Shown here: positions 1 through 60,798 of the stretch, in pieces
Layout of the letters: each line of letters starts with the position of its first letter
Numbering within the stretch: the first letter of the stretch is position 1
DNA from: Thioalkalivibrio sp. ALJ16
GTDB taxonomy: Bacteria; Pseudomonadota; Gammaproteobacteria; Ectothiorhodospirales; Ectothiorhodospiraceae
Direction of reading: 5' to 3'
Assembly: GCF_000377345.1 (NCBI RefSeq)
Contig: NZ_KB898052.1
Coordinates: 1 to 60,798 of the forward strand
Length of the DNA: 60,798 nt
The notes under the pieces: model-generated
Databases searched by the model: none
What the model saw: only the letters and a program-made list of their open reading frames with translations
What the model was told of the DNA's origin: nothing
Position numbers and translations under genes: made by a program

Positions 1-23
1 GGGAACGGCGTTGCGGTTCCCTT

Positions 24-48
24 GTGCAGAATGACTGCACGGCAGTCA
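24..48 (+). other. Two mutually exclusive stem-loops upstream of a terminator
   Basis: GTGCAG (24-29) pairs with CTGCAC (35-40) around a five-base loop. TGACTGC (32-38) can instead pair with GCAGTCA (42-48). The two stems share bases and cannot form together. A further stem, GGGAAC/GTTCCC, lies at 1-21, and CGCACG/CGTGCG around 62-93. A rho-independent terminator follows, so this looks like the 3' part of a structured transcript that begins before the window. I do not recognise it as tmRNA, 6S, RNase P or SRP RNA. Confidence 0.35.
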
Positions 49-132
49 CCGCGCCTTGTTCGCACGCAAAAGCGACTCGAGCGCGGACGTGCGATTCAAT
101 CAGCGTCTCCCTAGGCCGTCCCTGTGCACAGA

Positions 133-170
133 AAGGCCCGGACGGGGGAACCCGCCCGGGCCTTTTTGTT
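133..170 (+). terminator. Rho-independent terminator of an upstream plus-strand transcript
   Basis: A GC-rich stem with left arm AAGGCCCGG from 133 and right arm CCGGGCCTT to about 164 is followed directly by a T-rich tail (TTTTTGTT). The T tail sits on the plus strand, so it ends a plus-strand transcript entering from before the window. The minus-strand lipoprotein gene that ends at 223 may also use the stem, but its T run is much poorer. Confidence 0.75.
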
Positions 171-222
171 GCGGGCGGCCTCATGCCTGCCCGCGAGACG
201 ATCGTTCCTGGGTACGGCCAGG

Positions 223-483
223 TCAGAATTCGGCGCCGCCACCCTCCTGGCCTTCCTGCGGCTCCATGCTGCCCTCCGGCTCGGGCATCGGGTCGCCCTC
301 CGGCGGTTCTTGCATCTCGCCTTCGGCCGGCGGTGCCTGCATGCCACCGTCCTGCTGCATCTCCTGCTGTTCCATCTGCTGCTGCTCGAATTCGTCCATG
401 TCCATCCCGTCGTCGGCGCAGCCGACCAGCAGGGCAAACGGGGCGATCGCGAGGGTGGCCATGATGGCGGTGGATCGTTTCAT
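223..483 (-). CDS. Small acidic Gln/Glu/Met/Pro-rich lipoprotein
   Basis: This 86-residue protein has a lipoprotein signal peptide: a basic N-terminus (MKRS), a hydrophobic stretch and a lipobox LLVGC with the lipidated Cys near residue 22. The mature part is low complexity, first Gln/Glu/Met-rich and then runs of Pro, Glu and Gly, with no recognisable domain. An AGGAG ribosome-binding site stands just upstream of the ATG. The residue after Cys is Ala and the next ones are Asp, so the mature N-terminus is acidic; whether it stays in the inner or outer membrane cannot be decided. Function unknown. Confidence 0.7.
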   Translation of the reverse strand: MKRSTAIMATLAIAPFALLVGCADDGMDMDEFEQQQMEQQEMQQDGGMQAPPAEGEMQEPPEGDPMPEPEGSMEPQEGQEGGGAEF

Positions 484-758
484 TGCATGCGCTCCTTATT
501 CAGGTTTGCGAAAGAAAAATGAATTGCGCGTTCGGGGCAGGGGACAGGATTATCCCGGGGCGTGTTCACACCCGCGGGTACACTTTGTGATTCATGCACG
601 CTTTCAAGGGCGCCCGTTTCCCGGGGCTTGTTGTCCACCCCGGGCCGGGTGGCTGGTGGAGCATCACGCTTTCGGCAGGGGTTGATCGACGGCCGTGATC
701 GCCGTCGGTAGAGTCGCGGTGTGGACAGGCGATTGAGTGATCCCACTACTGGACCGAC
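484..758. other. Divergent intergenic region
   Basis: These 275 bases separate the minus-strand lipoprotein from the plus-strand Sel1 protein and should hold promoters for both. I see no ORF, strong terminator or clear consensus promoter. A short AT-richer patch around 510-525 lies upstream of the lipoprotein gene. Confidence 0.4.
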
Positions 759-1433
759 ATGAGCGAATCTTCCGACACCGACAAGCTGATCGGGCAGGCG
801 CAGCAGGCGTGGGCGGCCGGCGACACCGGGGCGGCTATCCGTTACTGGCAGCAGGGCGCGCGTATGGGGGATGCCCAGTGCGCCTACAACCTCGGCGTGC
901 TGCTGGACGAAGGGCAGCACCTGTCGCGCGATGCCGCCGGGGCCGCGCACTGGTACCTGCAGGCGGCGAATGCCGGCTTTCCGGATGCGGCGTTCAACCT
1001 GGCCGTGCTGCACGAGCAGGGGGACGGCGTGGTTCAGGATGCCAACGAGGCCGCGCGCTGGTTTCATTTCGCGGCCGAGCGGGGCAACGCCCAGGCGATG
1101 TTCAACCTGGGGCTCAAGTTCGACGAGGGGCGTGGTCTGCCGCAGGATGCGGAGCAGGCGGCGCAGTGGTATCTGCTGGCGGCCGAGGCGGGTGAAGGCC
1201 GCGGGGCCGCGAATCTCGGGCGGCTGTTCGCCATGGGCGAGGGTGTGGAGCGCTCCGATGTCTCGGCGTTCAAGTGGTACGCCATCGCGGCCGAAATGGG
1301 GGTGGCCAGTGCGGCGCGCTATCGCGAGCGGGTGGCCCGCGAGTTGAGTCCGGAGCAGCGGCTGCACGCGGGCGAACGTGCCCGGGAATGGCTGGGGAGT
1401 CATGCTGCGGCGGGGGCGGGCCGCCTGCAGTAG
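759..1433 (+). CDS. Sel1-like repeat (TPR-like) protein
   Basis: The 224-residue protein consists almost wholly of Sel1-like repeats of about 36 residues. Recurrent patterns are A-Y/F-N-L-G-V-L, G-x-G-V and A-A-x-W-Y/F-x-x-A-A-E-x-G. At least four full repeats can be read between about residues 25 and 180. Sel1 repeats form alpha-solenoids that mediate protein-protein contacts. No signal peptide is visible, so it is probably cytoplasmic. The C-terminal 40 residues are a charged tail without repeats. The gene stands alone and converges on the minus-strand gene ending at 1464, with only 30 bases between. Partner and process are unknown. Confidence 0.85.
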   Translation: MSESSDTDKLIGQAQQAWAAGDTGAAIRYWQQGARMGDAQCAYNLGVLLDEGQHLSRDAAGAAHWYLQAANAGFPDAAFNLAVLHEQGDGVVQDANEAARWFHFAAERGNAQAMFNLGLKFDEGRGLPQDAEQAAQWYLLAAEAGEGRGAANLGRLFAMGEGVERSDVSAFKWYAIAAEMGVASAARYRERVARELSPEQRLHAGERAREWLGSHAAAGAGRLQ

Positions 1434-1463
1434 CGCAGGCCCGTGGCAACGCAGGCGCCGGGC

Positions 1464-1901
1464 TCAGATCACCACGTTCAGTTCGCGCCGCGGCTCTTCG
1501 CTCGGGCCTGCCAGGCTGACCGCGAGCTCCACGCGGCGACGCAGGGCCTCGACGCCAACGCCCGACAATGCCCCGCCGTCCGGCGCTGCGGTCTCGCGGG
1601 TGTCGTCGCCGTTGCGAAACGCCTCGATCTGGGCCGCGACCCGGGCCCGGGAAGCCATTTCCTGTTCCGAACGCGGGGGAAACCCGAGCCCTGACTCCTG
1701 CTGTTCGCCCTCCCCGCGCCGGTTCTGATCCTGTTCCGGGCGGTCCTCGATGGCGCGCCGGGGCGCGCCGGCCTCGGGGTCATTCAGCGGGCGGTCGAAA
1801 TCCGCCGGGGTGGCAAGCTGCCCGAGGCCCAGCCGGTCGCTGCCAGTCGGGCGTGTGCCGAGCGGTACCGCGGCTGAGGGATTGGTGACCGGGACTTCCA
1901 T
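1464..1901 (-). CDS. Hypothetical protein, partly disordered
   Basis: This 145-residue protein matches no family I recognise. The first 90 residues are rich in Pro, Gly, Gln, Arg and Glu and look disordered. The C-terminal 55 residues (from about IEAFRNGDD) are more regular and end in a short hydrophobic ELNVVI. There is no signal peptide or membrane segment. It is the last gene of a minus-strand group that starts with the WaaA-like gene at 3365 and lies 33 bases after the small rod-like protein gene. Co-transcription with that small gene is the only functional hint. Confidence 0.55.
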   Translation of the reverse strand: MEVPVTNPSAAVPLGTRPTGSDRLGLGQLATPADFDRPLNDPEAGAPRRAIEDRPEQDQNRRGEGEQQESGLGFPPRSEQEMASRARVAAQIEAFRNGDDTRETAAPDGGALSGVGVEALRRRVELAVSLAGPSEEPRRELNVVI

Positions 1902-1934
1902 CGCGTGTCTCGACGAGCCTCCTGTGGTGTGCGG

Positions 1935-2150
1935 TCAGGCGCGTATATCCAGCAGTGAGCCGATCATGCGGTCTTCGGCCTGCAGGGACTTCACTGCGGC
2001 CTCGATCTGGTTCTGGCTTGCAATCATGCCCACCTGCGCGCTGGTGCTGTCACGGGATCCGGCCTGTTCGGTCGCCACCGTATGCGCCTGCTGGCGCATG
2101 CTGGTCATGCCGTTCTGGATGCCCTTCAGGGCGGCGCTTCCATCAATCAT
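1935..2150 (-). CDS. Small protein resembling the C-terminal segment of flagellar rod/hook proteins
   Basis: The 71-residue protein begins MIDGSAALKGIQNG and ends EDRMIGSLLDIRA. The C-terminal pattern, a long helix ending in a leucine-rich G-x-L-L-D-I-R-A, resembles the D0 helix of FlgB/FlgC/FlgG-type rod proteins and a family of short stand-alone proteins in other Gammaproteobacteria. The resemblance is by eye and could be convergent. The protein is soluble, probably a single amphipathic helical hairpin. It lies between the WaaA-like gene (67 bases upstream) and an unknown gene. No other flagellar gene is in the window. Confidence 0.55.
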   Translation of the reverse strand: MIDGSAALKGIQNGMTSMRQQAHTVATEQAGSRDSTSAQVGMIASQNQIEAAVKSLQAEDRMIGSLLDIRA

Positions 2151-2216
2151 GTGTGGAACCCGTTTCGTTCAGCGTTCACTGCCTGTAGACCTGATTATAG
2201 ATCAATTAGTTGCAGT

Positions 2217-3365
2217 CTACCGAGAAGTCCCCGTCCGGCCTTCCCCGGTTGCGCCGAGCACGGCCTGCAGGCGGGTCTGGATGGATGCCCGGGCGCCGGC
2301 CTGGCGGGCCTGCCACGCCGCAAGCGCCTGGCGCCGCGCCTCGCGGTCAACCCCTTCTGACAGTCGGGCCAGGACTTCCCTGGCGACCTGTTCCGGGTCC
2401 TCGCCGCGGGCGACCAGTCCGGTGTGTTCGGCGGCCATGCGCAGGCGGGTGGCGGCATCCGGGTGCTGCTCGTGTGCCGCCGGGCCGCAAATGACGGCAC
2501 TGCCATGCACCAGAGGAAGCCCCAGGTCCGGTGGTGTCTCGCTGGCGGCCAGGGTGCCCCCGGGGAGGGTGATGTCGGCGCAGTTGTAGGCCGCCTGCAA
2601 GGTCTCGGCGTCCTCGATGTAGTACACCCGGTTCTTGCGCGGCACGAACGATGTCATGAAACGGTTATGACGGATGATGGGCAGCGAGTACTTGATCGCG
2701 TCGCGATAGACCGGCTCGTGCCGGGCCGGGTCCGCTGGGGCGAGCATCAGGATCGCGGCGGTCTTCTGCAGGACGGCAAACAGGACGGCAAAGGCGAAGG
2801 CCTCCTCGCCGGGACCCGTGTTCGGGGCCAGCAGGATGGGCCAGCCTTTTTCGTGGTACTCGCGAAAACGTTCACAGAAGGCGGGATCGCACGCCGGCAT
2901 CTCCGGCAGTGTGACCGCCCCGGCGATCGGGTCCCCGATCACCTCGGCCGAAGCCGGGGCGGCATCTGCACGCGCCGCAAGTATCAGCGCCCAGTCCACG
3001 CCGGCCGGTGCCTCGCCCGCAGCGTTTACCCAGATGCGAGGCGCCTCCAGTCGCGCAAGGGCAGAACCCAGATCGCTGGCGGCCCCGATGACCAGCACCG
3101 CGCGCGGTTGCAGGCGCGGCAGGCGCTCCTCAGCCAGGGCCGGAGGCAGGGCAAGCGCCGGAACCTCAAGCCCCGGCACGGGGGCCGCGCTGTCCTGCTG
3201 GACATCCGTTACGCCAATGGTAATCGCGCCCGTCGTCGCGGCGAGTTCCTGCAGCCAGTCGCCGGCGGCCGCAAGCGTGGCGTGAGGGCCGAGTACGACC
3301 ATGCGTCCGCGGGCGGCGCCGGGCACGGAACGGGCGGTGATCCAGGCGGATAAACGTGAGAACAT
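2217..3365 (-). CDS. GT-B-like protein resembling Kdo transferase WaaA (divergent)
   Basis: The 382-residue protein has a two-lobe layout like GT-B glycosyltransferases. The C-terminal lobe contains RVYYIEDAETLQAAYNCAD followed by a GGT and a G-L-P-L-V-x-G stretch. This resembles the part of 3-deoxy-manno-octulosonate transferases where the nucleotide-sugar-binding lobe reads VYVADTMGEL...GGSLVP..G. The usual acceptor-side and HNPLEP-type motifs are not recognisable, so activity and substrate are uncertain. No signal peptide or membrane anchor is present, unlike typical WaaA. The ATG at 3365 leads an apparent minus-strand group with two small genes. A TATAAT box lies about 40 bases upstream. 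Confidence 0.6.
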   Translation of the reverse strand: MFSRLSAWITARSVPGAARGRMVVLGPHATLAAAGDWLQELAATTGAITIGVTDVQQDSAAPVPGLEVPALALPPALAEERLPRLQPRAVLVIGAASDLGSALARLEAPRIWVNAAGEAPAGVDWALILAARADAAPASAEVIGDPIAGAVTLPEMPACDPAFCERFREYHEKGWPILLAPNTGPGEEAFAFAVLFAVLQKTAAILMLAPADPARHEPVYRDAIKYSLPIIRHNRFMTSFVPRKNRVYYIEDAETLQAAYNCADITLPGGTLAASETPPDLGLPLVHGSAVICGPAAHEQHPDAATRLRMAAEHTGLVARGEDPEQVAREVLARLSEGVDREARRQALAAWQARQAGARASIQTRLQAVLGATGEGRTGTSR

Positions 3366-3395
3366 GGTGGGCTGTCATCCGGTGGCCAGCGGGAG

Positions 3396-3419
3396 GCCGG
3401 CATTATACGGAATGCCGGC
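3396..3419. promoter_or_regulatory. Perfect palindrome with a TATAAT box in a divergent region
   Basis: GCCGGCATT at 3396-3404 and AATGCCGGC at 3411-3419 form perfect nine-base arms around ATACGG. Read on the minus strand, 3407-3402 is TATAAT, a consensus -10 box for the WaaA-like gene starting at 3365. No good -35 box is seen. The palindrome could be an operator overlapping the -10 box or an RNA hairpin in the opposite leader. Confidence 0.4.
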
Positions 3420-3476
3420 GCCGCGGGGCCGGCCCCGGGAGACGCGGTTTTCCGAAGACGCACGAGGGCGCAGGGC

Positions 3477-4193
3477 ATGCAGGTACGCTGGATTGTGGGT
3501 ATGGGCGCGATGGTGGCGATCCTGGCTCTGGCTATGTGGGTGTATTCCAACCCGGGTGGCATGCGCAGTCAGCAGTTCACCGACCTGCCCTGGCAGATCG
3601 AGGTGGGTGATCGCCAGCGCACGCGCGTGCTCGGGATCGTGCTGGGCGAGACTACGATGGCCGACCTGATGTACCGGCTGCCGGTGCCGGATATCCGTCT
3701 GTTTGTGGATGCTGACGGTTCGCGTTCGGTCGAGGCGTATTACGTGAACGCCCGGATCCCGCCATTCGAGGCGAACCTGATCCTGCGCCCGGATCTGGAC
3801 ACGGCCGCGCTGGACCGGATCGAGGCCCAGGTCACTTCCGAACGCCCGATGCCCAGCGGGGCGCGCCGCTATGGCCTCAGTGACGACGCCCTGGTCTCGC
3901 TCGGCAACGTGCCGATCGTGGAGCTGAGCTACGTCCCGCGGGCCCGCTGGAACGAAGATCTGATTGTCGAGCGCTTTGGCGAGCCGCGCGAGCGCATGCG
4001 CATCGATTCCGATCACGGCTACTGGCTCTATCCCGAGGCGGGACTGGCGATCCTGGTGCCGCGCCGCGGGCGCGTGCTGATGCACTACGTGACCCAGGAG
4101 CGCTGGGGACAGACTGTGGAGCGTCTGCGCGACGAGGGCCGGCGCCGGCTGGGCGAGGACCATGGGGACCCGGAGCCGGGAGCGCATGACTGA
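3477..4193 (+). CDS. Conserved-looking hypothetical protein with N-terminal membrane anchor
   Basis: The 238-residue protein starts with a single hydrophobic segment (about residues 5-23, VGMGAMVAILALAMWVY), which is either an anchor or an uncleaved signal. The rest is a soluble alpha/beta domain containing GIVLGETTMADLMYRL near residue 60 and DHGYWLYPEAGLAILVP near residue 185. This layout suggests a periplasmic domain facing away from an inner-membrane anchor. I do not recognise a named family. The stop overlaps the start of the following ycgN-like gene (ATGACTGA), so the two are likely translationally coupled. Confidence 0.7.
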   Translation: MQVRWIVGMGAMVAILALAMWVYSNPGGMRSQQFTDLPWQIEVGDRQRTRVLGIVLGETTMADLMYRLPVPDIRLFVDADGSRSVEAYYVNARIPPFEANLILRPDLDTAALDRIEAQVTSERPMPSGARRYGLSDDALVSLGNVPIVELSYVPRARWNEDLIVERFGEPRERMRIDSDHGYWLYPEAGLAILVPRRGRVLMHYVTQERWGQTVERLRDEGRRRLGEDHGDPEPGAHD

Positions 4194-4698
4194 ACCCGAT
4201 GCGCCGCAGCCGGTCCCGTTCTGGGAGCGCCCGCTCGAGACGCTGAGCCACGAGGAGTGGGAGGCCCTGTGCGACGGCTGCGGGCGCTGCTGCCTGCACA
4301 AGCTGGAAGACGAGGACTCGGGCGAGCTGGCCTTTACCTGGCTGGCCTGCGACCTGCTCGACTGCGAGACCGGTTTCTGCTCGGACTACGCGAACCGCCG
4401 CAACTTCGTGCCCGACTGCATCCAGCTCACCCTGGAAGACCTGCCCAACTACCACTGGCTGCCGCCGACCTGCGCCTACCGGCTGCGCTTCGAGGGCCAG
4501 CCGCTACCTACCTGGCACCCCCTTCTGACGGGCGATCCGGAGACGGTCAAGCGCGCCCGCGTCTCGGTGGCCGGCCGGGTCATCCGCGAGTGTGATGCCC
4601 CGGACCTTCCCCTGATCGACTACGTGGTCGACTGGCCCGGCCAGGTGCCGGAGTCCGCACGCCTGTGGCGCCCGGTGGTAAAGCTCCCGCAGGAGTAG
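4186..4698 (+). CDS. YcgN-like cysteine-cluster protein (UPF0260/YkgJ type)
   Basis: From the ATG at 4186 the protein is 170 residues. It carries the family's conserved cysteines: CDGCGRCC near residue 30, then ACDLLDCETGFCSDY and VPDCIQL. These are thought to chelate zinc or an iron-sulfur centre; the family's biochemical role is not settled. An upstream in-frame ATG at 4162 exists, but 4186 overlaps the previous stop and gives the usual N-terminus PFWERPLETLS. The protein has no signal peptide and is cytoplasmic. The next gene begins two bases after its stop. Confidence 0.85.
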   Translation: MTEPDAPQPVPFWERPLETLSHEEWEALCDGCGRCCLHKLEDEDSGELAFTWLACDLLDCETGFCSDYANRRNFVPDCIQLTLEDLPNYHWLPPTCAYRLRFEGQPLPTWHPLLTGDPETVKRARVSVAGRVIRECDAPDLPLIDYVVDWPGQVPESARLWRPVVKLPQE

Positions 4699-4700
4699 CG

Positions 4701-5183
4701 ATGTCGGGCTACATCGACCTGTTCGTATACGGGACGCTGAAACGAGGCTGCGCCAACCACCGCGCATTCTGTGCGCGGGCCCTACGGGTTCGAACGGCCA
4801 CCATCGCGGGGTCGCTTTATGACCTGCCCGTGGGCTATCCCGCCGTGCAGATCCCCGACCGCAGTATTCTCCTGAGGGCCGGGCAGGACCCGGCCCGCGA
4901 CGCGGGGCGTCAGCGCCGTTTTCGGGGGCTCGCGCCGCCCGCCCCGGAGGCGGCACAGGGGCGGGTGCACGGCGAGTGGATTCGCCTGCCCGACCCGGCG
5001 CGGACGCTGCCGCGCGTCGATGCCCTGGAGGGTGTGCGCCCGGACGGCCGCGGGGAGTACCGCCGGGCCCTGGTGCCTGCCTGGACCGAGGAGGGCCCGG
5101 CGGCCCTCTGGATCTACTGGATGCCGCGTCTGCCGCCCGGCGCACGCCATCTGGCGGATGGCGCCTGGCCGGCACAGCCCTGA
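4701..5183 (+). CDS. Gamma-glutamylcyclotransferase-like (AIG2-type) protein
   Basis: The 160-residue protein begins MSGYIDLFVYGTLKRG, with the YGTLxxG substrate-binding loop of GGCT-fold proteins. A Glu in the pattern V-H-G-E-W near residue 92 is in the position of the family's catalytic acid. A Gly/Arg/Pro-rich insert of about 30 residues precedes it, so the domain is longer than average. Such enzymes cyclise gamma-glutamyl amines or amino acids, but many family members have unproven substrates. The ATG at 4701 follows GGAG closely; an upstream in-frame ATG at 4665 would overlap ycgN. It converges on recN with 30 bases between. Confidence 0.75.
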   Translation: MSGYIDLFVYGTLKRGCANHRAFCARALRVRTATIAGSLYDLPVGYPAVQIPDRSILLRAGQDPARDAGRQRRFRGLAPPAPEAAQGRVHGEWIRLPDPARTLPRVDALEGVRPDGRGEYRRALVPAWTEEGPAALWIYWMPRLPPGARHLADGAWPAQP

Positions 5184-5213
5184 ACCGCAGGGCCTTGTGG
5201 TCTTCGTGCAGGA

Positions 5214-6875
5214 CTAGCCAGCAGAGGCGAGGAGCTCGCGGGCGTGGGTGCGGGTGGTCTCGGTGAGCTGGGTGCCGCCGATCAGGCGGGCCAGGGCCTC
5301 CACGCGGCGTTCGTCGTCCAGCGGCTGGATGGCAGTGCGGGTGCCGTCCTTGCCGTGCGACTTCTGCACCTCCAGCTGCTGGTGGGCCTGGGCGGCGACC
5401 TGCGCCAGGTGCGTCACGCACAGGACCTGATGGCGCTCGCCCAGGGTGCGCAGCTTGCGCCCGACGACCTCGGCGACCGCGCCGCTGATGCCGCTGTCGA
5501 CCTCGTCGAAGATCAGCGTGGGCACGGTCTGCTGCTGGCTGGCCAGCACCTGTAGCGCGAGCCCGATCCGCGAGAGCTCGCCGCCGGAGGCGACCTTGGC
5601 CATCGGCTGCGGGGCGGCGCCGGGGTTCGCGGCGACGCGGAACTCGATCTGATCCACACCGTGCGCCTGCGGCTTGTCGGCGGGCTCGATCGCGATCTCG
5701 AAGTGGCCGCCGGCCATGCCCAGCTCCTGCATGGTGTCGGTAACTGCCTGACCGATGCGCCTGGCGGTCTGCTGGCGGGCCTTGCTGAGCGCCTTGGCAG
5801 CCTTGTCGAAGGCGGTACGGGTCTCCTGTTCGCGAGCCTCCAGGGCCTCGAGGGTCTGGTCGCCGTTTTCCAGGGCGTCCCGCTCGGTCTGCAGTTCGTC
5901 GTGCAGGCCCGGGAGGGCCTCGGGATCGACCCGGTGCTTGCGCGCCAGGCGCAGGTACTCGCCGACGCGCTGGTCCAGTTCGGCCAGGCGTTCCGGGTCC
6001 AGTTCGATGCCGTCGGCCAGCCGGCGCAGGGTGTCGCCGGCCTCGTCGATCTGGATGCGCGCCGATTCCAGCAGCTCCACAGCCGGGTTGACCCGTTCGT
6101 CGTGCTGCGCGGCGTCCTGCAGCGCGTGCAGCACATGGCCGATCTGGGCATCGACACCGGCGTCGTCCTCGATCTGCCGGCTGGCGGTCTGCAGCGCGCT
6201 CAGCACTTCGGTGCCGTGGGCGAGCTGGTTCTGCTCGACCAGCAGTTGCGGGTATTCGTCCTGTACCGGGGCCAGTTCGGCCAGCTCGGTGGTCTGGAAA
6301 CGCAGCAGGTCGAGGCGGTCGGAGGTGTCGGCCTGGCTCTCGCGGGCCTGCTCCAGCGCGCGGGCGGCCTCGCGCCAGGCCTTGTGGGCCTCGCGCACGC
6401 GGGAGACCTGGTCGCCTTCGAGGAAGCCGTCCAGCCAGAGGCGCTGGGTGTCGCGCTGCAATAGCTGCTGATGGGCGTGCTGGCCGTGGATGTCCACCAG
6501 CCACTCGCCCAGCGTGCGCAGCTGGCCGACCGCGACCGGGCGGCCGTTGATCCAGGCGCGGCTTTTGCCCTGGCGGGTCAGGACCCGCCGCAGGAGCACC
6601 GCGTCGTCATCGGGGTCCGCCAGATCTTGCTCGGCCAGCCACGTGCTGGCCGAGCCCTGCCCGGGCAGGGCGAACTCCGCGGACAGATCGGCCTGCTCGG
6701 CCCCCTCGCGCACCATGCCCGCATCCGCACGGTCGCCCAGCAGCTGGCCGATCACGTCGATCAGGATGGACTTGCCGGCCCCGGTCTCGCCGGTCAGGGC
6801 GCTCAGGCCCGTGTCCAGCTCCAGTTCCAGCTGGTCGATGATGGCGAAGTCGCGGATGCTGATCAGTCGCAGCAT
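5214..6875 (-). CDS. recN: DNA repair protein RecN
   Basis: RecN is an SMC-like ATPase that helps double-strand break repair and sister chromatid cohesion. At 553 residues the protein matches E. coli RecN in length. Near the N-terminus are MLRLISIRDFAIID and a Walker A motif, GETGAGKS. The middle is a long heptad coiled coil. The C-terminal part has a signature/Walker B region (LSRIGLALQVLAS, then TLIFDEVDSGISG) and a His-containing CVTHLAQVAA switch. The gene lies seven bases after nadK on the same strand. No LexA box fits in that gap, so any SOS control would act at the nadK promoter. Confidence 0.97.
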   Translation of the reverse strand: MLRLISIRDFAIIDQLELELDTGLSALTGETGAGKSILIDVIGQLLGDRADAGMVREGAEQADLSAEFALPGQGSASTWLAEQDLADPDDDAVLLRRVLTRQGKSRAWINGRPVAVGQLRTLGEWLVDIHGQHAHQQLLQRDTQRLWLDGFLEGDQVSRVREAHKAWREAARALEQARESQADTSDRLDLLRFQTTELAELAPVQDEYPQLLVEQNQLAHGTEVLSALQTASRQIEDDAGVDAQIGHVLHALQDAAQHDERVNPAVELLESARIQIDEAGDTLRRLADGIELDPERLAELDQRVGEYLRLARKHRVDPEALPGLHDELQTERDALENGDQTLEALEAREQETRTAFDKAAKALSKARQQTARRIGQAVTDTMQELGMAGGHFEIAIEPADKPQAHGVDQIEFRVAANPGAAPQPMAKVASGGELSRIGLALQVLASQQQTVPTLIFDEVDSGISGAVAEVVGRKLRTLGERHQVLCVTHLAQVAAQAHQQLEVQKSHGKDGTRTAIQPLDDERRVEALARLIGGTQLTETTRTHARELLASAG

Positions 6876-6882
6876 GGCGGGG

Positions 6883-7761
6883 TCAGGGCTGCTCGCCCCA
6901 GCGCAGCTTGGTCCGCAGCACGCGCAGGAAGTGATGTTCGCGGGGATGGATCAGGGTCAGGGCCTGTTCGCGACGGTGGATGCGCAGCAGGTCGCCCGGG
7001 GCGAAGTCCACGTTCTCCTGACCGTCCAGCGCGACCTGGGCCGGGGAACGGCTGCCACTGGACAGGCGGATCTCCACCGTGGAGCGGCCGCTGACCACCA
7101 GCGGGCGGTGGTTCAGGCTGTGCGGGCAGACCGGGACCATGACCATCGCGTCCAGCTGCGGCGTCAGGATCGGCCCGCCGGCGGACAGGGCGTAGGCGGT
7201 GGAGCCGGTGGGTGTGGCCACCACCAGCCCATCGGCGCGCAAACGGCCGATGTCCATGCCGTCGATCGCGGTGTCGAACTCGATGATGCGTACCACGCTC
7301 AGCACATGGACCACGACGTCGTTCAGCGCGATCCCGTGGTGGATGGTGACCCCGTCGCGGATCAGCTCGGCCTCCAGCATCGCCCGCGGCTCGCGCTCGA
7401 AGGCCCCGTCCAGGACCTCGCCCAGTTCCTCCGGGGCGGTGTCCGGGGAGACATCCACGAGGAATCCCAGGCGACCCAGGTTGATCCCGAGCAGCGGGGT
7501 ATCGGCATCGGCAACCTGGCGGGCGGTGGCCAGCAGGGTGCCGTCGCCACCGATCACGATCAGCAGGTCGACTGTGCGGGCGAGTTCGTCCAGCGGCAGG
7601 AGGCCGACGCTCTCCGGCCGCTCGAAGCCGTCGATCTCCTGTTCCATGAAGACCTGGCGGCCGCGCTCCTGGAGCAGACCGACCAGCGTCGCGACCAGCG
7701 GGGCGGTGCGCGAATCGCTGGTCTTGCCGACCAGTCCGACCTTGTTGAAGTCTGGCATCAT
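6883..7761 (-). CDS. nadK: NAD kinase
   Basis: NAD kinase phosphorylates NAD to NADP in the cytoplasm. The motif IGGDGTLL near residue 65 is the conserved GGDG site. Later come LGRLGFLVD, a TPTGSTAYALSAGGPI segment and HSLNHRPLV, all typical. The ORF is open to 7878, but the ATG at 7761 gives MMPDFNKVGLVGK and 292 residues, exactly the E. coli length, and avoids overlap with hrcA. A GATAAT sequence (minus strand, 7773-7768) ends six bases before this ATG, so the mRNA may be leaderless. It heads a nadK-recN operon. Confidence 0.95.
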   Translation of the reverse strand: MMPDFNKVGLVGKTSDSRTAPLVATLVGLLQERGRQVFMEQEIDGFERPESVGLLPLDELARTVDLLIVIGGDGTLLATARQVADADTPLLGINLGRLGFLVDVSPDTAPEELGEVLDGAFEREPRAMLEAELIRDGVTIHHGIALNDVVVHVLSVVRIIEFDTAIDGMDIGRLRADGLVVATPTGSTAYALSAGGPILTPQLDAMVMVPVCPHSLNHRPLVVSGRSTVEIRLSSGSRSPAQVALDGQENVDFAPGDLLRIHRREQALTLIHPREHHFLRVLRTKLRWGEQP

Positions 7762-7767
7762 GCCGGC

Positions 7768-7773
7768 ATTATC
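7768..7773 (-). promoter_or_regulatory. Candidate -10 box of nadK
   Basis: The minus strand reads GATAAT, one mismatch from TATAAT, with six bases to the proposed nadK ATG. A transcript starting at the normal distance would begin at or next to the start codon. No recognisable -35 box lies 16-18 bases upstream, which weakens the call. Confidence 0.35.
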
Positions 7774-7847
7774 CGGAAAAGGGACTGCGACTGCACCCGG
7801 GGTTTCTTGACCTGTATCGGGTGTAACCGAAGACTGTAGTTTCCTGG

Positions 7848-7861
7848 CACTCGACCGAGTG
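7848..7861. promoter_or_regulatory. CIRCE-like half-site palindrome upstream of hrcA
   Basis: CACTCG and CGAGTG flank two bases just 15 bases before the hrcA ATG. The CIRCE operator bound by HrcA has GCACTC and GAGTGC half-sites separated by nine bases. Here GCACTC is present, the second half reads GAGTG, and the separation is only four bases. It may be a shortened autoregulatory site or chance. Confidence 0.3.
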
Positions 7862-7876
7862 GAGCGCTGACGACCC

Positions 7877-8935
7877 ATGGATCACGCAACGATCAATCTG
7901 GACGCCAGGGCCCGTACCCTGTTGCGGACCCTGATCGAGAGCTACATCCGGGACGGCCAGCCGGTGGGTTCGCGCACCCTTGCGCGCACCTCGGGACTCA
8001 GTGTCAGTGCGGCCACTGTACGCAACGTGATGGCGGATCTCGAGGACATGGGTCTGATCCATTCGCCGCATACCTCGGCCGGTCGCATCCCGACGCCGGC
8101 CGGATACCGGCTGTTTGTGGACAGCCTGTTGGAGGTGCGCAATCCCTCTCCGGATGAGGTGCGCGCGATCCAGTCCGGCTTCGACCCGAACGCCAGTACC
8201 CAGGATCTGATGGACACCACCAGCAATCTGTTGTCGCGGGTTACGCGCATGGCCGGGATGGTGCGCCTGCCGCGGCATCGCAACGTCGCGCTGAGCCAGA
8301 TCGAGTTTCTGCGCCTGGGCGAGGGCCGCATCCTCGCGATCCTGGTCATCGACGGCAAGGAAGTGCAGAACCGCGTGCTGGAGCTGGAGCGCGACTTTGG
8401 CCAGGACGAGCTGCAGCGCATGGCTAACTATCTGAACGCCCACCTGGCGGGCAAGAGCCTGCACGCCGTGCGGGCCGAGCTGCTGCGCGAGATGCGCGAC
8501 GTGCGCGACGACCTCGACGCGATGATGCTGGCGGCGATCGATCTGGGCGAGAAGGCGGTCGGCGACGAGGACCCGGACGACGTGGTCGTGGCCGGCCAGA
8601 CCCATCTGCTCGGCTACGAGGAGCTGGCGGACATGGAGCGCCTGCGCCAGCTGCTGGAGGCCTTCAACGAGAAGCAGGAGATTCTCGGGATTCTCGACCA
8701 GTGCATTCGTAGCGACCGCGTGCAGATCTTCATCGGCCGCGAGTCCGGACTGGACTGGTTCGAGAACTGCTCGGTGGTGACTGCGCCGTACAGTGTGGAT
8801 GGCGAGGTGGTCGGCGTGTTGGGGGTCATCGGACCCACGCGCATGTCCTACGACCGGGTGATCCCGATTGTGGACGTGACCGCGCGCCTGCTCGGCTCGG
8901 CGCTGGGCGAGCAGCCGCCGGGCGACCCGAAGTAG
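7877..8935 (+). CDS. hrcA: Heat-inducible transcription repressor HrcA
   Basis: HrcA represses chaperone operons by binding CIRCE operators and is released on heat shock. The 352-residue protein shows the N-terminal winged helix: ARTLLRTLIESYI, PVGSRTLART, then SAATVRNVMADLEDMGLI and the SAGRIPTPAGYRLFVD wing. A GAF-like dimerisation core follows, including VGVLGVIGPTRMSYDRVIP near the C-terminus. Its start is divergent from nadK. It is followed by grpE, dnaK and dnaJ, so the locus has both a repressor gene and sigma-32-type promoters. Only a poor CIRCE-like site is seen near its own start. Confidence 0.96.
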   Translation: MDHATINLDARARTLLRTLIESYIRDGQPVGSRTLARTSGLSVSAATVRNVMADLEDMGLIHSPHTSAGRIPTPAGYRLFVDSLLEVRNPSPDEVRAIQSGFDPNASTQDLMDTTSNLLSRVTRMAGMVRLPRHRNVALSQIEFLRLGEGRILAILVIDGKEVQNRVLELERDFGQDELQRMANYLNAHLAGKSLHAVRAELLREMRDVRDDLDAMMLAAIDLGEKAVGDEDPDDVVVAGQTHLLGYEELADMERLRQLLEAFNEKQEILGILDQCIRSDRVQIFIGRESGLDWFENCSVVTAPYSVDGEVVGVLGVIGPTRMSYDRVIPIVDVTARLLGSALGEQPPGDPK

Positions 8936-8944
8936 CGGGCCACC

Positions 8945-8972
8945 CTTGAAACCCGGACGGGTGCCCCCACAG
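8945..8972 (+). promoter_or_regulatory. Sigma-32-type heat-shock promoter of grpE
   Basis: CTTGAAA at 8945-8951 is the consensus -35 box. After a 13-base spacer comes CCCCACAG, close to the -10 consensus CCCCATNT. The spacer (CCCGGACGGGTGC) is almost identical to that of the dnaK promoter at 9683. The grpE start is about 84 bases downstream. Confidence 0.8.
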
Positions 8973-9055
8973 TCCCCGTAGTCAACCCGAATACCCCGCC
9001 TGCCGGCTGGCGACCCGGCGGGCGGTTCCACTTTTCATTGATTCGCGAGGCCAGC

Positions 9056-9640
9056 ATGTCGGAACAGCGGGAACCCCAGGAACAACCGGAAGAGCTCGAG
9101 ACCGGGAACGAGGCGGCCCCCGAGGCCCATGGCGACCACCCCGGCGAGGGCGATACCGAGGCACGGCTGCAGGAGCTCGAGGCCCTGGCCGAGGAGCGTC
9201 GCGACCAGGCCCTGCGCGCGCAGGCCGAACTGGAAAATCAGCGCCGGCGCTTCGAGCGCGAGCTGGAGAACGCGCACAAGTACGCGATGGAGAAGTTCGC
9301 CTCCGAGATGCTGGAGGTGGGCGACTCGCTGGAGATGGGGCTGAAGGCGGCCCGCGAGACCCAGGATGTCGAGCGCATCATCGAGGGGGCCGAGCTGACC
9401 CTGAAGAACCTGACCAAGGTCTTCGACAAGTTCGGCATCCAGGCCGAGGACCCGACCGGCCAGCGCTTCGACCCGGAGCGCCATCAGGCGATGTCCATGC
9501 AGGAAGACCCGGAGAACCCGCCGAACACCGTGGTGGCGACCATGCAGAAGGGCTACATGCTGCAGGATCGCGTACTGCGCCCGGCCATGGTGGTGGTCTC
9601 CAAGGCACCGACCTCGCCGAACATCGACGAGAGCGCCTGA
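9056..9640 (+). CDS. grpE: Nucleotide exchange factor GrpE
   Basis: GrpE releases ADP from DnaK and acts as a thermosensor of the chaperone cycle. From the ATG at 9056 (MSEQREPQE) the protein has 194 residues. The first 45 are acidic and probably disordered. A long coiled-coil helix follows (about 45-100, with RDQALRAQAELENQRRR), then the beta-rich head ending in the typical QKGYMLQDRVLRPAMVVV. An in-frame TTG at 9038 is possible but less likely. The gene has its own sigma-32-type promoter and precedes dnaK. Confidence 0.96.
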   Translation: MSEQREPQEQPEELETGNEAAPEAHGDHPGEGDTEARLQELEALAEERRDQALRAQAELENQRRRFERELENAHKYAMEKFASEMLEVGDSLEMGLKAARETQDVERIIEGAELTLKNLTKVFDKFGIQAEDPTGQRFDPERHQAMSMQEDPENPPNTVVATMQKGYMLQDRVLRPAMVVVSKAPTSPNIDESA

Positions 9641-9682
9641 CCGGCCCGCCCGGTCGGGTCGGGGGGCGTCTGGATGCCGTCC

Positions 9683-9710
9683 CTTGAAAACCCGGACCGG
9701 GCCCCCAGAT
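9683..9710 (+). promoter_or_regulatory. Sigma-32-type heat-shock promoter of dnaK
   Basis: CTTGAAA (9683-9689), a 13-base spacer and CCCCAGAT (9703-9710) match the sigma-32 consensus very well. The site stands 68 bases before the dnaK ATG. It is nearly a copy of the grpE promoter, including the CCCGGAC spacer core. Confidence 0.85.
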
Positions 9711-9777
9711 TCCCGTACAAGTTGGCAGAGTCACGACGCTCTGCAGCGCCACTTTTTCGTATCAGGAGATTTCAATC

Positions 9778-11709
<1,932 letters not shown>

Positions 11710-11718
11710 CGCCACACC

Positions 11719-11833
11719 CGGTGGGGCCTGGCGCCCCACCGCCAGGGAGATCTGCGTTTCCCTTTTGAATTAACGCCGCGCCCGGGGTACTCGTGACTCC
11801 GGGCGTTTGCGTGAAGGTACTCCGCGTTCACGC
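11719..11833 (+). other. Three stem-loops in the dnaK-dnaJ spacer
   Basis: A perfect nine-base stem CGGTGGGGC/GCCCCACCG with loop CTGGC lies at 11719-11741. A second stem, CGCCCGG/CCGGGCG, spans 11779-11805, and a third, GCGTGAA/TTCACGC, spans 11809-11833. None has a long T tail, so they look like attenuating or RNA-processing structures rather than full terminators. They could set the DnaK to DnaJ ratio. Confidence 0.5.
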
Positions 11834-11860
11834 GAACATTCGGGCTAGCCGGGAATGACC

Positions 11861-13003
11861 ATGTCACAACGCGACTACTACGAGGTGCTGGGCGTCTCCA
11901 AGGACGCCTCGGCCGCCGACATCAAGAAGGCCTTTCGCCGCCTCGCGATGAAGTATCACCCCGACCGCAACCCGGGGGACGACGAGGCCGAGGCCAAGTT
12001 CAAGGAGGCGCGCGCCGCCTATGATGTCCTCAGCGACGACCAGAAGCGGGCGGCCTACGACCGCTACGGCCACGCGGGTGTGGACGGCGGAGCCGGGGGC
12101 TTCGGTGGTGGGGCCGGGGGCTCCAACTTCAGCGACATCTTCGAGGATATCTTTGGCGATATCTTCGGGGGTGGCGGAGGCGGCCGCGGGCAGCGGGCCT
12201 ACCGCGGCTCCGACCTGCAGTACAACCTGGACCTGACGCTCGAGGAGGCCGTGTTCGGCACCGAGGTCAAGATCCGCATCCCGACCACCGTCTCCTGCGA
12301 GGCCTGCGACGGCTCCGGCGCCGAACCGGGGACCTCGCCGGAGACCTGCCCGACCTGCAACGGTGTGGGGCAGGTGCGCATCCAGCAGGGTTTCTTCTCG
12401 GTGCAGCAGACCTGCCCGCGCTGCGAGGGCGCCGGCAAGATCGTCTCCAGCCCCTGCAAGTCCTGCCACGGCAAGGGCCGGGTGCAGGAGCAGAACACCC
12501 TGGATGTGAAGATCCCGGCCGGAGTGGACAATGGCGACCGTATCCGCCTGGCCGGCCAGGGCGAGGCGGGCATGAACGGTGGCCCGCCCGGCGATCTCTA
12601 CGTGCAGGTGCGGGTGAAGCCGCACAAGCTGTTCCGGCGCGAGGGCTCGGACCTGCACTGCGAGGTGCCGGTGTCCTTTGCAACCGCCGCGCTGGGTGGG
12701 GATCTGGAGGTCCCGTCGCTGGATGGTCGGGTCAAGCTGAAGGTTCCCGCGGAGACGCAGACCGGCAAGCAGTTCCGCGTGGCGGGCAAGGGCGTGAAGT
12801 CGGTCCACGGCGGTGCGGTCGGCGACCTGATTTGCCGCGTGGTGGTGGAGACGCCGATCAATCTGACCAAGGAGCAGAAACAGCTCCTGCGCCAGTTCGA
12901 AGAATCCACTCAGGCCGGCGGGACCAAGCACAGCCCGCAGGCGCAGTCCTGGCTGGACGGGGTGAAGGGCTTTTTCGAGGACCTGAAGTTCTGGTCCAGG
13001 TAG
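11861..13003 (+). CDS. dnaJ: Chaperone protein DnaJ (Hsp40)
   Basis: DnaJ delivers substrates to DnaK and stimulates its ATPase. The 380-residue protein has a J domain with the essential HPD ([10 protein letters not shown]) near residue 33. A Gly-rich linker follows (about 75-115). Then come four zinc-binding CxxCxGxG repeats: [24 protein letters not shown] and CKSCHGKG. The C-terminal substrate-binding and dimerisation domains complete it. ATG codons at 11855 and 11861 are in frame; GGGA directly abuts the first and is six bases from the second, so 11861 ([12 protein letters not shown]) is preferred. It is followed by an intergenic repeat. Confidence 0.98.
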
Positions 13004-13042
13004 CCCCGCCATCGTCGTGCCTGTGGCCGCTCGTGTTTGTTG

Positions 13043-13267
13043 CACCACAGAGTGCACAGAGGCCACGGAGAAAAAACGGGCAAGGGCAAGGGCGATTTAC
13101 AGGAAGTTTGGAAGACAGGGAGGTTTTTTGGGTGAAGGGATGGACCGTTGACCGCCACGTGGCACGGCACCGATAGTGCCCACGCAACCGCCCACATCAT
13201 CCCTCTTCCGATCTTCCCGTCTTCCTGTAGACCGCTTTTCTCTGTGTTCTCCGTGCGCTCTGTGGTG
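13043..13267. repeat. Convergent-gap inverted repeat, copy A
   Basis: An imperfect inverted repeat fills the gap between dnaJ (+) and the FimX-like gene (-). The outer arms CACCACAGAGTGCAC (from 13043) and the complement of CACCACAGAGCGCAC (to 13267) match closely. The inner arms are purine-rich TTACAGGAAG..GGAAGACAGGG on the left and pyrimidine-rich CTTCCCGTCTTCCTGTAG on the right. The centre of about 90 bases is not conserved. Four related copies lie in other convergent gaps. The short ORFs read across it are not genes. Confidence 0.85.
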
Positions 13268-13293
13268 AAAAGTGGAGCGCGGGCGCGCGGGGC

Positions 13294-15366
13294 TCAGGTC
13301 GAGGTGAAGTCGAAGGTGGGGGCGGGCATCGGTGCCTGCAGGAAGTACCCCTGGACCAGGTTCGCGTTCAGGCTGTAGAGCACGGCGAGCACGCTGGCGT
13401 CTTCCACATACGGGACGATCACCTGCTTGCCCTTGGCATGCGCGGTCTCGATGTGTTCGCGGATCAGCTGCTGGTTCTCCTCGCTCTCCGCCAGGTTCTT
13501 CACATAGGAGGGGTCCAGCTTGATGTGGTCGGCCTCCAGGTGCTGCAGCAGCTGAAACGGGTTCAGGCCATTGCCGAAGTCGTCGATGCACAGGTGGCCG
13601 TGCATCTCCTGCAGCCCGCGGCCAACGTGAATGGCGGGCTTCAGGTGGGTCACCACGGTGGGTTCCTTCAGCTCCACCACCACGTTGTCGGCCGGGATGC
13701 GCAGTGCGTGCAGGTCGTCGTGCAGCCAGGTCACCACGGACGGATCGCCGAGGGAGCCGGTGGTCAGCTTGAGGAAGAACTGGGTGCCGGGGTCCTGCTT
13801 CAGCTGTTCTGCGAGTACACCCAGCGCGGCCTTGAGGATCCAGCGGTCGATGGGCTGGGCCATGTCCGTGCGCTCGGCGCTGGGCAGGAAGGCCTCCGGC
13901 TCGTGGATGTGGCCCTCGCTGTCCTGCAGGCGCACGAAGACGGAATAGCGCGGACGGTCGTTGCCGTGCAGGTTCACGATCGGCTGGTACAGCAGCTGCA
14001 GGCGGTCATGGTCAAGGGCATCCTGGATGCGCAGCTTCCATTGCTGGTCGAGCTGGCCCTGGGTCATTTCGCCCTCGGCCGGGCGGAAGAAGCGATGGGC
14101 GCCACCACCGGCCTCCACCGCCTCCTGCAGCGCACGGTCCGCCTGCGACACCAGCTCTTCGGTGTCGACCGCGGTTTCGTCGGCGATCACAACGCCGATC
14201 GACAGGGTGCAGTTGGTGGAGGCATTGCTGAGCTCGAAGACGCGGCCGGTTACCGCTTCCATCAGGCCGTGGATGCGCGACTCGACCTCGTTGCGGCGGG
14301 TATCCGGGACCAGGATGCCGAAATGCTCGGCCTCCAGCCGGGCGGCGATGGCCGGTTCGGGGAAGTGATCCTCGATCAACTTGCCGATGTCGGCGAGCAG
14401 CAGGTCGCTGGCGGACATGCCGACGGTGGCTCGGATGTCGGTGAAGCGGTCCACCGCCAGGGTGATCAGCGCGAAGGGCTTCTCCGTCTGCGCGGCCTGG
14501 CCCTGCACGGTCTCGATCATCCCGGTGAAGTGCTGGCGGTTGTACAGCCCGGTGACCAGGTCGCGCTGCGACAGGTAATCGATCTTTTCCGCGAGCTCCG
14601 GATCTTCCTGGGTGGAATCCAGCAGGACCTGGGTGCAGGCCTCGCCCTCGACGCTGGCGGTGGACAGACGCAGGTTGGCCTCGAACGGGCTGCCGTCGAA
14701 TGACTGCAGCTGGAACGCCTGATGGGCCTGCTCACCCTCTTCGCCGTTCTGGAAGCGGCGCAGCAGCGCCTTCAGTTCGTCGCGGCTTTCCGGCGCGATC
14801 AGGTCCATCAGCGGCAGACCCTCGACATCCTCGGGATCGGCAATCCCGAAGCGTTCGCGCCAGGAGGCATTGGCGTAGATGTGCATCCCCTCGTGGACGT
14901 AGGCGATCGCGTCGCGCGAGTTGTCCAGCAGCAGCTGGCAGCGGCGTTCGGACTCCTGCAGCGAGGCGTCCATGCGCCCCATGCGCTGGCGCAGCTGGAA
15001 CTGTTCGGCCGCGCGCACGGTGAGGATGCCGGCCAACTCGTGCAGCTCGTGGTCGACCACGGCGTGGGCGCCGGCGACGTAATCCTCCAGGCGTTCGCCC
15101 TCCGGGCGCTCGGTCAGGATGACCAGCGGGGTGCGCCGGCCCGAGGCGTGCAGGGCCTCGTCGACGTGTTCGCGGCTGAGCCCGAAGTCCGGTTCGATCA
15201 GCACGATCACGTCAAAGCGGCGTTCCTCCAGGGCCGCGGCCAGCGCGTCGCTGGTGGCGACCTGTTCCGGACGGATCGCGCTGCCGTGGGTCCGGATGCT
15301 GCTGATGACCTCTTCGGCGCGGTTGGGGTTGTTGGTGACGAAGAGGGTGCGGATGGTTTCGTTCAT
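13294..15366 (-). CDS. FimX-like protein: REC-like, PAS, degenerate GGDEF and degenerate EAL
   Basis: The 690-residue protein has the domain order and length of FimX, the c-di-GMP receptor that controls type IV pilus assembly. Roughly: a receiver-like domain (1-120, lacking a clear phospho-acceptor context), a PAS domain (about 145-260), GGDEF (about 270-430) and EAL (about 440-680). The GGDEF signature is replaced by LEAEHFG and the EAL motif by SVFVRL, so catalysis is unlikely in both. DDFGNGLNPF and HIKLDPSYV are kept, consistent with nucleotide binding. The ATG at 15366 overlaps the stop of the PilZ-like gene by four bases. Confidence 0.85.
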   Translation of the reverse strand: MNETIRTLFVTNNPNRAEEVISSIRTHGSAIRPEQVATSDALAAALEERRFDVIVLIEPDFGLSREHVDEALHASGRRTPLVILTERPEGERLEDYVAGAHAVVDHELHELAGILTVRAAEQFQLRQRMGRMDASLQESERRCQLLLDNSRDAIAYVHEGMHIYANASWRERFGIADPEDVEGLPLMDLIAPESRDELKALLRRFQNGEEGEQAHQAFQLQSFDGSPFEANLRLSTASVEGEACTQVLLDSTQEDPELAEKIDYLSQRDLVTGLYNRQHFTGMIETVQGQAAQTEKPFALITLAVDRFTDIRATVGMSASDLLLADIGKLIEDHFPEPAIAARLEAEHFGILVPDTRRNEVESRIHGLMEAVTGRVFELSNASTNCTLSIGVVIADETAVDTEELVSQADRALQEAVEAGGGAHRFFRPAEGEMTQGQLDQQWKLRIQDALDHDRLQLLYQPIVNLHGNDRPRYSVFVRLQDSEGHIHEPEAFLPSAERTDMAQPIDRWILKAALGVLAEQLKQDPGTQFFLKLTTGSLGDPSVVTWLHDDLHALRIPADNVVVELKEPTVVTHLKPAIHVGRGLQEMHGHLCIDDFGNGLNPFQLLQHLEADHIKLDPSYVKNLAESEENQQLIREHIETAHAKGKQVIVPYVEDASVLAVLYSLNANLVQGYFLQAPMPAPTFDFTST

Positions 15367-17240
15367 GGAGACCAATCTTCGGGGTTGCGGGTCGTGAGTG
15401 ACGGGCCATCGTCGGGTTCGGCGGTGTCGGCGGACGGTTGCGACACCTCGCGCGCGGTCATCCGGCACCCGACCTCGGTGAACAGCGTAGTGCCTGTGCG
15501 CTCGCTGTCCAGTTCGAGCACCCGGGCGCGGCCGTTCAGCCAGCAGACCACCCGTTTTTCGTGATCGAATACCTGTGCCGGCAGGAACAGCGCTGCGCCC
15601 TCGGTATCGGTGCGTTGCGGCGCGAACAGGCCCGGTTGCGGGGTCCCGGCGGCGAGCCCGTTGCGGAAATCCTGGATCTGCATGGGCAGGCAGCGGTTGG
15701 CTAGAAACTCCACGCCGATACTGGTGGCGCCATCCCCTGCCGCATCCGGTGGATCCTCGTAGCGGATCCAGCGCAGCACACCGACCGTCCAGCGATGGCC
15801 ATCCACCGCGCGCAGGCCGACCAGGTCGCCGATCAGCAATGGCTGCTGCGGGTTGTCCAGGCGCAGGCGCACGCCGCCGGCACCGATGTCGTCCACCTTC
15901 CAGTGTTCCGGCGGGTGGCGCTTGGTAATAGGGCCGCGGGGTTCCTCATGCGAGGCGATTTCCAGCCCGTGACTGATGTCTTCCCAGGCCATGGCGCCGC
16001 TGTCCGGGGTGTCGTCGGCCAGCGGCTGGAGATCCTGGCTGCGCCCGGCGGTGCGCGGGCCGTCGACCAGGGCCAGATCGGACCCGCGGCGCGCGGCACT
16101 GGACATCTCGAAGACGCTGACGCCGCGGTCGCGCTTCTGCAGGGGGCGTGGCCCGGGGCCTTCCGGGCCGTCCTCCGCGGCTGCCTCGTGCGCCCGACGG
16201 GCGGCCTCCAGTTCGGACTGCAGAAAATCGTGGATGCGCTCCAGCCCTAGCACACAGATGCGCTGCTGGTCGCGCGCGGTTTCGCGGCTGTGGCGGCGGG
16301 TCGGCAGATGCGACCACAGGCGCAGCAGGTGCTCGGCCAGCTGGCTGGGCTCGCGCCGGGAGCCGGGCTCCAGGCGCTCGGGATGCTCGCGCAGGGCCTC
16401 CAGCACCGGACCGAGCTCGACAAAGCAGGCGGAGTCGCCATCCGGGCTGCCGCGCAGGACCAGTCCCGGCGCATGGTCGCGATCCAGATCGCAGCGCAGG
16501 ACCGGGAGGTCCGGGTGGGCGCTGGAGTCGGGGGCCGCGCGGCACTCCACCGCCAGATCATTGATCCAGCGCACCAGCAGATCGATCTCCCCCATCTTGA
16601 GCGCGTTGGTATCGGTACTGCCCAGCACGATCAGCCGCGCCGCCATGCGTTCGATGCTGTCGACCTGGAGCGGGCCGAAGCGCTGCTCGCTGGTGGCGGG
16701 CTGGCCGGAGATGCCCTGGTTGCGGGCCAGGCGCAGCAGGTCGAACGTCTGTTGCCAGTGGCCCGCGGGCACGCTGCGGTACAGACGCCAGTAGTGCAGG
16801 CTCAGGGCCCCGAGCAGGGCCACGGCCGCCTGCAGGGGGCGCGTCAGGCGGTTGCCGTGGCGCGGGTCTTCGGTGTCCAGCCGTTCGCGAACGACCAGCA
16901 GCTCGGCCTGGGCGAGCTGGCGCAGTACGCTGCCGAAGAGCTCCGCGCGTTCGCGGCTGCGGGCCCCCAGGGGCAGCGGTCGCTGGCGCAGCAGACGTTC
17001 AACGGTCGGGAGCAGGGGCAGCAGGTGCTGCTCCAGGATGTCGAGGAATTCGGCGCGCCGCCCGGGCCGCAGGGCGACCGTGTTGAGGTCGCCCAGGGCT
17101 TCGCCAAGCTGGCGGATGGCGAGTTCGGGCTCGCTGCCGGGAAGCTCCGCGCACCATGCTCGCAGGGCCTGCGGGGTCTGATGCGGAAAACTGCCGGGAC
17201 CGGCCGGTTGGACAGGCAGATCGGGCAGGCTTTGCAGCAT
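15363..17240 (-). CDS. PilZ-like domain protein, probable c-di-GMP effector
   Basis: The 625-residue protein has a long helical N-terminal region (about 1-400). Near residue 450 is a PilZ-like stretch: RHPPEHWKVDDIGAGGVRL, then IGDLVGLRAV and IGVEFLANR. The D-x-G-x-G-G pattern matches the PilZ DxSxxG motif loosely; an RxxxR motif is less clear (HPPEHW context). Proteins of this layout occur next to FimX-like genes in other Gammaproteobacteria. The stop codon overlaps the start of the FimX-like gene (ATGA), so the two are translationally coupled and probably act in one c-di-GMP pathway. No pilus gene is in the window. Confidence 0.7.
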   Translation of the reverse strand: MLQSLPDLPVQPAGPGSFPHQTPQALRAWCAELPGSEPELAIRQLGEALGDLNTVALRPGRRAEFLDILEQHLLPLLPTVERLLRQRPLPLGARSRERAELFGSVLRQLAQAELLVVRERLDTEDPRHGNRLTRPLQAAVALLGALSLHYWRLYRSVPAGHWQQTFDLLRLARNQGISGQPATSEQRFGPLQVDSIERMAARLIVLGSTDTNALKMGEIDLLVRWINDLAVECRAAPDSSAHPDLPVLRCDLDRDHAPGLVLRGSPDGDSACFVELGPVLEALREHPERLEPGSRREPSQLAEHLLRLWSHLPTRRHSRETARDQQRICVLGLERIHDFLQSELEAARRAHEAAAEDGPEGPGPRPLQKRDRGVSVFEMSSAARRGSDLALVDGPRTAGRSQDLQPLADDTPDSGAMAWEDISHGLEIASHEEPRGPITKRHPPEHWKVDDIGAGGVRLRLDNPQQPLLIGDLVGLRAVDGHRWTVGVLRWIRYEDPPDAAGDGATSIGVEFLANRCLPMQIQDFRNGLAAGTPQPGLFAPQRTDTEGAALFLPAQVFDHEKRVVCWLNGRARVLELDSERTGTTLFTEVGCRMTAREVSQPSADTAEPDDGPSLTTRNPEDWSP

Positions 17241-17382
17241 GAGGTGTCCAGTGGTCGCAGGGCCGGTTGCGTACAGGTTCGGAATCCGGGCGGCGCGGCT
17301 TGCGGCGCGCCCCCCGGGGAATTCGGGATCACGCCATTACTTTAGCAGCAAACCGTGTATTTGGTGCGGGTGCTCGCGCGCC

Positions 17383-18426
17383 TCATTCACGAGCGGGAAA
17401 CGGCGCCAGCAGGGTTTTCCCGGGTTCGCCGGGGATTTCGCGGGCCAGCCGCGGCACCAGGTAGCCGGGCAGGCGCGCATGCAGTTCGCGATAGAGGGCC
17501 CGGGCACGATGGGCGGATACCTCGAAGTGCGCGGTACCCCGGGTGCGGTCGAGCTGGTGCAGGTAGTAGGGCAGTACACCCAGGTGGAACCCGGTCTCCT
17601 GCAGTTCGGCCAGCGTATCGGCGTCGTCGTTGATGCCGGCCAGCAGCACGGCCTGGTTGAGCAGGGTGACCCCGGCGGCGGCCAGCCGGCGCAGGGCCTG
17701 GTCGGCCGGTGCCGCAAATTCGCGCGGGTGGTTCGCGTGCAGGACCATGATGTGCTGCAGTCGGCCCTGCCCGAGCCAGCCCAGCAGGGCCGCGTCGACC
17801 CGCTCCGGCAGGATGACCGGGAGCCGGGTGTGGATGCGCAGGCGCTGCAGGTGCGGGATATCCGCCAGGCGTTCGGCGAGCCGGGCCAGGCGGTGGTCGC
17901 CCAGTGCCAGCGGGTCCCCCCCGCTGAGGATGACCTCGCGGATCTCCTGGTGCCCGGCGATATAGGCGAGCGCGGCATCCCAGTCATCGCGCGCGGGGCT
18001 GTGGTCGGCGTAGTCGAACTCGCGGCGAAAACAGTAGCGGCAGTGAATGGCGCAAGCCCCCGTGGTCAGCAGCAGGACGCGGCCGTGATACTTGTGCACC
18101 AGCCCCGGCGCGGCCAGGGCGTCGTGGTCGCCGACCGGGTCGCTGACGAACCCGGGCTGTTCGTGCGTCTCCTCGCCGCGGGGCAGGGCCTGCAGCAGCA
18201 GCGGGTCACGCGGATCGCCCGGCTGCATGCGCGCCAGGTAGCTCTCCGGGACGCGGGTGCGGAACAGCCGGTCTGCTTCCTGCATCCCGGGTACGGCGTC
18301 CGGCGCCAGGCCCAGGCGTCGCAGGAGGATCTCCGGGTCGCGGATGGCACTGGCCAGCGCCTGCTGCCAGGCCGGCGTCGGGCGCGGCGCGGGTGGCTGG
18401 GTTCCGCGCGGTTCGCGCGTTATCAT
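17383..18426 (-). CDS. epmB: EF-P beta-lysylation protein EpmB (lysine 2,3-aminomutase)
   Basis: EpmB is a radical SAM, PLP-dependent aminomutase that converts (S)-alpha-lysine to (R)-beta-lysine for elongation factor P modification. The CAIHCRYCFRREF segment has the CxxxCxxC iron-sulfur motif near residue 110. Later the SGGDPL motif and a region around VLLAGIND are typical. From the ATG at 18426 the protein has 347 residues, close to E. coli's 342. Upstream ATGs at 18444 and 18480 would add a basic extension. The gene is divergent from efp, and epmA follows efp, so the full modification set is clustered. Confidence 0.95.
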   Translation of the reverse strand: MITREPRGTQPPAPRPTPAWQQALASAIRDPEILLRRLGLAPDAVPGMQEADRLFRTRVPESYLARMQPGDPRDPLLLQALPRGEETHEQPGFVSDPVGDHDALAAPGLVHKYHGRVLLLTTGACAIHCRYCFRREFDYADHSPARDDWDAALAYIAGHQEIREVILSGGDPLALGDHRLARLAERLADIPHLQRLRIHTRLPVILPERVDAALLGWLGQGRLQHIMVLHANHPREFAAPADQALRRLAAAGVTLLNQAVLLAGINDDADTLAELQETGFHLGVLPYYLHQLDRTRGTAHFEVSAHRARALYRELHARLPGYLVPRLAREIPGEPGKTLLAPFPARE

Positions 18427-18503
18427 GACGGGCTTTGTGGGCATGGATCGTTTCCGGACGGGGCCGTATGCCCGCGCCACGAATCATCGAGGAACAGCAC
18501 GCA

Positions 18504-19067
18504 ATGGCAACCTACAGTACCAACGAATTCAAGGCCGGGCTCAAGCTCCTGCTGGACGGGGACCCGCAGTCCATCGTGGAAAACGAGTTCGTGAAGCCGG
18601 GCAAGGGCCAGGCCTTCAACCGGGTCAAGCTGCGCAACCTGCGTACCGGTCGGGTGCTGGAGAAGACCTTCAAGTCCGGCGAGTCGGTGGAGGCCGCCGA
18701 CGTGATGGATACCGAGATGCAGTACCTCTACACCGACGGCGAGTTCTGGCACTTCATGGTGCCGGATACCTTCGAGCAGTACGCCGTGACTGAAGCCGCA
18801 CTGGGGGATTCCGGGCAGTGGCTGAAGGAGCAGGATGTCTGCACCGTGACGCTGTGGAACGGCGAGCCGTTGTCGGTGGTGCCGCCGTCCTTCACCGAGC
18901 TGAAAATCACCCAGTGTGATCCGGGCTTGCGGGGCGATACCGCGCAGGGCGGTACCAAGCCGGCCACCCTGGAGACCGGCGCGGTGGTGAAGGTCCCGCT
19001 GTTTGTGGAGGAAGGCGAGACGGTCAAGGTCGATACCCGCTCCGGCGAGTACGTCTCGCGCGTCTGA
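18504..19067 (+). CDS. efp: Translation elongation factor P
   Basis: EF-P relieves ribosome stalling at polyproline stretches. The 187-residue protein starts [19 protein letters not shown]. The loop PGKGQAF carries Lys at about position 34, the residue modified with beta-lysine. The three-domain beta-barrel layout ends with the typical [20 protein letters not shown]. Upstream in-frame codons exist back to 18435, but the ATG at 18504 gives the standard N-terminus and follows GAGGA. epmA begins 15 bases after the stop, and epmB is divergent. Confidence 0.98.
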
Positions 19068-19082
19068 TCGGCGTCGGCCGCC

Positions 19083-20051
19083 ATGAGTGACTGGCGCCCG
19101 GCGGCGCCGGGCGTGGCCCGCAGCGCGCGGGCCCGCCTGCTGGCTGGCCTGCGCGCGTTCTTCGCGGCGCGCGGGGTGCTCGAGGTCGAGACCCCGATCC
19201 TGAGCCAGGGGGCACCCCAGGACCCGATGCTGGAAAGCTGGGTGGCTCAGGCGCCCGACGGCGCATGTGGCTACCTCCAGACCTCGCCCGAATACCCGAT
19301 GAAGCGTCTGCTCGCTGCGGGCGCGCCGGATATCTATCAGATCGCCCGGGTCTTTCGTGGCGGCGAATCCGGGCCCCGGCACAACCCTGAATTCACCCTG
19401 CTGGAATGGTATCGCCACGATCTGGACCACCACGCGCTGGCGCGCGAGGTGGTCGCCCTGATCGCGGACCTGGCGGCGCAAGTGCCCGAGTGGCGCGCGC
19501 CCCGGGGCTGCGAGGAGGTGGCGTATGCCGACCTGTTCCGGTCTGCCCTGGGGCTGGATCCGGTCACCGCGGACGCCGCGGAATTGGAGCGGGTCGCGGC
19601 GGCACGGGGTCTCAGCATCGGCGGTGAACTGGACCGCGACGGCTGGCTGGATGCCCTGATCAGCCTGGTGCTGGCGCCCGATTTCCCTTCGGACCGGCTG
19701 ACGATCCTGGTGGATTACCCGGAGAGCCAGGCGGTGCTGGCGCGGCCCTGTCCGCAGCGACCCGGGTACGCCGCCCGGTTCGAGCTGTACTGGGGCGGGC
19801 TGGAACTGGCCAACGGCTACCATGAGCTGATCGACGTGGACGTGTTTCGCCAGCGCCGTGAGCGCGACATCGCAATGCGACGGGCGCGAGGGCAGCCCCT
19901 TCCACCCCTGGACCATCACCTGGAGGCGGCCCTGGACGCCGGACTGCCCGACTGCGCAGGCGTGGCGCTCGGGGTGGATCGTCTGCTGATGCAGCTGCTG
20001 GGGTGCGCGCATATCGAGGACGTGCTCGACTTCCCCTGGCCCCGGGCGTGA
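19083..20051 (+). CDS. epmA: EF-P lysine ligase EpmA (GenX/PoxA)
   Basis: EpmA is a class II lysyl-tRNA synthetase paralogue that attaches beta-lysine to EF-P Lys34 instead of to tRNA. The 322-residue protein lacks the anticodon-binding domain. Class II motifs are visible: LEVETPILSQG near residue 40 (motif 1), FRGGESGPRHNPEFTLLEWY near 95 (motif 2) and a C-terminal GVALGVDRLLMQLLG (motif 3). The length fits E. coli EpmA (325). It lies directly after efp in an apparent operon. Confidence 0.97.
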   Translation: MSDWRPAAPGVARSARARLLAGLRAFFAARGVLEVETPILSQGAPQDPMLESWVAQAPDGACGYLQTSPEYPMKRLLAAGAPDIYQIARVFRGGESGPRHNPEFTLLEWYRHDLDHHALAREVVALIADLAAQVPEWRAPRGCEEVAYADLFRSALGLDPVTADAAELERVAAARGLSIGGELDRDGWLDALISLVLAPDFPSDRLTILVDYPESQAVLARPCPQRPGYAARFELYWGGLELANGYHELIDVDVFRQRRERDIAMRRARGQPLPPLDHHLEAALDAGLPDCAGVALGVDRLLMQLLGCAHIEDVLDFPWPRA

Positions 20052-20109
20052 ATCCGGCCGCGGCCGGGGCTTGTTCCGGGGCGGGCCGCGGCACACTATA
20101 GAAGCCTTC

Positions 20110-21624
20110 ATGTTGGTTTCGTGCAGGATGGCCAGTCGTATGTCTCGATGTTGCATCTTCTCCCGCGCCCGGGTGTGCGCTCGGCTCGGGTTTGCGGGCG
20201 TGGCGGCGGGGCTGCTCCTGCTGGCGGCGCTGGTGCCAGCGAAAGCTCAGGCGCAGTTCGAGCATCTGCCCGATGCCCTGCAGCGGGCCATCGAGAGTCA
20301 GCGTCTGCCGCCGGACAACGTCGGCCTCTGGGTGCAGCGGATGTCGGATGGCGAGGTGCTTGCGCGCCTGAATACCGACCGGTTGTATAACCCCGCGTCC
20401 ACCATGAAGCTGGCGACCTCGCTGGCGGCGCTGCACGCGCTGGGGCCGGACTACACCTGGACGACCGAGATCTGGGTCACGCGCCCTGTGCGCGACGGCG
20501 TCCTGCGCGGAGACCTGGTGATCCGGGGCACCGGGGACCCCGGCATGGTGAGCGAGGAACACTGGCGCATGCTGGGACAGCTGCGCCAGACCGGGCTCAG
20601 GCGGATCGAGGGCAACGTGATCCTCGATGCCTCGCATTTCGAGCTGACCGCGGGCAGCCCGTCCGATTTCAACGATCAGCCACTGCGGGCCTACAATCAG
20701 CTGCCCTACGCCCTGCATGTGAATGCCAATGCCCAGCGCTTTCGCGTGCGTCCGGAGCGCCGCGGCAACGGGATCGACGTGACCGTGGACCCACCCCTGC
20801 CGGGGCTGGATGTGGTCAACCGCCTGCAGCCAACGCGGGGCAGCTGCGGGGGCTGGCAGCGCGGTATCCGTTTTCATGCCGATCCCGAGGCACAGCGCGT
20901 GACGCTGGCGGGCGAGTACCCGGTCAATTGCGGCGATTACGAGCTGCTGCGTTCGGTCGTCACGCCCGAGGCCAATCATGCCGAGATGTTCCGCCTGCAC
21001 TGGGCGCAGTGGGGCGGCGAGCTGACCGGCGACATCCGCCCCGGCGTGCTTCCGGTGCTGTATGACGAGCCGATCCTGCGCCACACCTCGCGGCCGCTTT
21101 CGGACCTGATCCGGGTCTCCAACAAATGGAGCTCGAACGTGATGACGCGCCACCTGCTCCTGACCCTGGGAGCCCGGCATTCCACGCCGCCTGCGACCAT
21201 GGAAAAGGGGCGCGCGGCGCTGGTGGAGACGCTGCACGGGCTTGGGGTCGGGGTCGACGGCATGGTGGTCGACAACGGGGCCGGCCTGAGTCGCGACGTC
21301 CGCATGAGCGCCGCGCAGCTGGGGGCGATCCTGCGCGCCGGCTGGGAGCATCCGCAGCGCCCGGAGTTCCAGTCCTCGCTGGCGCTGGCCGGGCTCGACG
21401 GGACGCTGCGCAATCGCTTCCGCAATGGCAGCCAGCGGGAACTGCGCGGGCGGATGCACCTGAAGACCGGGCACCTCAACGAGGTGTCCGCGGTGGCGGG
21501 CTATGTGCGCACCCGGGGCGGAGAAGACCTGGCCGTGGTGGTGCTGGTGAACGACCCCCGGGCCCACCGCGGCATGGGGCAAAACCTGCAGGACGCGGTG
21601 CTCGAGTGGGCCCACGGCCTCTGA
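20110..21624 (+). CDS. dacB: D-alanyl-D-alanine carboxypeptidase/endopeptidase (PBP4, DacB type)
   Basis: PBP4-type enzymes cleave D-Ala-D-Ala and cross-links in periplasmic peptidoglycan. The protein has an N-terminal signal peptide ending about AKAQA-QF. Class C penicillin-binding protein motifs are present: SxxK as PASTMK, an SxN-type motif in VSNKWSSN, and KTG in HLKTGHLNEVSAVAGY. The large insert between the first two motifs is typical of S13 peptidases. The start is uncertain: ATG at 20110 (with AGAAG), 20128 or 20140 (with AGGA) all give a signal peptide. Length is about 504 residues against 477 in E. coli. Confidence 0.93.
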   Translation: MLVSCRMASRMSRCCIFSRARVCARLGFAGVAAGLLLLAALVPAKAQAQFEHLPDALQRAIESQRLPPDNVGLWVQRMSDGEVLARLNTDRLYNPASTMKLATSLAALHALGPDYTWTTEIWVTRPVRDGVLRGDLVIRGTGDPGMVSEEHWRMLGQLRQTGLRRIEGNVILDASHFELTAGSPSDFNDQPLRAYNQLPYALHVNANAQRFRVRPERRGNGIDVTVDPPLPGLDVVNRLQPTRGSCGGWQRGIRFHADPEAQRVTLAGEYPVNCGDYELLRSVVTPEANHAEMFRLHWAQWGGELTGDIRPGVLPVLYDEPILRHTSRPLSDLIRVSNKWSSNVMTRHLLLTLGARHSTPPATMEKGRAALVETLHGLGVGVDGMVVDNGAGLSRDVRMSAAQLGAILRAGWEHPQRPEFQSSLALAGLDGTLRNRFRNGSQRELRGRMHLKTGHLNEVSAVAGYVRTRGGEDLAVVVLVNDPRAHRGMGQNLQDAVLEWAHGL

Positions 21625-21671
21625 CCGGTCGCCGCCCGTGAACCGCGAAGCCCGGCAGGGACAACCCATCC

Positions 21672-21838
21672 AAAAAGCATGCACAGGAAGATGCGAAGGT
21701 AGGAAGGGGTGCAGTCCCTCTGGCCCGGGGTCTGTGCGGCCGGGGAGCCATCGCCCTGTCCTGTCATCGCGCGCGGAGCTGGTGGGCCCGGCTTTTCAGG
21801 AAGCTTCCATTCTTCCCGTCTTCCTGTGCACGCCTTTC
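21672..21838. repeat. Convergent-gap inverted repeat, copy B
   Basis: The gap between dacB (+) and the lipoprotein gene (-) holds left arm AAAGCATGCACAGGAAGATG and right arm CCCGTCTTCCTGTGCACGCC followed by TTT. Reverse-complemented, the right arm matches the left over more than 25 bases with few differences. The middle, about 100 bases, is unrelated to the other copies. The flanks of the repeat contain no ORF. Confidence 0.85.
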
Positions 21839-21873
21839 GGGGTTGGTTCGAAGTGGTGGTGCGTCCGCGGGTC

Positions 21874-22503
21874 TCAGGGAGATTCGACCTGCCAGTTCGA
21901 CAGGATCGGGGCGCGCGAGACCTCGACATCCAGCCGGGTCAGCCAGCGCGCGACCATGCGGTTGGAGTTGTTGCGCAGGGTGTAGGCCTCCGGGTGCTCG
22001 ACGAAGGCCATGCCCCATTCGGCCGTGACCTGACGATCGTCATGCCCGTCCAGCCAGATGGCCTCCAGTTCCTCGCGCAGGGCGGTTGCCCGGGCGCCGG
22101 ACACGATCAGCAGATGCGAGGCCTCCAGGGGAACCCGCAGTTGGTCGCGGATCGCGGCCGGCAGGTCCGCGCCGCCCAGGATCTGGCGGCCGAGCCCGGC
22201 CCGGGTGGGCGTAATCAGGCCGGCCAGCCCCACGGAGAGGTTGGTGCGGCGTTCGACGTAGTAATTCCAGTCGCCGTAGGAGTAGCGCATCCAGGTGTTC
22301 GGGGTTGCAGCCGGCAGGACCAGGCTGGCATGGCGGCCGTGATCCAGCACGGCGACGGTGACCGGGTCGTCCGGTGCCGGAGGAGGCTGCAGCGTGACCG
22401 CGGCACAGCCCTGCAACAGCCACAGGGCCATCGCGATCAGGATCAGACGCGGCCCGGGCCACCCTGTGCGGTACCGGCGTGATCGCGAGGCGGTGGGCAG
22501 CAT
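21874..22503 (-). CDS. Lipoprotein of unknown function
   Basis: From the ATG at 22503 the protein has 209 residues, with a signal peptide ending in lipobox LLQGC (Cys at about 33). The mature domain contains DHGRHASLVLPA, RYSYGDWNYY, then a region around TPTRAGLGRQ and a C-terminal NNSNRMVARWL followed by ILSNWQV. It looks like a folded periplasmic domain with conserved His, Asn and Trp. I recall similar uncharacterised gammaproteobacterial lipoproteins but cannot name a family with confidence. It lies seven bases after the helical protein gene and is probably co-transcribed with it. Confidence 0.75.
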   Translation of the reverse strand: MLPTASRSRRYRTGWPGPRLILIAMALWLLQGCAAVTLQPPPAPDDPVTVAVLDHGRHASLVLPAATPNTWMRYSYGDWNYYVERRTNLSVGLAGLITPTRAGLGRQILGGADLPAAIRDQLRVPLEASHLLIVSGARATALREELEAIWLDGHDDRQVTAEWGMAFVEHPEAYTLRNNSNRMVARWLTRLDVEVSRAPILSNWQVESP

Positions 22504-22510
22504 GATGGCC

Positions 22511-23062
22511 TCAGTGATGCTCCAGCTTGCCCAGCTCCGCAAGGATCGACAGCACCAGTGATTCCCCCTGCGATCCCATGCCACGACACAGTACGTCGGG
22601 ATCGCGCTCGCCATCCACCAGGCGCTTGGTGATACCGCCCAGCCGCGCCATGTCACCCCCGGCGCGACTCATCTGCTCGGCCATCTGGGACAGCCAGTGC
22701 AGCGACTGGGCATCGCCCCGGGCGGCGCCATGGATCATCTGGGCCAGCCCCGGCGCGGCCTGGGTCGGGTCTCCGCTCTGGTCCGGATCGGGCAGGGTGG
22801 ATGGGTCCTGCAGGCCGGACAGGATCGCGGTCAGGATCACCGTGTCTTCGTCATCCAGGCCGTGCAGCAGGGACGCATCGCGTTCCCCCTCGAGGACGCG
22901 GCGGATGCGCTTGATCAGTTCACCCCAGCCGGCCTCGTGGGCCTGGTTCAGGACCGGTTCCAGTTCGCGGCGGGTCTCCGGGTTCTGCGTGGCCTGAACC
23001 ACGAGATGGATCAGGCCGGCCTGGGCCTGGCGGATCTGCTGTGCGTGTTGCGGATCGATCAT
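22511..23062 (-). CDS. Hypothetical helical protein
   Basis: The ORF is open to 23365, but the ATG at 23062 (MIDPQHAQQIRQAQA) starts the regular coding part and gives 183 residues. It is predicted by eye to be all-helical: repeated amphipathic segments with LVVQATQNPETRRELEPVL, then WGELIKRIRRVLEGERD, and a similar RLVDGERD near the C-terminus. The repeated ERD pattern suggests two related halves. There is no signal peptide or membrane segment. It is upstream of a lipoprotein gene and divergent from yhcB. Confidence 0.7.
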   Translation of the reverse strand: MIDPQHAQQIRQAQAGLIHLVVQATQNPETRRELEPVLNQAHEAGWGELIKRIRRVLEGERDASLLHGLDDEDTVILTAILSGLQDPSTLPDPDQSGDPTQAAPGLAQMIHGAARGDAQSLHWLSQMAEQMSRAGGDMARLGGITKRLVDGERDPDVLCRGMGSQGESLVLSILAELGKLEHH

Positions 23063-23346
23063 GGCGTGACGGGCTCTTTGTGTTGCGTTCCGGACGGTAT
23101 TCTGACGGGCTGTGGCGAGGGTAGCATGGCCAGGGCGCGCGCTCCGGGCACGCTTGTGTCGACCACCCGGATCCGGCGGGCACCGGGCGCGGCCGTATGG
23201 GGCGGTGTTTACCGGGCCCCGATCCTGCGCCCCGGCTCGCAAAAGCGATGCCGCCACACGCGTCTGGCGACATGCGTGCGGCCCTGACAGTGCGTTCGGC
23301 GTGGGCCTGCGGCACAATGGCGGCTCCATTTGCAGAGGATGTCGTG

Positions 23347-23820
23347 GTGGAAGAGCAGACAGCAACAGGGCTGTGGATGGCCCTCGGGATTCTGGCCATC
23401 GTGGTGGCGGCGCTGGTGGGCTTCTGGGTGGGGCGTGTGACCAGTGACGAACGCAAGCTGATCCGCGAGCTGGAAGAGGAACTGGACCGGCGCATGCAGG
23501 AACTGACGCGCTACCGGGGCCAGGTCAATGACCACTTCGATCGCACGGCCACGTTGTTCGCGACCATGGCGGGATCCTACCGCGACCTCTACCACCATCT
23601 GGCGCAGAGCGCGGAGGAACTGGCTGACAAGCCCACGCGCGAGCGTCTGGAGGACCGGGCCGGCCAGCTGCTGTCACACATGACGCGCCGTGACTATGGC
23701 GCGGGCCCCGGCGAGGCGGCCGGGGGTGCCAACGAGTCGGATGCCCAGGACGACGAACCGGCGCACAAGGCCACGGGCGGCGAGAACCGCAAGCCGGACG
23801 AACGCCCGCGTCCCGACTGA
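23347..23820 (+). CDS. yhcB: YhcB/ZapG family (DUF1043) inner-membrane coiled-coil protein
   Basis: YhcB-type proteins are anchored in the inner membrane and link cell division and envelope growth. The protein has one N-terminal transmembrane segment (about residues 8-30, LWMALGILAIVVAALVGFWVGR), then a coiled coil (RKLIRELEEELDRRMQELTRYRGQV) and the family-typical HFDRTATLFATMAGSYRDLYHHLA. The tail is long, acidic and disordered. The GTG at 23347 is favoured because GAGGA at 23335-23339 is seven bases away; GTG at 23344 and ATG at 23317 are alternatives. It converges on a lipoprotein gene across a repeat. Confidence 0.88.
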   Translation: MEEQTATGLWMALGILAIVVAALVGFWVGRVTSDERKLIRELEEELDRRMQELTRYRGQVNDHFDRTATLFATMAGSYRDLYHHLAQSAEELADKPTRERLEDRAGQLLSHMTRRDYGAGPGEAAGGANESDAQDDEPAHKATGGENRKPDERPRPD

Positions 23821-23870
23821 CTGACTGACCGCCGCGGCGGAACCGACCGTTACCGCCACGAAGCCCAGGG

Positions 23871-24003
23871 GAAAAGCTGAAAAGCGCTGAAAGGAAGGCT
23901 GGAAGACCGGAAGTTGATCATGGCGTTGGGGAATCCGTCCGGATTACGCCCCCTGCATCCCTTCCGGTCTTCCCGTCTTCCTGTAGCGGCTCTTTTTCCG
24001 CGC
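23871..24003. repeat. Convergent-gap inverted repeat, copy C
   Basis: Left arm GAAAGGAAGGCTGGAAGACC and right arm GGTCTTCCCGTCTTCCTGTA flank a short centre between yhcB (+) and a lipoprotein gene (-). The right arm reverse-complemented reads TACAGGAAGACGGGAAGACC, aligning with the left. Outer GAAAAGCGC and its complement in TCTTTTTCCGCGC extend the pairing. This is the shortest copy. Confidence 0.8.
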
Positions 24004-24015
24004 TGGCTCCGAGGC

Positions 24016-24411
24016 TCAGAGAGCGGAGATCTGGGCCCGAATCTGGTCGTCCAGGTTCTGGACCCAGTTGTTGTAGTTGGGGTGGATCTGCCCGTCCGCG
24101 TAATTCAGGTTGCTGCTGTCCTTGTAGCGGATGCTGTACTGCCCTGCGGCGTACGGGATCTCCACCACCGCCACGTGCTCGCGCAGATTGAGGCGCCCCT
24201 CGATCAGACCCGGTTCGGTCTCTTCCATGCGCCAGCCCAGCGCGACGCCCGCGGTGCGGATGGCGCGTTCCATCTGTTCCGCGCTGGGCTGATCGCCATC
24301 GACATTCCGGACCGTGGTATCGCTGATGTCATGCACCGGGACCGTGCCACGGCAGCCGGCCAGCGCGATCAGTGCGGTGAAGAGGATGATCAGCAACGTC
24401 CTGGTATTCAT
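24016..24411 (-). CDS. Small lipoprotein of unknown function
   Basis: The ATG at 24411 (MNTRTLLIILFTAL) gives 131 residues with a lipobox LAGC at about residue 21. The mature part has a short linker, then a compact domain: MERAIRTAGVALGWRMEETEPGLIEGRLNLREHVAVVEIPY, then YSIRYKDSSNLNY and HPNYNNWVQNLDDQI. This A-L-G-W..G.I.G.L..R.H.A.V pattern occurs in uncharacterised proteobacterial lipoproteins. An in-frame ATG at 24432 is less likely. It lies 89 bases downstream of the polyketide operon on the same strand; whether it is read from that operon is unknown. Confidence 0.75.
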   Translation of the reverse strand: MNTRTLLIILFTALIALAGCRGTVPVHDISDTTVRNVDGDQPSAEQMERAIRTAGVALGWRMEETEPGLIEGRLNLREHVAVVEIPYAAGQYSIRYKDSSNLNYADGQIHPNYNNWVQNLDDQIRAQISAL

Positions 24412-24500
24412 GGTGTTTTCTCCCTTTTGCATGCGCCGCGAGTGTAGCCCCGCGGGTTCGCCAATTCCAGGATCGCCTGCCTGGTTCTGGCGGACTCCTG

Positions 24501-25223
24501 CTAGCGCGGGATCACGCCCAGCGAACGCACGAGTCCCAGCGGCCGCATGCCGCGGCGCAGCAGGTGGCCGGCCACCATGGCAATGATGCGCAGGGTGTCC
24601 GCGGTGGGGCGGTAGTGACTGGGGCGGTGGTTCTCCGGATAGATGCAGCGGACCGGCACCACCCGGACCGGAAAGCCCAGGCGTTCGGCGGCAATCAGGA
24701 CCTCGCTTTCAAACACGAAGCTGCGTCCCCGGTGGTGGGGCAGGTCGAGCTGCCGTAGCAGCGCTGCCGGATACAGCCGGAACCCGGACTGGGAGTCCTG
24801 CAGCGGCTGCCCCGAGGCCCAGGCGATCCAGAAATCCGCCATGCGGTTGCCGAACAGCCGCAGCGGCGGGGTGTGTTCGCGCCCCTTGAGTCGGGCACCG
24901 AGGATCAGGCGATCCGGGGTTTCGCGCCAGGCGGCTAGCAGGGCCGGGATCTCCGTGGTGTCGTGCTGGCCATCGGCGTCCAGGGTCACCACGGCGCTGG
25001 CGCCACTGGTCAGGGCGTGCTGCATACCGGCCCACAGCGCGGCGGCCTTGCCCTGGTTGCAGCCCTGGCGCAGGACTTCGGCCTGCCGCTTGGCGAGGCT
25101 TGCGGTGGCGTCGTCGGATCCGTCGTCGATCACGATCACCCGATCCACCCGGGCCCCGGCGATGACGGCCTCGATGGTGGCGGCCTCGTTATGGGCCGGG
25201 ATCAGGGCAACAATCTCGGACAT
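24501..25223 (-). CDS. Family 2 glycosyltransferase of the aryl polyene operon
   Basis: The 240-residue protein is a GT2 (GT-A fold) enzyme. It shows ALIPAHNEAATIEAVI at the start, VIDDGSDDATA, and LDADGQHD, the DxD motif that binds nucleotide-sugar and metal. A DSQSGFRLYP segment is typical of dolichyl-phosphate-mannose-like synthases. No membrane anchor is evident. It is the last gene of the twelve-gene operon, seven bases after the ketoreductase gene. Aryl polyene clusters often have such an enzyme, presumably to glycosylate the lipid anchor or head group; the actual donor and acceptor are unknown. The ATG at 25223 is preferred over 25274. Confidence 0.88.
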   Translation of the reverse strand: MSEIVALIPAHNEAATIEAVIAGARVDRVIVIDDGSDDATASLAKRQAEVLRQGCNQGKAAALWAGMQHALTSGASAVVTLDADGQHDTTEIPALLAAWRETPDRLILGARLKGREHTPPLRLFGNRMADFWIAWASGQPLQDSQSGFRLYPAALLRQLDLPHHRGRSFVFESEVLIAAERLGFPVRVVPVRCIYPENHRPSHYRPTADTLRIIAMVAGHLLRRGMRPLGLVRSLGVIPR

Positions 25224-25230
25224 GGCAGGG

Positions 25231-25953
25231 TCAGGCCAGGGCGCCGTTGACGCCGATGACCTGCGCCGAGACATAGCTCGACGCGGCGCTGGCGAGGAAG
25301 CCCACCACGCTGGCGACTTCCTCCGGCTGCCCGGCGCGCCGCATCGGCACCATGGAGCGGATGGCCTCGGTGTCGAAACTGGAGGCGCTCATCGGACTCT
25401 CGATGATGCCCGGGGCCACGGCATTGGCAGTGATGCCGCGCGAGGCGACTTCCTGGGCGAGCGAACGGATGGCCCCGTGCAGTCCGGACTTGGCCGCCGC
25501 GTAATTGGACTGGCCGCGGTTGCCGAGCTGACCGGCTACCGATGTGATGGCGATGACGCGGCCCCAGCGGGTGGTGATCATCGGCAGCAGCAGGGGCTGG
25601 GTTACGTTGTAGAAGCCGTTGAGTCCGACCTCGATCGGGTGGGCCCACTGCCCCGGGTTCATGCCGGCCAGCGGGGCATCGTCGTGTACGCCCGCGTTGT
25701 GTACCAGAATCTGCACGGGCTGCTCGGCGGCAAGCGGCTCCAGGGCCTCTCGGCAGGCACTGCCATCGGTGATGTCGAATACGACGACCCGGGCCCTGCC
25801 GCCCGCGTCCCGGATCGTCGTGGCGACGGCTTCGGCGGTGTCGCGGTTGCGGTGGGCGTGCAGGATCACCTCGTGACCGGCGGCGGCCAGGGTGTGGGCG
25901 ATGGCGGTGCCGATAGCGCCACTGGCACCGGTTATCAGGGCGCGCGGGTTCAT
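25231..25953 (-). CDS. 3-oxoacyl-ACP reductase (FabG-like ketoreductase, ApeQ-type)
   Basis: The 240-residue short-chain dehydrogenase reduces the beta-keto group of each chain extension. Near the N-terminus ALITGASGAIGTAI is the TGxxxGxG nucleotide-binding motif. HNAGVHDDAPL carries the NAG motif, and SNYAAAKSGL has the catalytic YxxxK, preceded by a Ser in ITSVAGQLG. The C-terminal GVNGALA resembles the FabG end. The ATG at 25953 overlaps the stop of the upstream dehydratase by four bases. An open reading frame continues upstream but only as a shadow of that gene. Confidence 0.93.
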   Translation of the reverse strand: MNPRALITGASGAIGTAIAHTLAAAGHEVILHAHRNRDTAEAVATTIRDAGGRARVVVFDITDGSACREALEPLAAEQPVQILVHNAGVHDDAPLAGMNPGQWAHPIEVGLNGFYNVTQPLLLPMITTRWGRVIAITSVAGQLGNRGQSNYAAAKSGLHGAIRSLAQEVASRGITANAVAPGIIESPMSASSFDTEAIRSMVPMRRAGQPEEVASVVGFLASAASSYVSAQVIGVNGALA

Positions 25954-26411
25954 GGGGCGGGTTCCTCGTCGGCGGGTTGCAGGATCACGGTTGCACGGGC
26001 ACTGAGCACCGCCCGCCCGCCGGCGGTGATCTCCAGCAGGTAGATGGAACTGCCGGCATCCGACAGCAGGCGTTCGGCGTGTATGTCCAGGGGGTGTTCG
26101 AGCCCATCCAGTGGGGCGGGCTGTACCTGCAGGTCCCGCACGGCCGCCAGGTAGCCGGCGCGGGCAGGCCCGGAAGCGGCCAGCAGGGCCCCGTGCACCG
26201 CCATGCCCTGGGCGCCGTATTCCAGGGCGGCCAGGGCCGGCAGCCCGTCCTCGCTGCGCAGCGGGTTGTGCGGGTCGCGGTGGCTGCTGGCACGACAGTG
26301 GATGCGGCTGTCGGACCAGGCCTCCACCGTGTCCAGCAGGCACATCGCGCCGGCGTGCGGCAGCCGCTGGCAGATGGCGTCGTGATTGAGGGTGTCGGGC
26401 TGGAGCGACAT
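25950..26411 (-). CDS. Hot-dog-fold 3-hydroxyacyl-ACP dehydratase (ApeP-type)
   Basis: The 153-residue protein resembles the ApeP dehydratase family. Near the N-terminus, RLPHAGAMCLLDTVEAW is the motif seen in these FabZ-like proteins, with a His and a conserved Leu-Leu-Asp. The central LAALEYGAQGMAVHGALL is the hot-dog central helix with the second acidic residue. The rest forms beta strands. It probably removes water after ketoreduction and so creates the conjugated double bonds. The gene overlaps the ketoreductase gene by four bases and follows the chain-length factor gene after 30 bases. Confidence 0.88.
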   Translation of the reverse strand: MSLQPDTLNHDAICQRLPHAGAMCLLDTVEAWSDSRIHCRASSHRDPHNPLRSEDGLPALAALEYGAQGMAVHGALLAASGPARAGYLAAVRDLQVQPAPLDGLEHPLDIHAERLLSDAGSSIYLLEITAGGRAVLSARATVILQPADEEPAP

Positions 26412-26441
26412 ACGCGGGATCTTCCTGATCCGGGCGGATGG

Positions 26442-27221
26442 TCAGGGCTCGATCCGGATACCCAGAGAGCGGCCCAATGGTGCCTTTAGCCTAACATGTC
26501 CGCCGTGGCCCCGGACCAGCTGTTCCAGCAGGGGCAGCGCGCGCGCGGCCGGGTTGCTGTCGCGCAGGGTCTCGAGGTCATCGCTCAGGCAGCGGTCCTC
26601 CGGGGCGCCCTGTGCGAAATCCAGCGTCAGGCGCCATGGGGCTCCGGAGGCCGGCCCCAGCCGCAGCGCGACCGCGAACGGATGGGTGATGGGCCGCACC
26701 CGGATGAAGGTATCCATCGACGGCACGTCGTAACAGGCCAGCAGGACCTCGCCGCCCTCGGCCAGCTGCAGTGTCGCGGCCTCCAGCAGGCCAGTGGCAA
26801 AGCTTGCGTTGTATCCCGAGAGGGCCGTCGCCGGGGCCGGGTTACGGGTCGCAATCGACCAGTTGCCGGCAGGGGCGTTGTGCACCGAATTGTGAAACTG
26901 CACCGGCGACACGACCGGGTCGGGCTGGGTCAGGGCGTCACAGATCCGGTCGATGATGTCCATGTCGCCGGAGGACGAGGCAAATACGCTGCGCAGCTGG
27001 CTGCGATCTGCGTCCGCGGTCGCCTCCTCCGCGACCTTCAGCGCCAGCCGGATGGTGGCGGTGGTACGGCGTCGTTCGTTGGCGGGGAGCAGACCGGGCG
27101 GCGGGGCGCGTACCGCGTCCGGGGTGAGGACGGCATCGCCCGCGAGCACGGCACGGGCACTGGCGAAGTCTTCCAGCCCCGGGCCCAGCAGACCCACGGC
27201 ATACAGGCCGATCGGGTTCAT
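26442..27221 (-). CDS. Ketosynthase-like chain-length factor (ApeC-type, no active-site Cys)
   Basis: The 259-residue protein corresponds to a short beta-ketoacyl-synthase N-terminal-like family found in aryl polyene clusters. FHNSVHNAPAGNWSIA near residue 110 marks the family, and there is no Cys in the thiolase-type nucleophile position. FASSSGDMDIID precedes it. Such proteins pair with a true ketosynthase and set polyene length. Its ATG at 27221 overlaps the ketosynthase stop by four bases, which would help a 1:1 KS-CLF ratio. It is about two-thirds the length of the ketosynthase, normal for this family. Confidence 0.87.
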   Translation of the reverse strand: MNPIGLYAVGLLGPGLEDFASARAVLAGDAVLTPDAVRAPPPGLLPANERRRTTATIRLALKVAEEATADADRSQLRSVFASSSGDMDIIDRICDALTQPDPVVSPVQFHNSVHNAPAGNWSIATRNPAPATALSGYNASFATGLLEAATLQLAEGGEVLLACYDVPSMDTFIRVRPITHPFAVALRLGPASGAPWRLTLDFAQGAPEDRCLSDDLETLRDSNPAARALPLLEQLVRGHGGHVRLKAPLGRSLGIRIEP

Positions 27222-28405
27222 GCGGTGGTCTCCAGGAGCAGGCTGCAGTTGTTGCCGCCGAAACCGAAGGCATTGACCAGCACGCGGGTCACCGGGCGTT
27301 CTTCGGCCTCGGTGCGGGCGTCCAGCCCGAGTTCCGGGTCCGGTGTGCGCAGGCCGGCCGTCGGGGGCACGAACTGGCCGTCCAGGCTGGCCAGGGCCTG
27401 CGCGACCCCGACGGCCCCGGCGGCACCCAGGGTATGGCCGGTCAGGCCCTTGCTGCCGGCGACCCGGCAGTTCGGTCCCAGGCCGGCGTTCAGGGCGCGG
27501 GCCTCGGCACGGTCATTGGCCGGCGTGGCGGTCGCGTGCATCAGCACATAATCGACATCTTCAGCACGGCAGCCGGCCCGTGCCAGCGCCTGGTTCAGGG
27601 CGGCGGCGGCCCCGCGGCCCTCCGGGTGCGGCGCGGACATGTGATGGGCATCGCTGGATTCGCCGTGACCGATCAGGCGCGGGCCATGGCGGCTGCTGCC
27701 TGCCCGTTCCAGCAGAAAGTAGCCCGCGGCCTCGCCGATGGAGATCCCCGCACGGTCGCGGTCCAGCGGTGTGCAGGGCCGAGCGGCGACCAGCTGCAGG
27801 GCGTTGAAACCATACAGGGTCATGCTGCACAGGCTGTCGACGCCGCCCACCACGGCGGCATCGCAGAGCCCCGCCGCGATGAAGCGCTGGGCGTCGGCAA
27901 ATACCTTGGCGCTGGACGAACAGGCGGTGGACACGACCATGGCCGGGCCGTTCAGACCGAGGCGGGTGGCCACGAAATCCGCCAGCGAGAACATGTTCTG
28001 GGTGTGCTGGTAGTCGTAGTCCGGCGGCAGGGCACCGGTCTGCGGGTCGCGTTGGTGGTAGGCGGCCTCGGTGGCCGCGATACCGGAGGTGCTGGTCCCG
28101 AGCAGGACCGCCACGCGGTCGGGCCCGTGACGGGCGGCTGCCGCCGCCACGGCCTCGGCGAATCCATCCTGGCGCAGCCCCAGTTCGGCGAGCTGGTTGT
28201 TGCGACAGAGAAACGGTGCCAGTGCCCCTTCCAGGGTGATCGCCTCCACGCCGGGTACGCGACCGATATGGGTGTCCAGGTGGATCGCGGGCAGGTCGCA
28301 GGGCCGCAGCCCGCTCGCGGATCGCCGCAGCGCCTCGGCATTGGCGGCGCGGCCGGTGCCGGCGGCGCTGGTCAGGGTGTGGGCGGTGATAACCAGGGGA
28401 TCCAT
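27218..28405 (-). CDS. Beta-ketoacyl-ACP synthase (ApeO-type ketosynthase)
   Basis: This 395-residue thiolase-fold ketosynthase performs the malonyl-ACP condensation. The nucleophile is the Cys in VSTACSSSAKVF near residue 160. The two catalytic His are in MHATATPAND and SKGLTGHTLGAAG, and the C-terminal GFGGNN loop is standard for KAS II-like enzymes. The ATG at 28405 (MDPLVITAHT) gives the usual N-terminus. Its stop overlaps the chain-length factor start. It is the only intact ketosynthase in the operon; larger aryl polyene clusters have two or three. Confidence 0.95.
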   Translation of the reverse strand: MDPLVITAHTLTSAAGTGRAANAEALRRSASGLRPCDLPAIHLDTHIGRVPGVEAITLEGALAPFLCRNNQLAELGLRQDGFAEAVAAAAARHGPDRVAVLLGTSTSGIAATEAAYHQRDPQTGALPPDYDYQHTQNMFSLADFVATRLGLNGPAMVVSTACSSSAKVFADAQRFIAAGLCDAAVVGGVDSLCSMTLYGFNALQLVAARPCTPLDRDRAGISIGEAAGYFLLERAGSSRHGPRLIGHGESSDAHHMSAPHPEGRGAAAALNQALARAGCRAEDVDYVLMHATATPANDRAEARALNAGLGPNCRVAGSKGLTGHTLGAAGAVGVAQALASLDGQFVPPTAGLRTPDPELGLDARTEAEERPVTRVLVNAFGFGGNNCSLLLETTA

Positions 28406-28475
28406 GAAGCGGCTTTCTGCGGGTTGTGGCCGGAGGCAGCACCGGCTGGATGGGCCGAACGGACAGCCGGTCGGA

Positions 28476-30821
28476 TCAGTCGCGTGGCGGGCCCTCGGGG
28501 GCCAGCAGGGCCGCTGCGAGGAAGGAAAATACCACGCCCAGCACCACAGTGAGACCCATGGCCTGCAGCACCGGCAGGCTGGAGAGCGCCAGCAGCCCGA
28601 ATACGACCAGTGTGGACAGGGCGCAGACGCTGACCGAGCGCAGGTTGCGCAGGCGCGCGGTGGCATCCGCGAGCGGACGACTGAAAAACACCGCGTAGTC
28701 CAGGCACAGGCCGGTAATCAGCAGCAGCGCGATCAGGTGGAACAGCGACAGCGACACCCCCAGCAGGATCAGGGTTGCGACCGTCAGCACCAGGCCGGTG
28801 CCCACCGCGGCCAGGATGCGCAGGCTGCGTCCCGGGGCTCGTGTCACCAGCAGCAGGAGCAGAGCTACGGCCAGGATGCCCAGGGCCAGACGCTGCAGGG
28901 CCTCGTTGCGAAAGTCGATGACCAGGTCCGCGGAGGCGCGGAAAAAGTCGACGTACTGCACGCGATCCCCGTCCAGCGCAAGGGTGTCGGCCCAGCGCGC
29001 CAGGGCGTCCGGATCCTGCACCCCGCGCAGGCGCACCCAGGCGATCCAGCCGGGCCCGTCGGCGCGCGGCTGCAGCAGGGGCGCCAGGGCGTTGCGCAGC
29101 AGGCCCTCGGGCAGGGTTTCCGGGGCCAGCGGGGTCTGCTGACGGGCGCGCTCCACGTCGGCCACGAACGGTTCGAAGGCGCCCGCGCGAAAGCCCAGCC
29201 CCGCTGCGGCTGCATCGACCCGCTCGCGCAGGGTGGCGGCGGTCGGCAGCGCGTCCTGGCGGCTGCGCTGCAGGGCCTGGCTGGGCAGGATCTGCGCGGC
29301 GTGGTGGTAACCGTCGAGGATCCTGGCGGCCCGCAGGGCCTGCAGTTCCGGTGTCAGCGCCTCGCTGGCCTGCAGCGCCTGCTCCGGCGTGTCGCCGTGG
29401 ACCAGCAGGGCATGGCGCACGTCGGCGAGTCCGAGCGCACTGCGCAGCTCCTGGTCAAGCGCGGCCTGATCCTCCGGCACCGGGTGCAGCGCGGACAGGC
29501 GATCCTCCCAGGGGAAGGGGTCTGCGGTCGCGATCACGCCGAGGGCGCCCAGCGCCAGCGCGGCAAGGCCCCAGCGGGCGGTCGGCGCTGGCGCCGCGAG
29601 GGCGGCGGGCAGGGGCAGGCGCAGCGGGGGCAGGCCCTCGCGGCGCAGGCGTGCCGGCAGCAGCGGAGGCAGAACCCAGCGTGTGACCAGGGCCGCCACC
29701 GCGACCCCGGTGAGCACGAACAGGCCCAGCTGGGCCATGCCGGAAAAACCGGTCATGGCCATCAGCGCGTAGACCAGTATCGTGCTGCCCGCTCCGAGTG
29801 CGATCGCGGGCCACAGCTCGCGGGCCACCTGATGGATATCGGCGCTGCGCGGACGCTGGGCATGGCTGAACAGGTGCAGGGGATAGTCCAGCGCGATCCC
29901 GAGCACGGTGATGCCGAAGGCCAGCGCGATCCCGTGCAGATGACCGAACACCAGGGTCACGACCGCCGCGGCCACCAGGATGCCGCTGGCCAGCGGTACC
30001 GCGGCCAGCCACACCGGGTGCGGATGGCGAAACACCAGGGCCAGCAGCAGGGCCAGGGCCAGGCTGGCCGCGCTGGTGATCCAGACCACCTCGGTGCGGA
30101 TGGTGGCGCGGGATTCGACGGCGATCTGCGCCGGCCCCGCGATGCGCAGTTGCAGGTCGGGCGCGGCCATACGTGTGAACGCCGCGCGTGTGCGCGCGAT
30201 CAGTTCGGCCTGGGCATCCAGATCCATGCCCTCGGCGTGGCTGTGCAGGACCAGCAGCGCCCGGCCGGCGTCGCGATCGACCCAGACGCCGCCGGGGCCG
30301 GTCGCGGCGCGCCCGCCACCGCTGCCGAGCTGTTCCAGCACAACCGCTGTCTGGCCGGTGGGGTCGCGCGGGATCAGCTCGCGCGGCAGTGCCGGAACGC
30401 TACTGGAGAGATCGTCGCGCCGGGCCTCCAGCTCCTTGCCCAGGCGTTCCGGCTCGAAGTGCCCGGCGTCGATCTCGGGGCTCAGCAGGTAGCGGTATTC
30501 GATCAGGAGTTCCAGGCTTGGCGCGTCCGGGTCCGGACGGCCGTTGTGGATGCCCGCGACGCCGGGTGCGGCCTCCAGTGCGGCCACCAGGGCATCGCTG
30601 GCATCGGCGCGGGCTCTGGCATCACCCCCCTCGATGGCCAGCAGCAGGGTACGCCCGGCCGGGCCGGCACCCGCATCCAGCGGGATGCCGCTGGCGCTGA
30701 CGGGGTCCGGGGCAAAGCCCTGGAGGTCGGTGACCACTTCGCCGCGCAGGCCGAGGGTCAGGGCCGCCAGCAGCAGCGCGACCAGCCACAGCGCCAGAGC
30801 GGCCCGGGAGCGCGGCGGCAT
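28476..30821 (-). CDS. MMPL/RND-family exporter of the aryl polyene operon
   Basis: The 781-residue membrane protein has two homologous halves, each with one transmembrane helix, a large periplasmic loop and five further helices. Each half carries the conserved transmembrane acidic pair: GIALDYPLHLF near residue 330 and GLCLDYAVFF near residue 735. These Asp-Tyr sites are thought to couple proton flow to transport. MMPL-type exporters in aryl polyene and xanthomonadin clusters are believed to move the lipid-linked pigment out of the inner membrane. The start lies four bases from the LolA-like stop, and 70 bases follow before the ketosynthase gene. Confidence 0.92.
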   Translation of the reverse strand: MPPRSRAALALWLVALLLAALTLGLRGEVVTDLQGFAPDPVSASGIPLDAGAGPAGRTLLLAIEGGDARARADASDALVAALEAAPGVAGIHNGRPDPDAPSLELLIEYRYLLSPEIDAGHFEPERLGKELEARRDDLSSSVPALPRELIPRDPTGQTAVVLEQLGSGGGRAATGPGGVWVDRDAGRALLVLHSHAEGMDLDAQAELIARTRAAFTRMAAPDLQLRIAGPAQIAVESRATIRTEVVWITSAASLALALLLALVFRHPHPVWLAAVPLASGILVAAAVVTLVFGHLHGIALAFGITVLGIALDYPLHLFSHAQRPRSADIHQVARELWPAIALGAGSTILVYALMAMTGFSGMAQLGLFVLTGVAVAALVTRWVLPPLLPARLRREGLPPLRLPLPAALAAPAPTARWGLAALALGALGVIATADPFPWEDRLSALHPVPEDQAALDQELRSALGLADVRHALLVHGDTPEQALQASEALTPELQALRAARILDGYHHAAQILPSQALQRSRQDALPTAATLRERVDAAAAGLGFRAGAFEPFVADVERARQQTPLAPETLPEGLLRNALAPLLQPRADGPGWIAWVRLRGVQDPDALARWADTLALDGDRVQYVDFFRASADLVIDFRNEALQRLALGILAVALLLLLVTRAPGRSLRILAAVGTGLVLTVATLILLGVSLSLFHLIALLLITGLCLDYAVFFSRPLADATARLRNLRSVSVCALSTLVVFGLLALSSLPVLQAMGLTVVLGVVFSFLAAALLAPEGPPRD

Positions 30822-30824
30822 GCT

Positions 30825-31475
30825 TCAGTCCGCGGCCTGCGGTGGCTCGAACCGCATCCGGCTGTGGTGGCCGCCGGCCTCGATGGTGATCAGTTCGCGG
30901 AGTTCGCCGTCGGCCCCGCTCAGGGTCAGCTCGGGGACCATGCGCCGCAGCGCGCGGTCGCGCGGCGTCAGTTCCAGGGTCCAGTCGGCGGCATCTCCCG
31001 TGCGTTCGATCTCGAAATCCGTCTCCAGCGTCTCGCGGTCACCGTTCAGCAGGGACCGAAACAGGCCGGTCAGGGTGGCCAGAGCCGGCTGTTCGTCGAG
31101 ATCGATCTCGCGGCTGGAGCCGCGACGCTCGAGGGTGAGGGTGTTGCCCTCGATACGCACGGTCTCGCCGCGCGGACCCTCCACCGCTCGGGTCAGTCGG
31201 TCGGGGGGCTCGAAGGCCAGTGTGCCCGTGCGGGTCTCGGCGAACTCCAGCATTGGGTCGTCGCGGCGTTCCTCGAACACCAGGGTCGCGGGTTCGTCCC
31301 GGGCGAGCGTATCCAGGATCGTCCCGAGACGGTCATCCGCTGGGGCGGCAATGGGCAGGCACATGCCTGTGGCGAGGGCCAGGGCGGCCGCGACACGACG
31401 AAGGTCAGGCCTCGCCTTCACTGCACGCCGCGCCGGGTCGCGGGAAAGCCGGGGTATCCATGCGAGCCTGTTCAT
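30825..31475 (-). CDS. LolA-like periplasmic carrier protein of the aryl polyene operon
   Basis: The 216-residue protein has a signal peptide (AAALALATGMCLPIAAPADD) and a mature part resembling LolA-type half-barrels: TLVFEERRDDPML, GTLAFEPPDRLTR, then FRSLLNGDRE and a C-terminal PELTLSGADGELREL. Clusters of this type usually contain such a protein, thought to carry the acylated pigment across the periplasm to the outer membrane. It overlaps the acyltransferase gene by four bases and precedes the exporter gene by three bases. The extended basic N-terminus before the signal core suggests the true start could be internal. Confidence 0.82.
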   Translation of the reverse strand: MNRLAWIPRLSRDPARRAVKARPDLRRVAAALALATGMCLPIAAPADDRLGTILDTLARDEPATLVFEERRDDPMLEFAETRTGTLAFEPPDRLTRAVEGPRGETVRIEGNTLTLERRGSSREIDLDEQPALATLTGLFRSLLNGDRETLETDFEIERTGDAADWTLELTPRDRALRRMVPELTLSGADGELRELITIEAGGHHSRMRFEPPQAAD

Positions 31476-32389
31476 TGATCGGTTTCCCCCCGGCGGGCGC
31501 CTTCATCCCAGAAATCATAGAAATTGAACCAGTTGTAGGGGGCCTCGCGCACCCGGGACTCCAGGCGGTCGGCGTAGCGCTGTACCCATTGTGCGAGGGC
31601 CTCGTCGCGCTGGCCGCGCGGGGCCTCGATGGTCTCGGCGAAGGGTTCGAAGACGATATCGTAGCGGTTGCCGCCACGGTAGAGCCCGAAGCAGAGGATC
31701 ACCGGGACCTTGAGCACGGCGGCGAGCAGCAGGGGGCCCTGCGGGAACAGGGCGGTGTCGCCGAGGAAGCGGCAGGCGACCATCTTGTCGCTCTCCGCGA
31801 CGCGGTCGCCCAGGGTGGCCACCAGTTCGCCCCGGTCCAGACATTCGCGGGCCTGGATCAGGGTCTCGGTGCGTCCCAGCGGGATGACCGCGGCGGCGAC
31901 GTCCGGATTGAGGCTCTCCAGCAGGCGCGTGATGCCCTCGTTGTGGTTCGGGTACATCAGCACCCGGACCGGAAAGTCATGCTTGCCGACGGCCAGTGCC
32001 CGCAGGGCCTCGAAGCTGCCCAGGTGGGCGCCGAGCAGGATGGCGCCGCGGCCACTCTCGACATGGCGCAGGAAGACCTCGCGGTGATGCACCCGCACGT
32101 CCAGGCGGTCGTCGCGGCCGGCCAGAAAGAAGACTCGATCCAGGGTGACCGCGGCGAAACAGTGCAGATGCCGGGCGAGGTCGCCGAGCCCGGGTTCGCG
32201 GCCGAGGACGCGGCGCAGGTAGCGGCGGCTGTGGTGGCGCGAGCGGGGAGCGAACAGCAGGAAATAGGCGGTGATCGGGTACAGCAGCGCGCGGCTGGCC
32301 CGGCGCCCGAGGTTCAACGCCACCCACAGGATGATGCGCAGGGCCAGCGGGGATCCCCGCTCCTGTTGCTGGAACCAGGCCCGACTCAT
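31472..32389 (-). CDS. LpxL/HtrB-like lysophospholipid acyltransferase
   Basis: The 305-residue protein belongs to the LPLAT family. LLGAHLGSFEALRA contains the HX4E catalytic motif near residue 120. An N-terminal hydrophobic segment (residues 20-50, LALRIILWVALNL, ALLYPITAYFLLFA) anchors it to the inner membrane. The end of the protein, RVREAPYNWFNFYDFW, is typical of the LpxL-like members in aryl polyene clusters. It may join the polyene acyl chain or a fatty acid to the glycerol-based lipid anchor. Four-base overlaps link it to the LolA-like gene and to the dehydratase gene. Confidence 0.9.
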   Translation of the reverse strand: MSRAWFQQQERGSPLALRIILWVALNLGRRASRALLYPITAYFLLFAPRSRHHSRRYLRRVLGREPGLGDLARHLHCFAAVTLDRVFFLAGRDDRLDVRVHHREVFLRHVESGRGAILLGAHLGSFEALRALAVGKHDFPVRVLMYPNHNEGITRLLESLNPDVAAAVIPLGRTETLIQARECLDRGELVATLGDRVAESDKMVACRFLGDTALFPQGPLLLAAVLKVPVILCFGLYRGGNRYDIVFEPFAETIEAPRGQRDEALAQWVQRYADRLESRVREAPYNWFNFYDFWDEGARRGETDQ

Positions 32390-32712
32390 GCCGCGGGTGT
32401 GGCGGTGACGAGCTGGCCCGCGCAGAGGGTGATCTCGGGCGCGGCATCCACGGTGATGACCCGAAAGGCCCGGCGGCCGCCGCGCCCGGGCGGGTCGATC
32501 TCGACGCGGAAATCGGTCTCCGGTGCCAGCGGCGCGAGGAACTTGACCTGCGGCAGCGCGTTGATCGAGCCCAGGCCGTGTGCCTGTGCGACGGCCGCGA
32601 CCTGGTCCAGTACAACCACGCCCGGGACCACCGGGTGGCCGGGGAAGTGACCGGGCAGCGCCGGGTGGTCGGCGCCGATGCGGCGGGTGCCGGACTGGAC
32701 CGGGGTGACCAT
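32386..32712 (-). CDS. FabZ/FabA-like hot-dog dehydratase (ApeI-type)
   Basis: The 108-residue protein has the hallmark HPALPGHFPGHPVVPGVVVLDQV of hot-dog dehydratases: a His before Phe-Pro and the PGV loop. It is shorter than FabZ (about 150) but has the size typical of ApeI proteins. It probably works with the ApeP-like dehydratase, giving two dehydratases in one operon. The ATG at 32712 begins MVTPVQSG; the frame stays open further upstream but that part shadows the ligase gene. The stop overlaps the acyltransferase start by four bases. Confidence 0.88.
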   Translation of the reverse strand: MVTPVQSGTRRIGADHPALPGHFPGHPVVPGVVVLDQVAAVAQAHGLGSINALPQVKFLAPLAPETDFRVEIDPPGRGGRRAFRVITVDAAPEITLCAGQLVTATPAA

Positions 32713-32725
32713 CAGGGGGCTGCGC

Positions 32726-34084
32726 TCAGGCGCATTCGCCGTGCCTGGCGAGCAGATCCAGCAGGACCTGGCGCGGCAGTTTGCCGGTGGCGGAGCGTGG
32801 CAGGTGATCGACACGGACCAGGGGGCGCGGCAGGAACAGCGGGTCCATGCACTGGGCCAGCTCGGCCTGGATCTCGGCCGAGCTGCGCCGGGGAGCGACC
32901 ACCAGGGCCGCCAGGCGCGCGATGCCTGCGCCATCCGCAGCCTGCGCGGGCGGAATGAACACGCCGTCCAGCACGCCGGGGATGGCGTTCAGGCGTCGAT
33001 TCAGGTCGGCGAGGGATGCGCGCTTGCCGGCGATATTCAGCTGATCGGCCAGGCGGCCCTCCATGCGGAAGTGGTGCGGGTCGCGGGCCTCGATATGGTC
33101 CGGAAGCGGGACGGGCTCGGGATGCTGGGGACCCTGCGCCCGAACCCGGCCCGCATCGGTGCCGAACACCTGCACACCGGGGTAGGCGGTCCAGTCGGTC
33201 TCCGCCGTCGTGCGCCGGGTGGCGATGGCCCCGGCCTCGGTGCAGCCGTAGATCTCGTCCAGGCGGCATCCAAACACCCGCTCGGCCTGTGCGGCGGTCT
33301 CCGGGGGCAGCGGCGCGGTGGCACAGAGGATGCGCTGCGGCCGCGGCCAGTCCAGGCCCGCGCGCAGGCAGGCACCCAGATGGAAGGGGGTGGTGACCAG
33401 CACGGCCGGGGCATGCGCAGACAGCGCCGCACGAACGTCCGCCGGATAGAACGGACGCTCCGCTAGGACGCTGGCATGCCCCAGCAGCGCGTACAGCAGG
33501 GTCGATTCCAGCCCGTACATGTGCTGTGGCGGGACGGTCCCGACCAGTACCGGGCCCGGGCCTTGCTGCAGCTCGAAACACGCCACGGCCTGGCGGGTGA
33601 CGGCGTCGAGCGCGCCCCAGGAGCGGGCATGGGCCGTGGGCGCACCCGTGCTGCCGGAGGAGAAGGCCAGGACCGCGGTCTGGTCCGCCGGGATCTCGGG
33701 GATCGGACTCGCGGCCACGCCGGCCTCGCCGCTGGCGGAGACCCGCAGGATCGGCACATCGATCTCGGCGTCCGGCCCGTCCACCAGGGCGTGGGCATCC
33801 GGATGCTGGCTGGCGATCTCGGCCAGGGTGGTGCGCCCGCGGTTCGGCGGGAGCAGGCTGGTCTGGCCGCGCAGCAGCAGGGCCGCAAAGGCAACCGCAA
33901 AGTGGTAGCGGTCCTGACACAGGTTGAACGCGGCGCGCGCCGCAGGCAGGCGTGCGGCCAGGGCCTGAACGTCGGCAAGGAAGGCGGCACGCGTAATGGG
34001 TCGCTCCCCGATGTACGCCAGCGGCGTCGGGGCGCTGGTCATCAGGGGGCGGGTGGCCTTTTCCGCGGAGGATGCGGCCGTCAC
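32726..34084 (-). CDS. AMP-dependent acyl/aryl-CoA (or -ACP) ligase, ApeH-type
   Basis: The 452-residue adenylate-forming enzyme probably activates the aryl starter, such as 4-hydroxybenzoate or a cinnamate, and loads it onto the carrier protein. The P-loop-like AFSSGSTGAPTAHARSW near residue 145 lacks the usual Lys after Gly-x-Pro. IYGCTEAGAIATR is the ATP/aryl-binding motif, and SATGKLPR near the C-terminus has the catalytic Lys. DQLNIAGKRASL is the hinge. It overlaps the membrane protein gene by four bases and precedes the small dehydratase by 13 bases. No ammonia-lyase or chorismate lyase is in the window. Confidence 0.9.
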   Translation of the reverse strand: MTAASSAEKATRPLMTSAPTPLAYIGERPITRAAFLADVQALAARLPAARAAFNLCQDRYHFAVAFAALLLRGQTSLLPPNRGRTTLAEIASQHPDAHALVDGPDAEIDVPILRVSASGEAGVAASPIPEIPADQTAVLAFSSGSTGAPTAHARSWGALDAVTRQAVACFELQQGPGPVLVGTVPPQHMYGLESTLLYALLGHASVLAERPFYPADVRAALSAHAPAVLVTTPFHLGACLRAGLDWPRPQRILCATAPLPPETAAQAERVFGCRLDEIYGCTEAGAIATRRTTAETDWTAYPGVQVFGTDAGRVRAQGPQHPEPVPLPDHIEARDPHHFRMEGRLADQLNIAGKRASLADLNRRLNAIPGVLDGVFIPPAQAADGAGIARLAALVVAPRRSSAEIQAELAQCMDPLFLPRPLVRVDHLPRSATGKLPRQVLLDLLARHGECA

Positions 34085-34695
34085 GGGTGCCTCAGGATGC
34101 GCTGGTGATCCGCCCGCGCCAGCTCGATCAGGTAGGCGAAGAAGCCGTTACGGGGTTCGTTGCGCAGCAGCCAGCGGCGCAGCGGATACTCGAGCAGGAA
34201 CAGGGCGGCCAGCAGCAGGTAGTTGACGCCGTTGGCAAACAGGGCCCAGGCGCCGGCCGGGGCGAACAGCGCCAGGGCGACGGAGGCGAGCGCCATGGTG
34301 GCGCACAGCAGGGCCCAGGCGAGGGTCAGGCGACGCGTGTAGCGATGGACCGGCGCGGTGTCGGAGGCGCCCATGGCCAGGGCGTAGCGGGTGATCAGCG
34401 GGGTCGAACCGGGCCGCAGCGAGCGCGCGAACAGGTAGCTCAGCAGGCCCATGACCAGTACCGGCACGGTGTACAGCAGCCAGCTGCCGGCATCGAACGC
34501 CAGGAGCAGGGCAATGCCGGCGCCGAGGCCGGTCGCCAGCAGCACGCGGCCGGTGGCCGCCAGGACCCCCCAGCTGGCCACCAGGATCAGGGCGGCCAGC
34601 ATGCTCAGCGGCAGCAGGGGCCAGCCGTGGGTGACGCCGAGTACCACCGCAACCGGATAGCCCAGGGCCACGCTGGCGGCGAGGGGTGTGTTCAC
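34081..34695 (-). CDS. COG4648-like integral membrane protein of the aryl polyene operon
   Basis: The 204-residue protein has about six hydrophobic helices, beginning ASVALGYPVAVVLGVTHG and ending around NYLLLAALFLLEYPLRR. Near the C-terminus is an RNEPRNGFFAYL segment. Proteins of this kind (COG4648) occur in nearly all aryl polyene clusters, often beside the acyl carrier protein and ligase, and their biochemical role is not established. Both ends overlap neighbours by four bases (ATGA), so expression is locked to the carrier protein and ligase. Confidence 0.85.
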   Translation of the reverse strand: MNTPLAASVALGYPVAVVLGVTHGWPLLPLSMLAALILVASWGVLAATGRVLLATGLGAGIALLLAFDAGSWLLYTVPVLVMGLLSYLFARSLRPGSTPLITRYALAMGASDTAPVHRYTRRLTLAWALLCATMALASVALALFAPAGAWALFANGVNYLLLAALFLLEYPLRRWLLRNEPRNGFFAYLIELARADHQRILRHP

Positions 34696-34964
34696 GACGC
34701 GGCTCGGTTGGCCTCGATATGGGCGCTCAGCGCGCGCAGGGAGGCAAAGATCTGGCGATTGTTCTCGTCGTCCGAGCGGATCTGGACGCCATAGGCACGC
34801 GAGATCGCCAGGGCCAGCTCCAGGGCATCAATGGAGTCCAGGCCCAGGCCCTCACGGAACAGGGCGTCCTCGGGTTCGATGTCCTCGGGCGCGATGTCCT
34901 CCAGATTGAGGCTGTCGACGATCAGTCGGGCGACTTCCTGTTCGAACGCTGTTTGCGATGCCAC
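34692..34964 (-). CDS. Acyl carrier protein of the aryl polyene operon
   Basis: The 90-residue protein carries GLGLDSIDALELALAI, where the Ser of DSI is the 4'-phosphopantetheine site. It starts at a GTG (VASQTAFEQEVARLIV), not an ATG. A run of nine G lies six to fourteen bases before it and serves as the Shine-Dalgarno region. As first gene of the operon it carries the growing chain between the ligase, ketosynthase and reductive enzymes. Aryl polyene clusters usually have two carrier proteins; only one is present here. The stop overlaps the membrane protein gene by four bases. Confidence 0.93.
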   Translation of the reverse strand: MASQTAFEQEVARLIVDSLNLEDIAPEDIEPEDALFREGLGLDSIDALELALAISRAYGVQIRSDDENNRQIFASLRALSAHIEANRAAS

Positions 34965-34969
34965 GTGTT

Positions 34970-34978
34970 CCCCCCCCC
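34970..34978 (-). promoter_or_regulatory. Nine-G tract forming the ribosome-binding site of the carrier protein gene
   Basis: The plus strand has nine consecutive C at 34970-34978, which are nine G on the coding strand. They end five bases before the GTG at 34964. No other Shine-Dalgarno sequence is available. Homopolymer slippage here would change the spacing or strength of the site and so the translation of the first gene in a translationally coupled operon. Confidence 0.6.
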
Positions 34979-35144
34979 GGGATGATGGTGTGGTGCGGTT
35001 ACGTGATCGCCGTCGAACTTCCGGTTCACGCGGCGGTAACCCTGCTGGGGGCCGATGATACTCACACGCGGGGGGCCGTGGTACCCTCGCGACCAGTTCG
35101 GGTCGCCGTTCTGGCGGGCTGGATGGGAATTCTGGAGGCGGAGT
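34979..35144. promoter_or_regulatory. Divergent control region between the polyketide operon and the flavoprotein gene
   Basis: This 166-base region must contain promoters for both directions. A GAAC-N5-GTTC palindrome is centred at 35021 within a larger GTGA...TCAC arrangement and could be an operator. The minus strand near 35058 reads TATCAT, a weak -10 candidate. No regulator gene lies beside it. Confidence 0.35.
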
Positions 35145-36503
35145 TTGGGACAACCCGAAGAGAAGATGGCAACGGACGGTCGTTGTCAGGTGCTGGTGAT
35201 CGGGGGAGGTCCTGCCGGTTCCACCGTTGCCTCGCGTCTGGCGCAGAAGGGCCGCGATGTGGTGCTGCTGGAAAAGGCCCGCCATCCTCGCTTCCATATC
35301 GGCGAATCCCTGCTGCCGATGAACATGCCGCTGTTCGAGGAACTGGGGGTCGCCGAGGCGATCGCGACCATCGGCATCCCCAAGCACGGGGCCGAGTTCA
35401 CCATACCCGAGGCGCCCGATGCGCCGCGCACCTACTACTTCGAGCGTGCCCTGAACGACGACACCCCGGCCTCGGCCTACGAGGTGCGGCGTTCGGAGTT
35501 CGATCACCTGCTGCTGGAAAACAGTACGCGTCTGGGCGTGCGGGTGCTGGAGGAGGTGACCGTCTCCGACGTGGCCCTGGCCGACCCGGCGCAGGGGGGC
35601 ACTCAGCTGGTCACCGCACGTGATGCGGGTGGCAATACGCTGGAGTTCGAGGCCGACTTCGTGATCGATGCCTCCGGGCGCGATACCTTCCTGGCGCGGC
35701 GCCTGGACCTGAAGATGCGCAACCCCGAGCACAACAGCGCGGCCATCTTCGGACACTTCGACCATGTGCCGCGGCGCCCGGGCCGCGACGCCGGCAACAT
35801 CAGCATCTACTGGTTCCAGCATGGCTGGATCTGGATGATCCCGCTGCGTGACGGTGCGATGAGCGTGGGCGCGGTGTGCTTTCCGGAATACCTGAAGACG
35901 CGCCGGACCAAGCCGGAGGCGTTCCTGTGGGAGACCCTGAAGCTGTGCCCCCCGGCGTTCGAACGCATGCAGGGAGCGGAACTGGCCGGCCCGGTGAATG
36001 CCACCGGCAACTTCTCCTACCGCTCGCGTCAGGCCCACGGGCCGGGCTACCTGCTGGTGGGCGATGCCTTTACCTTCGTTGACCCGGTATTCTCCAGCGG
36101 GGTGTATATCGCGATGTCGGGCGCCTTCCGCGCCGCCGATGCGGTGGACCGCTGCCTGGAGCGCCCGGCGCGTGCCGGACGCTACCTGCGCGCCTTCGAG
36201 CGTGACGTGCGCCGCGGCGTGCGCCGCTTCTCCTGGCTGATCTACCGCTTCAACAGTCCGGTGATGCGCAAGCTGTTCATGGGGCCGCGCAACACGCTGG
36301 GCATGGAGCAGGCGGTGATCTCCCTGCTGGCCGGCGATGTCTACCGCAATACCCGCGTGCAGTGGTCGCTGCGCGCCTTCAAGGCTGTGTACTACACCCA
36401 GATGGCGCTGAACCTGCCGCGGGCCCTGCACTTCTGGGCGCGGCGCCGGCGCAACGCGCGGCTGCATTTCACCGGTGGCACCACGCCCGAAGACGAGGCC
36501 TGA
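35145..36503 (+). CDS. Flavin-dependent halogenase-like FAD oxidoreductase
   Basis: The protein has an N-terminal FAD motif (VLVIGGGPAGSTVASRLA), FHIGESLLPMNMP, and GWIWMIPLRDG near residue 220, which fits the WxWxIP signature of flavin-dependent halogenases. A second FAD motif, GPGYLLVGDAFTFVDPVFSSG, follows. Halogenases of this type act on phenols or carrier-bound aryls and need an FADH2 supplier. Xanthomonadin clusters have a similar gene, and their pigments are brominated. Some family members are not halogenases, so this needs proof. The TTG at 35145 has GGAGG six bases away; the ATG at 35166 has a poor site. Confidence 0.85.
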   Translation: MGQPEEKMATDGRCQVLVIGGGPAGSTVASRLAQKGRDVVLLEKARHPRFHIGESLLPMNMPLFEELGVAEAIATIGIPKHGAEFTIPEAPDAPRTYYFERALNDDTPASAYEVRRSEFDHLLLENSTRLGVRVLEEVTVSDVALADPAQGGTQLVTARDAGGNTLEFEADFVIDASGRDTFLARRLDLKMRNPEHNSAAIFGHFDHVPRRPGRDAGNISIYWFQHGWIWMIPLRDGAMSVGAVCFPEYLKTRRTKPEAFLWETLKLCPPAFERMQGAELAGPVNATGNFSYRSRQAHGPGYLLVGDAFTFVDPVFSSGVYIAMSGAFRAADAVDRCLERPARAGRYLRAFERDVRRGVRRFSWLIYRFNSPVMRKLFMGPRNTLGMEQAVISLLAGDVYRNTRVQWSLRAFKAVYYTQMALNLPRALHFWARRRRNARLHFTGGTTPEDEA

Positions 36504-36513
36504 GCAGGCTCGC

Positions 36514-37185
36514 GTGGGCGCGGCACGGGTCGGACTGGGACGCATCGGCGCGGATGGCCTGGCGACCTTCGCGCTGTCGAACCTGATCATCCTGGCGACC
36601 GGCGGCCTCTCCTGGCTGCTGCTGTGGACCCATGCCCTGCGCTGGTCGCGACGGCTTCGCTGTCCTGGTGGGGGCCGGTGCATCCTTGTACTGGGGCAGC
36701 AACTGGAGGCCGGGGCGCCAGGGGCGGGGTACCGCCTGCGCCTGTTGCGCGCGGTGCGGCTGGCGCGGCGCAACCCCGATGCCCGGATCCTCGTACTGGG
36801 CGGGCAGACGTCCCCGCAGGGCCCGACCGAGGCCGCCGCGGGCGCCGCGTTTCTGCGCCGCTATGGCATCGCTGCCGAGCGTATCCAGACGGAGGATGCC
36901 TCCCGGCACACCCTGGAGAACCTGCGCAACGCCCGTGACCTGCTGGCGCTGGAGCCGCATGACGACGAGCCGCTGGTGCTGATTACCAGCCGCTTCCATC
37001 TCGCCCGGTCGACGGCGATGGCGCGTGGCATGGGATTGCGCGTCTGCCCCTGTCCGGCCGAGTTGGACTCGCGTGTGTCCGCGGCCCGGCTGGCACGGGA
37101 GGCCTGGATGCTGCACTGGTATCACGTGGGTCGCGGCTTCGCCCGCCTGATCCGCCACCGCGGCATGCTCGAACGCATCACCTGA
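36514..37185 (+). CDS. DUF218 (YdcF/SanA-like) protein
   Basis: From the GTG at 36514, preceded by AGG, the protein has 223 residues. An N-terminal hydrophobic segment (FALSNLIILATGGLSWLLLW) anchors it. The DUF218 domain follows: CILVLGQQLEAGAPGAGYRLRLLRAVRLAR, ILVLGGQTS, EAAAGAAFLRRYGI and a TLENLRNARDL stretch with LVLITSRFHLARS. DUF218 proteins bind S-adenosylmethionine-like or cell-wall-related ligands, but the function is uncertain. An ATG at 36475 would overlap the flavoprotein gene by 29 bases. It is probably co-transcribed with that gene, though a role in pigment synthesis is not indicated. Confidence 0.8.
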   Translation: MGAARVGLGRIGADGLATFALSNLIILATGGLSWLLLWTHALRWSRRLRCPGGGRCILVLGQQLEAGAPGAGYRLRLLRAVRLARRNPDARILVLGGQTSPQGPTEAAAGAAFLRRYGIAAERIQTEDASRHTLENLRNARDLLALEPHDDEPLVLITSRFHLARSTAMARGMGLRVCPCPAELDSRVSAARLAREAWMLHWYHVGRGFARLIRHRGMLERIT

Positions 37186-37189
37186 CGAA

Positions 37190-37352
37190 GGTCAAAGACG
37201 GTCCACAGGAAGATGCGAAGTTTGGAAGATGGACGGGGCTTAAAGGTCGCCCACTAGTAGTAGTTGCCTCGGGTGCGACCCGGCGTTCATCTGTACCCGT
37301 CAGCCAAAACCACTTCTTGTCTTCCCATCTTCCTGTTAACCGCCTTTGACCC
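37190..37352. repeat. Convergent-gap inverted repeat, copy D
   Basis: Between the DUF218 gene (+) and valS (-), left arm GGTCAAAGACGGTCCACAGG continues AAGATGCGAAG. The right arm reverse-complemented reads GGTCAAAGGCGGTTAACAGG then AAGATGGGAAG. Arms match over about 30 bases with four differences. The central part has no similarity to other copies. Confidence 0.87.
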
Positions 37353-37357
37353 TGCCC

Positions 37358-40135
37358 TTACATCGCGCGGATGCGTTCGCGCTGGGCGGCGAGCTGGTCG
37401 CGGGTGGCGTGCATTTCGGCGACGCGGTCGCGTTCCTTCTGCACCACCTCGACCGGGGCACGGTCGACGAAGCTTGCATTGGCAAGGCGCTTTTCGCTTT
37501 GCTCCAGGTTCTTGTCGAGCTTGCCGATCTCCTTGTCCAGTCGTGCCAGCTCGGCATCCTTGTCGATCAGCCCGGCCAGCGGGATCAGCAGCTGCATCTC
37601 GTCGACCAGCGCCAGCGCGGATTCCGGGGCCTCGTCGCCGGCGTCCAGCCAGGTGACGCTCTCGGGTTTCGCGAGGAATTCCAGCAGACCGCGGTGGCGC
37701 GTGTAGCGCTCCTGGTCGGCCTCGCTCCAGTTCTTCACCAGCACCGGCAGCGGCTTGCCCGGGGCGATGTCCATCTCCGCGCGGATGCGGCGCAGCCCGG
37801 TGATGAAGTCCTTCACCCAGTCGAGTTCGGCGGTGGCGGTGGCGTCATTCGGGAAGCCGTCCTGCGCCGGCCAGCGGCACTGCACCAGGAACTCGACGTC
37901 ATCACCGATGCCGGCATGCGGCTTCACACTGGTCCAGATCGCCTCGGTGATGAACGGCATCACCGGGTGCAGCAGGCGCAGCAGGGCCTCGAGCACGGTG
38001 ACCAGCGTATTACGCGTGGCGCGCTTGACCGCGTCCGGGGTGGCCGCGTCGTTCAGGACCGGCTTGGTCAGCTCCAGGTACCAGTCGCAGTAGTCGTGCC
38101 AGGTGAACTCGTACAGCGTCTGCGCGGCGAGGTCGAAGCGGTAGGCATCGAGCTGCTGCGTGGCGGTCGCGGCGGTTTCGGCCAGGCGGTCGAGGATCCA
38201 GCGATCGGCCAGGGTGCGGTGTTCGGCGGGGTCGGCGGCGGCCGAGCAGTCGTGGCCCTCGACGTTCATCAGCACGAAGCGCGAGGCGTTCCACAGCTTG
38301 TTGCAGAAGTTGCGGTAGCCCTCGATGCGGCCGAGGTCGAACTTGATGTCGCGCCCGGTGGTGGCCAGTGCCGCCAGGGTAAAGCGCAGGGCATCGGTGC
38401 CGAACGCGGGGAAGCCGTCGGGAAAGGCCTTGCGCGTGGTCTTCTCGATCTTCGCGGCCATCTGCGGCTGCATCAGGCCCTGGGTGCGCTTGGCCACCAG
38501 GTCGTCGGCGCTGATGCCGTCGATCAGGTCAATCGGGTCGATCACGTTGCCCTTGGACTTGGACATCTTCTGGCCTTCCGAGTCGCGGATCAGGCCGGTG
38601 ACGTAGACCTCGCGGAAGGGCACGTCGCCCATGAAGTGCTCGCCCATCATGATCATGCGGGCGACCCAGAAGAAGATGATGTCGAAGCCGGTGACCAGCA
38701 CGCTGGTCGGGTAGAAGTCGCGCAGTTCCGGCGTCTGTTCCGGCCAGCCGAGGGTGGAGAACGGCCACAGCGCGGAGGAGAACCAGGTGTCCAGTACGTC
38801 CTCGTCCTGTTCCAGCGCCACCTCGGCGCCCAGGCCGTGCTTCTCGCGCACCTCGTCCTCGGAACGCCCGACGTACACGTTGCCATCGCTGTCGTACCAG
38901 GCCGGGATGCGGTGGCCCCACCAGATCTGGCGCGAGATGCACCAGTCCTCGATGTTGCGCATCCACTCGAAGTAGGTCTTCGACCAGTTCTCCGGCACGA
39001 AGCGGATGCGCCCGTCTTCCACCGCCTTGATCGCCGGCGCGGCCAGCGGGCCGGCCTTCACGTACCACTGGTCGGTCAGATAGGGCTCGACCACGGTGCC
39101 GGAGCGGTCGCCGCGCGGGACCATCAGCTTGTGGTCGTCGATCTTCTCCAGCAGCCCCAGGGCGTCCAGGTCGTCGACGACCTTCTGCCGCGCCTGGTAG
39201 CGGTCCAGGCCGCGATAGGCCTCGGGTACGTTGTCGTTCAGGCAGGCGTCGATGGTCAGGATGTTGATCACCGGCAGGTCGTGACGCTGGCCCATCGCGT
39301 AGTCGTTGAAGTCATGCGCCGGGGTGATCTTTACGCAGCCGGAGCCGAACTCGGCCTCGACGTAGTCATCGGCGATGATCGGGATCTCGCGCCCGACCAG
39401 CGGCAGCTTGATCGTCTGGCCGATCAGGTGGCGGTAGCGCTCGTCCTCCGGGTGCACCGCGACGGCGGTATCGCCCAGCATCGTCTCGGGGCGCGTGGTC
39501 GCGACGGTCAGGTGCCCGGAGCCGTCGGCCAGCGGGTAGCGGAAGTGCCACAGGTGGCCGTTTTCCTCCTCCGACAGCACCTCGAGGTCGGACAGCGCGG
39601 TGTGCAGCACCGGGTCCCAGTTGACCAGGCGCTTGCCGCGGTAGATCAGGCCCTCTTCATGCAGGCGCACGAAGACCTCGCGCACCGCCGCGGACAGCCC
39701 GTCGTCCATGGTGAAGCGCTCGCGCGACCAGTCCACCGAGTCGCCCAGGCGACGCATCTGGCGGGTGATGGTGCCGCCGGACTGGTCCTTCCAGTCCCAG
39801 ACCGCCTCGAGAAACTTCTCGCGTCCGAGGTCGTGGCGGCCCTTGCCGTCGGCGGAGAGCTGGCGCTCGACCACCATCTGGGTGGCGATCCCGGCGTGGT
39901 CGGTGCCGCCCTGCCACAGGGTGCGGTCGCCGTGCATGCGCCGGTAGCGGATCAGGGTATCCATCAGCGTGTGCTGGAACGCATGCCCCATGTGCAGGGT
40001 GCCGGTCACGTTCGGCGGCGGCAGCAGGATGCAGTAGCTGGCCTCGCCCGACTCCGGCGGCGCGAAGATGTTCGCGGCCTCCCAGCGTTCGTACTGGGTC
40101 TGCTCGATGCTCTTGGGGTCGAAGCTCTTGTCCAT
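37358..40135 (-). CDS. valS: Valyl-tRNA synthetase
   Basis: Class I synthetase that charges tRNA-Val and edits mischarged threonine. The 925-residue protein has [18 protein letters not shown] (the HIGH motif region) near residue 40 and KMSKSKGN near residue 520. The CP1 editing domain lies between, with [17 protein letters not shown]. The C-terminal coiled-coil arm that characterises ValRS ends the protein ([23 protein letters not shown]). A TATAAT box lies 42 bases upstream of the start. The gene reads toward a convergent-gap repeat. Confidence 0.99.
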
Positions 40136-40176
40136 GATCGCGGGCGCGCTCGGGTCGGAATGGGCGAAAGCCGCGC

Positions 40177-40182
40177 ATTATA
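40177..40182 (-). promoter_or_regulatory. Consensus -10 box of valS
   Basis: The minus strand reads TATAAT at 40182-40177, 42 bases before the valS start codon. No good -35 box is found 16-18 bases upstream, where the sequence is GC-rich, so a regulator or an unusual sigma factor contact may be involved. Confidence 0.45.
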
Positions 40183-40230
40183 ACGGCGCGACGCGCTCAT
40201 CGCCCGCTGTCCGCTATCGCGTTTACGTTG

Positions 40231-41020
40231 GTTATGTCTGGCCGCCTGCCTAGTAGTGGCTGGCCCTGGTTCGTCCTCTGGTGTTTACGGTGCCTTCGGT
40301 CCGCCGCCTGCCATGCGCTGACTCGCCAGCGCGCCGCGAGGTACTTTCTTGCTTGCCCAAGAAAGTACCCAAAGAAGGGCACCCGGATTCCGCCCGGGAA
40401 CCTCGCTCCGGGCGCGCTGGGCCGGCGGCGCTGAACTCGCTGCGCCTTCGGCTCCGCTCAGACATCCAGCGCCTTCTCCCGGCCCATCACGCCCTCCGCG
40501 AGGGGCTCCATACGGGGGAGTAAGGTCAAAACAGGAGACATCCCAATATACCTGCCTAACCTTGCGCATCGCCGTCCGAAAGCCCCAGGCGCCCGCTCGC
40601 GGGCGCGGCACGCAACGGCCAACGGCCGAGCGTGCCCAAGATGTTCGAAGACCTAGCCTTCATCCACTGGTAAGACCGTCGGGGCGGCCGTTGTCTTGAC
40701 CTTGAGCCCCCCGTTGTCGTCGCGCCGAGTGGAGAGGGTTTTCGCGGGATCAGAGGCGCTGGATGTCTGAGCGGAGCCGAAGGCGTAGCGAGTTCAGCGC
40801 CGCCCGCGAAAACCCTCGGAGCGAGGGAAACCCCGGCCCGCACAGCGGGCCGGGGTCGCGGCAGTCGGGCGTGTTTCTTGGTGACTTCTTTGCACGAGCA
40901 AAGAAGTCACTCGGGGCGCGCTGGCGAGTCAGCGCACGGCAGTATGTGGACCGGAGGCACCGTAAACACCAGGCGACGAACCATGGCCAGCCACCACAAG
41001 GCACGCGGCTAGGCGTAACC
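40231..41020. repeat. Composite inverted repeat element, copy A (complete)
   Basis: This fills the gene-free 40,136-41,073 gap. The outer ends (GGTGTTTACGGTGCC near 40285 and its complement near 40968) form a large inverted repeat. The left arm carries a perfect 12-base hairpin, GGTACTTTCTTG/CAAGAAAGTACC at 40340-40369. The right arm has a perfect 13-base hairpin, GTGACTTCTTTGC/GCAAAGAAGTCAC at 40881-40910, plus a CCCCGGCCCGC/GCGGGCCGGGG stem near 40833. Both arms contain CTCAGACATCCAGCGCC or its complement. A central module lies at about 40565-40680. The short ORFs across it are not genes. Confidence 0.85.
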
Positions 41021-41073
41021 ACCTAAACATCGGGGCCCGAACCCGGTCCAGCCAGAGAGCGTGAGGGCTTGAC

Positions 41074-41919
41074 TCAGGCGGTAGCGAGCCGGTCGAGCAG
41101 CGCGCGATAGCCGGTGCGGTAGTCGGGGTAGCGCAGGCGATACCCGCTGGCATGCAGCCGCTCGTTGCGGCAGCGCTTGCCGCAGACCTCGCCGGCCGGC
41201 ATCGGCGGCATCCCGGGGGGATCGAGTTCCATCTCCTGCGCCAGCCAGCCGAGCAGCTCGTGGCGCAGGGCCGGTTCGTCATCGACGCCCAGATAGAGCG
41301 ACTCGGGCTCGTCCAGGTGGAAGAGATGGGTCAGCAGCCCCACGCAGTCCTCGCGGTGGATGCGGTTGGTCCAGACCGGCGCCTCGTGCTGGCCGCGAAT
41401 ACCCTCGCGCACCTTGTGCAGGTGGTATTCGCGCCCCGGCCCGTAGATCCCGCCAAAGCGCACGACCACGCCGGCAAACGGGCTGGCGGCCAGCAGCTGC
41501 TCGGCCTCCAGCAGACAGCGCCCGGAGAAGCGGGTGGGCTCGGTCGGGCTGGTCTCGTCCACCCAGCGCCCGTCGTCGGCGCCATAGACCGAGGTGCTGG
41601 AGACGAACACGATGCGGCGCGGGTGCTGGCGGGCCTGCTCCAGCGCGGCCAGGGTGTTGCGCAGGCCGTCGACGTAGGCGCGGCGGTACGCGGCGTCGGT
41701 GAACTCGCCCGGGGTGGCGATGAAATAGACGGTATCCAGCGCCGGGGGCAGGTCCGGCAGGGCGTCGGCGCGGGCGAAGTCGCCGGCCAGTGGCTGGATC
41801 GGTTCCGGGATGCGTTCCGGCTGGCGGCGCAGGCCCCAGACCGTGTGTCCGGCCGCCGCGAGCCGTTCTCCGACGCCGCAGCCGAGATCGCCGCAGCCCA
41901 TGATCAGGATGTTGGCCAT
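41074..41919 (-). CDS. NAD(P)-dependent epimerase/dehydratase-like SDR (YeeZ-like)
   Basis: From the ATG at 41919 (MANILIMGCGDLGCGVGERL) the protein has 281 residues. The Rossmann GxGxxG-type motif is GCGDLGCG. SSTSVYGADDGRW supplies the Ser and Tyr of an extended SDR, and RFGGIYGPGR is the usual downstream motif. The size and GCGDLG start match YeeZ-like atypical SDRs of unknown substrate. The frame stays open to 42591 but the upstream part overlaps the divergent ychJ-like gene. The gene stands alone on this strand beyond the composite repeat. Confidence 0.87.
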   Translation of the reverse strand: MANILIMGCGDLGCGVGERLAAAGHTVWGLRRQPERIPEPIQPLAGDFARADALPDLPPALDTVYFIATPGEFTDAAYRRAYVDGLRNTLAALEQARQHPRRIVFVSSTSVYGADDGRWVDETSPTEPTRFSGRCLLEAEQLLAASPFAGVVVRFGGIYGPGREYHLHKVREGIRGQHEAPVWTNRIHREDCVGLLTHLFHLDEPESLYLGVDDEPALRHELLGWLAQEMELDPPGMPPMPAGEVCGKRCRNERLHASGYRLRYPDYRTGYRALLDRLATA

Positions 41920-42051
41920 GAATCGGTATCTCCCTGGGTGCTTTCGCAACCTAACGTTTCCACGGGCGGAAGACCAGCCCCAAAGTAAGGGTTCGACCCG
42001 GGGCAATGGCTCGGGCATGCTGGCGGGGACTTCGATGAGGGGAGGTATCGC

Positions 42052-42459
42052 GTGGGCAAGGCCAGTTGCAGCAAGGGGGATGGATGCGTCTGCGGGTCCG
42101 GGCTGGACCGGACGGCCTGCTGCGGGCCGTTTCTGGACGGCGCAGCCGCGGCCCCGACGGCGGAGGCATTGATGCGCTCGCGCTATGCCGCCTTCGTCGA
42201 GGGGCGCGAGGACTATCTGCTGGCCACCTGGGCCGCGGCGACGCGACCGCAGTCCCTGACGCTGGAGCCGGAGCAGCGCTGGCTGGGACTGGCGATCCGC
42301 GCGACCGGGGCCGGCGGGCCGGAGGATCAGGAGGGCTGGGTCGAGTTCGTCGCCCGCTCGCGGGTGCGCGGGCAGGGGGTGCGCCTGCACGAGCGCAGCC
42401 GCTTTCGCCGCGAGGACGGGCGCTGGGTGTATGTCGACGGGGAGTTCCCGGAGGCATGA
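42052..42459 (+). CDS. YchJ-like protein with SEC-C zinc motif
   Basis: The 135-residue protein starts at a GTG (MGKASCSKGDGCVCGSG). An SEC-C-like zinc motif at residues 12-24 reads CVCGSGLDRTACC. Then come the family's LMRSRYAAFVEG and a beta-rich C-terminal domain ending RWVYVDGEFPEA. YchJ proteins (UPF0225) are conserved but of unknown role. The stop overlaps the start of the DnaJ-related gene (ATGA), so the two are coupled. Confidence 0.88.
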   Translation: MGKASCSKGDGCVCGSGLDRTACCGPFLDGAAAAPTAEALMRSRYAAFVEGREDYLLATWAAATRPQSLTLEPEQRWLGLAIRATGAGGPEDQEGWVEFVARSRVRGQGVRLHERSRFRREDGRWVYVDGEFPEA

Positions 42460-43064
42460 TCGAGGCGGATGACACGGCCGGAGCGCCGGTGGCGGCGCTG
42501 CTGGAACCGGTGCTGGGGTGCCTGCGGGCGCGCCCATCCGGGCTGAGCGAACACGCCCTGATCGCGCAGTTGCGCGACGACGGGGTGGCACTTTTTGCCG
42601 ACGCGCGGCTGCGGGAGCCGTTGAGCTTGTTCCAGACCCACTTCCTGCTGTTTCACTGCCTGTACCGGCTGCGCGACAGGCTGCTGCCGCAAGGCGAGTG
42701 GGTGCGTATTCACTGTCTGGATATCGGCATCGAACCGGTCACGGGCGGACCCCGGCCGGGCGTGGCGGGCCTGCCGGCGCAACACGATCCGCTGCGCGCC
42801 TACTACCTGGACCTGGCCCGGCTGGAGCGGATGGATGCGGCCGCGGTGGAGGCGCTTCTGGGCGAGTTCTGGGCCCGCATGGGGCGCGATCAGCGGCGCG
42901 ATCAGGCGCTGGCGGTGCTGGAGCTGACCGACCCCGTGGATGCCGACAGCGTCCGCCGCCAGTACCGCCGGATGGCGCAGCGCCACCACCCGGACCGGGG
43001 CGGCGACACGGCCACCCTGCAGCGGATCAACGAGGCGCGCTGGATCCTGCTGGCGGGAACTTGA
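42456..43064 (+). CDS. DnaJ-related protein with C-terminal J domain
   Basis: The 202-residue protein has the N-terminal DnaJ-related domain (LEPVLGCLRARPSGLSEHALIAQL, then LFQTHFLLFHCLYRLRD). A C-terminal J domain follows: SVRRQYRRMAQRHHPDRGGD carries the HPD. The J domain at the C-terminus is the reverse of DnaJ. Its role may be to stimulate an Hsp70 on an unknown client. The ATG at 42456 overlaps ychJ. It converges on fpr with 16 bases between. Confidence 0.9.
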   Translation: MIEADDTAGAPVAALLEPVLGCLRARPSGLSEHALIAQLRDDGVALFADARLREPLSLFQTHFLLFHCLYRLRDRLLPQGEWVRIHCLDIGIEPVTGGPRPGVAGLPAQHDPLRAYYLDLARLERMDAAAVEALLGEFWARMGRDQRRDQALAVLELTDPVDADSVRRQYRRMAQRHHPDRGGDTATLQRINEARWILLAGT

Positions 43065-43080
43065 GCGCTGCTGAGCGGGC

Positions 43081-43872
43081 TCAGTCGTCGGCGTCGGACA
43101 TCGTGGTCACGAAGGCCTGTTCCACGGTGAAGTTGCCGACCCCCTTGTAGTTGGTCTGGGTCCAGCCGTGTTCGACCAGCCACTCGCTCATCTCGCGGTT
43201 CATCGCCGGGTTGCCGCAGAGCATCACGCGGTCGTGCTCCGGGTCGGCCGGGGGCAGGTTGAGGATGCGGCTGAGCTCGCCGGAGCGGAACATGTCGGCC
43301 CCGCGCTGATTGTTGTCGTACGGCTGCTGCGCGATCGGGCAGGCGAAGTCGTGGTTCTCGCGGGTCACCGTCGGTACGTAGCGCAGGCGGTTGCTGATGA
43401 GCGACTCGATCTCCTCGCGGTAGGCCAGTTCCTCCACGGTACGCACGCTGTGCACCAGTACCGCATTGTCGAAGTGCTCGAACAGCTCCGGACTGCGGAT
43501 CAGAGAAATGAACGGGGCCAGCCCCGTGCCGGTAGCGAGCATGTACAGGGTGCGGCCCGGCTGCACGTAGTCGAAAGTGAGCGAGCCGGTGACCTTGGTG
43601 TTGATCCAGATCGAGTCGCCCGGTCCGGCCTGGGCCAGGCGGCTGGTCAGTGCGCCATCGGGCACGTGGATGCTCAGGAACTCCAGTTCCTCGGCCTCGG
43701 GTTCGGAGACGATCGAGTAGGCACGCGGGATCAGCTTGCCCTCGGGGCGCAGCCCCAGCGTCACGAACTGCCCGTTCTTGAACTCCAGGCCCTCCGGCCG
43801 CGTCGTGGTGAAGCTGAAGGTCTTGTCCGACCAGCGGTGCGTGGAGGTGATACGTTCTTCCGAATACGGCAT
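43081..43872 (-). CDS. fpr: Ferredoxin/flavodoxin-NADP reductase
   Basis: The 263-residue flavoprotein transfers electrons between NADPH and ferredoxin or flavodoxin. RAYSIVSEPEAEELEF is the FAD-binding RxYS motif near residue 52. MLATGTGLAPFISLIRSP near residue 110 is the nucleotide-binding GTGLAP motif. The C-terminal NYKGVGNFTVEQAFVTTMSDADD is close to those of gammaproteobacterial Fpr. It could supply electrons to the queG or halogenase systems, but nothing in the sequence links them. It stands between the convergent DnaJ-related gene and a PAS/GGDEF/EAL gene. Confidence 0.95.
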   Translation of the reverse strand: MPYSEERITSTHRWSDKTFSFTTTRPEGLEFKNGQFVTLGLRPEGKLIPRAYSIVSEPEAEELEFLSIHVPDGALTSRLAQAGPGDSIWINTKVTGSLTFDYVQPGRTLYMLATGTGLAPFISLIRSPELFEHFDNAVLVHSVRTVEELAYREEIESLISNRLRYVPTVTRENHDFACPIAQQPYDNNQRGADMFRSGELSRILNLPPADPEHDRVMLCGNPAMNREMSEWLVEHGWTQTNYKGVGNFTVEQAFVTTMSDADD

Positions 43873-43985
43873 GAGTGCGTGGTTTCACGATTGGGATTTG
43901 CCTGCACGCTAGCAAGTCCCTGCGCGGCGCGCGAAAGCGCCGGCAAAAACCAAGGAAAACACTCAGAAATTGGTTGGTGGCGGCT

Positions 43986-46421
43986 TCAGGCAGGGTCGTT
44001 CGCGGGCGCCGGGGGCAACAGCTGTTCCAAGGGGGTGGGTTCCGACAGGAAGAACCCTTGTACGAAGTCCAGGCCGATCTCACGCAGGCGCTCCATGGTG
44101 GCTTCCGACTCCACGCACTCCGCGATGGTGCGCAGGCCCAGCACGTGGCCCACGCGGTGGATGGCGGTGACCATGGCCGTGTCCACTGCGTTGTGCGCGA
44201 TGTCGCGCACGAAGCTGCCGTCGATCTTGATGAAGTCCACCGGCAGGTTCTTCAGGTAGCCGAAAGAGGACAGCCCGCTGCCGAAGTCGTCCAGGGAGAA
44301 GCGGCAGCCCATGTAGCGCAGTGCCCGGATCAGGCTCTGGGCGCGCTCGTGATGGCTGATGGCGGCGGTCTCGGTGATCTCGAAGACGATGTTGTGTGGC
44401 GGTATGGCGTAGTGCTGCAGGCGATCGACCACGAACTCCAGCATGCTCTCCTGCGCCAGCGACTGTCCCGAGAGATTGATCGCGACGGCGGGCTCGCCCT
44501 GAGGGCGCTCGCCGTGTGTGGCGCGATGGCGGGCCAGCAGAGCAAAGGTGGCGTCGATCACGTGGCGGTCGATGTCGGGCATCAGGTGGTAGCGTTCGGC
44601 GGCCGGGATGAAGGTCCCGGGTGGTACCAGGCGGCCGTCCTCGTCGCGCAGGCGCATCAGGACCTCGACATGGGCAAGATCCATGGCGGTATTCGCCAGC
44701 GGGTGCACGGCCTGCCCGAACAGGGTGAACCGTTCCTCCTCCAGAGCCGCGCGGATGCGTCCCACCCATTCCATTTCGCCGCGGCGGCGCCGCAGTCCCA
44801 GGTCGGAGGGTTGCCACACGTAGATCCGGTTGCGGCCGGCCTCCTTGGCCGCATAGCAGGCGGAGTCTGCCTGGCTCAGGACCTCGGGCAGCGTGGGCAC
44901 CGGGGGGGCAACCGGAACCAGCCCGATACTGACCCCGACATCGAAGCGGCGGCCCTCCCACGCGAAGCGCAGGTCACGCACGGTTTCGAGGATGTTCCCG
45001 GCGATGGTCCTGGCGCGTTCCAGCGGGCAATGACGCAGCAGCAGCCCGAACTCGTCGCCGCCCAGGCGGGCCAGCGTGTCGTCCTCGCGAATCTGGTGTC
45101 GCAGGCGTTCGGAGAGCTCGCGCAGGAGTTCGTCGCCGGCCTGATGTCCGCAGGTGTCGTTGATGATCTTGAACTGGTCCAAATCCATGTAGAACACCGC
45201 GTGCGGCGTCTGTCCCGGCTCCAGGTTGTCCAGTGCCGCCTCCAGGCGGTGCTCGAACTCGCGCCGGTTGCACAGTCCGGTCAGGTCGTCGTGGGTTGCC
45301 TGGTGATTGAGCTGCTGGGTCATACGCCACAGCTCGGTGTGGTCGTGCAGCACGATTACTACACCCTGCGGGGCGCTGTCCGGGCGCCGCAACGGTGACG
45401 CCAGCACGCGCACCACCCGGGTGCCGCCATCGGCCCTGTGCAGCACGCGTTCCGGGGACTCCATGGTGTCGCCGTGCTCCAGGCACTGCTCGACCGGGCG
45501 CCGAACGCTGGCGCCGGTGCGGGTGTCTTCCAGGGCCAGCAGGTCGTCGACCCGCTGGCCCTGGGCGCTGACGGCATCCAGGCCCAGCAGGGTCTCCGCC
45601 GCCGGGTTGAGATAGGTCAGGTGGCCTTCGGTATCCGCGGTGATCACCCCGTCGTCGATCGACTGCAGGGTCGTCAGCAGGCGGTCGCGCTCGGCCCCGG
45701 TGGCTGCCTCGGCAGCGCGCAGGGAGGTGATGTCCCAGGCCACGCCGAGCACCCCGCCCGCATCCTGAAGCGGCATCCAGGACACGCTCAGGCGGGCACC
45801 GTTGACCGCAACCTCCAGTTCGAAGGTCTCGCCGTGCAGGGCCCGTTCCACCGCGGTGATGATCTCGGGATGCTGGGCATAGACCTCGCGGACATCACGG
45901 CCGACGACCTCGCCGGGGCGCAGGCCCAGGGCAGTGAGACCCTTGCCCTCGGACAGCGTGAACAGGCCTTCGGCATCGAGCGCGAACAGGATCAGTGGCG
46001 CATGCCGGACGGTCGCCCCTAGCCGGGCCTCGACGGTCCGCAGGGCCTGGACCGACTGTCGCTCGCGGGTGATGTCGCGCACCGTGGTGAATACTTCGAG
46101 CTCCCCGTCGGTGTGGATCGCATTGATGTGCACCTCGGCCGGGAACTCGCTGCCATCGCGGCGCCGGTAGCGGCTCTCGAAGTGGGCCGGCAGGCGTTGC
46201 CGGGGGGCGGAATGGGCCTGCTCCACGTCTTCCTGGGTGGCGTTCAGGTCGAGGTCGGTGACGTGAATGCCGCCGATCAGCTCGGCCTCGCTGTAGCCCA
46301 GCAGGTCACATGCCGCGCGGTTGGCGGCGATGATGCCGCCGCTGCGGCTGAGGACCAGATGGGCCTCGGGCGCCTGTTCGAAGATCCGCTGGTAGCGCTT
46401 GGCGTCCGATTGTTCGGGCAT
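43986..46421 (-). CDS. PAS-GGDEF-EAL cyclic-di-GMP enzyme
   Basis: From the ATG at 46421 (MPEQSDAKRYQRIFEQAPEAH) the protein has 811 residues. It has three PAS domains (about 10-125, 130-245, 250-370), then GGDEF (about 385-540) and EAL (about 555-800). GGDEF is intact (ARLGGDEFGLLL), so cyclase activity is possible. The EAL motif reads EVLMRL, a variant common in active phosphodiesterases, and DDFGSGLSSF and KIDGSFVRD are kept. No transmembrane segment is seen, so it is cytosolic. In contrast to the FimX-like protein it appears catalytically competent. It follows fpr by 113 bases on the same strand. Confidence 0.93.
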   Translation of the reverse strand: MPEQSDAKRYQRIFEQAPEAHLVLSRSGGIIAANRAACDLLGYSEAELIGGIHVTDLDLNATQEDVEQAHSAPRQRLPAHFESRYRRRDGSEFPAEVHINAIHTDGELEVFTTVRDITRERQSVQALRTVEARLGATVRHAPLILFALDAEGLFTLSEGKGLTALGLRPGEVVGRDVREVYAQHPEIITAVERALHGETFELEVAVNGARLSVSWMPLQDAGGVLGVAWDITSLRAAEAATGAERDRLLTTLQSIDDGVITADTEGHLTYLNPAAETLLGLDAVSAQGQRVDDLLALEDTRTGASVRRPVEQCLEHGDTMESPERVLHRADGGTRVVRVLASPLRRPDSAPQGVVIVLHDHTELWRMTQQLNHQATHDDLTGLCNRREFEHRLEAALDNLEPGQTPHAVFYMDLDQFKIINDTCGHQAGDELLRELSERLRHQIREDDTLARLGGDEFGLLLRHCPLERARTIAGNILETVRDLRFAWEGRRFDVGVSIGLVPVAPPVPTLPEVLSQADSACYAAKEAGRNRIYVWQPSDLGLRRRRGEMEWVGRIRAALEEERFTLFGQAVHPLANTAMDLAHVEVLMRLRDEDGRLVPPGTFIPAAERYHLMPDIDRHVIDATFALLARHRATHGERPQGEPAVAINLSGQSLAQESMLEFVVDRLQHYAIPPHNIVFEITETAAISHHERAQSLIRALRYMGCRFSLDDFGSGLSSFGYLKNLPVDFIKIDGSFVRDIAHNAVDTAMVTAIHRVGHVLGLRTIAECVESEATMERLREIGLDFVQGFFLSEPTPLEQLLPPAPANDPA

Positions 46422-46540
46422 GGCGTTGGGAGGGTGTCCTGGCGATTCGAGCCGGGGTGGTGCCCCGCTGGCAGGTTGCTCGGGTGGGCGGGCTGCCGTT
46501 CGAGTGTCGCGCGTGGGGCGCCGGGTGGCAACCGCCGCGC

Positions 46541-47686
46541 TCAGAAATTCGTCGCGTTCCCGCCGGGGGCGTGGGTCAGGCGGTCGAGCGTGTCGGTCTG
46601 GTTGTCCCGCGACCCCTGGCTGCGCAGGCGGCGGTGGGCCCAGGCGACATGTTCGCGCACCAGCGCCGAGGGGTGGTCGGCGCGCGCGCTCAGGGCGGCG
46701 CTGGCCGCCACCGTCGCCGGTCCATTGCCCAGGGCGACCGCGAGGTTGCGCAGCCACTGGGTATGCCCGATGCGCCGAATCGCCATGCCTTCGGTGCGCG
46801 CAAGAAACTCGGCCTCGTCCCAGGCAAAAAGGTCTACCAGCCGCGCCGCGTCCAGGCCGTGCCGGGCGCTGAAGTCCGGCTCCACGGAGACCTCGGCAAA
46901 ACGGTTCCAGGGGCAGACCAGCTGGCAGTCGTCGCAACCGTAGATGCGGTTGCCTATCAACGGTCGCAGATCCTCCGGTATGGGCCCCTTCAGCTCGATG
47001 GTCAGATAGGAGATGCAGCGCCGCGCATCCAAGTCGTAGGGGCCGCGAAAGGCCTGCGTGGGGCAGACCTCGAGACAGGCGGTGCACTGGCCGCAGTGTT
47101 CCGTGGCGGCGGTATCGGTTGGTAGCGGCAGGTCGGTGAACAGCTCCCCGAGGAAGAACCACGAGCCACTCTCGCGTGCGAGCAGGTTGGTGTTCTTGCC
47201 AATCCAGCCAAGCCCGGCACGGGCCGCCAGGGCCTTCTCCAGGATCGGCGCGCTGTCGGTAAAGGCGCGATAGCCGAACGGCCCGATTTCGCCCTCGATC
47301 CACTGCCCCAGCGCAGTCAGCCGTTTGCGCAGCAGCTTGTGGTAGTCGCGGCCAAGGGCGTAGCGCGACACGTAGGCGGCATCGCCCTCGGCGAGCTGGA
47401 TGGCCGGGCGCCGCGTGGCCGGGGGGAAGTAATCCATGCGCACGCTGATGATGCGCTGCACCCCGGGAAACAACGTATTCGGCTTGTGGCGCAGGGCCGC
47501 GCGGGCGGCCATCCAGTGCATCTCGCCGTGGCTGCCCTGCTCCAGCCAGGCGTCCAGGTGCTGGCGATCCTGCACCGGGACCTCGGCGGGCGCGATGCCG
47601 ACGCCCTGGAAGCCCAGGTCGCGTGCGCGCTGCCGGATGCGGCCGGCCAGTTCGGCACATTGGCGTGAATCGAGACGCTCAGGCAC
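46541..47686 (-). CDS. queG: Epoxyqueuosine reductase
   Basis: QueG reduces epoxyqueuosine to queuosine in tRNA, using cobalamin and two 4Fe-4S clusters. CGQCTACLEVCPTQAF and CDDCQLVCPWN are the two cluster motifs. LGFQGVGIAPAEV and HGEMHWMA are N-terminal signatures. The GTG at 47686 gives 381 residues (E. coli QueG 379) and has GGAAG eight bases upstream. An ATG at 47725 would extend it by 13 residues and overlap the divergent nnr start. Divergent queG/nnr is the usual order. Confidence 0.95.
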   Translation of the reverse strand: MPERLDSRQCAELAGRIRQRARDLGFQGVGIAPAEVPVQDRQHLDAWLEQGSHGEMHWMAARAALRHKPNTLFPGVQRIISVRMDYFPPATRRPAIQLAEGDAAYVSRYALGRDYHKLLRKRLTALGQWIEGEIGPFGYRAFTDSAPILEKALAARAGLGWIGKNTNLLARESGSWFFLGELFTDLPLPTDTAATEHCGQCTACLEVCPTQAFRGPYDLDARRCISYLTIELKGPIPEDLRPLIGNRIYGCDDCQLVCPWNRFAEVSVEPDFSARHGLDAARLVDLFAWDEAEFLARTEGMAIRRIGHTQWLRNLAVALGNGPATVAASAALSARADHPSALVREHVAWAHRRLRSQGSRDNQTDTLDRLTHAPGGNATNF

Positions 47687-47716
47687 GATTTCGACTTCCG
47701 CGGAGGAGGTGATGGC

Positions 47717-49228
47717 GTGAATCATGAACCCGACCCACAAGCGTTGACCAGCGCACTGTTCGACAACGCGGGCATGCGCGCCCTGGATGCCGCCGGCATG
47801 GCCCTGCCGGGCATGGCCCCTGGCGAACTGATGGAGCGCGCCGGGCGGGCCCTGCTGGACGGTCTGCGCCGGTACTGGCCGCAGGCGCGGCGCCTCGGGA
47901 TCCTCTGCGGGCCCGGCAATAACGGCGGCGATGGCTACGTGCTGGCCCGGCTCGCGCGGGCCGAGGGTCTGGTGGTCCGGGTCCATGGCGGGCCCTCGCG
48001 GGCGCGGCCCGAGTCCGACGGGCGCCGCGCCTGCCGGCGCTGGCAGGAAGCGGGTGGCGAGGTGCTGATGCTGGAGGCGTTCGATCCGCAGGCGGCCGAT
48101 GTCTGGGTGGACTGCCTGTTCGGGATCGGTCTGGAGCGGCCGCTGGACGATGCCTATGGCGAGCTGGTGGAGCGCCTGAACGCAAGTGGATGCCCGATTC
48201 TTGCGGCCGATGTCCCGTCGGGCGTGGACAGCGAGACCGGGCAGGTGTGCGCCCGCGCCGTGCGCGCCGACCGTACCCTGACGCTGATCGCGGACAAGCT
48301 GGGGCTGCATACCGGTGCCGCCGTGGACTACACCGGTGCCGTGGAGATCGACACCCTCGGGCTGCCCGCCGCGATTGTTGCCGCGGTACCCCCGGTCGCC
48401 CGCCGGCTGGGGCCTGACGACTGGCAGGAGGGGCTTCCGCCGCGGCGCCCGGGGGCGCACAAGGGTGACTGCGGTCACGTGCTGGTGGTGGGCGGGGCCC
48501 CGGGGTATTCCGGCGCAGCGCGCCTGGCGGCCACAGCCGCGCTGCGGGCCGGGGCCGGTCGGGTGACCCTGGCCACCCACCCCGAACATGCCGCCTGGGC
48601 CAACCTGGAGCGCCCCGAACTGATGGTGCAGGGGGTGTCCGGTGCCGCGCCGCTGCAGGCGCTGCTGCGCCGGGTGGACGCGGTGGTGGTCGGGCCGGGG
48701 CTGGGGCAGGACGCCTGGGGGCGGGAACTCTGGCTGGCGGTCGCGGACGCCGCCTGTCCGGCGGTGGTGGATGCCGACGCCCTGAACCTGCTCGCGGCCG
48801 CGCCGCGCCGGGGGCGGGACTGGGTGCTGACCCCGCATCCCGGGGAGGCGGCCCGCCTGCAGGGAACTGACGTGTCCGGTATCGAGGCCGCGCGACCCGC
48901 ACAGGTGCGCGCGCTGGCCGAGCGTCTGGGCGGGGTGGTGCTGCTCAAGGGCGCGGGGACCCTGGTCGCCGGCCCCGGGGCAGACCCGATCACGTGCGTG
49001 ACGGGTGGTCATCCGGGCATGGCCACCGCGGGTAGCGGCGATGTGCTGGCCGGCATCATTGGTGCCCTGCGCGCACAGGGCACCGCGGCACGCCAGGCCG
49101 CCGAGACCGGGGCGGCCTGGCACTGCGCAGCGGCCAGGATCGCGCGGGACCGCATCGGCGGTGAACGCGGGATGCTGGCGGGGGATCTCGCCGCGGCCCT
49201 GCCGGCCGCGGCCGGGGCCGTGTCGTGA
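47717..49228 (+). CDS. nnr: Bifunctional NAD(P)H-hydrate epimerase / ADP-dependent dehydratase
   Basis: Nnr repairs hydrated NAD(P)H. The 503-residue protein has an N-terminal epimerase domain (about 1-225, with CGPGNNGGDGYVLAR and AADVPSGVDSETG). A C-terminal ribokinase-like dehydratase domain follows (about 240-495, with HVLVVGGAPGYSGAARLA, WVLTPHPGEAARL and GMATAGSGDVLAGIIGAL). The GTG at 47717 is supported by AGGAGGTGA at 47704-47712. It begins the operon nnr-tsaE-amiC-mutL-miaA-hfq-hflX and overlaps tsaE by four bases. Confidence 0.97.
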   Translation: MNHEPDPQALTSALFDNAGMRALDAAGMALPGMAPGELMERAGRALLDGLRRYWPQARRLGILCGPGNNGGDGYVLARLARAEGLVVRVHGGPSRARPESDGRRACRRWQEAGGEVLMLEAFDPQAADVWVDCLFGIGLERPLDDAYGELVERLNASGCPILAADVPSGVDSETGQVCARAVRADRTLTLIADKLGLHTGAAVDYTGAVEIDTLGLPAAIVAAVPPVARRLGPDDWQEGLPPRRPGAHKGDCGHVLVVGGAPGYSGAARLAATAALRAGAGRVTLATHPEHAAWANLERPELMVQGVSGAAPLQALLRRVDAVVVGPGLGQDAWGRELWLAVADAACPAVVDADALNLLAAAPRRGRDWVLTPHPGEAARLQGTDVSGIEAARPAQVRALAERLGGVVLLKGAGTLVAGPGADPITCVTGGHPGMATAGSGDVLAGIIGALRAQGTAARQAAETGAAWHCAAARIARDRIGGERGMLAGDLAAALPAAAGAVS

Positions 49229-49719
49229 CCGCCGCGCCTGCCCCGTTGTTACTGGCCGACCTTGAGGCCACCGAGGCCGCCGGTGCCGCGCTGGCGCGGC
49301 TGGAGGCCCCGCGCATCGTGTTCCTGGAGGGTGACCTGGGGGCCGGCAAGACCACCTGGGTACGTGGCCTGCTGCGGCAACTGGGGCACCACGGGGCGGT
49401 GCGCAGCCCCACCTACACCCTGGTGGAGCCCTACACCCTGGACGGGCGCCAGGTGCTGCATTTCGACCTCTACCGCCTGGGTGATCCGGAGGAGCTCGAG
49501 TATCTGGGCGTGCGCGAGGACTTCGGTGACGGGGCCCTGTGGCTGGTGGAGTGGCCGGAGCGCGGCGCCGGCTGGCTGCCCGCGCCGGATCTGGTTGTGC
49601 GTCTGGCGCACCGCGCGGATACCGCTGCCGGGCGCGAGCTGCGCCTGGAGGGGCCGCAGGCCGCGCCCTACCGTCAGGCACTCAAGCAGGCCGGTCTGGG
49701 CTGCCAAGACTTGGCCTGA
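49225..49719 (+). CDS. tsaE: tRNA threonylcarbamoyladenosine biosynthesis ATPase TsaE
   Basis: TsaE is the ATPase that supports the TsaB-TsaD complex in t6A37 formation of tRNA. The 164-residue protein has a Walker A motif GDLGAGKTTWVRGLL near residue 35 and typical SPTYTLVEPY and HFDLYRLGDPEELEYLG. It begins at a GTG that overlaps the nnr stop (GTGA). The C-terminal tail after about residue 140 is divergent and longer than E. coli's (153 total). Confidence 0.95.
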   Translation: MTAAPAPLLLADLEATEAAGAALARLEAPRIVFLEGDLGAGKTTWVRGLLRQLGHHGAVRSPTYTLVEPYTLDGRQVLHFDLYRLGDPEELEYLGVREDFGDGALWLVEWPERGAGWLPAPDLVVRLAHRADTAAGRELRLEGPQAAPYRQALKQAGLGCQDLA

Positions 49720-49767
49720 CACGCGCAAAAGGCGTGGTATCTAATTCATATGGCGAGAAAATCGCTA

Positions 49768-49796
49768 TTGCTTTTCCAGAAAAAGCGTCCACAATG
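49768..49796 (+). promoter_or_regulatory. Possible internal promoter upstream of amiC
   Basis: TTGCTT (49768-49773) and ACAATG (49791-49796) are 17 bases apart in an unusually AT-rich stretch of the otherwise GC-rich operon. It could add transcription for amiC, mutL and later genes. Neither box is a strong match. Confidence 0.3.
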
Positions 49797-49829
49797 TAGG
49801 CAGACCCCCTGATTACAAAGGGAATCGCC

Positions 49830-51185
49830 GTGGGCCAACCAACATCGCCGAATCTGCGCCGCCGTCAGCTGCTGCGCGCCATGACTGCCCTCGGGCTGGT
49901 CGGTATGCCGCTGCCGGCCCTGGCTCGAACCGGCGTGCAGCGCGTCCGCATGTCGGTGGACGGTGATACCACCCGCGTGGTCTTCGACATGGACGGCGAA
50001 GCCGACTACTCCATGTTTCATCTGCAATCCCCCGACCGCCTGGTGGTGGACCTCGAGAACGCCCGAGCGATCGAGGATCTTGCCATCAGCGACAACCCGC
50101 GCTCGGCGATCAAGGCCGTGCGCCATGCAGCGCGCAATGGTTCGGACCTGCGCGTGGTCTTCGATCTGCGCAAGCCGGTGGAGCCGCGCAGCTTTGTGCT
50201 GATGCCGGCCCAGGGGGCCCCGCACCGCCTGGTGCTGGACCTGAACGCCGGCGAGGCCATCGCCCCGCGCGTGGCCGAGAACAGCAACGGCGCCCGTCGC
50301 GGACGCTCGCAGGAGAATCTGCGCGACGTGGTGGTGGCCATCGATGCCGGCCACGGCGGCCACGACCCGGGGGCGATCGGCCCGGCAGGCACCCGCGAGA
50401 AGGACGTGGTCCTGCAGATCGCGCGGCGCCTGGCCGAGCGCGTCGACAGTGAACGCGGCATGAAGGCGGTGATGATCCGGAGCGGCGACTATTTTCTGCC
50501 GCTGCGCGAACGCATCGAGCGTGCGCGCAAGGCGGATGCCGATGTCTTCGTGTCCATCCATGCGGATGCGATCGCGAACCGCAGCGTGCAGGGCTCTTCG
50601 GTCTATATGCTGTCCGAGCGCGGGGCCTCGAGCGAGGCGGCGCGTTTCCTTGCCCAGCGCGAGAACCAGGCCGACCTGAGCCTGGGCGGGGTGCCGATCA
50701 ACGGCAAGGACGACTCCCTAACCAACGTGCTGCTGGATCTTGCGCAAAGCGGCAGCCTGGAGGCCAGCAACACGCTGGCCGAGCGCATGATTTCCGAGCT
50801 GCACCGGGTGGGCAAGGTGCGCAAGCCGGAGGTGGAGCGCGCCAACTTTGCGGTGCTGCGCTCGCCGGACGTGCCGTCCATCCTGGTCGAGGCGGCGTTC
50901 ATCTCCAATCCATCGGAGGAACGCAAGCTGCGCAGTGCCAGCTTCCAGAGTTCGCTGGCGGATGCGATGCTGACTGGCCTGCGTTCGTACTTCTCCACCC
51001 ATGCGCGTCCGGGCACGCTGATCGCGGACGGGCAGCCGGACCAGCACATCATCCGCCCGGGCGAGACCCTCTCCGGGATCGCCGATCGCTACAGCCTGTC
51101 TCTGGCGGAGCTGCGCTCGGCCAACAACGTGAGCGACGACCGCATCTACGCCGGTCAGGTCCTGCAGATCCCGCGCGATTCCTGA
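49830..51185 (+). CDS. amiC: N-acetylmuramoyl-L-alanine amidase (AmiC type) with LysM
   Basis: This amidase cleaves septal peptidoglycan during cell separation. The N-terminus NLRRRQLLRAMTALGL has a twin-arginine-like signal. An AMIN domain follows (about 40-135), then Amidase_3 (about 165-385) with zinc-site features VVAIDAGHGGHDPGAIG, SIHADA and ILVEAAFISNPSEE. A C-terminal LysM (HIIRPGETLSGIADRYSLSLAELRSAN) binds the wall. The GTG at 49830 follows AAAGGGA. It lies between tsaE and mutL as in many Gammaproteobacteria. An AmiB identity cannot be ruled out; LysM favours AmiB in E. coli, while a Tat signal favours AmiC. Confidence 0.9.
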   Translation: MGQPTSPNLRRRQLLRAMTALGLVGMPLPALARTGVQRVRMSVDGDTTRVVFDMDGEADYSMFHLQSPDRLVVDLENARAIEDLAISDNPRSAIKAVRHAARNGSDLRVVFDLRKPVEPRSFVLMPAQGAPHRLVLDLNAGEAIAPRVAENSNGARRGRSQENLRDVVVAIDAGHGGHDPGAIGPAGTREKDVVLQIARRLAERVDSERGMKAVMIRSGDYFLPLRERIERARKADADVFVSIHADAIANRSVQGSSVYMLSERGASSEAARFLAQRENQADLSLGGVPINGKDDSLTNVLLDLAQSGSLEASNTLAERMISELHRVGKVRKPEVERANFAVLRSPDVPSILVEAAFISNPSEERKLRSASFQSSLADAMLTGLRSYFSTHARPGTLIADGQPDQHIIRPGETLSGIADRYSLSLAELRSANNVSDDRIYAGQVLQIPRDS

Positions 51186-51338
51186 ATGGGGTCAGTGGGT
51201 GGGCGCACAGGCCTGCGTCCACCGAGGACTTCTACTCCCGCCCGGTACCCGGTCACGTCCTGCATCGTTGCCGGGCTCGCTTTCTAGGCACCGCGGCGCC
51301 GGCACGGTTAGGCTAGGCACCCGGTTTCCCGTCTCCAG

Positions 51339-53219
51339 GTGTCGCCCGTGGCGATTGCAAAGCTCTCCGAACAACTGATCAACCAGATCGCGGCCGGCGA
51401 GGTGATCGAGCGCCCGGCGTCGGTGGTCAAGGAACTGCTGGAGAATGCCCTGGATGCCGGTGCGACGCGGGTGGACGTGCGTCTAGAGCAGGGTGGCGTC
51501 CGGCTGATCCAGATCAGCGACAACGGCAGCGGGATCTATCGCGACGAGATGCCCCTGGCGCTGTCGCGTCACGCCACCAGCAAGATCACCTGCATGGATG
51601 ACCTCGAGGCCCTGCATACGCTGGGGTTTCGCGGCGAGGCCCTGCCCTCCATCGCCTCCGTGTCGCGGTTGTCCCTGACCTCGATGGTGGACGGCGAGCG
51701 CAACGGCTGGCGGCTGACCGGAGATGGCTCCGACGTGTTTCGCGAGGCTGCCCCGGCGGCGCATCCGGTGGGCACGACGGTCGAGGTGCGGGATCTGTTC
51801 TTCAACGTCCCCGCGCGGCGCAAGTTCGTGCGTACCGAACGCACCGAGTACAACCACTGCGAGGGCGTCATCCGGACCCAGGCGGCGGCCTGTCCGGAGG
51901 TAGCCTTCAGCCTGCGTCACAACGACCGTGTCACCCTGGACCTGCCGGCGGCCCGGGACCCGGCGGAGCGGGTGCGCGCCCTTCTTGGCGAGGCATTTCT
52001 GGAACACGCGACTGCGGTGGACGAACAGCGCGCCGGGCTCGCCCTGTCCGGCTGGCTGGGCGCCCCGACCCAGTCCCGCGCGCAGCCCGACCAGCAGTAC
52101 TTCTTCGTCAATGGCCGCGCGATTCGTGACCGCGTGCTGGCTGCCGCGGTGCGCAAGGCCTATCAGGACGTGCTCTACCACGGACGTCATCCGATGTTCG
52201 TGCTGGAGCTGGAGCTGGATCCGACGCAGGTGGATGTCAATGCCCATCCCACCAAGCAGGAGGTCCGCTTCCGGGAATCGCGGATGGTGCATGACTTCAT
52301 CTTCCACAGTCTGCACAAGGCGCTGGCGGCCCTGCGTCCGGGTGATGCCGGGCATGCCACGGCCGTGCCGGTGACGGGGGGAGTGCCCGGGGGGCGCATC
52401 GCGGCCCCGCCGCCCGGGCAGGAGCGCGGGCTGTCCGGGCTGGGGCTGGCTGGTTCCGGTGCCGGGGCCGGATTCCGGGAGTCTTCGCGTCCGTCTCGTG
52501 ACCCGGACTTTCAGGCGGCCTGGGCCGAGTTTCGCGGCGCCCCCGCGGTCGCCGAGGCCCGCCCGGACCGTTATGCCGTGGGAGCGGTCGGCGCTGCCGC
52601 GACCTCGCCCGATCCGGGCCCGGACGGCGACGGGATGCCGCCGCTGGGCTTTGCCCTGGGGCAGGTGGCCGAGACCTTTATCCTCGCCGAGAATGCCCGC
52701 GGGCTGATCGTGGTGGACATGCATGCTGCCCACGAGCGCATCACCTACGAGCGCCTCAAGCGCGAATGGGAAGGCGCGCGCGTCACTTCGCAGCCGTTGC
52801 TGGTGCCGGAGAACCTCGAGGTTACCCCGGCCGAGGCGGAACTGGCCGAGACCCAGGCCGAGGTGCTGGGCGAGCTCGGCTTCGAACTCGACCGGGCGGG
52901 CCCCGAGACGCTGGTGCTGCGCGCGGCCCCCGCCCTGCTGCGCGGTCAGGATACCGCCCAGCTGGTACGCGACGTGCTGGCGGACCTGGCGGCGGTCGGT
53001 TACAGCCACCGGGCCGAGGGCGCGATGAATGCCGTGCTGGGCACGATCGCCTGCCATGGCTCGGTGCGTTCCGGCCGCCGTCTCACCCTCCCCGAGATGA
53101 ACCAGCTGCTGCGCGATATGGAGGCCACCGAACGCAGCGGCCAGTGCAACCATGGCCGGCCCACCTGGGTCGAGTTGGATCATCAGGCGCTGGATCGCCT
53201 GTTCCTGCGCGGGCGGTGA
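51339..53219 (+). CDS. mutL: DNA mismatch repair protein MutL
   Basis: MutL couples MutS to downstream repair. The 626-residue protein has the GHKL ATPase motifs: NQIAAGEVIERPASVVKELLENALDAGA, DNGSGI and TLGFRGEALPSIASV. The N-terminal domain ends near residue 330. A variable Pro/Gly-rich linker (about 340-440) precedes the C-terminal dimerisation domain with HAAHERITYERL and GTIACHGSVRSGR. The DQHAAHERITYE-type motif here lacks the endonuclease metal set, as in gammaproteobacteria that carry MutH. Start may be the GTG at 51339 or 51348. Confidence 0.97.
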   Translation: MSPVAIAKLSEQLINQIAAGEVIERPASVVKELLENALDAGATRVDVRLEQGGVRLIQISDNGSGIYRDEMPLALSRHATSKITCMDDLEALHTLGFRGEALPSIASVSRLSLTSMVDGERNGWRLTGDGSDVFREAAPAAHPVGTTVEVRDLFFNVPARRKFVRTERTEYNHCEGVIRTQAAACPEVAFSLRHNDRVTLDLPAARDPAERVRALLGEAFLEHATAVDEQRAGLALSGWLGAPTQSRAQPDQQYFFVNGRAIRDRVLAAAVRKAYQDVLYHGRHPMFVLELELDPTQVDVNAHPTKQEVRFRESRMVHDFIFHSLHKALAALRPGDAGHATAVPVTGGVPGGRIAAPPPGQERGLSGLGLAGSGAGAGFRESSRPSRDPDFQAAWAEFRGAPAVAEARPDRYAVGAVGAAATSPDPGPDGDGMPPLGFALGQVAETFILAENARGLIVVDMHAAHERITYERLKREWEGARVTSQPLLVPENLEVTPAEAELAETQAEVLGELGFELDRAGPETLVLRAAPALLRGQDTAQLVRDVLADLAAVGYSHRAEGAMNAVLGTIACHGSVRSGRRLTLPEMNQLLRDMEATERSGQCNHGRPTWVELDHQALDRLFLRGR

Positions 53220-53301
53220 GGCAGCGCCGAGCCATGGTTGTACCTGCGCTGGCGCCCCGGTGCGGCCGCGCTGCGCGGCCCGGGCGCGTGCATTGAACGC
53301 C

Positions 53302-54300
53302 GTGTCCGCGCCGGACGGGTTCGGGCCCGAGCGGCCGCCGGTGGTAATGCTGGCCGGGCCGACCGCGGCAGGCAAGACGGCGCTCTCGCTGGCGCTGGCG
53401 GAGGCCCTGGACGCGGAGATCGTCAGCGTCGATTCGGCACTGGTCTATCGCGGCATGGATATCGGCACGGCCAAGCCGGATGCCGGTGAGCGCGCCCGGG
53501 TCCCGCATCACCTGCTGGATGTCCGCAACCCGGAGGACACCTACAACGCCTCCGATTTTGCCCGGGATGCGCGTGCCGCGATCGCCGCCATCCACGCGCG
53601 TGGCCGCGTGGCCCTGCTGGCGGGAGGCACATTGCTGTACCTGCGGGCCTTGCTGGACGGGTTCGACCCGATCCCGCCAGTGCCGGAGGCCGTGCGCGCG
53701 GAGGTGCGAGCGCGTTTGGACCATGCGGGTTCCGCGGCCCTGCACGCCGAGCTGGCGGGTGTCGACCCGGATGCGGCGGCACGGATCCACCCGAACGATC
53801 CGCAGCGTATCCTGCGCGCCCTGGAGGTCTTTGCCGCCTCCGGCCGGCCGTTGTCCTCCTTCCAGAGTGGAGCGGCGCCGGAGGTTCCCGCGGACTGGGT
53901 CTCGCTCGCGCTGTGGCCGCAGGATCGCGACCGCCTGCGCCGCCGCATCGCTCAACGCTTCGACACGATGCTGGAGGCCGGCTTTGTCGACGAACTGATG
54001 GCGCTCGCCCGGCGTCCCGGCCTGACCGCGGAACACCCCTCGCAGCGGGCAGTCGGCTATCGCCAGGGCTGGGCATGGCTGGCCGGGGAGTACGACTTCG
54101 CGACCTTCCGCGAGCGCGCCATTGCGGCCACCCGCCAGCTCGCCAAGCGCCAGCTCACCGGGTTGCGCCGCTTCCCGCTGCATGCCCGTCTGGCGGCCGA
54201 GGGGGTGGATCTGGCGCAGACCCTGGCAGCGATTCGCACGGCCGCGGGCACCCGGGCGGTGGCGGCTGCGTCGGACCCGCCGTCGCGGGATCACAGCTAA
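53302..54300 (+). CDS. miaA: tRNA dimethylallyltransferase MiaA
   Basis: MiaA adds the dimethylallyl group to A37 of tRNAs reading UNN codons. The core motifs are LAGPTAAGKTALSLALA (P-loop), VSVDSALVYRGMDIGTAKP, LLAGGTLLYLRALLDG and HPNDPQRILRALEV. From the GTG at 53302 the protein has 332 residues, slightly longer than usual (about 315). The start codon is uncertain because no ribosome-binding site is obvious; TTG at 53293 is an alternative. It stands between mutL and hfq as in E. coli. Confidence 0.95.
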   Translation: MSAPDGFGPERPPVVMLAGPTAAGKTALSLALAEALDAEIVSVDSALVYRGMDIGTAKPDAGERARVPHHLLDVRNPEDTYNASDFARDARAAIAAIHARGRVALLAGGTLLYLRALLDGFDPIPPVPEAVRAEVRARLDHAGSAALHAELAGVDPDAAARIHPNDPQRILRALEVFAASGRPLSSFQSGAAPEVPADWVSLALWPQDRDRLRRRIAQRFDTMLEAGFVDELMALARRPGLTAEHPSQRAVGYRQGWAWLAGEYDFATFRERAIAATRQLAKRQLTGLRRFPLHARLAAEGVDLAQTLAAIRTAAGTRAVAAASDPPSRDHS

Positions 54301-54427
54301 CGCCGGGCAGGCATGGCGGGCGGCGGGCGGCGGCCGGTATGCTACGCTTCACAAAGGCTTGGAAAGCGTCGAGTGGGCAGACGCCGGATGGGCCGGGCGC
54401 CAATAATAACGATCAAGGAATGCACCG

Positions 54428-54682
54428 ATGGCCAAAGGGCAAATGTTGCAGGAACCTTTCCTGAATGCGCTGCGTCGGGACCGGATCCCGGTCTCGATCT
54501 ACCTGGTGAACGGGATCAAGCTGCAGGGGCAGATCGAATCCTTCGACCAGTTCGTGGTTCTGCTGCGCAGCACGGTGTCGCAGATGGTCTACAAGCATGC
54601 GATCTCCACCATCGTCCCGGCCCGTCAGGTGAACATGAACAACGAGAACGAGCAGGCGGCCTCGGCCGGGGACGACGCCTGA
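54428..54682 (+). CDS. hfq: RNA chaperone Hfq
   Basis: Hfq is a hexameric RNA-binding protein that helps sRNAs pair with mRNAs. The 84-residue protein has the Sm1 motif ([36 protein letters not shown]) and the Sm2 motif ([14 protein letters not shown]). The acidic C-terminal tail is short, unlike the 102-residue E. coli protein. AAGGAA lies upstream of the ATG. miaA-hfq-hflX is a conserved series. Confidence 0.98.
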
Positions 54683-54706
54683 ACATGAGCGGAGGTCTGC
54701 ACCAGC

Positions 54707-56038
54707 TTGTTTGAACGTCCCGAGAGTGGCGGTGATGCCGCCGTTGGCAATGCCGCGGTCCTGGTTGCGCTGAACATCGGGGACAACCCCGATATCGAGG
54801 CCCAGGTACAGGAATTCGACGAGCTGGTGCGCTCGGCCGGCGCCGAGGTCCGGGCGGTGGTGCGCGGGTCGCGTGACCGTCCGCATCCCAAGCTGTTCGT
54901 CGGGGCCGGCAAGGCGGACGAGATCCGCGAGGCCGTGCAGGCGTTCGAGGCCGACGTGGTGATCTTCAACCACGCGCTGTCGCCCAGCCAGGAACGCAAT
55001 CTGGAGAAGCACCTGCAGTGCCGGGTGCTGGACCGCTCCGGCCTGATCCTCGATATCTTTGCCCAGCGTGCGCGTTCCCATGAGGGCAAGCTGCAGGTGG
55101 AGCTGGCGCAGCTGCGGCACATGTCCACGCGCCTGGTGCGCGGCTGGACCCACCTGGAACGGCAGAAGGGCGGCATCGGCCTGCGCGGCCCGGGGGAGAC
55201 CCAGCTGGAGACTGACCGCCGGCTGCTGGCCGGACGCATCAAGCACATCGAGCGGCGTCTGGAGAAGGTCGAGCGCACCCGCGAGCAGGGCCGCCAGGCG
55301 CGCCTGCGCAACGAGATCCCCACGGTCTCGCTGGTGGGCTATACCAACGCCGGCAAGTCCACCCTGTTCAACCGCCTGACGCACTCCCGTGTCTACCAGG
55401 CGGACCAGCTGTTCGCGACCCTGGACCCGACCCTGCGTCGGCTGGACCTGGCGCCGCACCAGTCGCTGATCCTGGCGGACACGGTCGGTTTCGTGCGCGA
55501 TCTTCCGCACGAGCTGGTCGCGGCCTTCAAGGCCACCCTGACCGAGACCCGCGAGGCGGCCCTGCTGCTGCATGTGATCGATGCCGCCGATCCCGAGCGC
55601 GAGGCGCGCATCCGCCAGGTCGAGGAGGTGCTCAAGGAGATCGGTGCCGAGGATGTCCCGTGCTGGCGGGTCTACAACAAGATCGACCAGCTGGAAAACC
55701 CGGCCGAGGATCCGGACCAGCGCTTCGGGCTCGCGGACGACGCCTTCTGGTTGTCGGCCCGCACCGGCGAGGGGGTCGAGCGGCTGGAGCAGCGTCTGGC
55801 CGAGACTTTCACCGAGGCCATGGTAGAGGGCTGGGTGGAGCTCCCGGCCGCCGCGGGGCGGCTGCGCGCGCAGCTGTACGGGGAGAAGGCGGTGGAGGCC
55901 GAGCAGACCGCGCCGGACGGGGGTATCCAGCTGCGCCTGCAGCTGCCGCAGCGGCGCTTCGAGCAGCTTTTCCGGGCCGCGGGGCTGGACCCGGAGGCCA
56001 CTCGCCCCAGACCCCGGGAATCCGATACCCCCGTGTAA
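54707..56038 (+). CDS. hflX: GTPase HflX (ribosome rescue/splitting)
   Basis: HflX is a heat-associated GTPase that splits stalled 70S ribosomes. The 443-residue protein has the HflX domain (RGPGETQLETDRRLL near residue 165) and the GTPase motifs: GYTNAGKSTLFNRLT, DTVGFVRDLPH and NKIDQL. It begins at a TTG (LFERPESG), with GGAGG upstream. The usual hflK and hflC do not follow; instead a convergent-gap repeat and mltD come next. Confidence 0.96.
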   Translation: MFERPESGGDAAVGNAAVLVALNIGDNPDIEAQVQEFDELVRSAGAEVRAVVRGSRDRPHPKLFVGAGKADEIREAVQAFEADVVIFNHALSPSQERNLEKHLQCRVLDRSGLILDIFAQRARSHEGKLQVELAQLRHMSTRLVRGWTHLERQKGGIGLRGPGETQLETDRRLLAGRIKHIERRLEKVERTREQGRQARLRNEIPTVSLVGYTNAGKSTLFNRLTHSRVYQADQLFATLDPTLRRLDLAPHQSLILADTVGFVRDLPHELVAAFKATLTETREAALLLHVIDAADPEREARIRQVEEVLKEIGAEDVPCWRVYNKIDQLENPAEDPDQRFGLADDAFWLSARTGEGVERLEQRLAETFTEAMVEGWVELPAAAGRLRAQLYGEKAVEAEQTAPDGGIQLRLQLPQRRFEQLFRAAGLDPEATRPRPRESDTPV

Positions 56039-56108
56039 TCCAGTCGCGGTCTTTGCCGCCGGTCGCCATGCGCTTCGCCGGCTGCGGATCGCCAGCGAGC
56101 CACAGCGA

Positions 56109-56292
56109 AGGCACGAAAACGGGCAAGGTCAAGGGATTTCACAGGAAGGGTGGAAGGATAGAAGGCTTTAGACAGGATGGGCCGGGCTGGCCCGGTTACC
56201 GTCCGAGCTCGGCGCCGCTTGGCGGCATGGATTCCTTCGGACCTTCCTGTCTTCCTGTGAAGTCCCCTGACCTTGCCCGTTTCGTGTCTTTG
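56109..56292. repeat. Convergent-gap inverted repeat, copy E
   Basis: Between hflX (+) and mltD (-), the left arm reads GGCACGAAAACGGGCAAGGT, then CAAGGGATTTCACAGGAAGG. The right arm reverse-complemented contains GACACGAAACGGGCAAGGTC and GACTTCACAGGAAGACAGG. The pairing extends over about 45 bases, the longest arms of the five. The CGGGCAAGG segment also occurs in copy A, so the copies share an outer module. Confidence 0.88.
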
Positions 56293-56306
56293 TGGGGAGT
56301 GTCGAT

Positions 56307-57884
56307 TCAGGCGTCGCCCTGGGCGATGGCCTCCTGATCGGCGCTGGCCAGGTACAAGGTCAGGGTCTCGCCCGCGCGGATGCCGTCGCCATTGAGGCTG
56401 TTCCAGCGGCGCAGGTCGCGGATGCTGACCTGATGACGGCGGGCGATGGCTGACAGGGAGTCGCCCGGACGCACTTCGTATTCGATGCGCTGGCCGTCGG
56501 GCCCGCGGTCGGGGTCGGCCCGCACCACCTTCAGGGTGTCGCCCGGTCGCAGGATCGCGTCCGGTTCCAGCCCGTTGGCGGTGCGCAGCGCGCCGATCGA
56601 CATGCCGGTGCGCTGACTGATGTGCCACAGGCTGTCGCCCGGCTGGACCTCGTAGTCCTCGGCGGCGGCGGTGTCGACGCTGGCCACGCGCAGCGGCTCG
56701 TCCTCGGGGGCGCTGGCGGGCAGGCGCAGGGTCTGCCCGGCGCGGATCATGTCGCCATCAAGGTTGTTCATGTCGCGCAGCACGGCGACCCGGGTCCCGG
56801 CGCGCTCGGCAATGCGCCCGAGGTTGTCCCCGTTGCGCACGGTGTACTCGCGGAACCGGATCAGCGGTTCATCCTCGCGCGCGTCCAGCGCCGTCTCCAG
56901 TATCGGCACGACCTCGCGCGGCACGAAAAGGTGCTGTGCGCCCCCGGGATGGGTGGCATGCCGGTGGTAGCCGGGGTTGAGCTGCTTGAGGGTCTCGGTG
57001 TCCATGTCCACCAGCTCGGCAATCAGCGAGAAGTCCGCCTGACGGCCGGGCTCGATCATCTCCAGGGCTGGCTGGTTGGCGATGGGGGCAATCGCGATGT
57101 CGTGGGCGTCCGGTTCCAGGAAAAGCTGGCGCAGGGCGAGCAGGCGCGGGATGTACGCGGTCGGCTCGGCCGGCAGATCCAGGCTCCAGTAGTCGGTGGG
57201 CTCGCCGCGGGCTGCGTTGCGGTTGATCGCGCGCTGGATGTTCCCCTGCCCGTAGTTGTAGGCGGCCAGGGCCAGGTACCAGTCGTCGAAGCGGCGGTGC
57301 AGCGCCTGCAGGTAGTCCAGGGCGGCGAGCGTGGACTTGTAGACGTCGCGGCGGCCGTCATACCAGTGGTCGCGCGTCAGGTCGAAATAGTCGCCGGTCG
57401 CCGGCATGAACTGCCAGATCCCGGCGGCGCGGCTGCCCGAGGTCGCCTGTGCGACAAAGCCGCTCTCCACGATTGGGAGCAGCAGGAGTTCGGCGGGCAT
57501 GTCGCGCGCCTCGATCTCGGACAGGATGAAGTAGGCAAACGGCTCCGCGCGCCGAGTGGCATGCTCGATGATGCGCGGATGGTCGCGGTAGTGGTCGATG
57601 TAGCGCCCCACGCGCTCGTGGTCCAGCGCCTCGTTGAAGCCGAACCCGAGTCGGGCCCGCTCCCACAGGTCGTCAGTCTCCAGGGCGCGTTGCGCGGCAT
57701 CGCGGCGCTGGCGCTGCATGGCCGCCTGCACGTCCTCGGTCGTGCGGGGTTCGACGATCGGCTGGTCGGCCTGGTCGGTATCCAGCGTGCGCCCGGAGTC
57801 GTGTAGGCTACAGGCAGAGGCGAACAGGGCCGTCAGGCTGAGGATCAGGGCGGCCTGCAGCCGCTTGCGGAGGCGTGATGTCAT
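56307..57884 (-). CDS. mltD: Membrane-bound lytic murein transglycosylase MltD with LysM repeats
   Basis: MltD cleaves glycan strands to 1,6-anhydro ends. The 525-residue protein begins with a lipoprotein signal peptide (lipobox near SACSLHDS, Cys at about 25). The SLT catalytic domain has LPIVESGFVAQATSGSRAAGIWQF with the catalytic Glu near residue 140, and YNYGQGN and AYIPRLLALRQL downstream. Three C-terminal LysM domains follow (for example YTVRNGDNLGRIAERAG, YEVQPGDSLWHISQRTG and YEVRPGDSLSAIARRHQ). Its start codon overlaps that of the divergent yafS-like gene. Confidence 0.95.
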   Translation of the reverse strand: MTSRLRKRLQAALILSLTALFASACSLHDSGRTLDTDQADQPIVEPRTTEDVQAAMQRQRRDAAQRALETDDLWERARLGFGFNEALDHERVGRYIDHYRDHPRIIEHATRRAEPFAYFILSEIEARDMPAELLLLPIVESGFVAQATSGSRAAGIWQFMPATGDYFDLTRDHWYDGRRDVYKSTLAALDYLQALHRRFDDWYLALAAYNYGQGNIQRAINRNAARGEPTDYWSLDLPAEPTAYIPRLLALRQLFLEPDAHDIAIAPIANQPALEMIEPGRQADFSLIAELVDMDTETLKQLNPGYHRHATHPGGAQHLFVPREVVPILETALDAREDEPLIRFREYTVRNGDNLGRIAERAGTRVAVLRDMNNLDGDMIRAGQTLRLPASAPEDEPLRVASVDTAAAEDYEVQPGDSLWHISQRTGMSIGALRTANGLEPDAILRPGDTLKVVRADPDRGPDGQRIEYEVRPGDSLSAIARRHQVSIRDLRRWNSLNGDGIRAGETLTLYLASADQEAIAQGDA

Positions 57885-58644
57885 GGCGCTGGAGGATAAA
57901 CCAGAGATGGGGGATCACCAAGGCCTGTTCCTGAACTGGTTGGCGCACTGGTATGCCCAGCCGCAGGGGCGGAGGGTCCGCGAGCGCTTCCTGGAACGGA
58001 TTCGGCGCTATGGCGATCCCGGCCCCGGCGACCTGGCGGTGGAGCTGGCGCCGGTGCCGATCCTGGAGGAGAAGGACGCCGTGCAGGCGCCGCTGGTGCG
58101 TGTTGTCCCCGCCCAGCCGGTACTGCGCATGGCGCCGGAGGCCTGGCCGATGGAATCCGGCTGCGCCCGGCGTATCGTGCTCGCCCACCCCTGCGCCCAG
58201 AGCGACCACCCGGGCGCGGTGATCGCCGAGGCGGCACGGGTGCTGGCGCCCGAGGGGTACGTGTTCCTGCTGGAGGGCAACCGCCTGCAGCATGCCGGGC
58301 GTCAGGGTGTCCGCGCCTCGCCGCTGCCCGAGGGGCTGCGCCGGCGCCAGTATCGCGAGCTGCTGGAGGCGGCGGACCTCGATGTGCTGGATCAGTGGAG
58401 TCTGAGCCTGCTGCCGCCGGGACTACCCGCCGCCTGGCAAAAGCGCCTGGCGACCATGGACGCCTGGACCCTGCGCGGCCTGCCACCGCTGGCCAGCATG
58501 ATTCTGACCGTCGCCCACAAACGCGTGGACATGCCGCTGCGCCCGGCCCGGCGCTTCCGGTTTGCGCTGCCTGATCCCGCCCCGCGGCCGGGACTGGTAT
58601 CCTCGCGCTCCCCTCATTCCGGAGTCCGCCGATCCAATGGCTGA
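57883..58644 (+). CDS. yafS: YafS-like methyltransferase-fold protein (degenerate SAM site)
   Basis: By position (mltD | yafS-rnhA-dnaQ) and sequence this is the YafS equivalent. The 253-residue protein has a class I methyltransferase-like core with [27 protein letters not shown] near residue 110, similar to the BioC/UbiE post-I region. The canonical SAM-binding GxGxG is not seen; the corresponding stretch near residue 45 reads [17 protein letters not shown]. It may have lost methyltransferase activity. The ATG at 57883 has GGAGG nine bases upstream and overlaps the mltD start; ATG at 57907 is an alternative. It overlaps rnhA. Confidence 0.78.
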
Positions 58645-59098
58645 CGAGCGTGTCTACATCTATACCGACGGGGCCTGTCGCGGTAATCCCGGGCCGGGCG
58701 GCTGGGGTGCAATCCTGCGCTATCGCGGGACCGAGCGCGAGCTCTACGGCGCCGAGGCCGAGACCACCAACAACCGCATGGAGCTGACGGCCGCGATCCG
58801 TGCCCTGGAGACGCTGAAGCGCCCCTGCAAGGTCGAGCTGGTGACGGACTCCAAGTACGTGAAGCAGGGCGTGACCGAGTGGCTTCCGGGCTGGAAGCGC
58901 CGCAACTGGAAGTCCGCCAGTGGTTCCCCGGTGAAGAACCGCGACCTCTGGGAAGCGCTCGATGCCGAGGCCGCACGCCATGACATCGAGTGGTACTGGG
59001 TGCGTGGGCACAGCGGCCACCCGGAGAACGAGCGCGCCGACGAACTGGCCAACATCGGTATTGATGCCCTGCTGGCCGGCGAACCCATCGAGAACTGA
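58637..59098 (+). CDS. rnhA: Ribonuclease HI
   Basis: RNase HI cleaves RNA in RNA-DNA hybrids. The 153-residue protein (E. coli 155) starts [24 protein letters not shown], with the first catalytic Asp in [15 protein letters not shown] supplies the Glu, TDSKYV an Asp, and [18 protein letters not shown] the His and last Asp. The start overlaps the end of yafS by eight bases, and dnaQ begins eleven bases after the stop. Confidence 0.98.
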
Positions 59099-59109
59099 GA
59101 GGCAACGCG

Positions 59110-59820
59110 ATGCGCCAGATCGTGCTGGACACCGAGACCACGGGCCTGGAGCCCTCCGATGGCCACCGCATCATCGAGATCGGCTGCCTGGAGCTGGATA
59201 ACCGCCGGCCGACCGGCCGCAAGCTGCACGAGTACCTGCAGCCGGACCGCGAGATCGACGCCGGTGCGATCGAGGTGCACGGGATCACCAACGAATTCCT
59301 CGCCGACAAGCCACGCTTTGTCGACGTGGCGGGAGAGTTCGTCGATTTCATCCGTGGTGCCGAGCTGATCATCCACAACGCGCCGTTCGATGTCGGCTTC
59401 ATCAACCACGAGCTGCGTCTGCTGGGGGATGCGGCGCCGGCGACCGAGGTGGCCGAGGTCTGCACCGTGCTGGATTCGCTGGTGATGGCGCGGCGCATGC
59501 ACCCCGGGGCACGCAACTCCCTGGATGCGCTGTGCAAGCGCTACGAGGTGGACGGCTCCGGGCGCACCCTGCACGGGGCGCTGCTCGATGCCGAGCTGCT
59601 GGCGGATGTCTACCTGGCGATGACCGGGGGGCAGGTAGCGCTGACGCTGGATGCCGGGGGTGATGGCGACGCCGCGGCCGGGCCCGTGCAGGCGCGGCGT
59701 TCGGGCAAGCCGCTTCCGGTGATCGAGCCGACGCCGGAGGAGCAGGCGGCGCACGAGGCGCTCCTGCAGACCCTCGACGAGGCAGCCGGCGGCACCTGCC
59801 GCTGGCGCGCCAACGCCTGA
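59110..59820 (+). CDS. dnaQ: DNA polymerase III epsilon subunit (proofreading exonuclease)
   Basis: DnaQ is the 3'-5' exonuclease of the replicase. The 236-residue protein starts MRQIVLDTETTGLEPSDGHRIIEIG, the Exo I motif DxE. IIHNAPFDVGFINHEL is Exo II and HGALLDAELLADVYL is Exo III with the catalytic His and Asp. The C-terminal part, which binds the alpha subunit, is Ala/Glu-rich. It follows rnhA in an operon, as in E. coli where they are divergent; here they are co-directional. A composite repeat element follows. Confidence 0.97.
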   Translation: MRQIVLDTETTGLEPSDGHRIIEIGCLELDNRRPTGRKLHEYLQPDREIDAGAIEVHGITNEFLADKPRFVDVAGEFVDFIRGAELIIHNAPFDVGFINHELRLLGDAAPATEVAEVCTVLDSLVMARRMHPGARNSLDALCKRYEVDGSGRTLHGALLDAELLADVYLAMTGGQVALTLDAGGDGDAAAGPVQARRSGKPLPVIEPTPEEQAAHEALLQTLDEAAGGTCRWRANA

Positions 59821-59869
59821 TTCCGTCGACCGGCGGCGGAGCTGCTCCGGCCTTCTGGTGCCTTCGCCC

Positions 59870-60513
59870 GGCCGCCTGCCTCGTGGTGGCTGGTCCTGGT
59901 TCGTGATCCGGTGTTTACGTGCCTCCGGTCCGCATACTGCCAGGCGCTGACTCGCCAGCGCGCCCCGAGTGACTTCTTTGCTCGTGCAAAGAAGTCACCA
60001 AGAAACACGCCCGACGGCCGCGACCCCGGCCCGCTTCGCGGGCCGGGGTTTCCCTCGCTCCGAGGCTTTTCGCGGGCGGTGCTGAACTCGCTACGCCTTC
60101 GGCTTCGCTCAGACATCCAGCGCCTTTTCTCCCGCGAAAACCCTCTCCGCTCGGCGCGACGACAACGGGGAGGCAGGTCCAAACAACGGCGATCCCAACA
60201 AGATTGCCAGTGGATGAAGGCTGGGTCTTCGGACATCCTGGGCACGCTCGGCCTTTGGCCGTTGCGTGCCGCGCCCGCAAGCGGGCGCCGGGGGCTTTCA
60301 GGCTGCAGTGCCCGTTGTGCTGTCGCCGGTCTGGAAGTCCTTCTGTTTTGACCTTCGTCTCCCGTATGGAGCCCCTTGCGGAAGGGTTCTCGGGCCGGGA
60401 GAAGGCGCTGGATGTCTGAGCGAAGCGCAGCGTAGCGAGTTCAGCGCCGCCGGCCCGAGAGCCCTGGAGCAAGGTTCCCGGGCGAAATCCGGGTGCCCTT
60501 CTTTGGGTCCTTT
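59870..60513. repeat. Composite inverted repeat element, copy B (interrupted)
   Basis: This is the reverse orientation of copy A. It starts with the arm carrying GTGACTTCTTTGC/GCAAAGAAGTCAC (59969-59998) and the CCCCGGCCCGC/GCGGGCCGGGG stem (60024-60048). The central module follows at about 60210-60300, then the second arm, running through CGGGTGCCCTTCTTTGGGT. That arm then stops at 60513 where the IS3-family end begins; the remaining hairpin module is missing from the window. ORFs across it repeat those of copy A and are not genes. Confidence 0.85.
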
Positions 60514-60540
60514 TGAACCGTACCGACTTTTCCGGAGGCT
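60514..60540 (+). repeat. Left terminal inverted repeat of an IS3-family element
   Basis: The sequence begins TGAACCGTACCGACTTTTCC and ends GGAGGCT, close to known IS3-family ends that start TGAACCG and run into GGAGRCT. It directly precedes a transposase gene and marks the element boundary. The right end and any target duplication lie beyond the window. Confidence 0.8.
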
Positions 60541-60563
60541 CTGATCCTTGGGAGGATAGAGCG

Positions 60564-60798
60564 ATGAGTGAGATGACACGGTATAGCCCGGAGGTCCGGG
60601 AACGGGCGGTGCGGCTGGTGTGGGAACACCAGGAGGAGTATTCGTCGCAGCATGCGGCGATGCAGTCCATTGCGCCGAAGATCGGCTGCACGCCGGAGAC
60701 GCTGCGGCTGTGGGTCCGCCGCGCGGAGCGCGAGCGGGACGATGCCTCGGCGCTGTCCGACAGCGAGCGCGCACGCCTGAAGGCGCTGGAGCGGGAGA
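60564..60798 (+). CDS. IS3-family transposase OrfA (partial, runs off the window)
   Basis: The reading frame starts at an ATG with GGAGG nine bases upstream and continues to the window edge (78 codons visible). It encodes [39 protein letters not shown] and a helical tail, the helix-turn-helix and leucine-zipper start of IS3-family OrfA. OrfA binds the terminal repeats and, by programmed frameshift with OrfB, forms the transposase. OrfB would lie beyond the window. Its insertion breaks the composite repeat element. Confidence 0.95.

What the first reader, a model, noticed from the sequence alone, without database searches (positions are those of the whole stretch)
24501..34964. Compact twelve-gene aryl polyene operon
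Carrier protein, COG4648 membrane protein, ligase, two dehydratases, acyltransferase, LolA-like protein, MMPL exporter, ketosynthase, chain-length factor, ketoreductase and glycosyltransferase lie in one minus-strand operon. Six junctions overlap by four bases and most others are under 35 bases apart. Compared with described aryl polyene clusters it has one carrier protein and one intact ketosynthase instead of two or more, and no thioesterase or starter-making lyase. It may be a minimal version that borrows parts from primary metabolism. In a salt- or alkali-adapted sulfur bacterium the pigment could protect the outer membrane.
Basis: partly seen in the sequence, partly recalled or inferred. 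Interest (0 to 1): 0.75.

Follow-up and report, generated by a model that had tools for sequence, protein, structure and literature searches.

The report
Soda-lake bacterium's yellow pigment genes
These genes very probably make the yellow, partly chlorinated membrane pigment known chemically from soda-lake sulfur bacteria but not yet assigned to genes, and strains that naturally lack one gene offer a ready test.

Summary
In detail: twelve packed minus-strand aryl polyene genes at 24501-34964 with six 4-base overlaps. 'Minimal version borrowing from primary metabolism' is mostly wrong: one ketosynthase with a short chain-length factor and one carrier protein is the known xanthomonadin-type layout. 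A UbiE-like methyltransferase and a second chorismatase at one unlinked locus co-occur with it: of 30 genus genomes, 15 have the cluster; 14 and 12 of these have the two genes, against 0 and 0 of 15 without it. The nearest of nine relatives compared lacks operon, halogenase, methyltransferase and second chorismatase but keeps the lipoprotein. The genus is Thioalkalivibrio, whose yellow pigments natronochrome and chloronatronochrome are chemically described; a 2011 genome paper says the genes remain to be identified. Best reading: this is the natronochrome cluster and the halogenase makes the chlorinated form. K90mix, a reported natronochrome producer, has the operon without the halogenase, so the prediction is testable with existing strains. 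The link to the compound is inferred; I could not read the structure paper.

The parts
24016..24411 (-). small lipoprotein (131 aa, no Pfam/NCBIfam hit), 13th gene, downstream of the glycosyltransferase
   Evidence: Homologs in 27 of 68 aryl polyene loci outside the genus, 22 of the 27 beside GT2; in 16 of 47 family genomes: the 15 with CLF plus G025. Start ATG 24411; searches used 24414, one residue more
24501..25223 (-). family 2 glycosyltransferase (dolichyl-phosphate hexosyltransferase-like)
   Evidence: PF00535 72.6 bits; a dolichyl-phosphate mannose synthase-like ORF15 in the Lysobacter cluster
25231..25953 (-). ketoreductase (FabG/ApeQ-like)
   Evidence: NF004200 331 bits, cut-off 273; flexirubin FlxB model 238 bits, below its cut-off 340
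25950..26411 (-). dehydratase, ApeP-like
   Evidence: PF22817 E 0.0039, below cut-off; best PDB hit 6qsr_B, E 1.9e-5 (that 6qsr is ApeI-ApeP is recalled)
26442..27221 (-). chain-length factor, ApeC-like half ketosynthase
   Evidence: PF13723 102.5 bits; the only two PDB hits are 6qsp_B and 7f28_A, KS partner chains
27218..28405 (-). ketosynthase, ApeO-like, C162/H290/H324 present
   Evidence: NF006618 488 bits, cut-off 407; best PDB hits 6qsp_A (ApeO) and 7f28_B; residues
28476..30821 (-). MMPL/RND exporter (ApeM-like)
   Evidence: PF03176 44.5 bits, cut-off 20.5
30825..31475 (-). LolA-like periplasmic carrier (ApeL-like)
   Evidence: PF19574 85.6 bits, cut-off 23; flexirubin LolA2 model 35 bits, below cut-off 125
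31472..32389 (-). LpxL-like acyltransferase
   Evidence: PF03279 47.2 bits, cut-off 22.3
32386..32712 (-). dehydratase, FabZ/ApeI-like
   Evidence: PF07977 28.9 bits, cut-off 23; ApeI-like below cut-off; PDB hits FabZ first, 6qsr_A E 0.0015
32726..34084 (-). aryl-activating ligase (ApeH-like)
   Evidence: PF00501 82.8 bits, cut-off 29.9; best NCBIfam 4-coumarate-CoA ligase model, below cut-off
34081..34695 (-). membrane protein at the ApeG (COG4648) position
   Evidence: no family hit; hydrophobic segments; position and homologs
34692..34964 (-). acyl carrier protein (ApeE-like)
   Evidence: NF006617 135.8 bits, cut-off 70
34965..35144 (.). shared intergenic region of the divergent ACP and halogenase genes: block A GCCGATGATAC (35051-35061) and block B CCGTGGTACCCTCGCGACC (35076-35094)
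   Evidence: Block A in 15 of 15 clusters (13 exact, 2 with one mismatch); block B in 8 of 8 halogenase-plus (6 exact, 2 with one mismatch) and 0 of 7 halogenase-minus at up to 3 mismatches. No sigma-70 consensus
35145..36503 (+). flavin-dependent halogenase, proposed aryl polyene chlorinase
   Evidence: PF04820 95.4 bits, cut-off 21; CmlS best NCBIfam model, below its cut-off; PDB hits mostly halogenases; WxWxIP. TTG 35145 and GGAG at 35134 invariant in 8 of 8; searches used start 35166
36475..37185 (+). DUF218 (ElyC-like) protein, overlaps the halogenase stop
   Evidence: PF02698 90 bits, cut-off 27.6; in 14 of 14 other cluster loci of the genus, absent at the empty site of G025; homologs in 27 of 68 other aryl polyene loci

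Best explanation
This is a xanthomonadin-type aryl polyene gene cluster of a Thioalkalivibrio species, most likely the biosynthetic locus of the yellow membrane pigments natronochrome and chloronatronochrome. Proposed route: a second chorismatase and a UbiE-like methyltransferase, encoded together on another contig, supply a hydroxybenzoate (3-HBA or 4-HBA, undecided) and methylate the ring or its hydroxyl. The ligase loads the hydroxybenzoate on the single ACP. The KS/CLF pair extends it with malonyl units while the KR and two dehydratases leave a conjugated polyene. The LpxL-like acyltransferase and GT2 attach it to a lipid or sugar anchor, and the MMPL/LolA/lipoprotein set carries it to the outer membrane. 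The divergent flavin-dependent halogenase chlorinates the phenolic ring, giving the chloro form. Shown here: gene identities, conserved order, halogenase motif, co-occurrence, the empty site. Inferred: every reaction, the product's identity, chlorine rather than bromine, location and protective role.
For: KS and CLF find the solved aryl polyene pair 6qsp as best hits, the ApeP-like protein 6qsr_B. K90mix is reported to make 'high concentrations' of natronochrome with genes unidentified (PMC3368412, passages); G016 is K90mix by exact size (2,744,800 + 240,256 = 2,985,056) and carries all twelve genes without the halogenase. Six named strains, Tv. versutus AL 2 among them, carry operon plus halogenase (93-96%), and one MAG too (84%, no GT2 beside it). 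Halogenase (one 36% hit apart) in 8 of 15 CLF-plus and 0 of 32 CLF-minus family genomes. Unlinked methyltransferase (E up to 1e-40) in 14 of 15 against 0 of 32 (Fisher p 4e-11 in the family, 2e-7 in the genus). Second chorismatase clade in 12 of 15 against 0 of 15 in the genus (p 1e-5). P values ignore kinship. Homologs of halogenase, methyltransferase and DUF218 lie inside 27, 18 and 27 of 68 aryl polyene loci outside the genus, against 0-1 for seven neighbouring-gene controls. No carotenoid desaturase over cut-off in 4 of 4 genomes searched.
Against: No chemistry was done. I could not read the 2004 structure paper, so that natronochrome is an aryl polyene and where its chlorine sits rest on titles, recall and the phrase 'high degree of unsaturation'. 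The studied strain ALJ 15 was re-identified as Tv. nitratis (PMC5345834, passages), whose genome is not among my named hits, so no chemically proven chloronatronochrome producer was shown to hold the halogenase. Three of 15 cluster genomes lack the second chorismatase (one is a 66% complete MAG). The chorismatases found in 11 of 68 outside aryl polyene loci score higher against the second one in 10 of 11, but so do the single chorismatases of the family's other genera, and on the tree the outside ones do not group with it with support, so this is not specific. FAD hydroxylase model QhpG also matches the halogenase (162 bits against 200 for CmlS, both below cut-off). In the described relatives the halide is bromide (xanthomonadin) or there is none (Lysobacter).
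Confidence: 0.75

Rival explanations
1. One reading: a pared-down aryl polyene operon that borrows its starter enzyme, second carrier protein and second ketosynthase from primary metabolism.
For: Inside 24501-34964 there is one ACP, one KS, no thioesterase and no lyase. Malonyl-ACP and the phosphopantetheinyl transferase must come from elsewhere (general knowledge). In G012 and G021, which lack the second chorismatase, the general one may serve both needs.
Against: The layout matches described xanthomonadin-type clusters (PMC3691225, PMC8253772, passages). A second chorismatase and a methyltransferase co-occur with the cluster and are absent from 15 of 15 cluster-free genomes of the genus.
Confidence: 0.12
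2. The divergent FAD enzyme is a hydroxylase or other oxidoreductase of the polyene head, not a halogenase.
For: QhpG and reductase models also match; the 25 of 74 NCBIfam matches shown are all below cut-off.
Against: Trp_halogenase PF04820 is over its cut-off. Of the nine best PDB hits six are named halogenase, one is CmlS, one ChlB4 (a halogenase by recall), one a flavoprotein of unstated role. WxWxIP is in 34 of 34 homologous frames. The genus is known for a chlorinated pigment (PMC3368412 reference list).
Confidence: 0.15
3. Natronochrome is made by some other pathway and this operon makes a different, perhaps silent, aryl polyene.
For: No expression or chemical data were available; the link to natronochrome is by genus, strain and halogenase.
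Against: One CLF and two PF00109 ketosynthases in the genome, and no carotenoid desaturase over cut-off in G000, K90mix, versutus or G025.
Confidence: 0.12
4. The polyene is further joined to a dialkylresorcinol, as in flexirubin or arcuflavin.
For: A related cluster in Azoarcus makes such a hybrid (PMC3949708, abstract and passages).
Against: No resorcinol-forming gene was recognised in 24016-37185. The rest of the genome was not searched for DarA/DarB.
Confidence: 0.05

Closest known systems
Xanthomonadin-type clusters: Lysobacter enzymogenes OH11 (PMC3691225), Azoarcus arcuflavin (PMC3949708), Xanthomonas
   Same: One KS with a short CLF-like partner, ACP, two dehydratases, KR, acyltransferase, LolA-like carrier, exporter, GT2 (Lysobacter); chorismatase starter enzyme and halogenase in Azoarcus, halogenase in Xanthomonas.
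   Different: Chorismatase and methyltransferase sit at a second locus; halogenase divergent from the operon; expected halide chloride, not bromide; DUF218 and lipoprotein genes attached. No sequence comparison with these reference clusters was run.
Aryl polyene APE-Ec / APE-Xd clusters (E. coli CFT073, Xenorhabdus doucetiae; PMC8253772, passages)
   Same: KS, CLF, KR, two dehydratases, ligase, ApeG position, LolA-like, RND exporter; similar local order ACP-G-ligase-DH.
   Different: 18 genes there; no second ACP, no ApeR, no ApeK thioesterase and no fused GT/AT here; halogenase present here.
CmlS/CndH/PltA-type flavin-dependent halogenases (that 3e1t is CndH is recalled)
   Same: FAD motif, WxWxIP, aligned lysine, FVDPxFSSG; profile scores 185-199 bits.
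   Different: Substrate and halide untested.
FkbO/Hyg5/XanB2 chorismatases
   Same: PF21168 over cut-off; catalytic Glu and Cys of 5ag3 kept (that 5ag3 is Hyg5 is recalled, its numbering fits PMC7170507).
   Different: Below the TIGR04444 cut-off; Ala in place of Gly173, so not the full 3-HBA-type signature.

Membership tests
Aryl polyene (type II PKS) cluster | ApeO-like KS with ApeC-like short CLF, adjacent | tested here: met
   overlap of 4 bases
Aryl polyene (type II PKS) cluster | ACP, aryl-activating ligase and KR | tested here: met
Aryl polyene (type II PKS) cluster | ApeI/ApeP dehydratase pair | tested here: inconclusive
   Two dehydratase-like genes in place, both below the ApeI/ApeP Pfam cut-offs; 6qsr_B E 1.9e-5, 6qsr_A E 0.0015 after FabZ
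Aryl polyene (type II PKS) cluster | LolA-like and MMPL/RND export genes with acyl/glycosyltransferases | tested here: met
Aryl polyene (type II PKS) cluster | Polyene carboxylate product in the outer membrane | not testable with these tools
   No chemistry
Xanthomonadin subtype | Single KS and single ACP in the cluster | tested here: met
Xanthomonadin subtype | Halogenase linked to the cluster (present in Xanthomonas, absent in Lysobacter) | tested here: met
   8 of 15 Thioalkalivibrio clusters
Xanthomonadin subtype | XanB2-type chorismatase supplying the starter | tested here: inconclusive
   Second chorismatase in 12 of 15 cluster genomes, unlinked; product cannot be told from alignment (PMC3949708)
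Xanthomonadin subtype | Brominated aryl octaene | not testable with these tools
   Chloride expected from the genus's known pigment
APE-Ec/Xd type | Second ketosynthase ApeR and second ACP in the cluster | tested here: not met
   Gene inventory 24016-37185; two PF00109 proteins in the genome. ACPs elsewhere were not counted
APE-Ec/Xd type | ApeK thioesterase in the cluster | tested here: not met
   None recognised in 24016-37185; genome not searched
Flexirubin type | Aromatic ammonia lyase and resorcinol genes in the cluster | tested here: not met
   None recognised in 24016-37185; genome not searched for them
Flavin-dependent halogenase | FAD site, catalytic lysine, WxWxIP | tested here: met
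   (these as family markers are recalled)
Flavin-dependent halogenase | Halogenating activity | not testable with these tools
   Needs assay

The most novel reading that the evidence does not exclude
The locus is the unassigned natronochrome/chloronatronochrome pathway: a two-locus aryl polyene system with its own chorismatase and methyltransferase apart from the operon, plus a dedicated chlorinase whose presence or absence among strains sets whether the pigment is chlorinated. It would be a genetically assigned chlorinated aryl polyene pathway, with the whole system lost together in a close relative.
Probability: 0.65. Interest if true: 0.65.

Novelty: new member of a known kind. Interest (0 to 1): 0.58.

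Why it matters
A membrane pigment of soda-lake sulfur oxidisers was described chemically in 2004 (seen only as a reference in PMC3368412 and PMC5345834) and suggested to guard against oxidative, UV and salt stress, but its genes were said in 2011 to be unidentified. In the held library 'natronochrome' occurs in 3 papers; no paper joins Thioalkalivibrio with 'aryl polyene' or 'halogenase', and the one that joins it with 'arylpolyene' does so in separate passages. The strain set gives a natural experiment on what chlorination, and the pigment itself, do at high salt and pH. The methyltransferase, lipoprotein and DUF218 genes are further candidate parts of aryl polyene systems in general.

Tried and rejected
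Rejected: 'minimal cluster' as novelty (see verdict). Rejected: a second full set elsewhere. Rejected: UbiC as starter source. Not decided: whether the second chorismatase gives 3-HBA or 4-HBA. Both chorismatases keep Gly240, Cys327 and the catalytic Glu of 5ag3 but have Ala at Gly173, and PMC3949708 says the product cannot be predicted from alignment. Weakened on checking: I had taken the chorismatases inside 11 of 68 outside loci as pointing to the second paralog; the tree (73 sequences) puts the second paralogs in one clade (12 genomes, support 0.999) and the general ones of the genus in another (0.997), but leaves the outside ones and those of the other genera unplaced between them. Promoter and terminator scans gave nothing above chance. 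The lipoprotein was first used as a flank control; it failed as one (27 of 68 loci), which showed that it belongs to aryl polyene clusters; the seven other controls gave 0, 0, 1, 0, 1, 0 and 0. The carotenoid-desaturase search matched only short N-terminal stretches, none over cut-off. An attempt to fetch the E. coli aryl polyene cluster as yardstick missed it and was dropped. No structure prediction was run. Dropped before counts: the 36% halogenase-like hit of G014 (no CLF). The strict pattern for the halogenase lysine matched 8 of 34 homologs because it was written too narrowly; I rely on the PDB alignments. Sampling: one search kept the best 80 of 229 loci; 68 of the 80 lie outside the 12 Thioalkalivibrio loci. 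Literature search found 100 papers with two of four terms, of which 20 were listed.
Full report
WHAT IS THERE. Twelve minus-strand genes at 24501-34964 are real and in the order given, with six 4-base overlaps and four of five other gaps under 35 bases. The unit is larger. Next to the carrier-protein gene and divergent from it lies a flavin-dependent halogenase. Its start is most likely TTG 35145: TTG and a GGAG seven bases before it are invariant in 8 of 8 orthologs. A DUF218 gene (36475-37185) overlaps its stop. At the other end, 89 bases past the glycosyltransferase, is a small lipoprotein gene (24016-24411).

WHOSE IT IS. The window is the whole of contig 16 of a 2.76 Mb, 99.9% complete genome. 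The CLF search over named genomes kept the best 80 of 229 loci: twelve Thioalkalivibrio loci at 66-85% identity, then a drop to 50% and below. G016 is Thioalkalivibrio sp. K90mix: its two contigs sum to 2,985,056 bases, the size in PMC3368412. The species of the window itself is not named.

IS IT A MINIMAL CLUSTER? Published xanthomonadin-type clusters already have one KS, one short CLF-like partner and one ACP (PMC3691225 passages and section 6; PMC8253772 passages). The KS and CLF here match the solved ApeO-ApeC pair 6qsp best. ApeO-ApeC alone made full-length polyene in vitro (PMC8358021 abstract and passages). So the small size is ordinary.

THE HALOGENASE. PF04820 is over its cut-off (95.4 against 21 bits). 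The best NCBIfam model is the chloramphenicol halogenase CmlS, below its strict cut-off. Of the nine best PDB hits six are named halogenase, one is CmlS, one ChlB4, one an uncharacterised flavoprotein. WxWxIP is in 34 of 34 homologous frames. Within 47 family genomes the gene occurs at 84-100% in 8, all with the CLF; one more genome has only a 36% hit and no CLF. In the 7 cluster genomes without it, ACP and DUF218 genes stand directly back to back. A 19-base block in the shared intergenic region is in 8 of 8 halogenase-plus and 0 of 7 halogenase-minus loci, while a second block is in all 15. With the ACP it is the best conserved protein of the cluster (94.5% mean identity over six strains; ACP 94.0%, the other eleven 73-87%). 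On a tree of five cluster proteins the halogenase-plus strains are not one clade, because a MAG (G032) falls outside the halogenase-minus thiocyanoxidans group; one gain and one loss, two losses, or two gains would explain this.

STARTER AND METHYLATION. There is no UbiC. Two FkbO/Hyg5/XanB2-family chorismatases lie elsewhere in the genome. Every good family genome has at least one (38 of 38). Within the genus the copy near mutM is general (25 of 30; the five without it are 66-80% complete), as expected for ubiquinone. The other copy, on contig 4 beside a UbiE-like methyltransferase (same gene order in 5 of 5 genomes looked at), forms a clade of its own (support 0.999) and is in 12 of 15 CLF-plus and 0 of 15 CLF-minus genomes of the genus (absent in G012, G021 and the 66% complete MAG G032). 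The 17 genomes of other genera have one chorismatase each, in neither clade, though scoring higher against the second copy. The methyltransferase, at E up to 1e-40, is in 14 of 15 CLF-plus genomes, missing only in that MAG, and in 0 of 32 CLF-minus. Fisher p values (methyltransferase 4e-11 in the family, 2e-7 in the genus; chorismatase 1e-5 in the genus) ignore shared ancestry. In the 68 aryl polyene loci outside the genus, homologs of the methyltransferase lie in 18, of a chorismatase in 11, of DUF218 in 27, of the halogenase in 27 (21 above 150 bits). Seven control proteins from the same neighbourhoods hit 0-1 of 68; the eighth, the lipoprotein, hit 27 and so proved to be a cluster part, beside GT2 in 22 of 27. 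The chorismatases in those loci cannot be assigned to the second paralog in particular. A remote chorismatase serving a cluster has a precedent (PMC7170507 passages).

EMPTY SITE. G025 is the nearest of nine relatives compared: 90.7% DNA identity over 14.4 kb around the general chorismatase (the others 77.5-85.3%) and 86% over the left flank (others up to 80%); by ValS alone G023 is nearer, 97.6% against 95.7%. In G025 ValS is followed after 200 bases by the lipoprotein gene, without operon, halogenase or DUF218 between. CLF, halogenase, second chorismatase and methyltransferase are found nowhere in its genome. The lipoprotein is otherwise found only in cluster genomes (16 of 47). This looks like joint loss of one trait; insertion into an older lipoprotein site is not excluded.

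THE PRODUCT. K90mix is said to make high concentrations of natronochrome, with genes to be identified (PMC3368412 passages). The 2004 paper that names natronochrome and chloronatronochrome was seen only as a reference; its structures were not read. Its strain ALJ 15 was later placed in Tv. nitratis (PMC5345834 passages), which my hits do not name. K90mix has the operon and no halogenase; Tv. versutus AL 2 and five other named strains have both. No carotenoid desaturase reached its cut-off in 4 of 4 genomes. The simplest account is that this operon makes natronochrome and the halogenase its chloro form. That is inference; it predicts which strains make which pigment.

STANDING. The kind of system is known. 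What is new is the assignment to an orphan pigment, the halogenase as the switch between its two forms, the split into two loci, and added candidate genes (lipoprotein, DUF218, methyltransferase, second chorismatase). 'Not in print' rests only in the held open library; earlier genome-mining tables may list these clusters as aryl polyene (recalled, not checked). Names given from recall: CndH for 3e1t, ApeI-ApeP for 6qsr, Hyg5 for 5ag3, ChlB4 as a halogenase, and the motif markers of halogenases.

Noticed in passing
24016-24411 (-): Lipoprotein without any Pfam or NCBIfam match, beside GT2 in 22 of the 27 outside aryl polyene loci that have it; possible unrecognised aryl polyene localisation factor.
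   Followed up: yes
36475-37185 (+): DUF218/ElyC-like gene attached to the cluster in 14 of 14 other genus loci, with homologs in 27 of 68 outside loci; may act on the lipid anchor.
   Followed up: partly
G000:C4:238593-240441 (outside the window): UbiE-like methyltransferase plus second chorismatase, beside pyrC; cluster-linked by co-occurrence.
   Followed up: yes
L195 (G025:C2:388000-400000): A close relative lacks the whole pigment unit but keeps the lipoprotein gene between ValS and a ZapG-like gene.
   Followed up: yes
L032 (G032:C282:1-18990): MAG cluster with halogenase but no GT2 or lipoprotein beside KR; its lipoprotein is on another contig.
   Followed up: partly
37358-40135 (-): ValS beside the cluster gives a different kinship from other genes (G023 nearest at 97.6%), perhaps recombination at this locus.
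   Followed up: no
23197-23820 (+): ZapG-like cell-division protein gene flanks the cluster in the window and in 12 of 14 other genus loci.
   Followed up: no
L065, L066, L070, L074, L088, L090 (about 14.3-15.8 kb): Thiodiazotropha and related symbiont aryl polyene loci carry a distant FAD enzyme (about 31% to the halogenase, WMWIIP) near DUF218; function unclear.
   Followed up: no
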